Virus record (IMG/VR): IMGVR_UViG_3300032053_006543
Span: 1-37,240 of that record
DNA from: a virus
DNA length: 37,240 bases
Strand: one strand, 5' to 3'
In this document: in pieces, positions 1-37,240 of the stretch
Layout of the letters: the number at the start of each line of letters is the position of its first letter
How positions within the stretch are numbered: the first letter of the stretch is position 1
Notes under the pieces: model-generated
The model's input: only the letters and a program-made list of their open reading frames with translations
Databases searched by the model: none
What the model was told of the DNA's origin: nothing
Position numbers and translations under genes: made by a program

Positions 1-1436
1 GTGCGAACAATTCGGGGTTTCTTCGCCAATTCCTCTAGAAATATGCCTTCATCCAACCCGGGTTTCGACTGATGGAATGATTCAGCCAAAGCCGCTTTCA
101 AGCATTGTTCAATTTCACGCGGCACCATAGACTCGGCGGTTTCTGCCAAAAGCCTCAAATCCAAGAGGTCTGGGTTCTGCCCACGTTTGCGAAGGTGGAT
201 CTTGAGAATGTCAATCCGATCCTCTAGAGACGGCAAATCAAACCACCACCGCTCGTCCATACGGTTAATGAACTCGACGGGCAGCGTCTTGACGGAATTG
301 GCCGTCAACGCCAAACAAACGGGTGCCGTGGTTTCCTGAAGCCAAGTCGAGAGGATGCCTATCGTGCGACTCGTGGTCCCAGAGTCCGTTTGAGCGGATG
401 ATTGTCCGCCTGAAAGGGACTTCTCGGCTTCATCGACCCAGACGATGCACCCAGTGCCAGCCGCTACCGACTCAATGATCTTGATCGCCCGATACACATT
501 GGCCTCTGACTCACCAACTCCGGAAGACCGCAGACGCCCCATCTCCAATTGGACAACAGGTAAACCCCATTCGGTGCCAAGTGCTTTCACGGCCAAAGAC
601 TTGCCGGTACCCCAAACCCCAACGGCCAGCACGCCCTTGGGTGGCTCAAGACCAAACGCCCGGCCCTCATCGGACCATGCCGCTTTGGTGCGATGCACCC
701 AATTCTTAAAACGCCCCACGCCACCCAACGTTTCAAAGGAGTGAGCGGAGGTATCGATGTACTGAATCAGATCCGTTTTTTTGAGCTGCTTAAAACGATA
801 GTTCCTAAGGAAATTTGGGTCATCGGCTGTACGGGCTTTCTTGTAGCTTTGGATCAATGCTGATTGGATCTCAAAAGAAGTAAGCCCCTTGAATAGTGCC
901 TCTGAACTTTCCGGTACATCGAATCCTTTGAGAGCAAGGCAAGTGGCCCCCACGATGTCCATAATTTCTTCGTTGGTTAATCCGGTATCCTGAACAACCT
1001 CTATGTGTCTCGCTAGCTTCTCCGGTATGTGTCGGCGGCTACCAACACATATTAGCACCTTGACGGTGGCCGCGTTATTGTGGACTTGATGCAGGATATT
1101 TAGGATCCTACGCTGAGCAAGTTGATCTTGAAGCCACCGATCTGGATCGGTGATCACGTAGAACTTACGTTCGTTGAGTGTCTGATCTTTGTAGATCGCT
1201 ATAAGCGCGTCATGGATACTAAGAGTCGTATTATCCGTGGTGTGCGCTTTGGTTTCCCAGTCCACAATTAGGTTGGCTAGTGGAACCAACCCAAACGCTG
1301 CATTGTAGACTTTGGCGTTCGCAACCTTGGCACCCATCGCGTCTCTGAATTGAAGCAGAAAGCGATCCTCCTCATCCGTCACAAAATAGATGAGACGACT
1401 GAATACTCTTAGGTGGAATCTAAGGTCTGGTTGCAT
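1..1436 (-). CDS. Ycf46-like AAA+ ATPase (C-terminus cut by window edge)
   Basis: Open frame of 478 residues that runs off the left edge, so the C-terminus is missing. The ATG at 1436 lies 20 nt downstream of the DUF1257 gene. The N-terminal ~240 residues resemble the Ycf46 N-domain. They are followed by a linker with GGVGRFKNWV and a AAA core with Walker A GVWGTGKS (Lys279), a GESEANVYRAI box, Walker B CIVWVDEAEKS (Asp335, Glu336), DSGTTSRTIG and a sensor-like TANS / INRMDERW stretch. This order matches plastid/cyanobacterial Ycf46 proteins and their bacterial relatives. Ycf46 function is poorly known; an ATP-driven remodelling role is inference. It is the last gene of the minus-strand replication operon and follows two small genes (DUF1257, DUF2997) that accompany such ATPases elsewhere. 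The family call is firm and the function is unknown. Confidence 0.85.
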   Translation of the reverse strand, partial: MQPDLRFHLRVFSRLIYFVTDEEDRFLLQFRDAMGAKVANAKVYNAAFGLVPLANLIVDWETKAHTTDNTTLSIHDALIAIYKDQTLNERKFYVITDPDRWLQDQLAQRRILNILHQVHNNAATVKVLICVGSRRHIPEKLARHIEVVQDTGLTNEEIMDIVGATCLALKGFDVPESSEALFKGLTSFEIQSALIQSYKKARTADDPNFLRNYRFKQLKKTDLIQYIDTSAHSFETLGGVGRFKNWVHRTKAAWSDEGRAFGLEPPKGVLAVGVWGTGKSLAVKALGTEWGLPVVQLEMGRLRSSGVGESEANVYRAIKIIESVAAGTGCIVWVDEAEKSLSGGQSSAQTDSGTTSRTIGILSTWLQETTAPVCLALTANSVKTLPVEFINRMDERWWFDLPSLEDRIDILKIHLRKRGQNPDLLDLRLLAETAESMVPREIEQCLKAALAESFHQSKPGLDEGIFLEELAKKPRIVR

Positions 1437-1456
1437 CGACTACTCACTACACCAAA

Positions 1457-1792
1457 TCAACCAACGGCTGCGAACTGGTACGCCAGGATAACGGTTCCTT
1501 CCTCATCCGTGGTGACACTTTCAATAGTTGCTCCGGCCCTCAGATATTCCTGGCGGATTTTGGCCACGGTATAGTGCTGATGCAGTAGCCCAAACATTTC
1601 TTTCGTGTGGCCATAATCGGAGTCACCACGGACATGACCAGTTTTGAGGTCAATGTAAGAGTTCTTCAACGGACCTGAGGTCAGGAAAATTGTCTCCCCA
1701 TCAACATTGTAGTTGATCCCCGCCTGCCGAAGGGCCTCGAACGCCAGTTCTTTATCTTTGATTTCGGTTCTGTTCTCAATTACTCTTGACAT
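1457..1792 (-). CDS. DUF1257 / Ycf35-like small protein
   Basis: A protein of 111 residues starting at ATG 1792 behind the purine-rich AAAGGGATACGGAA. The layout fits DUF1257 (Ycf35): a short beta-rich start (MSRVIENRTEIKD), a helix with ALRQAGINY, a middle region ending DSDYGHTKEMFGLLHQ, and a closing YTVAKIRQEYLRAGATIES followed by DEEGTVILAYQ. DUF1257 has no established biochemical role. The gene sits 13 nt downstream of the DUF2997-like gene and 20 nt upstream of the Ycf46-like ATPase, a grouping I associate with cyanobacterial and other bacterial genomes, so the three products probably act together. The family call rests on motif pattern only. Confidence 0.7.
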   Translation of the reverse strand: MSRVIENRTEIKDKELAFEALRQAGINYNVDGETIFLTSGPLKNSYIDLKTGHVRGDSDYGHTKEMFGLLHQHYTVAKIRQEYLRAGATIESVTTDEEGTVILAYQFAAVG

Positions 1793-1805
1793 TTCCGTAT
1801 CCCTT

Positions 1806-1979
1806 TCAGTTCACGACTTCATGAACGGTGTCGCAATCCGGGCCTGTTCTTTCTTCCGAAATTTGAGGCCCAAGTGTATCCGTGAGTTTGTGAATAGCCT
1901 CGCAGTTCTCCCCCTCCTCCCTGTCTTGAACTATGTTTTTAGCTACACCATCTTTTGTGACCTTGACTATGCCTCGCAT
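1806..1979 (-). CDS. DUF2997-like small protein
   Basis: A 57-residue frame starting at ATG 1979, preceded by a strong Shine-Dalgarno (GGAGGAAAC). It begins MRGIVKVTKDGVAKN, then has REEGENCEAIHKL, DTLGPQISEERTG and a closing DCDTVHEVVN. The pattern of a short strand plus DG, then GE-x-C, then a helix ending in LG, matches DUF2997 proteins, which are about this size and are often encoded beside DUF1257. It is acidic and contains two Cys. Function unknown. The strong ribosome site, its place between cotranscribed genes and the motif match all argue that it is real despite its size. Confidence 0.65.
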   Translation of the reverse strand: MRGIVKVTKDGVAKNIVQDREEGENCEAIHKLTDTLGPQISEERTGPDCDTVHEVVN

Positions 1980-2027
1980 GTTTCCTCCGTTGTGTTACTG
2001 ATCTTGTGTTAGTACACCGATCCGCAC

Positions 2028-2648
2028 TTAACCGCCAATTTTAACTTTTGCTCCCGCTTTCACGATTGGAACACCAGCCGTGTCAGTAGTCGGTATGGCG
2101 GCATCCCAACTAGAGGTCGGCTTGGGTGCCCCGACGGGAGCTTGAAGCATCTGCCCACGTTGAACAGGCGTGTTTACTTGTGCCAAATGTGGCGAAAGCG
2201 TGCCAGATGGTGCTGGGACGGTGGGTACCGGAATTGGCGGTTCCGGAGCGGGTTCTGGTGCTGGGGCGGGTTCTGGGGCCGGGGATGCCGATGCTACGGG
2301 TTCTGGGGCGGATACGGGGCTTTGTTGAAGATCTGGGGCGGATACGGGGCTTTGTTGAAGATCCCGAGGATCAACCCAATCCCCCGATATAGTCAAAGGT
2401 TGATTGAACGCCAAGAATTGTTTAGCGGAGATACCCATGAATCTTGGATCACTCGGATCCATGCGGGGCACCTTCGTAAACAGACGGTCGTGCCAAGTTG
2501 CTGTCCTGATCTCAAACTTAGAGGTCCCAAACGCACTGCGAGTGCAACTAGGATTAACGCACTGCATACAGCACTCGGCCGTAAACACATCAATGGGACT
2601 CCCATCGGTGCATTCCGCGAATAAATCAAGTCTATGCCGTGAGGACAC
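2028..2648 (-). CDS. Hypothetical protein: Cys-rich head, Pro/Ala-rich tail
   Basis: A 206-residue protein. The start is GTG 2648, which overlaps the end of thymidylate kinase by 17 nt behind a GAAGG ribosome site. Residues ~20-40 carry clustered Cys (ECCMQCVNPSCTRS, giving CC-x2-C-x4-C), a likely zinc or iron site. The next ~50 residues (TATWHDRLF, MDPSDPRFMG) may form a small domain. From about residue 90 the chain is low complexity, with a duplicated 10-residue unit DLQQSPVSAP and Pro-Ala-Glu repeats, ending with a Lys/Gly tail (VKAGAKVKIGG). I do not recognise a family. Its place between tmk and the Ycf46 triad suggests cotranscription with the replication operon. Confidence 0.6.
   Translation of the reverse strand: MSSRHRLDLFAECTDGSPIDVFTAECCMQCVNPSCTRSAFGTSKFEIRTATWHDRLFTKVPRMDPSDPRFMGISAKQFLAFNQPLTISGDWVDPRDLQQSPVSAPDLQQSPVSAPEPVASASPAPEPAPAPEPAPEPPIPVPTVPAPSGTLSPHLAQVNTPVQRGQMLQAPVGAPKPTSSWDAAIPTTDTAGVPIVKAGAKVKIGG
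2302..2363. repeat. 30-bp tandem duplication inside the Pro-rich gene
   Basis: Two 30-bp units (2302-2331 and 2332-2361) are identical, and the match runs 2 nt further. They encode two copies of DLQQSPVSAP on the minus strand. The exact identity suggests a recent slippage or unequal-recombination event in a linker region. Confidence 0.9.
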
Positions 2649-3306
2649 TTAGAACCTTCTCTATTATGTCGGCCGCCACGAGTTCATGTGGACGATTGGA
2701 ATCAATGTAGTGGAGATTGCTCGCGAACTTGTGGCTAATGCCGAACTTTGCATACTCACTGGCTACGGTATGCTGATAATCCAAATTTTTCTCAAACTCA
2801 TCTGGAGCACGTCCTTTTCGACGTTCAAACGCTACATTAACCGGGACAACTAAGATAAGAGCAAGTGTCGGTGGACCGTCTAGCGTACAAAGATCCTCCA
2901 ATGTCTTGCTAACAATTTTGGTGAAATACTCCGTCACGCCATTGGGAGAATGAATGTACTGTGCTAGCTGGTAGGCAAAGGTTGAGTAGTAGTAGCGGTC
3001 ACTCACCACGATAGCGCCACGGTCAAGAGCTGGTTGTACTTTGGTGTACATATGCAACCCTCTATCGGCCACGAAAAGACGGGCCATTACGTCCCATGGA
3101 GGCAGGGCCATCCCAGCCCGCCCTTCAAAAATATCTCGAATGTGTTTACCAACTACTTCCGTGGTTGGTTCGGCCGTTTGCACTATTTCTCGTGTTGGAA
3201 AGCGCTCTCTAAGAGCTGCCACTAGCCACTTGGTTTGCGTAGTCGTCCCAGAGCCGTCAATACCATCCAAGACAATAAAAGAGCCTTTATTAGGCATAGT
3301 CTTCAT
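2632..3306 (-). CDS. tmk: Thymidylate kinase (dTMP kinase), lysine-less P-loop variant
   Basis: A 224-residue protein, the usual length for Tmk. It phosphorylates dTMP to dTDP and so supplies dTTP for phage replication. The P-loop region reads DGIDGSGTTTQ (residues 14-24); the usual Lys of GxxGxGK[ST] is Thr21. The dTMP-site motif DRYYYSTFAYQ is intact at about residues 102-112, and a lid-like Arg/Lys stretch ERRKGRAPDE follows. I recall Tmk proteins with GSGTTT from some bacterial lineages, so the substitution need not mean inactivation. ATG 3306 is used; a second ATG three codons later is possible. It lies 42 nt downstream of the polymerase gene and overlaps the next gene. Confidence 0.85.
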   Translation of the reverse strand: MKTMPNKGSFIVLDGIDGSGTTTQTKWLVAALRERFPTREIVQTAEPTTEVVGKHIRDIFEGRAGMALPPWDVMARLFVADRGLHMYTKVQPALDRGAIVVSDRYYYSTFAYQLAQYIHSPNGVTEYFTKIVSKTLEDLCTLDGPPTLALILVVPVNVAFERRKGRAPDEFEKNLDYQHTVASEYAKFGISHKFASNLHYIDSNRPHELVAADIIEKVLSVLTA

Positions 3307-3348
3307 CGGATCTCAGCGGGGAAACCCCGTCCTTTAGGGCGGAGTTGT

Positions 3349-6300
3349 TTACTTGTCCACCAGCAAGTTGTGACGCCGAAGCAATTCCGCGAACTTGCTT
3401 ACTTGGATTCGATAGTTGTAACTTATCGGGATCAATGTCTCGCCACCAAAATCCTGTAGATGCAAGATGGAACCATGACCATCCCGGCGGGCTTCCAACA
3501 TCGCGACACACACGAAATCCGATATCTGTGCTGCCGTTTGCTCATTGAGCCGATCGATACCGAATACAATAACTCCATCCGTTTGTGGTTCAGGGAATTG
3601 TGTGAGCTTCTCGGGTGGTGCGGTGAGCTGGGGTTCCGCTACTTGCAGCAAAGCTTCACTCAGGTCACTTAGACTTTCCGAAGAGACATCCTGAGTTGTG
3701 ACCTCCTGTACAGCCTCTTGGGTTTGGATCATCTCCTGCACGGCTTCTTGCACGGCTTCTTGAGTTGGGGTCTCCTGTACGGCTTCTATAACGGGAGTCT
3801 CAATGACCTCCGCCGAAGGCACAAGTGAAGCTAACCAGGGTGGCGTATGCTCCAGACCAAACAACTTGTTTGGTGTTAGAACAATTTCCCCAATATCCGG
3901 TTGCTCGTATTCTTTGGCCGGTTTGCGTGTTGTGCCATAGACGTAGCCATTAGCGAGCACTTCGCCTTTGCCGAGTGCTTGGCCCTTTTTGTGCCTTTCA
4001 ACCTTGTAACCGGAGGACCAGTTGAACCCAACTAAAGGCTCAACAACAAGAGGAACCTTCCACGGTGGGTTTTTGGGTCGTTTCCAAGGACCTTCCATGA
4101 TCTCCACAATGAGTGGGATCACTTCTACCACTCTCTCGTGTTTGATCTCGAAAACTATTTCATCGTGGACCGTGAGAAGCATCCGTACCGAGTCGTCACC
4201 CCCATTACGCAGCCAACCTTTGTTGTGGAAAGCCTTGTGCAGAAGCACCATGGCAATCTTCATGATGTCAGCTCCGGCTCCTTGAATTTGAAAATTGACC
4301 GAGTGACGTTCACATGCGGCTCGAATCTCTCCCTCCTGACTATTTGCGTCTGGAATGAGGAGCCATCGGCCGAAGGCGGTCCATACCCCAAGATTGATTT
4401 TTACTGCCGCGTGCTGTTGCTTGATCCACTTGGCAAAAGTTGGCACCGCTTTATCGAAAGCTTGTTTCCTTCTACGGGCTTCAACTTCATTGCAACCAGT
4501 GGCTCGAATGATAGATTTTGGCCCACCCCCGTAAAGCAGGGCGAAATTCGCGGTGTTGTGGGTAAGGATCCCATTTACCACATAAACATGTTTCTTGCTG
4601 ACTGATAGGTCCACGCACTGTCCGGATTCAGCTGGCAAAACTTGGAGTACAATGAAACGATCTTTGTTATTGTTACTCTTTTGTCGGCCTGCTCTAAGCC
4701 TAGCCTTCTTACCCTCGTGTCTAAGATAAGGTCTTAGCTTAAGGGAATCGTTCACAGGTAAACGCAGTCGGGCATAATAACGTTTGTACGTTTGGTTGTA
4801 GGTCAACTCCAAATTGAAATCTAATCCAACATAACGGAGGACTGTTGCAAGTTGTCCGGCAAAAGAAAAATCCTTGGTAGTCACGTCTAAATTTGGTGTT
4901 TTACCCCCAACGGTTCCATCCGTATCGAATAGACCTCCTAGATAATGTAGTATGGATTCTCTTCCAGCACGCAACACCCAAAACGGGATATTGAAAGCCT
5001 TGCTGCTTTTTCGATGGATATCCAAAGCTTGAAACAGTCGTACTAACACACGGCTTCCCAAGTATAGACAGTCGGAGCCCTTTCTGGTCGGATGTATCTC
5101 GCACGCCTCACAAGACGTGATCAGCTTTTGGATCCACTCCTCGTAACGATGACCGTAAGCGTCAATTTTCTCTGATTTCCCGTGAGTTAGTCCCAAAGAA
5201 GAGGCGCTTCCAGTACCATCCCCAGCATAAGCTCCAGCCAAATAAGCCCAATCGTGATTCAATTGGTAGGTGCTGGACGGTAGACCATCCCATAGAGAAA
5301 CTTGAATAGGCGTGTACGGCCGAGTTTTGGCTCTTGGGAGAGTTACTGGTTCTAACAATGCGCCAGGCTTAAGATCCATAACCCGAACAAAGGCACCACC
5401 CCTTAACTTCAATTGGTGCTCAGATGTACACGTAAGAACCCCACCTGATGTGACTACATGCACAAGAGTCTTGACCCCTCCATTATAGGTGGCCGTTATT
5501 GGTTCGTACTTCGACCCCGCAAAAATGCTTAGACCAGAACTTGACTCAAAAGTATCGGCGGTCCCCGAGAATTTCAGCAACTTAATTGGTTGGAGAACGT
5601 CGTTGATAAAAACCAGTGACTCTGGGTGTACGCACTTACCAGCGTTGCGTTCGTCTTTCGTGACCTCCTGCTTCCCAAAGAACGCTCGTGCGGTGATGGT
5701 GTGCAGGTCTCCTGACCCTTGCATGAATTCATTGATCCATACGGTTTCTCCGGAGACATTTGCAGCAATACGCAGCTCCTCACCTGCGTAATCGCATTTC
5801 GCCATCGTATACCCAGGTCGGGCTTCGAACACACGACGCAAATCGGAGCCTTGCGGTATCCCATGGATGGGGATACCGGAATAACCATGTTCCGGATCAC
5901 CGGCTGGAGCGGAGAAGCGTCCGGTGGAGGCCCCAGTCTGTTTGAAGCTCACACGTAGTTCATCGTTAGCGTCCGGGTTATTGGCCAACCCGATCAGGTA
6001 GGTACCGATGGACTTCTCGAATCCCCTGTAGGTTACAACGTCTTTCAGAATAGCCGGGGCGTTAGGATCTTCCGCGAGCGCTTCTAAGGTCGCCCCATCC
6101 GTTTTGTATTGACCGCTCGCCTCATTTTTCGCTGGCTTCGGCGTAATGTTCATGCAGTTCGACCCAGTGCCGAACAGGAATTCCCCAAGTTGCTTTGGCG
6201 AATTTGGATCTAAATCCGTGTTTTTGAGTTTTGCGAACTTCCGGATCTTGGCTAGAATTTCATCACGTTCTTTAGACTTGGCTTCCAGCATTGCCCTGAC

Positions 6301-7347
6301 GGGTGCACGATTGATCCGTACTCGGTTTCTCTCCAGAACCCGTAGAACACACGTGAGTTGCTTCTCAAGCCGATATGTGAAGTTGTACTTGGCATTGCAC
6401 AGAGGCACGAGGTCCGGAATTATGCAGAGCTTGTATGTGCAAATGCCATCTGAACCACCGTAACGAATAACTCCCGGCTCATCCGGAGACAAAGAATCGA
6501 ACCGAATCGGCATTCCCTTTTGGAATAGCTGCTTCAGTTCAATCATTTCATAAGGATTGCCATCGGGATCGATGAGCAACTGTTTAGCCTTGGGTTTTAG
6601 CCCTATCCCTTTATCGCCCGCATATTTGACGAAACTTGCAAGCATCCCATCTTCAAACGAACTAGGGTGCCACCAATCGATCCCTGTGACTGGGTATAGG
6701 AATTCGTGATCGAATTGAGCATTCCAAAAGAAAATGACAAGTTGTGCTACCCCTTTGTAGGACAATGAGTCGGCCGCTTTGTCCTCGGCTGTCCCTTCTG
6801 GGATAGCCGCACGGCAAAGTCGAGTGATAGCTCTTTCAACTTCAACTACTGGCTCTACATTCAGACTCGGGCCGCGATCCGCTGGCTTGTGTCGAATTGG
6901 GATATAGAAGCCCTCATAACCGTCGTAGGAAATGCAGAACCCTACAATTTGGTCTACCGTTTCAGGCTTACCATTTTTGTAGATAATACGGTTGTCGAGT
7001 CCAGTCGTCTCTAGATCCAAAGAACACGTACCACGGTCTATGCACTCGTTCACAATTCGGTTGACCTCTTGAATGGTCTGGACCCGAGTGAACTTGTGAT
7101 ACTTCATCCAAGGCTTAGAGGCATCGGGCACTTCCCGATCTGCTTTCAACCCCGTGGTTTCCAAGAAAGCAGCAATATCATCCCCGTCATCGTCGTCATT
7201 GGATGCCACCACCATTCCCAATAGATTAGGAGAGCCTCCGCTCAACGGGGCCGCTTTCGGTTTAGGGACAACCTTAGCCGGAACAGCCTTAGCCGACTCT
7301 GTGCTAAGAGTCGCCAAGAAATCATCAATGTCATCAGTGTCGGACAT
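3349..7347 (-). CDS. polA: Family A DNA polymerase with in-frame intein
   Basis: A 1332-residue precursor; removing the 360-residue intein leaves 972 residues. ATG 7347 follows an AGAGGAAAG ribosome site. Residues 1-70 are acidic, with a duplicated DDI-x2-FL element (5-11 and 56-62). A DnaQ-like 3'-5' exonuclease starts at SLDLETTGLD (Asp111, Glu113). The polymerase palm has motif A AKCDYAGEELRI (Asp519), motif B RNAGK (to Lys571) joined after splicing to TANFALLYGGG (from Thr932), and motif C LLTVHDEIVFEI (His1061, Asp1062). The C-terminal ~190 residues are not standard: a spacer of EAVQE-like repeats and then a compact ~90-residue tail. This is the replicative polymerase of the phage. The core call is certain; the role of the two extra ends is unknown. 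Confidence 0.95.
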   Translation of the reverse strand: MSDTDDIDDFLATLSTESAKAVPAKVVPKPKAAPLSGGSPNLLGMVVASNDDDDGDDIAAFLETTGLKADREVPDASKPWMKYHKFTRVQTIQEVNRIVNECIDRGTCSLDLETTGLDNRIIYKNGKPETVDQIVGFCISYDGYEGFYIPIRHKPADRGPSLNVEPVVEVERAITRLCRAAIPEGTAEDKAADSLSYKGVAQLVIFFWNAQFDHEFLYPVTGIDWWHPSSFEDGMLASFVKYAGDKGIGLKPKAKQLLIDPDGNPYEMIELKQLFQKGMPIRFDSLSPDEPGVIRYGGSDGICTYKLCIIPDLVPLCNAKYNFTYRLEKQLTCVLRVLERNRVRINRAPVRAMLEAKSKERDEILAKIRKFAKLKNTDLDPNSPKQLGEFLFGTGSNCMNITPKPAKNEASGQYKTDGATLEALAEDPNAPAILKDVVTYRGFEKSIGTYLIGLANNPDANDELRVSFKQTGASTGRFSAPAGDPEHGYSGIPIHGIPQGSDLRRVFEARPGYTMAKCDYAGEELRIAANVSGETVWINEFMQGSGDLHTITARAFFGKQEVTKDERNAGKCVHPESLVFINDVLQPIKLLKFSGTADTFESSSGLSIFAGSKYEPITATYNGGVKTLVHVVTSGGVLTCTSEHQLKLRGGAFVRVMDLKPGALLEPVTLPRAKTRPYTPIQVSLWDGLPSSTYQLNHDWAYLAGAYAGDGTGSASSLGLTHGKSEKIDAYGHRYEEWIQKLITSCEACEIHPTRKGSDCLYLGSRVLVRLFQALDIHRKSSKAFNIPFWVLRAGRESILHYLGGLFDTDGTVGGKTPNLDVTTKDFSFAGQLATVLRYVGLDFNLELTYNQTYKRYYARLRLPVNDSLKLRPYLRHEGKKARLRAGRQKSNNNKDRFIVLQVLPAESGQCVDLSVSKKHVYVVNGILTHNTANFALLYGGGPKSIIRATGCNEVEARRRKQAFDKAVPTFAKWIKQQHAAVKINLGVWTAFGRWLLIPDANSQEGEIRAACERHSVNFQIQGAGADIMKIAMVLLHKAFHNKGWLRNGGDDSVRMLLTVHDEIVFEIKHERVVEVIPLIVEIMEGPWKRPKNPPWKVPLVVEPLVGFNWSSGYKVERHKKGQALGKGEVLANGYVYGTTRKPAKEYEQPDIGEIVLTPNKLFGLEHTPPWLASLVPSAEVIETPVIEAVQETPTQEAVQEAVQEMIQTQEAVQEVTTQDVSSESLSDLSEALLQVAEPQLTAPPEKLTQFPEPQTDGVIVFGIDRLNEQTAAQISDFVCVAMLEARRDGHGSILHLQDFGGETLIPISYNYRIQVSKFAELLRRHNLLVDK
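4555..5634 (-). mobile_element. Intein with LAGLIDADG homing endonuclease in polA motif B
   Basis: Residues 572-931 of the polymerase precursor (360 aa). Block A starts with Cys572 (CVHPESLVF), block B is LTCTSEHQL, the endonuclease has two LAGLIDADG-type helices (LAGAYAGDG and LGGLFDTDG), and the splicing end is VNGILTHN followed by Thr932 (+1 nucleophile). All expected class 1 catalytic residues are present, so it should splice and may still be a mobile homing element. Removing it restores K|T within the family A motif B consensus (R-x3-K-T-x-NF-x2-LYG), a catalytically essential and highly conserved site, as is typical of intein targets. Confidence 0.95.
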
Positions 7348-7762
7348 CTGGTCTTTCCTCTAGAACAACCAGTACATACACCCCGGCACGCCACAACTTG
7401 ACCACTTCAGCGGCTAAACTTCCGGCTTTCGTATCCGCCGGTATAAAACACCAAGGCATGTTGGGGGCCGAAACCCCACAAGACCTTTTAGAGTAGAAAG
7501 GACAAGGCTCTTCTTGTGCACATCTCTTGGCCTTTGTGGGGAGTAGTAGAAGCTTTCCCTTGGGGGGTGGGCCAAGCTGATCTACCAAAGGTCTGGTCCA
7601 ACCATGCAGGGCATGATCCATGTCCTCTTTAGAGATCGATGGTAAGTCCCACACTCCTTGAAACTCGCGCCACTCAGCTTCCCATGTGCCGCCCTCATCG
7701 TAAATCAGGTACAGTTCTACGGTACCCATCTCGACGGTTGGTAGCGTCAATCGGCGTGGCAC
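7334..7762 (-). CDS. Hypothetical four-cysteine protein
   Basis: A 142-residue protein with GTG start at 7762, directly abutting the methyltransferase stop codon, and overlapping the polA start by 14 nt, so the three genes are translationally coupled. The N-terminal half is beta-rich and acidic (LYLIYDEGGTWEAEW). Residues ~80-105 hold four Cys in C-x4-C-x7-C-x9-C (RCAQEEPCPF, SCGVSAPNMPWC), a plausible zinc or Fe-S site. The C-terminus has a hydrophobic stretch (AGVYVLVVLEE). No family recognised; coupling to polA suggests a replication-linked role. Confidence 0.7.
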   Translation of the reverse strand: MPRRLTLPTVEMGTVELYLIYDEGGTWEAEWREFQGVWDLPSISKEDMDHALHGWTRPLVDQLGPPPKGKLLLLPTKAKRCAQEEPCPFYSKRSCGVSAPNMPWCFIPADTKAGSLAAEVVKLWRAGVYVLVVLEERPDVRH

Positions 7763-9325
7763 CTAGTCGTCCATCTCACCGTTTAGCATCCGTCCCAGAA
7801 GGTCTTGTTGATTATGCCTCTCAAGATTGCTCTGACCTACTGTAGCGAGACGTTGTTTCGCAATCGCGATATACTCCGGGTCTTGTTCAATGCCTATGAA
7901 GCGATCTCCTTCAGAGATTGCAGCCAACAAGGTTGATCCAGAACCAGCAAAAGGATCCAAGACCGTACCTCCTTTGGGTGTGACCAGTCGGATCAAATAC
8001 CGCATGAGGTCTTGTGACTTAACGGTCGGGTGTTTGTTGATCAAGCCCGCTTCACTTAGACCATCATGCTTATCCGATTGAGAAGCCTTAGCCGTATAGT
8101 GGAACGGTGGTTCTTGAGTGAAGTTCTTGAAGAACCGTGAAGCGGACCCACTTTCTTGCGTACCACTTTGCTCATCGAGTATTTTGATCGGACATCCAGG
8201 CACGCAATCCTTTGTGCATGCAGGACTGTGGCTTAAGGTTAGGTTGGCGGGCCAGCGGCCGACGTTCGAGTTGCCGACCGCGAGCCGCGAGCCAAGCCCA
8301 AACATGCCCTCGTCGCCGGGCGTCGTTTCCCGTAGCGGTTTGGTGCCAGCAATCCGGCACCCGTCGATATTAATCGCGCCGGTCCCATGCGCGATCACGT
8401 TCGCGGCAACGGTGCCGATCAGTGGCTTACGAACCAGCCACCAACACTCTACGGCTGGCTTAAGTGCGGTACCCCAACCTGACCATTGTTTAGCAGCCTC
8501 AGTTGTTGGTGTGTTGCGTTTCACAGAAGAACCTTCTGAAACTCCGCCTACGAATCCTTTGTGCCCATTCATAGAAGAGTTTCTAAGCACCCCCTCACCA
8601 GGTCGAGTTTCATTCACTTTACGCAATGCTAAGCTGTCAGACTTACCACCTGTAATAAATCCATCTACAGCTTTACTCACGTCTAGGCTTTTCGGAAACC
8701 CGCTGCCAAAAAGATGGAGTACAAACTCATCAGTCGGCTCGGCTCGCAACAGAAGATCAAGTTGTTCAGAATTCAACGAATCTAAGAACATCTGAACCTC
8801 TGCACTCCGATCCTTGACGTTGTAGATGCAATCCCTAACCTCGAAACCAGCATTCTCCAGCGCGGTAGCGGTCCAATGCGAGGTGCGTGGCAAGGACCAC
8901 ACAATAGCAAAACCTCCGGGCTTCAAGACCCGTAAGCTTTCCCCAAAAACATCGGAGAGAAAACCAATAAACTTCTCTCTGATTTCATGTAACTTCTCTT
9001 GCGTGTCAAAGGCAGGTTCGGAACACTCACAACCAAGAATGGTTTTCCACCCTCGTTTATGCTTCTTACATTTCCTACACATCGGGTTTCGACTGCTGCT
9101 GCCAATAGCCGGTGCCGGAACTCTATTTCCCCCATCCGTGAAACCGTGTTTAGTTATTGGATACTGCCATGAATCTGGATTATCAAAATCAAGATTCATG
9201 AAGGCAATACCAGCCGGAGGGTCAGTGACGATAGAATCCACAGAAGAGGCGGGGAGCCCACGAAGAACGTCTAGGCAATCCCCATGGTAAAGAACCCCAC
9301 AGTCACTCGTGTACGGCTCACTCAT
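7763..9325 (-). CDS. N4-cytosine/N6-adenine DNA methyltransferase (beta-class order)
   Basis: A 520-residue enzyme that should transfer methyl from AdoMet to an exocyclic amino group in DNA. I chose ATG 9325 (MSEPYTSD), which has an AGAGG ribosome site and overlaps the upstream stop in ATGAGTGA; a GTG 27 nt further upstream is less likely. Catalytic motif IV is TDPPAG (Asp35-Ala38), a variant of DPPY. The AdoMet motif I, LDPFAGSGS (FAGSG 459-463), lies near the C-terminus. This gives the beta-class order. Between them are a CxxC...CxC cluster (residues ~84-105) and a block with HGTGAINIDGCRI and GRWPANLTLSH, known from many phage and bacterial methyltransferases. A likely job is protecting phage DNA from restriction. 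Part of the gene is unusually GC-rich. Confidence 0.9.
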   Translation of the reverse strand: MSEPYTSDCGVLYHGDCLDVLRGLPASSVDSIVTDPPAGIAFMNLDFDNPDSWQYPITKHGFTDGGNRVPAPAIGSSSRNPMCRKCKKHKRGWKTILGCECSEPAFDTQEKLHEIREKFIGFLSDVFGESLRVLKPGGFAIVWSLPRTSHWTATALENAGFEVRDCIYNVKDRSAEVQMFLDSLNSEQLDLLLRAEPTDEFVLHLFGSGFPKSLDVSKAVDGFITGGKSDSLALRKVNETRPGEGVLRNSSMNGHKGFVGGVSEGSSVKRNTPTTEAAKQWSGWGTALKPAVECWWLVRKPLIGTVAANVIAHGTGAINIDGCRIAGTKPLRETTPGDEGMFGLGSRLAVGNSNVGRWPANLTLSHSPACTKDCVPGCPIKILDEQSGTQESGSASRFFKNFTQEPPFHYTAKASQSDKHDGLSEAGLINKHPTVKSQDLMRYLIRLVTPKGGTVLDPFAGSGSTLLAAISEGDRFIGIEQDPEYIAIAKQRLATVGQSNLERHNQQDLLGRMLNGEMDD

Positions 9326-9944
9326 GGCGCACCCTCTTGCTAATTTTCTCACTCACCAACTGAAGGTGCTCTTTAGCTTTGGTTAGCGGGATACCACCAC
9401 GATCAACTTCAAATCTAAGTAGGTCCAAAATACTTCCAAGCTTCAGGTGTGTGGTCATATCGAAGCTGCCACGTTCTTGAGACAATCGGTTCTCGCATGC
9501 TTGGAACAAATTTTGAACGTCCTCTTTATCCGGATCATAAGTGTCCTCCGTGCTTGGACCGGAGTTGAACTCAGGCGGTGTCAAACCAAAAGCTCGTTCT
9601 AAGCTCCACAGAACAGTTGAAAATTTGGATTCGCCCGTGAACTTTTTCCAAAGCCCTATGCAGTCCCAAGACTCACGACACACGAAGCACCATACGGCCG
9701 ATGGGCCCCTGGCGGTTTCCGGGTAGTATCTGGCACTAGGCCGATTGTCCGTCCCGTGGAATGGACACGATATTTGCTCCTGTTGCCCACCTTGTTTCTT
9801 GAGACTATGCCCATGCCTAGCCAGCACGTCATAAGCCGACACGGATTGGCGTATCGCCTCTACCCGTGCTTGAAACCACTCCTTACGAGCAATCCCACGC
9901 ACATGATCCGCAAACGCTTCTTGCTCAAAATCCCGAGCGGCCAT
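9318..9944 (-). CDS. Primase zinc-binding domain protein (DnaG CHC2-type), no TOPRIM
   Basis: A 208-residue protein. Residues 60-89 form a DnaG-type CHC2 zinc ribbon (C60-P-F-H63 and C86-F-V-C89), with the typical preceding helix (SVSAYDVLARHGHSLKK) and the following ESWDCIGLWKKF. The rest is helical (LSQERGSFDMTTHLKLG). The catalytic TOPRIM half of DnaG is absent and is not found elsewhere in the window, so primer synthesis must use a partner encoded elsewhere. ATG 9944 overlaps the dnaB stop (TGATG) and the gene's own stop overlaps the methyltransferase start. The position directly after dnaB fits a helicase-primase complex. Confidence 0.85.
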   Translation of the reverse strand: MAARDFEQEAFADHVRGIARKEWFQARVEAIRQSVSAYDVLARHGHSLKKQGGQQEQISCPFHGTDNRPSARYYPETARGPSAVWCFVCRESWDCIGLWKKFTGESKFSTVLWSLERAFGLTPPEFNSGPSTEDTYDPDKEDVQNLFQACENRLSQERGSFDMTTHLKLGSILDLLRFEVDRGGIPLTKAKEHLQLVSEKISKRVRHE

Positions 9945-12900
9945 CAGAGCTGCACCTGCATCGATTGAAGGTAAGAGTCGAACTCCTCAACCACGAAACC
10001 CTGCGGTTCCATCCGCTTGGGGGAGAGAATCCTCCGACTCACAAAGTTTACATGCGCTTGAAATGGTTCAAACAGTGGGTTGTCTCGATTCTTCAGATTG
10101 CAGAATTTGGTGAGCCCAGCGTTACGCATTTCTTCGTTAAGGTAGGTGCTGGTGATCACGTCAGCAGTCTTTTCGCAATTATGTACTAGCAACCCACCGG
10201 CTGCGAATTCATGGTCTCCCGTGACCTCAAGATCATAAACATGAGCCTCACCAGCTGGAACCACAGAAATTACTTTCTGTGGTATTACGGTAGCTAGTAG
10301 TCTATTTAGTAACTCCGCGTCTGGATCACCTAAGACCCCGTTTTGACTCAAAGTGATTAACGCGTCTTCAATAGCCCCACGAGATACTAGTGGGTAACCA
10401 CGACGCTCAATTTTACTCAACGCTATGTTACATTTCCGAGGGAAGTAGAAACGCTCTCTCTCGATGGATCCGGTATACACCCCTCTGCTGCTATGTTTCA
10501 GAAACCCTTTGCGAACCATGGTTTGCATCAAACTGTACGCTCGTCTGGTATTGTTACCGTCATGGTTGCCGTATAGTTGGTCCGCAATAGACCGGAGTTG
10601 CAGTGGCCGCTTCTTGCCGACGAACAAGTTATATGCCTTGATCTGTTCAGTGCCTTTACGTGTGAACCAGCCGTATCGCAATAGTAGGCGACGGTAGATG
10701 TCCGCCACTGGCCACTCCTCTAAAGAGGCCCTGCGATCAGAACCGGCATACTTTTTAACGAAACGTTTCAACCTGTTTTGTTTGTGGGGTTCGGTAAAGC
10801 CTATCAAAGACGCAAACAGCTTCCGACCACGGCGGGAACGTATGGTGAGCACTTCTTGTGGGTACTCCTTGCCGTTTAGCTTCGCGATTTTGGGGTGAAT
10901 AGCTGAGTCTATACCGAAGCCGAGCAACATGAGTTGGACATGCTCAAGGGTCCCACGCTTAGCTACTTCTTGCCCAATGCTTATGTTGCCTTGAGTGTTG
11001 ACGTGTCCGTCCGTATCCCAGAATCCTTTGAGAAAAGACAATTGACATTGAGAAGAAGATTGCAAAATGCAAGTGGGCACCCCATCAGTACCGCGATCAG
11101 AACCAATAGCCCTGAACCAACGTGCAAGTGCTCCGCTCCCTTTCGCTAAGATGAATACACCTGATGCCTTTCTTTTATAGCGTAGAAGACGCTTCCCAAA
11201 AGCTACGAAGAAATAGGCAGAAATCTTAGCCTTAACCTTGGTCTCTAAGAGATTACCAACGTAACCCACCCCTTCTTCTTGCGAAATACCATCCCCAATG
11301 TAGGCTCCTAACAGGTAAGCTAATTCAGGGGTCACCGCTTTCGGAACACGGATAGATCTCTCCCATTTCTGAAACTTCAATACCGGTAATTTGGGTTCGG
11401 ACTTGTCCGACATTGTGTAAGAGTTCGAGGCACCTAAAACGTAGGATTCTTTACTTAGATGCCTAGCCTCTACCCACTCCAACCCGGACTCGGTTATCGT
11501 CCGAAAACGATGATCTGGTGTTACCACAATTTTAGTACCACGGTCCGTGCTGACCACCACAACATCGCGCACACCGTTGTCAAAATTAGATAGGACTTTT
11601 TGCCACCCAGTTGAACTCCACACCTCTGTTCCAGGCCGAACGGATTCAATGGGTAGTAACGCCCCTTTGGTTTGAATAAGGGTACCTGCCGAACAGCACG
11701 CGTTTGCATACGTTAAAGCCTTGAGTTTATAAATACCGTCATTCTTGTCCGCATCGTCCTTTCCATTTCGATTGATCTGGAAAAGCATCAAGACAGGAAC
11801 ACCAGCATTGTGATCGAAGGTTAGAGCTAGACGCTTCGAGTCATTGACCACACTGTTTAGCTCAATTGTGTAGTCCTTATTTTTCCTGGCCTTCCTGGGT
11901 TCAATCCACTGCCCATGATCCAGTACAACCAGCCCCACCTCAAACTCCTTGTGCAGAAGTTCCAGTTGAGCCCGGATATCATCCATGTTCCAGTCCCGAT
12001 CTGGACACACAAGTTCAAAATGCGTGTAGGTCGGATTGGAGTCAAAATCCCGAATCACAACATTTTGATAGAAGTCCTTCTCCTCTTGCGTCAAAGTACC
12101 GTCACGGATAGCTCGGTAGTCTAACGGCTTAAAACCCCTGTTAGCAAAACGGGTGTTGGTGGTGTGGATCGTGTAAATGTTCCTTCTGATTTGTTCATAC
12201 TTCATCTCAAAGGATACATAGACTACATTGGTCTTATACCGAGTAACCGCGTTGTAGCACCAGTTGCACGCGAAACTCGTTTTTAACTCGCCTGGATATG
12301 CAGCGTGAATCCACAACTCCCCCTTCTTGGCCCCTCTACAGATGTCGTCTACCTCATTGATCCCACAAAGGCTGCCAATCGCCTTACCCCTATCCATCTC
12401 CGCCAAGTTGTACTCATCAATCATCTCTTGAGCGTCGGTACGGATATCCCCGTGGACCCTCACATTCGTATCGGTGACTCGTAGTTCCTGGGACTTCTTA
12501 TTGAAGTGCGAGATAGCGGCTTCCAACCCCTTTATTTTCTCGCCCTTGTTGTCCTTGTCCTCGATACCACGCATGAGTATCTCGTGGGTTTCCTTGATCA
12601 GTGCCACCGCCTTGATCTTGCCTTGTTCCTCTTGCTGCGTGCGCAATAGATGGACAAAGTTCGTCCTGGCGTATGGTTTCTCTACCCGTATGTCCTTGAC
12701 CCGCTCTATCTCCTCTAGGTGCTTGCTCGATTCAAAGTAATCCAGAACAGTCTGAGCCGACGGTATCTCGAAGAACTGAGAGAAAAAACCAAGCACGTAC
12801 TTGTAGATGCGCTCGTCCTCTGGACGCCCCCAATCAAGTTGTCCAGCTTCCACGGCTTTACGCAGTAGTTGGAAGTTTCGGACAAGATTCTCCTGAGAGA

Positions 12901-12946
12901 CTTCCTTGTCATATTCAATAACCGATCTGAGTAAACGCTTTGGCAT
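9944..12946 (-). CDS. dnaB: DnaB-type replicative helicase with in-frame intein
   Basis: A 1000-residue precursor; without the 506-residue intein it is 494 residues, normal for DnaB. The N-terminal ~150 residues are a helical domain (FFSQFFEIPSAQTVLDYF). The RecA-like core starts at GSLCGINEVDDICRGAKKGE. Walker A is variant, AAYPGELKTSFA (Lys222), and Walker B is VGLVVLDHGQW (Asp343). After splicing the core continues with EKTADVI and a C-terminal arm. It unwinds DNA at the fork and recruits primase. ATG 12946 directly follows the stop of the loader-like gene (TAGATG), with no clear ribosome site, suggesting coupled translation. Its closeness to real DnaB versus other phage RecA-fold helicases cannot be settled by eye. 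Confidence 0.9.
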   Translation of the reverse strand: MPKRLLRSVIEYDKEVSQENLVRNFQLLRKAVEAGQLDWGRPEDERIYKYVLGFFSQFFEIPSAQTVLDYFESSKHLEEIERVKDIRVEKPYARTNFVHLLRTQQEEQGKIKAVALIKETHEILMRGIEDKDNKGEKIKGLEAAISHFNKKSQELRVTDTNVRVHGDIRTDAQEMIDEYNLAEMDRGKAIGSLCGINEVDDICRGAKKGELWIHAAYPGELKTSFACNWCYNAVTRYKTNVVYVSFEMKYEQIRRNIYTIHTTNTRFANRGFKPLDYRAIRDGTLTQEEKDFYQNVVIRDFDSNPTYTHFELVCPDRDWNMDDIRAQLELLHKEFEVGLVVLDHGQWIEPRKARKNKDYTIELNSVVNDSKRLALTFDHNAGVPVLMLFQINRNGKDDADKNDGIYKLKALTYANACCSAGTLIQTKGALLPIESVRPGTEVWSSTGWQKVLSNFDNGVRDVVVVSTDRGTKIVVTPDHRFRTITESGLEWVEARHLSKESYVLGASNSYTMSDKSEPKLPVLKFQKWERSIRVPKAVTPELAYLLGAYIGDGISQEEGVGYVGNLLETKVKAKISAYFFVAFGKRLLRYKRKASGVFILAKGSGALARWFRAIGSDRGTDGVPTCILQSSSQCQLSFLKGFWDTDGHVNTQGNISIGQEVAKRGTLEHVQLMLLGFGIDSAIHPKIAKLNGKEYPQEVLTIRSRRGRKLFASLIGFTEPHKQNRLKRFVKKYAGSDRRASLEEWPVADIYRRLLLRYGWFTRKGTEQIKAYNLFVGKKRPLQLRSIADQLYGNHDGNNTRRAYSLMQTMVRKGFLKHSSRGVYTGSIERERFYFPRKCNIALSKIERRGYPLVSRGAIEDALITLSQNGVLGDPDAELLNRLLATVIPQKVISVVPAGEAHVYDLEVTGDHEFAAGGLLVHNCEKTADVITSTYLNEEMRNAGLTKFCNLKNRDNPLFEPFQAHVNFVSRRILSPKRMEPQGFVVEEFDSYLQSMQVQL
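10178..11695 (-). mobile_element. Large intein with LAGLIDADG endonuclease and winged-helix-like insert in dnaB
   Basis: Residues 418-923 (506 aa). Block A is CSAGTLIQT; I chose the second Cys of a Cys-Cys pair because it gives the usual C-x2-G-T spacing. Block B is VTPDHRF. LAGLIDADG helices are LLGAYIGDG and LKGFWDTDG. The end is AGGLLVHN with Cys924 as +1 nucleophile. It is longer than most endonuclease inteins. The extra ~150 residues between the endonuclease and the splicing end contain a winged-helix-like stretch (SIADQLYG, SLMQTMVRKGFLK), roughly nt 10470-10610. All splicing residues are present. If the first Cys were residue 1, the borders would shift by one codon. Confidence 0.93.
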
Positions 12947-13810
12947 CTAGAATGAGTCCGGACCAGTGGGCTTACGTTTCCACCCAGGTTTGAAAGCTGC
13001 CTTATGTTTTGGCTTCGTGTCTAGTTGTGGATCAGCTGCAATGAAACGTGGGGTTATAGGTACAACTGCCTCTATTTCGCGAGGAGTCTCGATGCCGGGC
13101 CCCATCGCCACATCCTCCCCCAACACAATACGAGCGGTATTATCATCATCGGCCCCGCCCAAATCCACGATATCAAAACGACTATCTATGTACTCACTTG
13201 CCTCATAGTCATAGGTTTTGTGCCCTGGCCCATAGAAGTTTAGTGTCCCTTCCACGATCCACGTCGGACGAAACAGAACTTCTCGAATACCGAGCGCTTC
13301 CCTAAATACACTTGCCGCCGCTTTGTTGGGAGCGTAAATGTACCCAAGCTTGATGATCAGTAGGGGTGGATCCGAAATTAGATCCGAAACGGAATTGTGG
13401 GTTTCGATGTCATCACGGACTTCTTTGGCTCGCTGCTTGTATGATTCGTTACCAAGCCACACGTCCAACAGATTCCGATCAGTGACTATCTTGTAGTGGA
13501 ACTTCGTGGAGAACCGCCTCTTGCCAGCCAGAGCCCAATGCAAATGCTGACAAACCACCGGCCAGCTGCCTTTAATGAAGAGGTTGTCCTCTACCCGATC
13601 CCCTTCTATCTCACCCGCCGGGTTCACAACGGGTTGGTACAACTGACTTCTGATTGGCTTTGAACCAAAAATCTCTGGCCCCAAAAAGCCCAGCAACAGT
13701 CGCTTCTCTAGGCAAATACACCGCCTGGGGTGAATTTCATCCTCAGTGTAGTCGTACAGCCACAAAGCCCCTTTACACAACGGGCAAGCTGCACTGTTGA
13801 CCTCAGACAC
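12947..13810 (-). CDS. Zinc-ribbon helicase-loader-like protein with degenerate P-loop
   Basis: A 287-residue protein, GTG start at 13810. The N-terminus has a Cys4 ribbon (C9-P-L-C12 and C31-I-C33) like those that open many phage DnaC-type loaders. Next comes a region that follows the layout of the DnaC AAA+ core: NLFIKGSWPVVCQHLHWAL where the P-loop should be, then YKIVTDRNLLDVWLG, then DPPLLIIKLGYIY at the Walker B position, then SVFREALGIREVLFRPTWIV. The Walker A Gly-Lys-Thr and Walker B acids are lost. The C-terminal ~90 residues are Pro/Lys-rich. It lies directly upstream of dnaB (stop and start adjacent), as expected for a loader. I infer a non-ATPase loader or adaptor; homology is suggested, not proven. 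Confidence 0.5.
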   Translation of the reverse strand: MSEVNSAACPLCKGALWLYDYTEDEIHPRRCICLEKRLLLGFLGPEIFGSKPIRSQLYQPVVNPAGEIEGDRVEDNLFIKGSWPVVCQHLHWALAGKRRFSTKFHYKIVTDRNLLDVWLGNESYKQRAKEVRDDIETHNSVSDLISDPPLLIIKLGYIYAPNKAAASVFREALGIREVLFRPTWIVEGTLNFYGPGHKTYDYEASEYIDSRFDIVDLGGADDDNTARIVLGEDVAMGPGIETPREIEAVVPITPRFIAADPQLDTKPKHKAAFKPGWKRKPTGPDSF

Positions 13811-13831
13811 GGGTATAGCTACACCACTCGC

Positions 13832-15601
13832 TTACGAAGAACGAAGGCTTCTGGCGAGTTCCTTGGTGAAACTTTCGCCCGACCCAAAATCCAACGCCCC
13901 TACAGCGGATTCCCCAAGAACCTTGTCAATCAGATCCTTTTTCTTTTGGAGAATTTCAAGCGTGTAACGATCGATCGATTTGCGTGCTTTGTCCGTAGTG
14001 CCCGGCCTTTCAGCCACCAAATGAACCGCCACCACATGCTGGTGGGGGGAACCTATGCGTATTGGCCGCCCCAAGAGCTGTAAATAGCTGCCCCATGACC
14101 ACGGAGCGTTGTAGAACACCATCGCGGAAGCAGCTTGGAGATTGATTGCTTCTGAACCGGCATCTGAAATGAAGATGACCCGCACGTCGGATTGAAGGTT
14201 TTGAAAGGCCTCTTGAGCCTTTTGACGAGCGGGGTTGGCTTTCGTATCCACTACGTCACCCGTGACCGCCACACTTTTTATCCCAAGCTGCATACAAAGC
14301 TCTTGGAGCCTGGGTACATGCGACGCAAAACGTGTGTAAACGATGACCTTTTCATCCTCGAATTCCTCGGATAGCAAATCGAGAAGTGCTCGTTCTTTTG
14401 AGCTTAGCTCCAAGGGTAAAGCAGGTACCAACACATCATCGAACATATCCAGAACCATGTCCCTCTCCCCGTATTCGTATTTAAGCAGTGCCATCGAGTC
14501 AACGGTTTTCTGGCAATACACAAGAGCAACAAGTTTCTTGTGCTCTTCGTAATCTTTGACCTCACCGTCCCCCAACTCCAGTATCCCGGTCAAAGCCTCA
14601 GAATATTTGGAATTCTCAACGGCCGATAGCTCAACCACCACTTCTTTCGTAATAAGCGTTGGAAGTTCATCTGAAATCAGGTGCTTCGGGCGGCCAAGGA
14701 AAAATGGGTCGATCCGATCACGGAAGGCTTGTAGATTTTTGTAGCCGACCACGATAGGGATTTTCCGACCACCACCAACGGACTGTAGTTTAGTGACGCA
14801 GTAGTCATTCATGAACTGCGACTTGTTCCGGAACACGTCAGGGTGAATCGCTTTGTAGATGGAGTACCCTTCGATCAAGTTGTTCTTCAGAAGGGTCGCG
14901 GTCATTCCATAACAACGGTTTGCCCGGAGGGCCAGCTGACTACAGACCTCCCACGTCTTTGTGTTGTTGTTTTTGAAGGCAGTGCATTCGTCATACGCTA
15001 CAACAAGCCCAGGGATGGCTTGTGTTATACCGTTCAGAAGCCCAGGAGTGGCCGGAGCTTTTGGATCAGGTTTACCATTAGCCAATCGAGGCACTGAAGC
15101 CCCGGCATTCCAGTCCCGAACTAGAAGGGCGTAGCCGATCATCAGGATCGCCTTATTCGGGCCCTGGTGCGCTGCAAACGCCTCGTAAATGCCCTTACGC
15201 TCTTGGGCCGAACCTTCCACAATGAAGGTCTGGATTCCAGTAGAGAATTTCCTGATCTCCGACCCCCACTGACGGATAGCACTTTTTGGTGCCACAATGA
15301 TGGCCTTGGTGTCGGGCTCCTTATCCCACACGTAACACAAGGAGCCGATAAGACAAATGCTCTTGCCAGTACCAGTGGCATCCCCAAGTACCATCCGCTT
15401 CATGGCCAGCAGGTGGTAGATAGCTTGGACCTGGTAGTACCGGAGCTTAAATGGCTGAACCGTTCCATCCAAGGCCAGGAACTCTGTCCTGAGCAGAGGC
15501 GTCGGCTTAAGCGTGACGGTCTTGGTGGCCCGAACTTGTTTGAGGATCTCGTATACCTTTGTATTGACTACGAGATTGTCCGGGTCTTTGGTCTTTGCCA
15601 C
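13832..15601 (-). CDS. SNF2-family superfamily 2 helicase/translocase
   Basis: A 589-residue protein, GTG start at 15601. Motif Q-like LRYYQVQAIYHLL precedes Walker A GDATGTGKSICL (Lys80), motif Ia AIIVAPKSAIRQW, the DEAH-position box AYDECTAF (Asp204, Glu205) and motif III GMTATLLKN. The second RecA lobe has VIVYTRFASHVPRL, SDAGSEAINLQAAS and motif VI LLGRPIRIGS. The compact size and the DECT box fit phage SNF2-type helicases, which may remodel replication or recombination intermediates. It is the promoter-proximal gene of the minus-strand operon, 21 nt ahead of the loader-like gene, and diverges from the gene at 15661. Confidence 0.9.
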   Translation of the reverse strand: MAKTKDPDNLVVNTKVYEILKQVRATKTVTLKPTPLLRTEFLALDGTVQPFKLRYYQVQAIYHLLAMKRMVLGDATGTGKSICLIGSLCYVWDKEPDTKAIIVAPKSAIRQWGSEIRKFSTGIQTFIVEGSAQERKGIYEAFAAHQGPNKAILMIGYALLVRDWNAGASVPRLANGKPDPKAPATPGLLNGITQAIPGLVVAYDECTAFKNNNTKTWEVCSQLALRANRCYGMTATLLKNNLIEGYSIYKAIHPDVFRNKSQFMNDYCVTKLQSVGGGRKIPIVVGYKNLQAFRDRIDPFFLGRPKHLISDELPTLITKEVVVELSAVENSKYSEALTGILELGDGEVKDYEEHKKLVALVYCQKTVDSMALLKYEYGERDMVLDMFDDVLVPALPLELSSKERALLDLLSEEFEDEKVIVYTRFASHVPRLQELCMQLGIKSVAVTGDVVDTKANPARQKAQEAFQNLQSDVRVIFISDAGSEAINLQAASAMVFYNAPWSWGSYLQLLGRPIRIGSPHQHVVAVHLVAERPGTTDKARKSIDRYTLEILQKKKDLIDKVLGESAVGALDFGSGESFTKELARSLRSS

Positions 15602-15660
15602 TCATGGAGATACACCAGAGTTAGGCAAAGTAGCTAATCTTTTAGTAGGGTGGGTAAATT
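15602..15660. promoter_or_regulatory. Divergent intergenic region
   Basis: Only 59 bp separate the SNF2 gene (leftward) from the gene at 15661 (rightward). It must hold the start of the 14-kb replication operon's transcript, unless that starts inside the neighbour, and a G-rich ribosome site (GTAGGGTGGG) for the right-hand gene. I see no clear sigma-70 boxes. Confidence 0.35.
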
Positions 15661-16383
15661 ATGGATCCACTCGCCAACCGTGTAGTCAATCGCTTCTTAG
15701 CGGAACGAAGGGTTACCCACGTGGGGATGGAATTTCCAACCCTGGATGCCCTGCGGAAGTATTTACACAAGCATCCCCAGGCGGACAAATCCAAGCACAA
15801 GGTCGAAAGCGGTAAGCCAGAGGAATCGGATAAGCCAGAACCCAAGGCCGAGAAAGGCTTCAAAACCGCTCCTGGTAGTACTGAAGATCGTCGGGAAAAA
15901 GCTTACAAGCCCATCAAAGATGTTGTGGCGGAGCTAGAGAAGCAAAAGAAAAAATGGCGAGGGATCCCATATTCGGACCGAGAACAGGAGTGGGGGAAGG
16001 CTTATCGTGAGTTACTAACCAAAGTACAGAAAGCCTTACCGAAGCCTAAGGATGAGGAAGCATTCTATGACGCCGCTACTGCTGCGCAAGGTGAAGGGGA
16101 TAAAAAGGTACTTGCGTTACTCGCAGGGCTGATTCAGCCTGGGGTTGACCGTGATGAGTTCTTGGCCAAGGATAGGAAGAAGCCCAAGTCACCAACTCAG
16201 GCCAAACTTTTTAAGATCTTCGATGATGAGGGCATCACTGACCAACTACGCGACGAAGCTGAGGAGCCACGACACTCCACCCGTGGCCGTGACAGCACCC
16301 CTCGTAAACCGACTGGTCCGCACCCCGCCCGCAACCTACGAGTATTGGACAATTTCGTTCGCGACGTAATTGGCAAGCCCTAG
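15661..16383 (+). CDS. Hypothetical protein with leader and HP-x-AD element
   Basis: A 240-residue, strongly charged protein. It opens with MDPLANRVVNRFLAERR, an Arg-rich amphipathic helix also seen at the start of unrelated proteins in this window. Residues ~25-47 form the element EFPTLDALRKYLHKHP then QADKSKHKV, closely matched in the zeta-like protein at 21203-22528. A Lys/Glu/Pro linker follows, then helices with ELEKQKKKWRGIPYSDRE and ALLAGLIQPGVDRDEF, and an Arg/Pro-rich end (RPTGP-type) finishing NLRVLDNFVRDVIGKP. No enzyme motif seen. It is an isolated rightward gene between leftward operons. A virion-associated role is inference. Confidence 0.7.
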   Translation: MDPLANRVVNRFLAERRVTHVGMEFPTLDALRKYLHKHPQADKSKHKVESGKPEESDKPEPKAEKGFKTAPGSTEDRREKAYKPIKDVVAELEKQKKKWRGIPYSDREQEWGKAYRELLTKVQKALPKPKDEEAFYDAATAAQGEGDKKVLALLAGLIQPGVDRDEFLAKDRKKPKSPTQAKLFKIFDDEGITDQLRDEAEEPRHSTRGRDSTPRKPTGPHPARNLRVLDNFVRDVIGKP

Positions 16384-16432
16384 GACGATCCTGTAGCCCT
16401 CTGCCGCTGCTCGGGTCTGTGCCCCACATCAA

Positions 16433-16455
16433 CCGGGTGAAAACTCATTTCCCGG
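16433..16455. terminator. Possible hairpin between convergent genes
   Basis: CCGGG (16433-16437) pairs with CCCGG (16451-16455) around a 13-nt loop with further partial A/T pairing. It lies where the rightward gene (ends 16383) meets the leftward gene (ends 16445). There is no T-run, so an intrinsic terminator is only a possibility. Confidence 0.25.
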
Positions 16456-16723
16456 CTAACAACTTTTCGTAGTTGTCAGCTGGGCTGGCTTTTTTTAACG
16501 AACCTTGGTCTTTAAGGCGCTGGGTAGCATCCCTGACGGCGGACGCCTTGTCGGCATACATCGTGGAATTTTCGTCGTCCCACCGGAACTCACCGGTACC
16601 AAGAATGTACCTTACCAGGTTCACACCTCTACCGCCCCGCCTCACACTGGCTTCGAAACAAATGTCTCCCATTTCGGAGTCAGCCGTTGGGTTAAGGACT
16701 ATCCACACCGATTGTAGTTCCAT
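16445..16723 (-). CDS. Small hypothetical protein
   Basis: A 92-residue protein with a very good ribosome site (GGGAGG, 8 nt spacing) that overlaps the end of the J-domain gene, so it is very likely expressed. The first half is beta-rich (VWIVLNPTADSEMGDICFEA, VNLVRYILGTGEFRW); the second is a helix with DKASAVRDATQRLKDQG and a Lys-rich tail. No family recognised. The arrangement (a beta meander that reports a value, then a residue-counting helix) is loosely like the C-terminal half of the protein at 36232-36663, but I cannot show homology. Confidence 0.65.
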   Translation of the reverse strand: MELQSVWIVLNPTADSEMGDICFEASVRRGGRGVNLVRYILGTGEFRWDDENSTMYADKASAVRDATQRLKDQGSLKKASPADNYEKLLAGK

Positions 16724-16728
16724 GTTGT

Positions 16729-17874
16729 TCAGCCTCCCATTTGCTTCACGGATGCCAAAAGAAGATCCCTGGCACTTTGTGGCAAATCTTTCAAATTATC
16801 AAGCCACCACTTAATGCAAATGAGCCCATTGTGACCCATGCGAGTTACATTTTTCTTCTCACCGCCGTACTGATACCGGCCAAACATCAGGTCCAAAAGC
16901 GTCTTTGATCCGGTACGTTTGAGCATCAGCTTCGCATCTGATTCGCTGAGGTCGTATTTGGTACCATCAATAATGAGCGTCATTTGGTACCAGTCACCAA
17001 AGTACCCACCCGGGGAAGAGTCCTCAGTAGGAACATATCCGGGCTTCTTATCGAAGCTCTTCATGAACGTAAACTCGACCACATGTTTACGGCCAGCAAC
17101 CGAAGGAGCATCCCCCGACACTTGCCCACTACCTACGAGCCAGTTTTTGATCGAAACCTTGTTACCGGATTTCCACTCTATGTCTTGACCAAGCTTCCAC
17201 CCTTTAGCATCCAAGACTTTCGAGTTGAACTTTTTATCCGAGACGGTTTTTAACGCACGAACAACGTGCCCGTAAAGCCATGCGGGATTCTGACTTTCTT
17301 TGGTCTCGTCAGTGATTGGATACTCAAACAAGTTGATGGTCCAAATATCCTCGGAATCGATGCCACCACTGAACGATTCTTGCTTCTGCCAGTGTTTGGC
17401 AGCTATAAAGACATGCTTGCTAGTGGTCCGACCATACGCCACATAAGCGTTTTCACTCCGCTCGGATGTGTCACCCGACCAAGCGGTACCTCGTTGTGCA
17501 GGAGTCACAAATAGCCATTCGACACCGCTTGGGACACCGGCCTTTGATGCGGCTTCTTGAAACGATACCTCAACAACTACCGCTGCCCTTGCTGGACCAT
17601 GGCTCTCAGGACGGGAGTAGGAGGGACCAGACGGTCGCGAACGGGAGTAAGAGGGACCAGACGGTCGTATCTTACCATCCAAGATATCCTTGGCGACATT
17701 GACCTCCGTGGCCGCTTCATCGCTGCCACCACGGTCGGGGTGTGTCTCAAGCATCCTCTTCCGATGTGCATTCTTGATTTCTTGAGGGCTTGGATTCTCG
17801 TCGCGTGAGAAGCCAAGGGTTTCCTTAGCCTCCTCAACGGACATCGCGATCAAGAGGAATCCGTAGTGGTTCAT
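16729..17874 (-). CDS. J-domain (DnaJ-like) protein with unknown C-terminal domain
   Basis: A 381-residue protein. Residues ~11-65 are a J-domain: SVEEAKETLGF, then EIKNAHRKRMLETHPDRGGSD with the obligatory HPD (45-47), then VNVAKDIL. The Gly/Phe-rich and zinc parts of full DnaJ are missing. A linker with two copies of RPSGPSYSR leads to a ~280-residue domain rich in Trp and Tyr (WLFVTPAQRGTAWSG, NPAWLYGHVVRALK, GGYFGDWYQMTLIIDG), not recognised. J-domains recruit and stimulate Hsp70 (DnaK). No DnaK is encoded here, so it would have to use the host's. Start 17874 or the ATG at 17844 (MSVEEAK) are both possible; neither has a strong ribosome site. Confidence 0.85.
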   Translation of the reverse strand: MNHYGFLLIAMSVEEAKETLGFSRDENPSPQEIKNAHRKRMLETHPDRGGSDEAATEVNVAKDILDGKIRPSGPSYSRSRPSGPSYSRPESHGPARAAVVVEVSFQEAASKAGVPSGVEWLFVTPAQRGTAWSGDTSERSENAYVAYGRTTSKHVFIAAKHWQKQESFSGGIDSEDIWTINLFEYPITDETKESQNPAWLYGHVVRALKTVSDKKFNSKVLDAKGWKLGQDIEWKSGNKVSIKNWLVGSGQVSGDAPSVAGRKHVVEFTFMKSFDKKPGYVPTEDSSPGGYFGDWYQMTLIIDGTKYDLSESDAKLMLKRTGSKTLLDLMFGRYQYGGEKKNVTRMGHNGLICIKWWLDNLKDLPQSARDLLLASVKQMGG

Positions 17875-17920
17875 GGCACTGCCAACCTAGAATTGGCCTC
17901 ATCCATTGACATCGCGTGTT

Positions 17921-18760
17921 TCATCTACCGCCACCCCTACGAGATGAACGACCAGGTTTACCAGCCTTAGCGGTCCAGGTTTTACCGAGAAGTATGCTCC
18001 GAATAGACTCGTAATGAACACCGTACTTAGAAGCCAATGCCTTCATTGAAGTACCGGACAGGTGGGACTTTCTAATCTCGTTAGCTATACCCGCCGACAG
18101 CTTAGCTTTTGGGACTGGTGTACGATCACTAGGGAACTTAGCATAAGATCCTTTACCGTTAACGATGTTAGTTATGACAGAACCGGACACCCCAAATTCT
18201 TCCCCTATAGAAGCATGCGTCCTACGTTCTTTCACTAGTGCGCGGATCTTGTAGACAGTTTCTGCCGAGAACTTTAGCTTATTGGGGTTACCGTCGCCTA
18301 ACCACGCTCGTGATTTAGCTGTGCGGACTTCCGGTTTCTGTTGGCGGCCAAACATAGGGTTTCCTGCGCCCGTGCGCATAACGGACATGCGTTGTTTGAA
18401 CTCTGATGTTCTTTTTTTACCTCTATTGGCGGTAGCTATTTTAGCTTTTGTTTCGGCTGAAAAACTAGTTCTTCTACCCCCACCATTGAGGTTATACCCG
18501 AACTCCCTATTGTTGGTTCTCAACTCTAGAACCCATTTACGCTCACCCTCAAACGCTTCAGCATCGGAAGCGTACTCTTGAAGTATAGAAAACGAAAAAT
18601 TTACTAAGCCGTACTTAGCTATTGCAGCGTGAATCGGCATGTACCCGTTGTGGTCTGGGTGTCCAGAAGTCCAAATATGCTGCCCTAGTCTAGCCTCAGG
18701 ATCTTTTGACTTCCCCACGTACTTCTTGTTGTTGATCTTATTTGTGATGCAGTACACAGA
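17921..18760 (-). mobile_element. GIY-YIG homing endonuclease module fused to speD-like gene
   Basis: Roughly residues 160-438 of the fusion, covering the GIY-YIG catalytic domain plus a DNA-binding tail of NUMOD3-like and repeated HTH segments. Such modules normally travel as free-standing or intron-borne homing endonucleases. Here there is no room for a downstream exon (46 nt to the next gene), so it is not an intron-split gene. It looks like insertion at or near the 3' end of a host frame that produced a fusion protein. Confidence 0.75.
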
Positions 18761-19237
18761 GGGTGCTTGAGTAATTGGTTTCCTACGATTGATGATGTGA
18801 GTGCTTTCATTCTGGACCCCCATGTGGGTACGAATAATTTTCAAAGCAACTTCAGGGTCGTAGTCTCCACACGAAAAAACATCCATACTAAAAAATCGTT
18901 GAAGAGGCCAGCAATGGATTGCGATGTGACTTTTGCTGATCACACACATACCTGTAATTCCCCCCTCGTCGAGGAACTCTTTGGATTCTTGAGACTTGCG
19001 TAGAATCTCAGGATCGACTGGAACTTCAATGAACTCGGGTCCATGCAAAATCTTCATATCTAAAGCTGACACCAAACTTGTGAACAAGGTTTGCAGATGC
19101 GTTTCTTTAAACACCTTGTCAGGGTCAGACACAAAGGCATCAACAGTGACATGCACACCAGCACTTGGTAATAGCTTAGAGCGCGCGGATTCAGTGAAAG
19201 GCCTTTTAGTGGTAATATGGCGGATCGAGTTAGACAT
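17921..19237 (-). CDS. SpeD-like pyruvoyl decarboxylase fused to GIY-YIG homing endonuclease
   Basis: A 438-residue fusion. Residues 1-~152 are SpeD-like (S-adenosylmethionine decarboxylase family), with VHVTVDAF near the start and the active site GMCVISKSHIAIHCW (Ser103 precursor of pyruvoyl, His108) and DVFSCGDYDPE (Cys123). The residue before the cleavage Ser is Lys102 rather than the usual Glu. From ~160 a GIY-YIG nuclease begins (VYCITNKINNKKYVGKS), continues with GERKWVLELRTNN and FGYNLNGGG, then a NUMOD3-like GNPMFG and two helix-turn-helix repeats (HASIGEEFGVSGSVI; MKALASKYGVHYESIR). It ends in an Arg/Gly tail. The SpeD half may decarboxylate AdoMet, or arginine/ornithine as some divergent SpeD relatives do. 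The fusion is in frame with no stop. Confidence 0.85.
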   Translation of the reverse strand: MSNSIRHITTKRPFTESARSKLLPSAGVHVTVDAFVSDPDKVFKETHLQTLFTSLVSALDMKILHGPEFIEVPVDPEILRKSQESKEFLDEGGITGMCVISKSHIAIHCWPLQRFFSMDVFSCGDYDPEVALKIIRTHMGVQNESTHIINRRKPITQAPSVYCITNKINNKKYVGKSKDPEARLGQHIWTSGHPDHNGYMPIHAAIAKYGLVNFSFSILQEYASDAEAFEGERKWVLELRTNNREFGYNLNGGGRRTSFSAETKAKIATANRGKKRTSEFKQRMSVMRTGAGNPMFGRQQKPEVRTAKSRAWLGDGNPNKLKFSAETVYKIRALVKERRTHASIGEEFGVSGSVITNIVNGKGSYAKFPSDRTPVPKAKLSAGIANEIRKSHLSGTSMKALASKYGVHYESIRSILLGKTWTAKAGKPGRSSRRGGGR

Positions 19238-19299
19238 TTATCCAAAAACTTTCAGAATGCGAACCACACACCCCGGTGGCATAAATGAAAACGGAAGCC

Positions 19300-19542
19300 T
19301 CAACCGAAGAGGGCCTTCTGCAAGTCATCGAAGTCTTTTTTGGAGAAGTCCTTCAACAAACCATCGGGCTTCTTGCGGAGGCTACCAAAATCGGCTTCAA
19401 GTGTCTCTAGCCAAATCCCCGCCATCGGCCCAGCTTGGTCCAGCTTCTCCTTCAAGCCCTCTTCCACGTACCTAGAGACCTTTGCGTTGTCGATTTTTTT
19501 GGCACGATCAGTGACTTGTTTCAAACGAGCGGAGTTTGGCAT
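19300..19542 (-). CDS. Small hypothetical helical protein
   Basis: An 80-residue protein from ATG 19542 (MPNSARLKQV), chosen because AGAGG lies 7 nt upstream; an upstream in-frame ATG would add five residues and overlap the HAD gene's 3' end. It is Lys/Asp/Leu-rich and mostly helical (KVSRYVEEGLKEKLDQAG, LKDFSKKDFDDLQKALFG). No motif recognised. It starts 11 nt downstream of the HAD phosphatase gene. Confidence 0.6.
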   Translation of the reverse strand: MPNSARLKQVTDRAKKIDNAKVSRYVEEGLKEKLDQAGPMAGIWLETLEADFGSLRKKPDGLLKDFSKKDFDDLQKALFG

Positions 19543-19553
19543 GAGGCACCTCT

Positions 19554-20315
19554 TCAACGGCAGTAGCGGGACTTTTCATGTTCTCCGCAGTAGGTCTTCT
19601 TGAAAGTATCCGATTGGTCGTCCCACCACTCCGATGAGTCCGATTTATGTGCTTCAGACTTGTTGGAGCTTGGCTTTTCTTTGTACTCAACCACAGCTGC
19701 CGTTGGATTATCGGACTTGTACGTCTTATGGATCACTGGACCAGCGTAATCTTTTTCTTTTGGGTACGGCGAGTGCGTGACCTCGAACTTGATCTTAGTG
19801 TGCTTTGACTTAGATGCGGCTACCGCTTTGGCATTGGATGAGCTGTCATCATAGAAGGACACATCTTGATACCCTTCATCTTCTATTGCCTTATCAATCC
19901 ATCTGGCTTTGTCGTAAGGGTCAGAGCTAGCAAGCCCTATGACTTCAACGCCGGTCACACCTTGATCCTCAAGGAACTTATTGACGCTGGACTGGGCTCC
20001 CTTGGCCCGAGCCGTAAGCACCACAACCCGAGCGCCTTCCTTGAGAGCAGAGGTCATCCGGTCAAAGTTGCTTTTAATGATGCGGGGTTCTAGAACATCG
20101 TTGAAAATCCCGAAGTCTAGATTATCACCCTTGCTAGGGCGATAATGAGCGAAAGTAGCGGAGTCCATGGAAATCTTCTCTCCGTTGGCCTTCACTACGG
20201 ATACGTAACCCTTTGATGAAACAAGGGTATCGTCAAAGTCCATGACAACCAAACGTTGCTTGGACTTTGCTCCCAAGTATCTGGCTACCACTCTACGTGT
20301 TTGATGGGTGTACAT
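19554..20315 (-). CDS. HAD-superfamily phosphatase with N-terminal leader
   Basis: A 253-residue protein from ATG 20315, chosen because of the ribosome site AGGGA 5 nt upstream; a longer frame to 20402 would overlap the preceding gene. It opens MYTHQTRRVVARYLGAKSK, the Arg-rich leader shared with other proteins here. HAD motif I is VVMDFDDTLVSS (Asp26, Asp28), motif II VVVLTARAKG and motif IV DVSFYDDSSSN, with DKARWIDK at the motif III position. The small cap and LTAR-type motif II recall polynucleotide-3'-phosphatase-like and acid-phosphatase-like members, but the substrate is unknown. The tail (residues ~190-253) is Lys/Ser-rich and ends in a short Cys-His stretch (YCGEHEKSRYC). Confidence 0.85.
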   Translation of the reverse strand: MYTHQTRRVVARYLGAKSKQRLVVMDFDDTLVSSKGYVSVVKANGEKISMDSATFAHYRPSKGDNLDFGIFNDVLEPRIIKSNFDRMTSALKEGARVVVLTARAKGAQSSVNKFLEDQGVTGVEVIGLASSDPYDKARWIDKAIEDEGYQDVSFYDDSSSNAKAVAASKSKHTKIKFEVTHSPYPKEKDYAGPVIHKTYKSDNPTAAVVEYKEKPSSNKSEAHKSDSSEWWDDQSDTFKKTYCGEHEKSRYCR

Positions 20316-20337
20316 GGTTCCCTGAACGGCATTTAGA

Positions 20338-20970
20338 TCACCACAGAGAAAACCCCACACTGAGAAATGGGTTGGATCTCCAGGAGCCCCACGTAAGAGC
20401 ATAGCCGAGGTAAATTGTAGAGTTCAGGGTAGGATCGAACCCTACCCCGGCCCCAAAGGATCTGAAGCCAACATGGGCATTCAAGTTGGCCCATTGGATG
20501 AAGAACGGTTCAACCAAGACACCGCCATCCAAGGCCTCGTATAGCTTGTCCACAACGAAAGCATCCGCCAAAAGTACACCAGCGGTGGCCTTTACCCGAA
20601 AGCGGAACCCCCAAGTTGGCTCAACCCGCTGAGCCACATCAAGATGAATCTCAGACTTGGCTTCGATCTCGTAGTTACACCACGAAATTTTCAGCGTGTA
20701 TGGTTTGGGTCCGGTCCCTGAACCATAGACACGACCCTGACGGTCCACGATGATGTTAACGGCATCGGCGGTGACCTTAGGTTCGGTCTCGGCTCGGCAC
20801 TTATGGTCCCGTAGGAGCTGGAGCAGCATCCCCATATCCTCTTTGACTACACATGTGAAGCCCTCAGGACACGCCACTTCGACCACCACTGGATCTGCAT
20901 CGGGGGGTGCCTCTACTGCCTGCATAGGCAATAGAGGGAGCAACAACCATGGGAAAAAGTTAAGCATCAT
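20338..20970 (-). CDS. Secreted or outer-membrane barrel-like protein
   Basis: A 210-residue protein, ATG 20970 behind AAGGG. A Sec signal peptide is clear (MLNFFPWLLLPLLPMQAVEA), then VACPEGFTCVVKEDM and a helix with Cys (LLQLLRDHKCRAETEP). A beta-rich middle follows (VNIIVDRQGRVYGSG, YTLKISWCNYEIEAKSEI). The last ~50 residues alternate polar and hydrophobic residues with Gly/Phe (ANLNAHVGFRSFGAGVGF, LSVGFSLW) and end in an aromatic Trp, as outer-membrane beta-barrel proteins do. Export to the host periplasm or outer membrane is likely; lysis, spanin-like or exclusion roles are guesses. Its start overlaps the end of the small basic gene by 11 nt. Confidence 0.7.
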   Translation of the reverse strand: MMLNFFPWLLLPLLPMQAVEAPPDADPVVVEVACPEGFTCVVKEDMGMLLQLLRDHKCRAETEPKVTADAVNIIVDRQGRVYGSGTGPKPYTLKISWCNYEIEAKSEIHLDVAQRVEPTWGFRFRVKATAGVLLADAFVVDKLYEALDGGVLVEPFFIQWANLNAHVGFRSFGAGVGFDPTLNSTIYLGYALTWGSWRSNPFLSVGFSLW

Positions 20971-21199
20971 GAGTACCCTTAAGGGCTTCCTCTAAAGCGT
21001 CGGCAGGATTGGAAGCTGTCTTTTTCTTCTTCTTCGATTTGAACAATTTGAACGGCTTAGTATTGTTGTGACGTTGCCGCTCTTCTTCCCAATATTTTTC
21101 AGGGTGCTTACCCGCTTCTTCCAATCCTTCTTTCATGAGTTCCTGGATCCGCTTCAAATACTTCGGATCCATAGGGGGCATTTCTGGTCTCTTTGCCAT
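20960..21199 (-). CDS. Small basic hypothetical protein
   Basis: A 79-residue protein with ribosome site GAGGT at good spacing, right after the stop of the zeta-like gene. The N-terminal half is a helix with RIQELMKEGLEEAGKHPEKY; the centre is a Lys cluster (KLFKSKKKKKTAS). The end is acidic. It could bind nucleic acid or membrane, but nothing specific can be recognised. Confidence 0.6.
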   Translation of the reverse strand: MAKRPEMPPMDPKYLKRIQELMKEGLEEAGKHPEKYWEEERQRHNNTKPFKLFKSKKKKKTASNPADALEEALKGTHDA

Positions 21200-21202
21200 T
21201 GC

Positions 21203-22528
21203 TTATACCTCATCCCAAATGCGACGACCTATGGTGCCACCAGCGTAGATATGCTCCGGCAATTCGTCCTTGTGCTCATCCAGCCACTCAGAAGCGTAAT
21301 CGTAGATATCGTCGGCATCCAACTCCAACGCTTCAGGTGGCATCTCGGTAAGAATGTCGGTCGGCTTGTCAGGCCCATTAAAACGGCCAAAGGAAAAACC
21401 TGCATCGCCCTTGTGTTTCTGTTGGAACTCGTGAAAGTTCTTAGCTCCTACAGCGTAAGAATCCGCAAATAACCTTGCATCTACCATCCGCCCAATGGAT
21501 TTTGCGCGTTCTACAACCCCTAGCCAAGCTTTCTTTGGGTCAGCAGCAACGAACACAAATGTTGGACGAATGCCCCTTTTTTTGCATTCCTCGATTAACC
21601 ATTCATTCTCAGTGGCGTTTTGCTCTCCAGCCGCATCCCAAGTCGCTGCCGCACCTGAAGATAGCTCCGGCTTAGCGGCTAACATGGATCCTTTCCCGGC
21701 CGCGACTCCGCCACTAGTAACTAGAATCTTTCGTTGCTCCGGTGGCAGTTTGGCAATCTCATCCATGCGCGAAAGAAACGCTTTTTTGACAATCGCGTTT
21801 GCTCCTTGATGCATCACGGCGTTGTACTTGGCTCTAGCTTTTGCTCTCTCCGGGTGTAAGGGCTCACCCTTCTTCTCTGGCGGAAGATCAGGACGTGACC
21901 ACTCTGGCATCAAAGTCTTGGCACCATCCGTTTCAAATACCCAGTTCTTGGTTTTAGCTATATCATAAAATGCCTGAGCCATCTTGTCTGGATGACTCTC
22001 AACCATAGCGTTCATCTTCTCCTCAATCGCAGCTTCATCCTTAGAGAGACCAGCTAGACGAGGTAACTTTGGTGGTGGGAGTATTGCCCCACCAGGGATC
22101 CCAACCCGCGATATGGTCTTGGGATTAGAAACGGGTTTCGATTTACGCTTAGTGGACTTAGCTTTTGATTTCTCAGCTTTCGGCTTGTCTTTCGGCTCGC
22201 TTTTCTTTGTTTCGGAGGCTGGTGCTTTGGGAGCTTGCTTAGAAGGAGCTTCTTGCTTAGGAGCTTCTTGCTTAGGAGCTTCTTGCTTAGGAGCTTGCTG
22301 CTTAGGCTTGGGAGCTTCTTGCTTAGGCTTGACCGAATGCAGAGTCTTATCAGCGTCTGGGTGATCCTTGAGATATTGCTGCAACTGTTTCGGGGAGTCA
22401 AACTCAGTGGCTTGCCGGTCTAGAAAAGCCAAGGCTACTCGCACGGCTCCATCGGAGGCCGAACCATTGGCCATCATAAGCTCAGCAACTCTCGTGAAAT
22501 AGTGCATCCTATTACCCGTATTTCTCAT
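21203..22528 (-). CDS. Zeta-toxin-like P-loop kinase with HP-x-AD N-terminal module
   Basis: A 441-residue protein, ATG 22528 in an ATGA overlap with the upstream gene. Residues ~11-38 are a helical module (FTRVAELMMANGSA, GAVRVALAFL) similar to the start of the next gene's product. Residues 42-66 carry EFDSPKQLQQYLKDHPDAD, almost matching the protein at 15661. A long low-complexity linker with KQEAP repeats and a Lys/Ser block follows. The C-terminal ~230 residues form a P-loop kinase with ILVTSGGVAAGKGSMLA (Lys279), WDAAGEQNATEN, TFVFVAADPKKAWLGVVERA and VDARLFADSYAVGAKNF. This fits zeta-toxin-like kinases, many of which phosphorylate UDP-GlcNAc. Here the N-terminal modules suggest a virion or injected protein. 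Function is inferred. Confidence 0.75.
   Translation of the reverse strand: MRNTGNRMHYFTRVAELMMANGSASDGAVRVALAFLDRQATEFDSPKQLQQYLKDHPDADKTLHSVKPKQEAPKPKQQAPKQEAPKQEAPKQEAPSKQAPKAPASETKKSEPKDKPKAEKSKAKSTKRKSKPVSNPKTISRVGIPGGAILPPPKLPRLAGLSKDEAAIEEKMNAMVESHPDKMAQAFYDIAKTKNWVFETDGAKTLMPEWSRPDLPPEKKGEPLHPERAKARAKYNAVMHQGANAIVKKAFLSRMDEIAKLPPEQRKILVTSGGVAAGKGSMLAAKPELSSGAAATWDAAGEQNATENEWLIEECKKRGIRPTFVFVAADPKKAWLGVVERAKSIGRMVDARLFADSYAVGAKNFHEFQQKHKGDAGFSFGRFNGPDKPTDILTEMPPEALELDADDIYDYASEWLDEHKDELPEHIYAGGTIGRRIWDEV
22229..22324. repeat. Low-complexity KQEAP repeat tract
   Basis: A run of 15-nt units (minus strand, encoding KQEAP, about five near-identical copies plus KPKQQAP and SKQAP variants) in the linker of the zeta-like protein. 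It is likely prone to slippage, giving linker-length variation. Confidence 0.8.
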
Positions 22529-22905
22529 TTAGAAGGCACCGCACGAGCGAACCACTTTGAAGTCTTTTTATCAAGACCCATTGTAACGGGTCGTCCATCA
22601 GCATCCCGCGTGAACGAAATGACCCCTCCAAGTGGCCAGTCTTTTGGGACACGCAAATTGCTGATGGTTGTATCCCCGTCAGTGACATGCCGGAACATTT
22701 CCAATGCACGGTCCAGAAACGGTCGATCCACTTCACGTGAAATAACCGCCTCCGCTTTCGTCTTATTTAAAACGTCTTTACCCGCAGTCCGTTCCGAACT
22801 TGCAGCAGAGGACTTGAGCTGCAAAGACAGCATGGCCACTTCAGAAGCTAGACTACGTTGACCGTGGGCAACGAGAATCTCAGCAATTTTCCGTAAGCGA
22901 TCCAT
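22525..22905 (-). CDS. Hypothetical protein with helical N-terminal module
   Basis: A 126-residue protein starting MDRLRKIAEILVAHGQRSLA, then SEVAMLSLQLKSSA. This Arg/Ala/Leu helical start resembles the first 40 residues of the neighbouring zeta-like protein (RVAELMMANG). A central helix (REVDRPFLDRALEMF) leads to a beta-rich end (GGVISFTRDADGRPVTMGLD, TSKWFARAVP). No family recognised. Its stop overlaps the next start (ATGA), so the two are translationally coupled. Confidence 0.65.
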   Translation of the reverse strand: MDRLRKIAEILVAHGQRSLASEVAMLSLQLKSSAASSERTAGKDVLNKTKAEAVISREVDRPFLDRALEMFRHVTDGDTTISNLRVPKDWPLGGVISFTRDADGRPVTMGLDKKTSKWFARAVPSK

Positions 22906-22924
22906 GGAAGCCTCCGAATGTCTA

Positions 22925-23494
22925 TTAAGAGTATTTCTTCAATAGATCATCGACAGTCGCAGCTTTGATGCCCGACTTGTCTTTCACCGTGACCACAAAC
23001 TTGGTGGGCTTCACTACGATGACCCTCTCTACATCCTTGGCCTTCACGCCAACTGGCAATTGGATCTCAATCGGCTTGGTATCACCAGGAGGCGTGAACA
23101 CAACGTGATCGGGATTCGAGAAGATACCAGGATTCTGGATCGGCACCACGGCCGCTTGAGTCATCCCCTTCGAGTCAGGTACACCAATGGGAATGATCTT
23201 GCCCTTGTCGTCCACACGAGCCGTGGGCACTGAGTTGGCCACATCGATCGCCGTGTGCTCCGGCTTCTTCTTACCAAAGATCCTCCCGATCAGGCCGCCG
23301 ATCTGGATGTTCTTGATACCCAGAGACACTAGAATAATGGCCACCACCACCAGGACCAGGACTACCCCTGGTCCCACTAGCCACCTCGCGGCTAATTTGG
23401 AAAAAGAGACCACCTTCGCCCATAGACTTTTCCAGAACGAGGGCGGAGGAGTGGGCAGAGCCGTTGTTGATGAACCCGTTGAAATTGAATGCAT
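22925..23494 (-). CDS. Single-pass membrane protein
   Basis: About 189 residues from ATG 23494 (MHSISTGS), which lies one base after the stop of the holin-like gene, so reinitiation is likely; a GTG at 23536 would give 203 residues. The N-terminus is Thr/Pro-rich. One long hydrophobic segment is obvious (WLVGPGVVLVLVVVAIILVSL), followed by a basic patch (GRIFGKKKPEH). The C-terminal ~110 residues are a beta-rich soluble part (IEIQLPVGVKAKDVERVIVV, KFVVTVKDKSG). The membrane call is secure. An accessory or spanin-like role with the adjacent holin-like gene is speculation. Confidence 0.7.
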   Translation of the reverse strand: MHSISTGSSTTALPTPPPSFWKSLWAKVVSFSKLAARWLVGPGVVLVLVVVAIILVSLGIKNIQIGGLIGRIFGKKKPEHTAIDVANSVPTARVDDKGKIIPIGVPDSKGMTQAAVVPIQNPGIFSNPDHVVFTPPGDTKPIEIQLPVGVKAKDVERVIVVKPTKFVVTVKDKSGIKAATVDDLLKKYS

Positions 23495-23495
23495 G

Positions 23496-23891
23496 TCAGG
23501 CAGCCGGGGGGGTGGGTGGAACACTGTCGTCAACACCCGGTAGGTCTAGGTCAATACCTTCTTTTTTCGCAATTCCCTTTAATGTCTCATATGCCCAAAC
23601 TGAAAAAGCTCCGGCCATCGCGAAGTACCCCATACTCGCGGCCAAACCCTTTACACCTGCTTCTGGGTCACGCCAGATCATGCCCAACATCAGGCCAGCG
23701 ACAATCGGATGCAGAGCCAGCGTCTTGCGGCCCCACCAGAACAACCACACGGGCTTGTTGGTCTTGTGGGCATCTTTGAAAAAGATGTTTTTGGACATAA
23801 CACGCCCGATGATCATGAAAATCATCATGCCGGATACGAACGGCCAGTGTGGGAGCAGATTGGTGTTGACGAATTCAGCTATACCGTCCAT
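23496..23891 (-). CDS. Holin-like integral membrane protein
   Basis: A 131-residue protein with ribosome site AAAGGG. About three transmembrane segments are visible: WPFVSGMMIFMIIGRVM (~16-32), LHPIVAGLMLGMIW (~60-73) and LAASMGYFAMAGAFSVW (~83-99). A Trp-rich loop (KPVWLFWWGRK) joins the first two, and the tail is acidic and Pro-rich (DLDLPGVDD, PPTPPAA). Size, number of segments and place between small membrane and lipoprotein genes fit a holin, but no holin family motif is recognisable. Confidence 0.6.
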   Translation of the reverse strand: MDGIAEFVNTNLLPHWPFVSGMMIFMIIGRVMSKNIFFKDAHKTNKPVWLFWWGRKTLALHPIVAGLMLGMIWRDPEAGVKGLAASMGYFAMAGAFSVWAYETLKGIAKKEGIDLDLPGVDDSVPPTPPAA

Positions 23892-23903
23892 TTTCGTTCC
23901 CTT

Positions 23904-24254
23904 TCAGTTACAGGTCATCGCACGCCAAGCTTCAATATCATTGCAAGTAGGAGCTTTGAGAGAGCACTCGGTATTGAGATCCACTCCCAAGTCCATCTGC
24001 GATTCACAGAACTCTTCACAAGTTGTGTTGGGTTCATCGACCGGCCCAGGCTTATCAGAGTCGTAAAAAGGAAGGGCCTCATCACAACCTAGAGTGCGAA
24101 AATGCCCGCACATACGCCCACATGGGGTGTCTATGCTGCCGTCCATCCCGGCATCCATTCGCCCCGCATCCATCATCTCAGGATCCATCTCCGGATCATT
24201 CAATGGGTCACAACCACAGATCATCACGACAAAGATGAGAATCAAGCTACGCAT
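23904..24254 (-). CDS. Cys-rich lipoprotein
   Basis: A 116-residue protein with a very strong ribosome site (GGAGGTATCGC). It has a lipoprotein signal (LILIFVVMICGC), lipidation at Cys of the ICGC box, then a low-complexity Asp/Met/Ala/Gly linker (DPEMDPEMMDAGRMDAG). The mature domain has eight Cys (e.g. PCGRMCGHF, TTCEEFCESQMDLGVD), a disulphide-rich fold. DAG-type linkers are common in myxobacterial lipoproteins. It could be an outer-membrane lipoprotein used in lysis or exclusion, or a host gene picked up by the phage. Confidence 0.75.
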   Translation of the reverse strand: MRSLILIFVVMICGCDPLNDPEMDPEMMDAGRMDAGMDGSIDTPCGRMCGHFRTLGCDEALPFYDSDKPGPVDEPNTTCEEFCESQMDLGVDLNTECSLKAPTCNDIEAWRAMTCN

Positions 24255-24310
24255 GCGATACCTCCTTCATGAGATCGTAAAAGAGGATTCTCCTTGTTAG
24301 GCGGGTAAGC

Positions 24311-25138
24311 ATGATCATTCGCATCCCAAACCTCAATCCATTCCGTAAAAAGGTCTACGGCTACAAGCGGGATCATCTGATCCTGATGGGGGCCGATGGG
24401 CAGGTCAGTGATTGGCATGAAAAGGACAAAGCAGTGTCGGAATTGTTCAAGGTAGCGGCCCCAAAGGCTACCGGGGACGTAGACCTTCGTGAATTTTGCA
24501 CCGATACGAACCAATACCAACTCTCAGCTTGCGCTGGGAACGCTACAGCCGATAGCTACGAAGTCCTCAACGCTATTGAGGGGCGTCCTCGTGTGGAGCT
24601 TAGTCGCCTCTTTGTCTACTCAATGGCTCGCATCCTCAATGGCGATCTAGACAAAGACGAGGGGACACATATCCGAAGTACCTTTGAAGCCGGTAGTAAG
24701 TTTGGAATTTGCGAGGAAACCTTTTGGCCCTACCAAACTTCCAAGGTGTTCACTAGCCCAAGCCTGATGGCACAACGACGAGCGCGTGGGCACAAACTAC
24801 ACAGCTACTACCGAATCAAATCCTCGGGCGCTGCTAGAGTAGAGGATGCCATCAAGGCACTTCGGGCTCACAAACCCATCGTGTTCGGAACACTGATTGA
24901 CGACTCATTTAGTAAAAGCAAAACCGACCCGGTATCGATCCCCAAAGGAAAGACTATTGGCGGTCATGCAATGATCGTGGTTGGCTATCAGGGCGGGAAC
25001 TTCATTGTGAAGAACTCTTGGGGCAAAAGATGGGGAGCTGACGGCTTCTGGTACATGACCCCCGAGTACTTCGCGTGGAAGAACACCTGGGATATCTGGG
25101 TGCCGACCCTTGGCAGTGAATTCAAGGTAGCAGCCTGA
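24311..25138 (+). CDS. Papain-like C1 family cysteine peptidase
   Basis: A 275-residue protease. Catalytic elements are in order: Gln68 and Cys74 in NQYQLSACAGNA, His219 in TIGGHAMIVVGYQ and Asn235 in FIVKNSWGKRWG, followed by DGFWYMTPEYF. The N-terminal ~50 residues replace a propeptide and there is no signal peptide, so it acts in the cytoplasm or inside the virion unless exported by a partner. C1-type peptidases of this shape occur in large phages. Possible jobs are protein processing in the capsid or attack on host proteins. It is divergent from the lipoprotein gene (56-bp gap) and convergent with the next gene. Confidence 0.9.
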   Translation: MIIRIPNLNPFRKKVYGYKRDHLILMGADGQVSDWHEKDKAVSELFKVAAPKATGDVDLREFCTDTNQYQLSACAGNATADSYEVLNAIEGRPRVELSRLFVYSMARILNGDLDKDEGTHIRSTFEAGSKFGICEETFWPYQTSKVFTSPSLMAQRRARGHKLHSYYRIKSSGAARVEDAIKALRAHKPIVFGTLIDDSFSKSKTDPVSIPKGKTIGGHAMIVVGYQGGNFIVKNSWGKRWGADGFWYMTPEYFAWKNTWDIWVPTLGSEFKVAA

Positions 25139-25221
25139 GGCACCGTTCGGGGAGTAGTTGAGACTTTCACGCGACCCTGGAACGACTCAAGCCATCGGTG
25201 CCTCATCGGTGCCGACTTGAG
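25137..25221. terminator. Hairpin-rich region after the C1 peptidase gene
   Basis: GAGGCACCG (25137-25145, overlapping the stop codon) is complementary to CGGTGCCTC (25196-25204), and CTCAAG (25186-25191) to CTTGAG (25216-25221). A 10-bp direct repeat CATCGGTGCC occurs at 25193 and 25204. The site lies between convergent genes, so a bidirectional terminator or alternative-hairpin element is plausible; no T-run is present. Confidence 0.35.
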
Positions 25222-25539
25222 CGACTAGCTAGGTTCAGACCTCTTCGAGAAACTGCCAGAACATGCCGTGGGCACCCTGAGAAACCCGATGCACGACTGA
25301 CGTGTGACGCTCAATCTGACGCCCGTAGGGGTCAGTCTTGGACGCATCGTCGGTGACGAACACGAGGTTCACTGAGGGTTGGTACCCTTGGCTCGCCGTC
25401 CCATGAACCGCCGTAAGAAGAGCCGGGTGGCCCATCCCATGCGCGTCCGTGAACACGACTGCCTGACCGATCACTGGTTGCCTGACTTCACTCATGGTTG
25501 CCTTCTTTCAAGCGGCTCCATTGCCGCGTGAAAGTCTCA
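25159..25539. repeat. 15-bp inverted repeat flanking a small gene
   Basis: TGAGACTTTCACGCG at 25159-25173 (plus strand) recurs exactly on the minus strand at 25539-25525. Weaker similarity extends ~18 bp further (TGGA, CT, A positions shared). The two copies flank the gene at 25235-25495; the right copy sits just upstream of its start. They could be paired regulator or promoter boxes, or the ends of an inserted cassette. Confidence 0.6.
25235..25495 (-). CDS. Small conserved phage-type hypothetical protein
   Basis: An 86-residue protein with ribosome site GAAGG before ATG 25495. It has a beta-rich start (QPVIGQAVVFTDAHG, HPALLTAVHG) and a characteristic second half: VNLVFVTDDASKTDPYGRQI, then ERHTSVVH and AHGMFWQFLEE. 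I recall small phage and prophage proteins with the VNLVFV...D.YGRQIER...H pattern, but no function is known. It is a single-gene leftward unit between two rightward genes and is flanked by an exact 15-bp inverted repeat. Confidence 0.7.
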   Translation of the reverse strand: MSEVRQPVIGQAVVFTDAHGMGHPALLTAVHGTASQGYQPSVNLVFVTDDASKTDPYGRQIERHTSVVHRVSQGAHGMFWQFLEEV

Positions 25540-25705
25540 CCAGAGGAAGCCTATGAAAGGAATCCTTCACTCTTGCGGTCTTTTACCGAGTCAGTCTCGC
25601 GTAGTTTGGTCACGATCTTGCGGGAAAGCATCATTCTGATGGCGCTTAAGCCGATTGCGGCCGGAGAATGGAGCTTCTTCTGGTAGCGTAGGTGTATCTA
25701 GAGGG
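25496..25705. promoter_or_regulatory. Divergent intergenic region upstream of the nuclease gene
   Basis: 210 bp between two divergent genes. It holds the right copy of the 15-bp inverted repeat. Short open frames here (e.g. 25498-25686) lack a ribosome site and a plausible start. Promoters for both genes probably lie here, but I see no convincing -35/-10 pair. Confidence 0.35.
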
Positions 25706-27436
25706 ATGGCAACAGCACGAGACGATAGCAGTGCAAACGATTTCCTCAAACAGAACGAACTACCGCATATTAAGTATGCCCGGGAGTCCAAGCTCTATTG
25801 CGATGGAAACCAAATTGAGTTAATGCGCCAACAAGCGGCCGACACTTTCGCCCTGTGTTTCATTAACAGTATTAAACACGAAGATATTCAAACATGGTGG
25901 ACCCCTGAGCAGCAGCGGCAAACACTTCGTGAAGTCACCATACAGATCCCAAAAATCGACCATGTTCTAGAGTTATACCCCGAAGATAAACGCGACTTGA
26001 TACTGTATGCAGCCATAGGACTAGAGGCCCAGAGGTGCCTTACCAACACTGGCTCATTGATCGTTCTTTGTCGATCGCAAAAGACAAAGAAAATCGCCAA
26101 TGTTTTGGATCTGATATTTGGAGACAAAAACCACCTACGGACAATCGCCTGGACCCATGGGTTCTCCTCGACCACCCAAATAAGCACGTCGTATCCAGAC
26201 GTGATTCAAAATTTTCTCTGGTATCAAAAAGATAAAGCAGCATTCTACCCGGACAAAATTCTAGTGCCTTGCAACAAGCAATATGTCCTGAAACAATTTA
26301 GGCACAAGGATCCACATGAGGACGACGGTAAAGAGGACGACGAGGATGATCTCTTCTTCAAGACAAAACCTGGTCGGAATTATCGTTTGAACTCGCTTAC
26401 GGGGTGGTCGAGGTCAAACGGAAATCTCCCGCCAAATGCCCTAGCACCCGTGCTCACATCGATCCCAGAAGAGCACCGTGGAACACCGGAAGACAACCTA
26501 CGTTATGCGGAAGAAAACAGCCTCCTGGAAAAGACCTCAACTGGTTCTTACGCGCAAAAGCAGTACCAGGATATGACCGTTGACAAAGGCAAACCAGTTT
26601 CGACGTTGTTCGCATACTTCCCAGGTACGGCAGGGACTCTTCACGGGAGTAAGGCTAACATCGGCGAGCCTTTCCGGACGTTGCAGAGCTGTCTGGAAGT
26701 ATTCTTGAAGGGCCACACCAAGGATGGCCAAAAAGTGTTGCTGCCTTTCTGCTCTTATGTGGAAACTGAAAAGCAGAAGAAGAAGCAGAAGCAGAAAAAG
26801 CGTCGGCCTACCGAGAAACCGTGTCTATTGAGAACGGTTATAGAGGGGAAACGTAGTTGGGTGGCGATGATTCCCAACTCAAGATGCATTCTCAATCCTG
26901 AGTCCGCTCATGCGATGATGGAGGATCTTAGGATCGAGAATGACCCTCTTGAATGGCAGCCAACATCATACGAAGAAGCGTTGGCGCTGAGTAAGTTTGA
27001 TAATGAGAGAGGCGAAAAGTTTGATAATGAGAGAGGCGGCAAAAAGGGAATGCTATGTCAAGCGTTCGCTACGAACCGAGTTAGCCTTGCACTTAAAACG
27101 AAGCCGGTTGGGCCGACAAAGAACGGAACGGACGAGGGAATGGACGCCGTGTTCATACTGTTGGATGACGATGGGAACCCCCACAAACTCATCTTGTCCG
27201 TGAAGTCGGGGTTGGTAAGCAAAGCCGACCGGAAAGCAGTAGAATCTTTAGGCAGCACGATGACCGCTGAGAAAGCCTCGTATGGTATCCTGTACTCCTG
27301 GGAACCTCCAACCCAGCCCGCGCGTGAGCACATGGAAAAACTCCGCAAGGAAGGGCAATATATCCGGATAGTCACGGTCCGAGAGGATCTCGAAGGATCC
27401 GATCCCATTCGGCGTCCAGTGTTCCCCGGCTCTTGA
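25706..27436 (+). CDS. Decayed type III-like methyltransferase fused to Mrr-like PD-(D/E)xK nuclease
   Basis: A 576-residue protein from ATG 25706; the frame stays open to a TTG at 25655. The first ~370 residues follow the layout of Mod-type methyltransferases: LYCDGNQIELMRQ, GLEAQRCLTNTGSLIVLC, LDLIFGDKNHLRTIAWTHGF and YVLKQFRHKDP ... YRLNSLTG. The catalytic DPPF/Y box is replaced by CFINSIKHE (residues 51-59), and the AdoMet box FxGxG by LLPFCSYVETE. A Lys-rich insert (KQKKKQKQKKRR) and a duplicated KFDNERG follow. The last ~110 residues match the nuclease-like domain fused to such enzymes: GTDEGMDAVFI (Asp480), then LILSVKSG (Lys500) and ASYGILYSWEPP. Prediction: no methylation, but DNA recognition plus cleavage. 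Homology is by pattern only. Confidence 0.65.
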   Translation: MATARDDSSANDFLKQNELPHIKYARESKLYCDGNQIELMRQQAADTFALCFINSIKHEDIQTWWTPEQQRQTLREVTIQIPKIDHVLELYPEDKRDLILYAAIGLEAQRCLTNTGSLIVLCRSQKTKKIANVLDLIFGDKNHLRTIAWTHGFSSTTQISTSYPDVIQNFLWYQKDKAAFYPDKILVPCNKQYVLKQFRHKDPHEDDGKEDDEDDLFFKTKPGRNYRLNSLTGWSRSNGNLPPNALAPVLTSIPEEHRGTPEDNLRYAEENSLLEKTSTGSYAQKQYQDMTVDKGKPVSTLFAYFPGTAGTLHGSKANIGEPFRTLQSCLEVFLKGHTKDGQKVLLPFCSYVETEKQKKKQKQKKRRPTEKPCLLRTVIEGKRSWVAMIPNSRCILNPESAHAMMEDLRIENDPLEWQPTSYEEALALSKFDNERGEKFDNERGGKKGMLCQAFATNRVSLALKTKPVGPTKNGTDEGMDAVFILLDDDGNPHKLILSVKSGLVSKADRKAVESLGSTMTAEKASYGILYSWEPPTQPAREHMEKLRKEGQYIRIVTVREDLEGSDPIRRPVFPGS

Positions 27437-27438
27437 CT

Positions 27439-27459
27439 CATTACACAAGTTCTGTAATG
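27439..27459. promoter_or_regulatory. Perfect 7-bp palindrome between the nuclease and basic protein genes
   Basis: CATTACA (27439-27445), a 7-nt spacer, then TGTAATG (27453-27459). It begins just after the nuclease stop and ends 26 bp before the next start, so it may be an operator for a dimeric regulator or a hairpin that tunes downstream expression. It is AT-rich and not followed by a T-run. Confidence 0.45.
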
Positions 27460-27485
27460 TCAGAAAATCAGTGTCGAGGTACCGT

Positions 27486-27821
27486 ATGGATGAGAAGAAG
27501 AAAACGGAAAAAGTTGTGACAGCACGTAAGCCGAAAGCCCGGAAGACCAGGGTGCGTAGGAGGGTACCTAGGGTGACTATTGTATCCTATGCGGGAACCA
27601 CGTCGTCGGCTGCTAAGGCGTCGCGTGTGCCGGTCGATGTTGGGAAAGCCTTTGTGGCGCGTCGGAAGGCTGCCAAGCAGGCCACGGTTGTGGGAGCTAC
27701 GGTACTTCCACTGAACATTCAGTTCAAACGGCTAGTGATGGAGATCGGTATGTCTCAAGCCTACGTTTTCATGGCTGAGCTTCGAGCACTTGTTGAGAAC
27801 GTACCCAACCGTGATCGCTGA
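27486..27821 (+). CDS. Small very basic protein (nucleic-acid-binding-like)
   Basis: A 111-residue protein from ATG 27486, chosen because AGG lies 7 nt upstream (a GTG at 27471 would add five residues). Residues 1-30 are strongly basic (ARKPKARKTRVRRRVPR), like histone or nucleoid-protein tails, then a Thr/Ala-rich linker. The C-terminal ~40 residues are helical (NIQFKRLVMEIGMSQAYVF, AELRALVENV) and could form a small dimer domain. DNA or RNA binding is likely from charge alone. It follows the degenerate methyltransferase-nuclease by 49 bp on the same strand, so they may work together. Confidence 0.65.
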   Translation: MDEKKKTEKVVTARKPKARKTRVRRRVPRVTIVSYAGTTSSAAKASRVPVDVGKAFVARRKAAKQATVVGATVLPLNIQFKRLVMEIGMSQAYVFMAELRALVENVPNRDR

Positions 27822-27830
27822 TCGGACTCC

Positions 27831-27866
27831 CGGTTGCCTCTACCAACCGCAGCCTAGTACCTGCGG
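27831..27866. terminator. Overlapping hairpins between convergent genes
   Basis: CGGTTG (27831-27836) pairs with CAACCG (27844-27849), and CCGCAG (27847-27852) pairs with CTGCGG (27861-27866). The two stems share bases, so only one forms at a time. They sit between the rightward gene ending at 27821 and the leftward gene ending at 27854. No T-run is visible, so terminator function is tentative. Confidence 0.4.
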
Positions 27867-28108
27867 CGCACCTCACGCTTAACAATATCAAGGTCGTTCA
27901 AGACGTTCTGAATGTCTTGGTCTTGCTCAAAAATCTTCATTGACTTCCGAAGAAAAAGAGCCTGCTGCTCAAAAAACTCAGCCGATTCGTAAGCGTAGAC
28001 CATAATCTTCTGGTCTTTCGAGGAAATCCAGGTTCGAGCATCAGGGCCCGAATCAATGGCGGCTTGACGACTAAGAGCCTTTTCTAAAACTTTCGCTGGA
28101 TCTGTCAT
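27854..28108 (-). CDS. Small hypothetical helical protein
   Basis: An 84-residue protein from ATG 28108 behind AGAGGAA; the start overlaps the previous stop (ATGA). It is largely helical (DPAKVLEKALSRQAAIDSG, SAEFFEQQALFLRKSMKIF, VLNDLDIVKREVRRRY) with a basic end. It is the last gene of the virion-protein operon. No family recognised; a minor structural or chaperone role is possible. Confidence 0.6.
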   Translation of the reverse strand: MTDPAKVLEKALSRQAAIDSGPDARTWISSKDQKIMVYAYESAEFFEQQALFLRKSMKIFEQDQDIQNVLNDLDIVKREVRRRY

Positions 28109-28314
28109 GATTCCTCTTTCGCTCCCGTATCGATCTGAAGTGTGCCCGCTTCCCATTGGGCAAGCTTGTGCATTTGCTCTTGAAGCTGAATTCTCTGATC
28201 CGTAGTCAAAAGAGGGTTGGCGAGAGCGCTCTTGAGTCGTGCTCTCGCAATCTTTGCCCCCTCTTTACGGTGTTTCGGGGATAGATCTAGATATGTCCTA
28301 CGGATGATTGTCAT
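28105..28314 (-). CDS. Small hypothetical helical protein
   Basis: A 69-residue protein. ATG 28314 overlaps the stop of the giant virion gene (ATGA), and its own stop overlaps the next start, so the three genes are translationally coupled. It is helical and basic at first (LSPKHRKEGAKIARARLKSA), then LLTTDQRIQLQEQMHKLAQW. No family recognised. Confidence 0.6.
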   Translation of the reverse strand: MTIIRRTYLDLSPKHRKEGAKIARARLKSALANPLLTTDQRIQLQEQMHKLAQWEAGTLQIDTGAKEES

Positions 28315-31300
28315 GGACTAGACCTCTTGGACAGGGCAATGGTCGCCGGGTCAATGTTCATGTGTACGTTGTTCCTGGTCAGGGGATGTCCATCAATACG
28401 GTATAGGTCTGCGGCGGCATAACCTTCACCAGATCCCTGAGTGCCAATAGTGAGGTCCCCCGGTACCGGAGCACCAGGAGTGGGTCGGACGACATTTGTG
28501 ATAACAAGCAGCATCAACTCGTCACCCGCCGAGACTTCGGTGGCCCCTACATTGGTAACAGCGTTTCGGACCAGCATTGCCCGTCCCACCAGCACGTTGG
28601 TATGGTTGCCGGTTACGAGAAGCGGTTGCCCTTGTAACGAAACCTCGCCGCCCGGATGAGCCCCATTGCCCGTAAACACGGAACCGCCACGCTGAACACG
28701 GAAGTTGGTCAAGAGCGAGTAGTTGCCAGGTTCGCCGTCCACATGGACCAGCACGTCCCCGGGGGAGCCTACACCTGATGAGGCCGTGTCTATCAATGCC
28801 TCGTACTGCTCGCCACCATTGACCGCCAGGCCCGTGCAATGACCGACCCCGACATCATTCGAGAACACAAGCGGGGAAGGGGTAGCTCCAAATACCTGAC
28901 CCCGAAAATCCTTGTCCCGGAACAGCGAACCGAGAGGAAGCCGCTCGGAACAACTCAAGTACTCCGACCCAATATTGGTCAGATCTGTGGATTGAAAATT
29001 GCCGGGTAACGAATTGGGTCTTGGATCGATGCCCGTGGTGGGTGGGAATGCCGTGGGATCTTCATACGCTACGTCCTTGAAGTCCAAAAGGTTCGTGGTC
29101 GCGTCAGCGGAGTACCGACCACTACCAAGAGTCGTGGAAAAACTTTTGGCAGCGAGCACTTCCAAGACCTTTTGATTCGGCCTCGTGAGAGCGCTTTGAT
29201 TCAAGCGTGTGGAAGCGAGTTGGAAGGCATCAGCGGTCGTTAACGGACCCGGATCGTATGGAAGATCGATATATGTGGACTGAGATCCCCATGGATCTCC
29301 GCCGTATGGGGTACGGGTGTAGTTGATGACCACTTGATCGGACGGCTCGGCGGGACCGGGTAAGCAAGCCGCAGGTCCTGCCACTTGCCTGTTGATGTTA
29401 AGAGGCCGAGTGCCCGGGTTAGGAGCTAGACCGGCTACTAACGACCAACTATTACCAGAAGGTCTAGTCAAAACCAGTCTGGCTTCCGAATTCAAATCGA
29501 AAGTTCCGCGATCGAAGCCGAAAATGGACGCTTCGATTACGTAGTCACCAGCCGCAAATGAAGCGAGTGGGTTTGGTGAACGTGTGATATCGATGGCGTT
29601 GGCGTTGAGAATGAAAGTAGAATCCCCATCATCGTCAATCTCAATCCACATGGTCGGACCATCGGCTTGAGTCATGTTCTGACGAAGCAGATTTGTGGCG
29701 GCCCCACCAACGAATGCCCTGGTTGTCGAGTTGAAAGGTGACCCACCGTTCACCTTATAATCATTCGCTTCGTACACCCCAAACAACCTGGCCACCCCAT
29801 AGAACGGAGGTAACTCCAACCCTTGACGCTCAAGACCTCTAGTGTCAGTGAACTTTCGCATTCCTGCAAATGTATTCGTGTACAGGAAGGTCCCATTATA
29901 GATTGAGGGCGTTGAAGTCTGGAGATCCAACGTGGAGAAAGCAGCGTAGGTGAATCCTGTGACGGGATTGTAGTTAACGTAATTCTTGTCCGCATCACTG
30001 AAGACGCTACCACTCTTGCTGACCGACCCAAAGTTGATGCCTTGAGAGAACGTCCCGGAGAGAGCATCAACGGGTAGAATTGGAAGACGTACTTCGCCCC
30101 AGCCCGGCACAAGATGGCGGGGTAAGCTGACGAAAATATTTTTCTGGGCCGCTTGCGGGAAAGTAGTGCCGCAAAACATTTCGAGTGGATCCGTTGTGGT
30201 CCACTTAGGAGCAAATGTCTTAGTAAGCAACGGCATTACACCTTGTGCCTGATGGACCGTGAATACGACTGGACCACCCGGAGATCGAATAGGCCGATCC
30301 ACTGTGATTGAGGTGTTCACAACAAGACTCAAAATTGTATAGCGACCAGCGCCTGGACCACTAGCTATAATCAAAGCATCGCCCACCGCTGTAGTTCCCG
30401 TAAAAGGAACTGCGGTCAATGTGGGTGAATTCAGACCTTTGGTGCCAGTTGTTGCAGACCCGAACCGAGGATCTGGGCCCGGATTTGCGGCATCCCCATC
30501 CACTGTGAGAACCACTGGGAAATCAATTTTGCGGAAGGGAGTAAGCAAAAGCGACTTGCTGCCAAGGTCCGCGTAAACCTCAGAAGTGACCGGCAGAAGA
30601 TTATTAAAAGGGGCGCTCCGGAACTTAGACCACAACGGGGTCCAAGCTATCCGTGATCCCTGATTATTTGACGGGACACCGGATTGCTGGACAAGCAAAT
30701 CCGCCGACGGGTTAATGTACGACACTGAATGCAGCATGTCGGGGCGACGTGACACACCACGGCCAGGACCGTAAACCGCATTAACTTTGATGTGGAGCAA
30801 CGCGGGGGTTGCTGCCGTGATAACGCCGGTTTGGGCTGGGAATGTGGGGCCAAACACGATGAACAGGTCATCACTAGGGCCAGGGATGGCCGGGAAAACC
30901 GAGTACATCGTAGAAGGGATGTCACCTGAATCGCCATCAAACCTGAGGCTTACAAAACCCGGAGCATCATTCACCCACCGAACCTGATCTGTGTCCCCAC
31001 CCGGTAAGCCATTCTTTAGCTGGTTCACTGGGATTTGCAGAATATCCCCGGGGGAAAACTGATTCGCGGTTGTATTGGAGGTCGGAGTTTCATCGTAACC
31101 AGTGCCGGACGAGTTACCGATGAGTTTGACTGTTAGTTGTAGATCCCACGTCACATTGACGAGCAGACCCGGCCCGGGGGGCACGGCTGAACCGATGGGT
31201 GCTACCATAAGCTCAATCGGCTGAACCGTGGCGGCATCCGAAAAGACCATGCGGATGTTGTCGGGGGCATCAAGCTTCGTCACACCCAACGAGACGCCAC

Positions 31301-32687
31301 CGGACTTGATCGCATCCTGATAGAACACCACGGGCCCTTGTGGGCCAGCACCGCTACGCTTCCAGTTGGATCGAAGCTGCCCACGAAGCAGTTTATCAAG
31401 GCTCCCATTAAGCAAAGAGTCATAGTCAAAGCCATTGGGATTCACACAGTGACGGAGATCCAAGATGTCCGTCAGGGCAATTTGATCCGAGAAAAGGCCA
31501 TCGGGACGACCCGACATGATCCTGACCACGGATCCGGCCTTGTGGAATTCACCCACCGTCCCATTCACACCACGGGCCAACGTGTTGATCGTGTTCGTTC
31601 CCGTGTTGATAGACGCATAGGTCATCAACTCATCACCAATCTGAATCAGAACCGGGGTCGCAGGATTGATTGGCAACGGAATATTGAGTGCCGAAACCAA
31701 GCTCGCCGACGTTGCCACCGCTGAAAGGTTAGCAGACAGCGTAGGAACCGTAGAGAACGTCTTGATTCCAGTGCGATCTACCGCCGTGGGATTACGCGAG
31801 AACCCACCATTGAGATTCTGCGAGGGCTCGCCCAGCCAAGAAACCGAGTTGCGGCGGAAGATAGCCGAGATCGGAATCGCGTAGGAATACCCGTCCACGG
31901 TTCCGAGCGCATTCTGGGTGCCGTCACCCGCTCTCCACAGCCCTGGGTCGCCCAAGGCTTGCCGCATATTCGTGAACGTGTAGGAGGTCGGGGTAGTGGC
32001 AGCGCCCTGAGCCTTGACAACAACTGGATCGAAACCATCGGGATTCGAGGTGAGGCCAACCAAACCCTTCACAACACGGATTCGGTATTGTATTTGCGTG
32101 CGTTGGGTAGTTTCAAAGCCCAGCGTCGGATCTACTAAATCATCGGCCAGAAAGCTGAAGCCGCCTTCCACATTGCCGTAGCGATAGATAGCACTGCTAG
32201 CTGGTTTGTTGGTAGCGGACGGGTTGGGTTGGATGCGAGCTTTCCAGACCTCAAGAAAAACGAAGTCGATTCTGAAATCGCCGCTGTTAGCCGGAGGTGG
32301 ATCCAACGCAATGATGTTGGTGCTGTCAACGTTATTGGGGCTCCCGGGCGGAGTTCCTGTACGAGTACCAGTTACTGGAATTAGCCAGCCATGCACATTA
32401 GCCCACTGAACAGATTGAAGTTCGCCAGTGCGTTGGGGACCAAACTTGAACCAGTTTGACCACAATGAATTTGTCAGATATGCCGATTGTGTATTTGTTT
32501 CATTACCCAAGAAACCGGATGGCACCCCTCGAAGCACATCCGAACGCACGGCAGTTGTAGCAATATCCCCTTGAAGGATAAATTCAGCGTCACATGGAGG
32601 CTTACCAGCTTGGAACACCACATCTTCAAAAGCTGTATCGGCAGCTTCCAAGACTCGTGACACTCCGGGACCCAAATTTTCAGCCAT
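28311..32687 (-). CDS. Very large virion structural protein (tail fibre/baseplate-like)
   Basis: A 1458-residue protein with ribosome site AGAGGG before ATG 32687. The start contains AFEDVVFQAGKPPCDAEF, similar to the KPP.D.E entry found in some phage baseplate or fibre proteins. Much of the chain is Gly/Pro/Thr/Asn-rich beta structure with repeated extended strands. A recognisable small domain is PVLIQIGDELMTYASI followed by LARGVNGTVGEFHKAGSVV, a pattern seen in phage surface proteins. There are no transmembrane segments and no enzyme motifs. It most likely forms part of the tail, baseplate or fibre. It heads a three-gene operon with two small helical proteins. Confidence 0.75.
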   Translation of the reverse strand: MAENLGPGVSRVLEAADTAFEDVVFQAGKPPCDAEFILQGDIATTAVRSDVLRGVPSGFLGNETNTQSAYLTNSLWSNWFKFGPQRTGELQSVQWANVHGWLIPVTGTRTGTPPGSPNNVDSTNIIALDPPPANSGDFRIDFVFLEVWKARIQPNPSATNKPASSAIYRYGNVEGGFSFLADDLVDPTLGFETTQRTQIQYRIRVVKGLVGLTSNPDGFDPVVVKAQGAATTPTSYTFTNMRQALGDPGLWRAGDGTQNALGTVDGYSYAIPISAIFRRNSVSWLGEPSQNLNGGFSRNPTAVDRTGIKTFSTVPTLSANLSAVATSASLVSALNIPLPINPATPVLIQIGDELMTYASINTGTNTINTLARGVNGTVGEFHKAGSVVRIMSGRPDGLFSDQIALTDILDLRHCVNPNGFDYDSLLNGSLDKLLRGQLRSNWKRSGAGPQGPVVFYQDAIKSGGVSLGVTKLDAPDNIRMVFSDAATVQPIELMVAPIGSAVPPGPGLLVNVTWDLQLTVKLIGNSSGTGYDETPTSNTTANQFSPGDILQIPVNQLKNGLPGGDTDQVRWVNDAPGFVSLRFDGDSGDIPSTMYSVFPAIPGPSDDLFIVFGPTFPAQTGVITAATPALLHIKVNAVYGPGRGVSRRPDMLHSVSYINPSADLLVQQSGVPSNNQGSRIAWTPLWSKFRSAPFNNLLPVTSEVYADLGSKSLLLTPFRKIDFPVVLTVDGDAANPGPDPRFGSATTGTKGLNSPTLTAVPFTGTTAVGDALIIASGPGAGRYTILSLVVNTSITVDRPIRSPGGPVVFTVHQAQGVMPLLTKTFAPKWTTTDPLEMFCGTTFPQAAQKNIFVSLPRHLVPGWGEVRLPILPVDALSGTFSQGINFGSVSKSGSVFSDADKNYVNYNPVTGFTYAAFSTLDLQTSTPSIYNGTFLYTNTFAGMRKFTDTRGLERQGLELPPFYGVARLFGVYEANDYKVNGGSPFNSTTRAFVGGAATNLLRQNMTQADGPTMWIEIDDDGDSTFILNANAIDITRSPNPLASFAAGDYVIEASIFGFDRGTFDLNSEARLVLTRPSGNSWSLVAGLAPNPGTRPLNINRQVAGPAACLPGPAEPSDQVVINYTRTPYGGDPWGSQSTYIDLPYDPGPLTTADAFQLASTRLNQSALTRPNQKVLEVLAAKSFSTTLGSGRYSADATTNLLDFKDVAYEDPTAFPPTTGIDPRPNSLPGNFQSTDLTNIGSEYLSCSERLPLGSLFRDKDFRGQVFGATPSPLVFSNDVGVGHCTGLAVNGGEQYEALIDTASSGVGSPGDVLVHVDGEPGNYSLLTNFRVQRGGSVFTGNGAHPGGEVSLQGQPLLVTGNHTNVLVGRAMLVRNAVTNVGATEVSAGDELMLLVITNVVRPTPGAPVPGDLTIGTQGSGEGYAAADLYRIDGHPLTRNNVHMNIDPATIALSKRSSP

Positions 32688-32912
32688 TTTATACCCTCTG
32701 ATTCGATGCAGTATGATGGCCCCACCTCGTGGTCCATCACGTTGTCAAATGGGCTGGCTTATAGGGAGAATCGTAAATCCGTATTTTCACAGCTCTTTAC
32801 CACTAGCCATCCGGTTCTTGCCACTATACCAATGTGTAGGTGTTGCCCCTCCAAATCAGGACAAGAGGGCTTGATCGCGTTGAATTAAAGCCGTTCACTG
32901 TGTAGTACATGC
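32688..32912. other. Divergent intergenic region
   Basis: 225 bp between the leftward virion gene and the rightward Cys-repeat lipoprotein. It probably holds promoters for both. A perfect TTGACA is present on the minus strand (RC of 32743-32748), but nothing like TATAAT lies at 16-18 bp from it, so I do not call a promoter. Short open frames here have no ribosome site. Confidence 0.4.
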
Positions 32913-35381
32913 ATGAATAGGCTCATTTCACCCATTGTCGGCCTTCTGCTGATCGCTTGCGGAAGTTCACCAACCGCAGCACCTACACCAGAAACCAAGG
33001 ATCCTGAGCGAATTCAGGACGCTGGTTCATCGCTTGTAGACGGTGCTACCCAGAATACGCCGATGCCGATCCCGGATGCTGGTTCCCAACCACCGGCAAC
33101 CGACGCGGCACCCATGGATGCCGCATCTCCAAATTCTGGATCCCCGGACTCCGGATCCCCAGCCAATATTCCGGATTCTGGGTCCCCGGATTCCAATATC
33201 CCTAGTCCGGATTGCACCCCCTTGGATACAAAATGTGAAGGCTTGGTAGCATTTACTTGCGGTTCCGGATCGACTTGGAAAAGCACCCAATGCCCATTCC
33301 TCTGTTCAGACGGGGCCTGTGTGGGAGTTTGCAATCCGGGAGATTTGGATTGCCAAGGCCTTGTTCCCAGGGCCTGCAACTCCAACGGTCAATGGGTTCA
33401 AAAGCCCGCTTGTTCATTCGTATGCGAAGCGGGTAGCTGCACGGGCTCTTGTGTACCCGGTGACCGGGATTGTTCTGGCCAGAACCCACGAAGCTGTAAC
33501 CAGAGTGGTGCTTGGGTGAATGAGACACAATGCAGTTTCGTGTGCGGTGGTGAAGGCGTGTGTTCAGGATCGTGTAGCCCTACAGCCAAGGATTGCCAAG
33601 GCAACATCCCGCGTACCTGTGACCAAGCTGGCGCGTGGCAGTCAGGTTCCGCTTGTCCATACGTGTGCGGTGGGGCCGGGGTTTGCCAAGGGGTCTGCAC
33701 CCCATTGGCTACCCGTTGTAACGGCAATGGTTCAGAGACTTGTAATGCTTCGGGGCAATGGGTCTTGAACCAAACTTGCCCCTTCGTGTGCTCAGGTGCT
33801 GGGGTTTGCTCAGGAAGCTGTGCCCCAACCACTAAGCAATGCTCGGGTACAACCCCTCAGACCTGTGATGGTTCCGGTGCTTGGCAAAGTGGCTCGGCTT
33901 GTAGCTTCGTGTGCCAAGCGGGAACTTGTGGCGGTGTTTGCATCCCTGGGGATCGGGATTGCTCGGGACTGATTCCCCGGAGCTGTAGTGCTCAAGGGCA
34001 ATGGGTTGCTGAGACCGCTTGTCAATTCATTTGCGGTGGCGAAGGGGTGTGTTCAGGATCGTGTAGCCCTACAGCCAAACAATGTTCGGGAACCACGCCA
34101 CAAACTTGCAATGCCAGTGGTCAATGGGTTTCGGGTTCAGTTTGTCCATACGTGTGTGGTTCGGGAACCTGTGGCGGTGTTTGCGTGCCAGGTACCAAGC
34201 AATGCTCAGGCGCTTTGATCCAGACCTGTAATGGTTCGGGTCAATGGGACACGGCGATTGCCTGTGGTGCCGTCCAGGGTGCCACCGTGGCGTGTGATTC
34301 GGGTACCAAAGCTTGCATCGCTACCTGCACGGGTACCAACTTCGACTGCGACCTAAACATGGCCAACGGCTGTGAAGCCGATGCTTCTTCGGACGCAAAC
34401 AACTGCGGTGTGTGTGGCCACAGTTGTTGCGGGGGTGCTTGCGGGTCGGGGACTTGCGGGGTCTACACTTTCATGCCTGCTGCCCCACCCTACCGTTATG
34501 ACGTGGATGCCAACAATATTTATTGGTCCTGGGGCACCGAAATCAACAGCATGCCCCGCACGGGAGGAGCTACTACGGTCGTTGCTTCCAACCTCCCGGG
34601 AGGACTAAGAACCTTTAGCGTGTTCGGAACCAACGTGTTTTGGAGCGTAAATGGCACGGTTGCAAACAATTATCAGGACGTTGGGATTTACTCGCAACCC
34701 ATTAGTGGTGGCACACCTACCCATTACATGCCGCTCATGGATTCCGATTCTTTGCTAATCACCGCCACGGACATTTTCACAAAGCGGGTAGACAGTGCGG
34801 GTATCTATTACATCCCACGCAGCAACGATGGCTCCTATAACCTGCTGTTCGGCGCTACACTTCCGGACGGATCGGTCAACGTAAACGCAACTTACGCTGC
34901 ACCTTTTGTCACGGACGGCACGTATCTCTACGCGACTTACTCGAACTATGCGACAAACCTGTTCCCAGTCGTCAGGACACCAATCCACGGTGGTGCAGTC
35001 ACTACGTTCGCGTCTTGGACCCCCGTCTCAGGGTCGGTCAGACACCTGGCTCTCTCCACGGACGGAATCAACCTCTACTATATCCGAGCCATCGGTGCCG
35101 ACGCTGCAAATACTGGTATCTGGAAGCAGCCATTTGCCGGTGGCGCTGCAACGCTGTTGGTGGGTAATGGGTTTGGATTCAACCAATCCACGGCTACCGA
35201 TGGCACCAACGTCTATTATGAGGTGAATAATCAAATCCGTAAAATCCCAATCAATGGTGGGTCTAGCTCGTTAGTTGCGCCATCCTCTACTGGTGGAACG
35301 GTCAATTACAACATCAAAGTTATCAACCAATGTGTTTACTGGAAGTCGGACACTCTCCACGCTAGTGCGGTGAGTCCTTGA
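32913..35381 (+). CDS. Large lipoprotein with tandem Cys repeats and beta-propeller-like end
   Basis: An 822-residue protein. It has a lipoprotein signal with box LIAC (ISPIVGLLLIACGSS), then a Pro/Ser/Asp linker (DSGSPDSGSP). Residues ~100-470 hold nine Cys-rich units of ~40 residues (pattern C.PGD.DC.G..PR.C...G.W....C.FVC...G.C.G). They are followed by NGCEADASSDANNCGVCGHS, a motif I know from myxobacterial surface proteins. The C-terminal ~290 residues form repeated blades (NNIYWSWGTEINSMPRTGGA, TDGTYLYATYSN, TDGTNVYYEVNN), a beta-propeller. It is expected on the host outer membrane. The gene looks host-derived; receptor masking or superinfection exclusion are possible roles. Confidence 0.8.
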   Translation: MNRLISPIVGLLLIACGSSPTAAPTPETKDPERIQDAGSSLVDGATQNTPMPIPDAGSQPPATDAAPMDAASPNSGSPDSGSPANIPDSGSPDSNIPSPDCTPLDTKCEGLVAFTCGSGSTWKSTQCPFLCSDGACVGVCNPGDLDCQGLVPRACNSNGQWVQKPACSFVCEAGSCTGSCVPGDRDCSGQNPRSCNQSGAWVNETQCSFVCGGEGVCSGSCSPTAKDCQGNIPRTCDQAGAWQSGSACPYVCGGAGVCQGVCTPLATRCNGNGSETCNASGQWVLNQTCPFVCSGAGVCSGSCAPTTKQCSGTTPQTCDGSGAWQSGSACSFVCQAGTCGGVCIPGDRDCSGLIPRSCSAQGQWVAETACQFICGGEGVCSGSCSPTAKQCSGTTPQTCNASGQWVSGSVCPYVCGSGTCGGVCVPGTKQCSGALIQTCNGSGQWDTAIACGAVQGATVACDSGTKACIATCTGTNFDCDLNMANGCEADASSDANNCGVCGHSCCGGACGSGTCGVYTFMPAAPPYRYDVDANNIYWSWGTEINSMPRTGGATTVVASNLPGGLRTFSVFGTNVFWSVNGTVANNYQDVGIYSQPISGGTPTHYMPLMDSDSLLITATDIFTKRVDSAGIYYIPRSNDGSYNLLFGATLPDGSVNVNATYAAPFVTDGTYLYATYSNYATNLFPVVRTPIHGGAVTTFASWTPVSGSVRHLALSTDGINLYYIRAIGADAANTGIWKQPFAGGAATLLVGNGFGFNQSTATDGTNVYYEVNNQIRKIPINGGSSSLVAPSSTGGTVNYNIKVINQCVYWKSDTLHASAVSP
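33213..34320. repeat. Tandem ~120-bp repeats encoding Cys-rich units
   Basis: About nine imperfect repeats of ~115-125 bp. Some stretches are identical between distant copies, e.g. a 32-nt exact match at 33558-33589 and 34047-34078. This suggests repeated duplication or gene-conversion-like exchange among units, so the copy number may vary between relatives. Confidence 0.85.
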
Positions 35382-35418
35382 ATTGCCTCCACTCCCGTAC
35401 CTGCTAAAGAACTGGCCT

Positions 35419-35835
35419 ATGACAGAAGAATCTTCAAACCGAGTGGCCGAACGTTTCGCGATGTCCCGAGGGGTCCTCGTGGTCGATGAAAACGTACAGG
35501 CATTGGCTCACGCTCTCAGAGCAGCTAACATCCGAGTGATCATTCCACGTAGCGGGATGTTGGACCCGGACATCAAAACCGAGCTGCTCCCACGGCGTAT
35601 CTTTGTCACAAAGAATACCAGGGATTTCAAGGATGACGCTTCATCGTTTGAATACGGGATCATCTCGCTAGACAAGTTGAAGTTCATCGATGCTGAGCCA
35701 AATCCAGCTAAAAACGTGACCGTACGGCTCATCTCGAAAGCCATCATCGATCACCATCTGTGGCAGAAACAGCATGGCTTCTTGCTCACCCTGGAAGACT
35801 CTGGCAATCACAGGTATGAAGATTTGGTGGAGTAG
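35419..35835 (+). CDS. PIN-like (DUF5615/Mut7-C-type) protein with N-terminal leader
   Basis: A 138-residue protein from ATG 35419 (MTEESSNRVA); a TTG at 35383 would add 12 residues. After an N-terminal NRVAERFAMSR (the leader shared with other proteins in this window), the fold signature is clear: VLVVDENVQALAHAL (Asp23, Glu24), then ANIRVIIPRSGMLDPDI (Asp49, Asp51), then RIFVTKNTRDF (Asp69) and YGIISLDKLKF. These acidic positions match PIN-like nuclease domains of the DUF5615/Mut7-C group. RNase activity is likely but unproven. No DUF433-type antitoxin partner is next to it. It follows the lipoprotein gene by 37 nt. Confidence 0.7.
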   Translation: MTEESSNRVAERFAMSRGVLVVDENVQALAHALRAANIRVIIPRSGMLDPDIKTELLPRRIFVTKNTRDFKDDASSFEYGIISLDKLKFIDAEPNPAKNVTVRLISKAIIDHHLWQKQHGFLLTLEDSGNHRYEDLVE

Positions 35836-35993
35836 TACTGGGCCTTTGAGATCGGGAAACTGCTAAGGATCACGACCCAAATGACCAATAAAGCAGCCAC
35901 AAAGCGGGGAATGGTCGAACGCATAGTAGCCAGAGCCTCTGGGTTCGACCTGATCGCCACGGCCAAACCAATAGTGTCAGCTCTCTTACGCAC
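35808..35993 (-). CDS. Possible small membrane protein (uncertain)
   Basis: A 61-residue frame from GTG 35993 with AGGG 6 nt upstream. It has a basic start (MRKRADTIGLAVAIRS) and one strong hydrophobic segment (FVAALLVIWVVILSS). It fills most of the 184-bp gap between rightward genes and overlaps the PIN-like gene's end by 28 nt on the opposite strand. It may be real or chance; no homologue is recognised. Confidence 0.3.
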   Translation of the reverse strand: MRKRADTIGLAVAIRSNPEALATMRSTIPRFVAALLVIWVVILSSFPISKAQYYSTKSSYL

Positions 35994-36019
35994 ACGGACG
36001 CCCTATTGCAGGAGCAACA

Positions 36020-36205
36020 ATGAGCTATTTCACACATGAACAGCTCGCAGTAATAGCGAAATGCTTGGCGGAAAGCTGCGAAAATTTGATGTTGCCCGAT
36101 GAGGACCAGACCGGTTCAGTAGAACCTGAGGAGTGGCATGATGCCGCTTGGGTTTTCCTGCGCGAATTGGAAGTTGCCGGGTGGTCCGTGGTACGAACAC
36201 CCTAA
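36020..36205 (+). CDS. Small hypothetical protein
   Basis: A 61-residue acidic protein with a good ribosome site (GGAGCAACA before ATG). It is mostly helical: HEQLAVIAKCLAESCENLML, then an acidic loop (PDEDQTGSVEPEEW) and AAWVFLRELEVAGWSVV. The hydrophobic pattern suggests a small globular or partner-binding protein. No family recognised. Confidence 0.6.
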   Translation: MSYFTHEQLAVIAKCLAESCENLMLPDEDQTGSVEPEEWHDAAWVFLRELEVAGWSVVRTP

Positions 36206-36231
36206 CGGGCCGATACCCACCGGCCAGCCGT

Positions 36232-36663
36232 TCAATATCCAAATCGAGGTGCGCGGGGATGCTGAAGCAACCATTCCTCGGCTTCTTGCTTGCTGTGGAA
36301 CGGCTTACCGCCGGTACCCACCGTGCCGTCGTACCAGCCAATCGTCCAACCCACCGTGTCCAGCCTCCAGTTCTCTTTGCGGTCACCGGGGGCCCCAGAC
36401 CAAGGTACGGCACCATAAAGGCTGGCCGTCGCCCCCGTGTCCTTGTGGGTCCAGTGCTTGGACTCGATCACTTCGCCTTCGCCACGACTACCAATTTGAG
36501 CACCCGAAGCTGTAGTTTCGACCCTTTGGGCCAGTTGACTCAGATCATGAGCAAGTTTCTCACGACTTGGGTTCTTGGTTTTAGAGTACGCAAGCAAACT
36601 CCGTAACTCCTGCGTCAGCTCATTCGGTGAAGCAATCTTTTTCATGTCTCTGCTCTCTGCCAT
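36232..36663 (-). CDS. Hypothetical protein with HP-x-A C-terminal element
   Basis: A 143-residue protein from ATG 36663 (MAESRDMKKI), which overlaps the speD stop (TAATG); a longer frame to 36765 would overlap speD by 100 nt and is rejected. An N-terminal helical part (LTQELRSLLAYSKT, LAHDLSQLAQRVE) is followed by a beta-rich domain (VIESKHWTHKDTGATASLY, WRLDTVGWTIGWYDG). The end, KPFHSKQEAEEWLLQHPRAP, follows the same F-x-[ST]...[YW]L-x2-HP-x-A pattern as the N-terminal elements of the proteins at 15661 and 21203. Function unknown. Confidence 0.65.
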   Translation of the reverse strand: MAESRDMKKIASPNELTQELRSLLAYSKTKNPSREKLAHDLSQLAQRVETTASGAQIGSRGEGEVIESKHWTHKDTGATASLYGAVPWSGAPGDRKENWRLDTVGWTIGWYDGTVGTGGKPFHSKQEAEEWLLQHPRAPRFGY

Positions 36664-37124
36664 TAGGCGTTGATTCTTGTATCCGGAGGCCATTCGGAGT
36701 CCTGATCGATACACACGGTAGGCGGCGGCAACGTGTTCCGGGTGTGGCTCTGAAGGGTCATGCATGGGCCGTGACCCTCGATACCCCGACCACGCTCAAC
36801 GTAGAGCATCTCGAAGCTCGCGGCTCCCAGGCCTTCCCGAAGCACCTCGTGGGCCTCGTTCGGATCCCCGTCACCGCACGTGTAGAAGTCCACAGCGGCG
36901 TAGCCGTACTCGGGCCAGGTGTGGATAGAGAGGTGCGATTCCTCGACCACCACAACTCCCGAGACGCCTTGCGGTACGAAAGGTTTGAACTTTGAGAATA
37001 CGACTTTCGTACGTGCAGCGATTGCAGCCTCAAGCATCAAGGCTTCAATCTTGTTGACATCATTAAGTACATCAGCATTGCAGTTCATGTACTCGACTAA
37101 AAGGTGGCGTCCGTGGGTATCCAA
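36663..37124 (-). CDS. speD: S-adenosylmethionine decarboxylase (SpeD), canonical
   Basis: A 153-residue protein from TTG 37124, supported by a strong ribosome site (GGAGG, 8 nt) and by the canonical start MDTHGRHLLVEYMNC. SpeD self-cleaves to make a pyruvoyl enzyme that decarboxylates AdoMet, supplying aminopropyl groups for spermidine. The active site is VVVVEESHLSIHTWPE with Glu62-Ser63 (cleavage point) and His68, then YAAVDFYTCGDGDP with Cys83, the same numbering as bacterial SpeD of this class. The C-terminal ~35 residues (after VERGRGIEGHG) are an extra Pro-rich tail. No SpeE is in the window, so host spermidine synthase may be used. Confidence 0.92.
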   Translation of the reverse strand: MDTHGRHLLVEYMNCNADVLNDVNKIEALMLEAAIAARTKVVFSKFKPFVPQGVSGVVVVEESHLSIHTWPEYGYAAVDFYTCGDGDPNEAHEVLREGLGAASFEMLYVERGRGIEGHGPCMTLQSHTRNTLPPPTVCIDQDSEWPPDTRINA

Positions 37125-37240
37125 TTCACAAACCCTCCATAGCCATAGGCTCAGGTAGTAACGACACTCTACCCTTCCAACAACTCACAAAAACAACTTC
37201 AAAAGATCAGTGCCCACGAACCCAGGTACACCCGATAGCC
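37125..37240. other. Right-edge intergenic stretch
   Basis: 116 bp upstream of speD up to the window edge. Apart from the GGAGG ribosome site at its left end, I see no gene or clear promoter. It may be the speD leader. Confidence 0.4.

Follow-up and report, generated by a model that had tools for sequence, protein, structure and literature searches.

The gene at 25706–27436 (+) of the window, by which we mean the entire 37,240-base stretch of a virus record that was analysed, encodes a 576-aa protein in which a methyltransferase-like half is followed by a nuclease-like half, and the question it raises is what such a protein could still do if the methyltransferase can no longer methylate. A preliminary description had reported a dead methyltransferase together with retained nuclease core residues, and this observation was confirmed by the open reading frame, by Pfam matches and by alignments. 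The features of the gene are as follows:

25706..27436, + strand: coding sequence of the predicted methyltransferase-dead Mod-Mrr fusion protein (576 aa, open frame)
25787..26890, + strand: Mod-like methyltransferase domain, residues 28–395, predicted fold kept, catalytic and AdoMet motifs lost (Pfam N6_N4_Mtase, AlphaFold2, Foldseek)
25844..25882, + strand: position of motif IV, where TFALCFINSIKHE replaces SVDLVYLDPPFNS, plus a deletion (alignments; no compensating frame)
26672..26689, + strand: position of motif X, where FRTLQS replaces YPTQKP (alignments)
26741..26764, + strand: position of motif I, the AdoMet loop, where LPFCSYVE replaces DPFCGCGT (alignments; pLDDT below 50 after the motif)
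26771..26818, + strand: lysine-rich insertion KQKKKQKQKKRRPTEK, absent from the relatives compared (alignment)
26993..27040, + strand: linker in which an 8-residue unit is duplicated, KFDNERGE KFDNERGG (sequence)
27041..27391, + strand: Mrr-like PD-(D/E)XK nuclease domain, residues 446–562 (Pfam Mrr_cat, alignment, AlphaFold2 secondary structure)
27143..27145, + strand: Asp480, the predicted catalytic Asp (Asp in 109 of 112 relatives)
27197..27205, + strand: Ser498-Val499-Lys500, the predicted active-site half-motif (Ser in 68 and Gln in 42 of 112 relatives at the first position, Lys in 110 of 112 at the third)

Relatives were recognized by tblastn in Streptomyces Likavirus phages and on one Rhizobium plasmid, and profile searches yielded 80 loci in IMG/VR and a further 63 in genomes of bacteria and archaea; 112 members, thinned to less than 70% identity, were aligned together with the 576-aa protein. 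They represent a family from phages and bacteria in which a beta-class Mod-type DNA methyltransferase is fused to an Mrr-like nuclease, with the hallmarks GDNL, DPPFNS (motif IV), HCDPTASHYLK, YPTQKP (motif X) and DPFCGCGT (motif I) in the methyltransferase and ADxGIDG...[S/Q]VKxG in the nuclease. The same arrangement, an N-terminal beta-class methyltransferase fold and a C-terminal Mrr-like nuclease in one chain, was found here: N6_N4_Mtase matched residues 106–345 (26.9 bits, E 5.7e-6, barely over the cut-off) and Mrr_cat matched residues 471–547 (26.1 bits against a cut-off of 21, E 9.7e-6), both weak matches, yet above the curated cut-offs. The family profile, which includes the 576-aa protein itself, matched the window at E 2.5e-85. 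Intact fusions (PF01555 with PF04471/PF22722), such as gp48 of Streptomyces phage Snorlax (UKH48550.1) and WP_008534093.1 of the Rhizobium plasmid, share with the protein its domain order, a similar length, an end-to-end alignment at ~19–27% identity and the D...[S/Q]xK core, but they keep DPPF, YPTQKP and DPFCGCGT, all three of which have been lost here. Judged by its sequence, the 576-aa protein is a divergent member of this widespread family. Literature searches turned up no account of Mod-Mrr fusions as a family, nor of a form that is dead for methylation.

The losses in the methyltransferase half are extensive. At motif IV, where the family has DPPF/Y, the SVDLVYLDPPFNS of relatives is represented by TFALCFIN/S with a deletion of ~20 residues, so that only CFIN and a gap stand in its place; YPTQKP of motif X has become FRTLQS; and VLDPFCGCGTT of motif I has become VLLPFCSYVET, in which LPFCSYVE occupies the place of the AdoMet motif D[PA]FxGxG. 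In addition, LHCDPTASHYLK of relatives is replaced by VLCRSQKTKKIA, and HCDPTASHY of the family corresponds to LCRSQKTKK. The N6_N4_Mtase score is ~27 bits, compared with 142–163 bits in sampled family members. A frameshift hiding the lost motifs was considered and rejected, there being no DPPF or FxGxG in the other frames. With motifs IV, X and I absent and the AdoMet loop gone, the claim that methylation has been lost was borne out, and by motif the protein is predicted to be dead for methylation.

To avoid a bias towards intact methyltransferases, IMG/VR was scanned a second time with a smaller alignment that covered the nuclease domain only. Among 187 distinct nuclease-bearing ORFs, both motifs were recognized by pattern in 163 and a DAFCGCG variant of motif I in a further 4. 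The remaining 20 were mostly cut by contig ends or split by frameshifts, several having the DPPF half in a neighbouring ORF; one (L241) turned out to be intact when the upstream sequence was read, and two others (L085 and L254) lacked the N-terminus of the methyltransferase, through truncation or recombination, and kept motif I. Broken copies among relatives are thus frameshift-split or truncated rather than eroded in frame, and no second case of both motifs lost in a continuous gene was seen among the 187. A family-wide loss of motif IV, raised in the preliminary description, was rejected on these counts; DPPF is kept in relatives and the loss is specific to the 576-aa protein. Two unusual loci were also noted. 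On one viral contig (L085:2174–4921) a terminase-like N-terminus lies in frame with the C-terminal half of a Mod-Mrr fusion, an arrangement that possibly arose by recombination or assembly. In a Methanophagales genome a free-standing 151-aa copy of this nuclease domain (L147:5991–6443) lies downstream of a family methyltransferase gene (L147:3716–5248), so that fused and separate nuclease genes both occur.

AlphaFold2, run with 113 aligned sequences, gave a model with a mean pLDDT of 78 and a pTM of 0.71 (a single-sequence model, with a pLDDT of 33, was discarded). Most of the nuclease core exceeded a pLDDT of 90, whereas the loop after motif I fell below 50. The best PDB match found by Foldseek was the Mod subunit of EcoP15I (4zcf, E 5e-13), in agreement with the Mod-like N-terminal part proposed earlier, and the next were 6k0w (a Mod methyltransferase), M.BceJIV and M.RsrI; among viral models it matched DNA methylases, and over shorter stretches also restriction endonucleases, one of them an Mrr-domain protein. 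Residues 449–557 were modelled in the order helix, strand, strand, helix, strand, helix, strand, and both D480 and K500 fall at the end of a strand. In PD-(D/E)XK cores the active-site residues usually lie at strand ends. Both expected folds, a Mod-like one and a C-terminal PD-(D/E)XK core, were therefore predicted. Because the model was built on the family alignment, it indicates that the fold can accommodate the sequence, and the case for an empty pocket rests on the missing motifs.

How well the nuclease has fared is a more delicate matter. Asp480 and Lys500 lie exactly where they had been placed in the preliminary description, and both columns are conserved in homologues at the counts given above. 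Ser498 was considered as a mark of a dead nuclease and rejected, Ser being the commonest residue at this position, and the Mrr_cat score lies within the 17–40 bits of family members. However, the description of the nuclease as apparently intact stood only in part: D480, S498 and K500 are kept, but the near-invariant family residues at W457, G481, R513-[D/E]514, M539 and Q554 are changed. The R-[D/E] pair at 513–514 is E-S here, and an otherwise intact relative (L137) has E-T. In view of these losses and of the fast evolution of this half, "intact nuclease" is too strong a label, and nuclease competence after losing W457, G481, M539 and Q554 is uncertain. It should be kept in mind that in the PD-(D/E)XK superfamily acidic residues are known to shift in sequence while keeping their spatial place (PMC1189080). 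The recognition region varies too much for comparison, and the kept recognition claimed in the preliminary description, like the sparing of modified phage DNA, is conjectural.

The two halves have not diverged to the same extent. Columns at least 90% conserved in the family were kept at 34 of 103 positions in the methyltransferase versus 12 of 18 in the nuclease (Fisher p = 0.009). The ratio of nuclease to methyltransferase identity was 1.30, above all 110 relatives tested (median 0.88, maximum 1.05), among which the nuclease half is overall no better conserved than the methyltransferase half. In separate trees the end branch of the protein was 7.3 changes per column for the methyltransferase versus 2.1 for the nuclease, the family medians being 0.47 and 0.30. 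The decay is thus uneven on this comparison, the nuclease half being relatively better preserved, as had been claimed, though also fast-evolving: its median identity to the family (0.298) was below that of any member tested. No close homologue of the 576-aa protein was found in the searches, and the conservation of D480 and K500 was compared across the wider family only. No stop codon interrupts the frame, as against 22.5 expected from its own composition and 12–34 in the other frames, which argues for translation having been maintained. A recent foreign origin was not indicated by base composition, as the GC of the gene is the same as that of neighbouring genes; codon use was uninformative. 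Promoter and terminator scans gave results no better than shuffles.

Homologues of the big tail-like protein (28311–32687) and of the replication genes are found in unchanged order on contigs as long as 416 kb, and the record is therefore a fragment of a jumbo-phage lineage. The stretch at ~24–28 kb is variable cargo in sister jumbo phages, and most of them are without the 25706–27436 gene. One sister of 411 kb, G006, has an intact fusion (L197:7402–9111, -) in the same variable region, beside homologues of 28105–28314 and 32913–35381. It resembles our protein in lineage and in its two domains, but its motifs are intact (DPPF, DPFLGSGTT), its nuclease motif is QVK, identity is ~22%, and its exact slot and orientation differ; it apparently comes from another branch of the family, although its placement is unsure given the long branches. 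Downstream of the 576-aa protein lies one further feature, which had been proposed as a possible partner:

27471..27821, + strand: small basic protein with a GTG start (an ATG start at 27486 is equally likely)

No convincing homologue of this small protein was found in profile libraries or in the fetched loci. The separate phage methyltransferase invoked in the preliminary description is real (7763–9352, -), but nothing ties its target site to the 576-aa protein. It belongs to a subfamily with DPPA at motif IV (DPPAGISFMGKxW in most IMG/VR relatives; mycobacteriophage relatives have DPPY); decay of this enzyme was considered and rejected, as DPPAGISFM is conserved in IMG/VR relatives. Judged by gene order, sister phages lack it in the equivalent slot.

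Several other genes of the window deserve mention. A family-A DNA polymerase (3349–7347, -) and a DnaB-like helicase (9944–12946, -) each carry an intein with LAGLIDADG domains, and in sister phages the polymerases and most helicases are shorter, as if intein-free. S-adenosylmethionine decarboxylase-like genes lie at 17921–19237 (-) and 36663–37124 (-), the reading frame of the former extending into a GIY-YIG homing endonuclease that has NUMOD3. A low-complexity protein with a C-terminal zeta-toxin-like kinase domain is encoded at 21203–22528 (-). In the same variable region as the fusion gene lies the gene of a papain-like C1 cysteine peptidase (24311–25138, +), to which G006 has a weak relative close to its own intact fusion. 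The gene at 32913–35381 (+) encodes a large, cysteine-rich, repeat-bearing lipoprotein-like protein with 27–48% identity to proteins of sister jumbo phages.

The protein was also compared with other known systems. Type III Mod of EcoP15I is, among solved structures, the closest in fold to the methyltransferase half, but Mod keeps its motifs and works with a Res helicase-nuclease, whereas here the nuclease is fused and neither an active Mod nor an adjacent Res was found; the sole ResIII-like match in the window is an SNF2 helicase (13832–15601) that is common to sister phages without the 576-aa protein. Single-chain type II restriction–modification enzymes (IIC/IIG) have modification- and cleavage-type domains in one polypeptide (PMC12707154) and combine both activities; in the 576-aa protein the methyltransferase motifs are absent and methylation is predicted to be dead. 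With type IV Mrr it shares the Mrr_cat domain, but no Pfam match to the Mrr N-terminal winged helix was found and its N-terminus has a methyltransferase fold. In jumbo phages, Mom domains occur fused to REase domains; the Mom part is predicted to shield the phage's own DNA, leaving the nuclease to attack DNA from elsewhere (PMC7824862). These, too, are phage-borne combinations of a DNA-modifying domain with an REase-fold nuclease proposed to act on non-self DNA, but their modifying enzyme is different and is predicted to be active.

Taken as a whole, the protein is probably best read as a methylation-dead but still DNA-directed nuclease, that is, a former modification–cleavage enzyme in which the dead methyltransferase would serve as a scaffold and the nuclease would cut DNA, a reading to which we give a probability of about 0.5. 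In its favour are motifs IV and I, which are found family-wide yet lost here, the uneven decay, the open frame and the retention of D480, S498 and K500, to which the precedent of the Mom-REase fusions (PMC7824862) and the intact fusion in the same region of a sister jumbo phage may be added. Against it stand the long nuclease branch (2.1 versus 0.3), the near-invariant residues that were lost, an NA-iREase1 score that has fallen to 13 bits, the failure of the searches to find a close orthologue and the rarity of the gene in sister phages. A serious, if rather doubtful, rival is one in which a phage-acquired restriction–modification gene is decaying in both halves, the methyltransferase first, and retains little or no function: the gene was found in one phage only, its branch is extreme in both domains, it carries lysine-rich and duplicated insertions, and the nuclease half has lost residues too. 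Against this rival, the frame is free of stops despite heavy substitution, the active-site trio is kept, fewer changes have accumulated in the nuclease half than elsewhere in the protein, and the broken relatives did not erode in frame.

Also a serious rival, although we regard it as unlikely, is that both activities are gone and that the protein works through binding to DNA or to proteins; it might then be a repressor, for example, or might inhibit host restriction enzymes or serve as a decoy for them. The nuclease half of relatives matches NA-iREase1, a family named inactive, several near-invariant nuclease residues are lost in the 576-aa protein, and the methyltransferase fold is retained with good model confidence; but D480 and K500, the expected first losses of an inactive nuclease, are exactly those kept, and relatives keep Gln/Ser-x-Lys, PD-QxK being the site that is recorded for Mrr and MspJI (PMC12707154). 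The placement of the nuclease in the Mrr clade suggests yet another course, since Mrr and MspJI cut modified DNA (PMC12707154): a type IV-like nuclease whose dead pocket holds or tolerates methylated sites, such that modified host or phage DNA is cut. Loss of methylation is compatible with such a switch of preference, but Pfam detected neither a known reader domain for modified bases nor an Mrr winged helix, and we consider this quite improbable.

Under the preferred reading of a methylation-dead nuclease, the ancestor would have been a single-chain enzyme that joined a beta-class Mod methyltransferase to an Mrr-like nuclease and whose methyltransferase half may now act only as a DNA-binding scaffold guiding the nuclease half, which would cut DNA in infected cells. 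Because the protein could not mark its own targets, phage DNA would need another escape, be it missing sites, other modification (for instance by the separate methyltransferase), timing or compartment. Likely targets would be the DNA of the host or that of rival phages and plasmids; the use as a weapon suggested in the preliminary description is unproven. We speculate, tentatively, that a jumbo phage has turned a self-protecting restriction–modification enzyme into an unpaired nuclease, its dead methyltransferase targeting host or rival DNA and protection being provided separately. Phages and bacteria commonly carry intact Mod-Mrr fusions, which offer ready controls for experiments. If the protein cuts, it would show that a modification enzyme can be stripped down to the scaffold that targets a nuclease, and how the phage that carries it keeps its own DNA safe would become a testable question.
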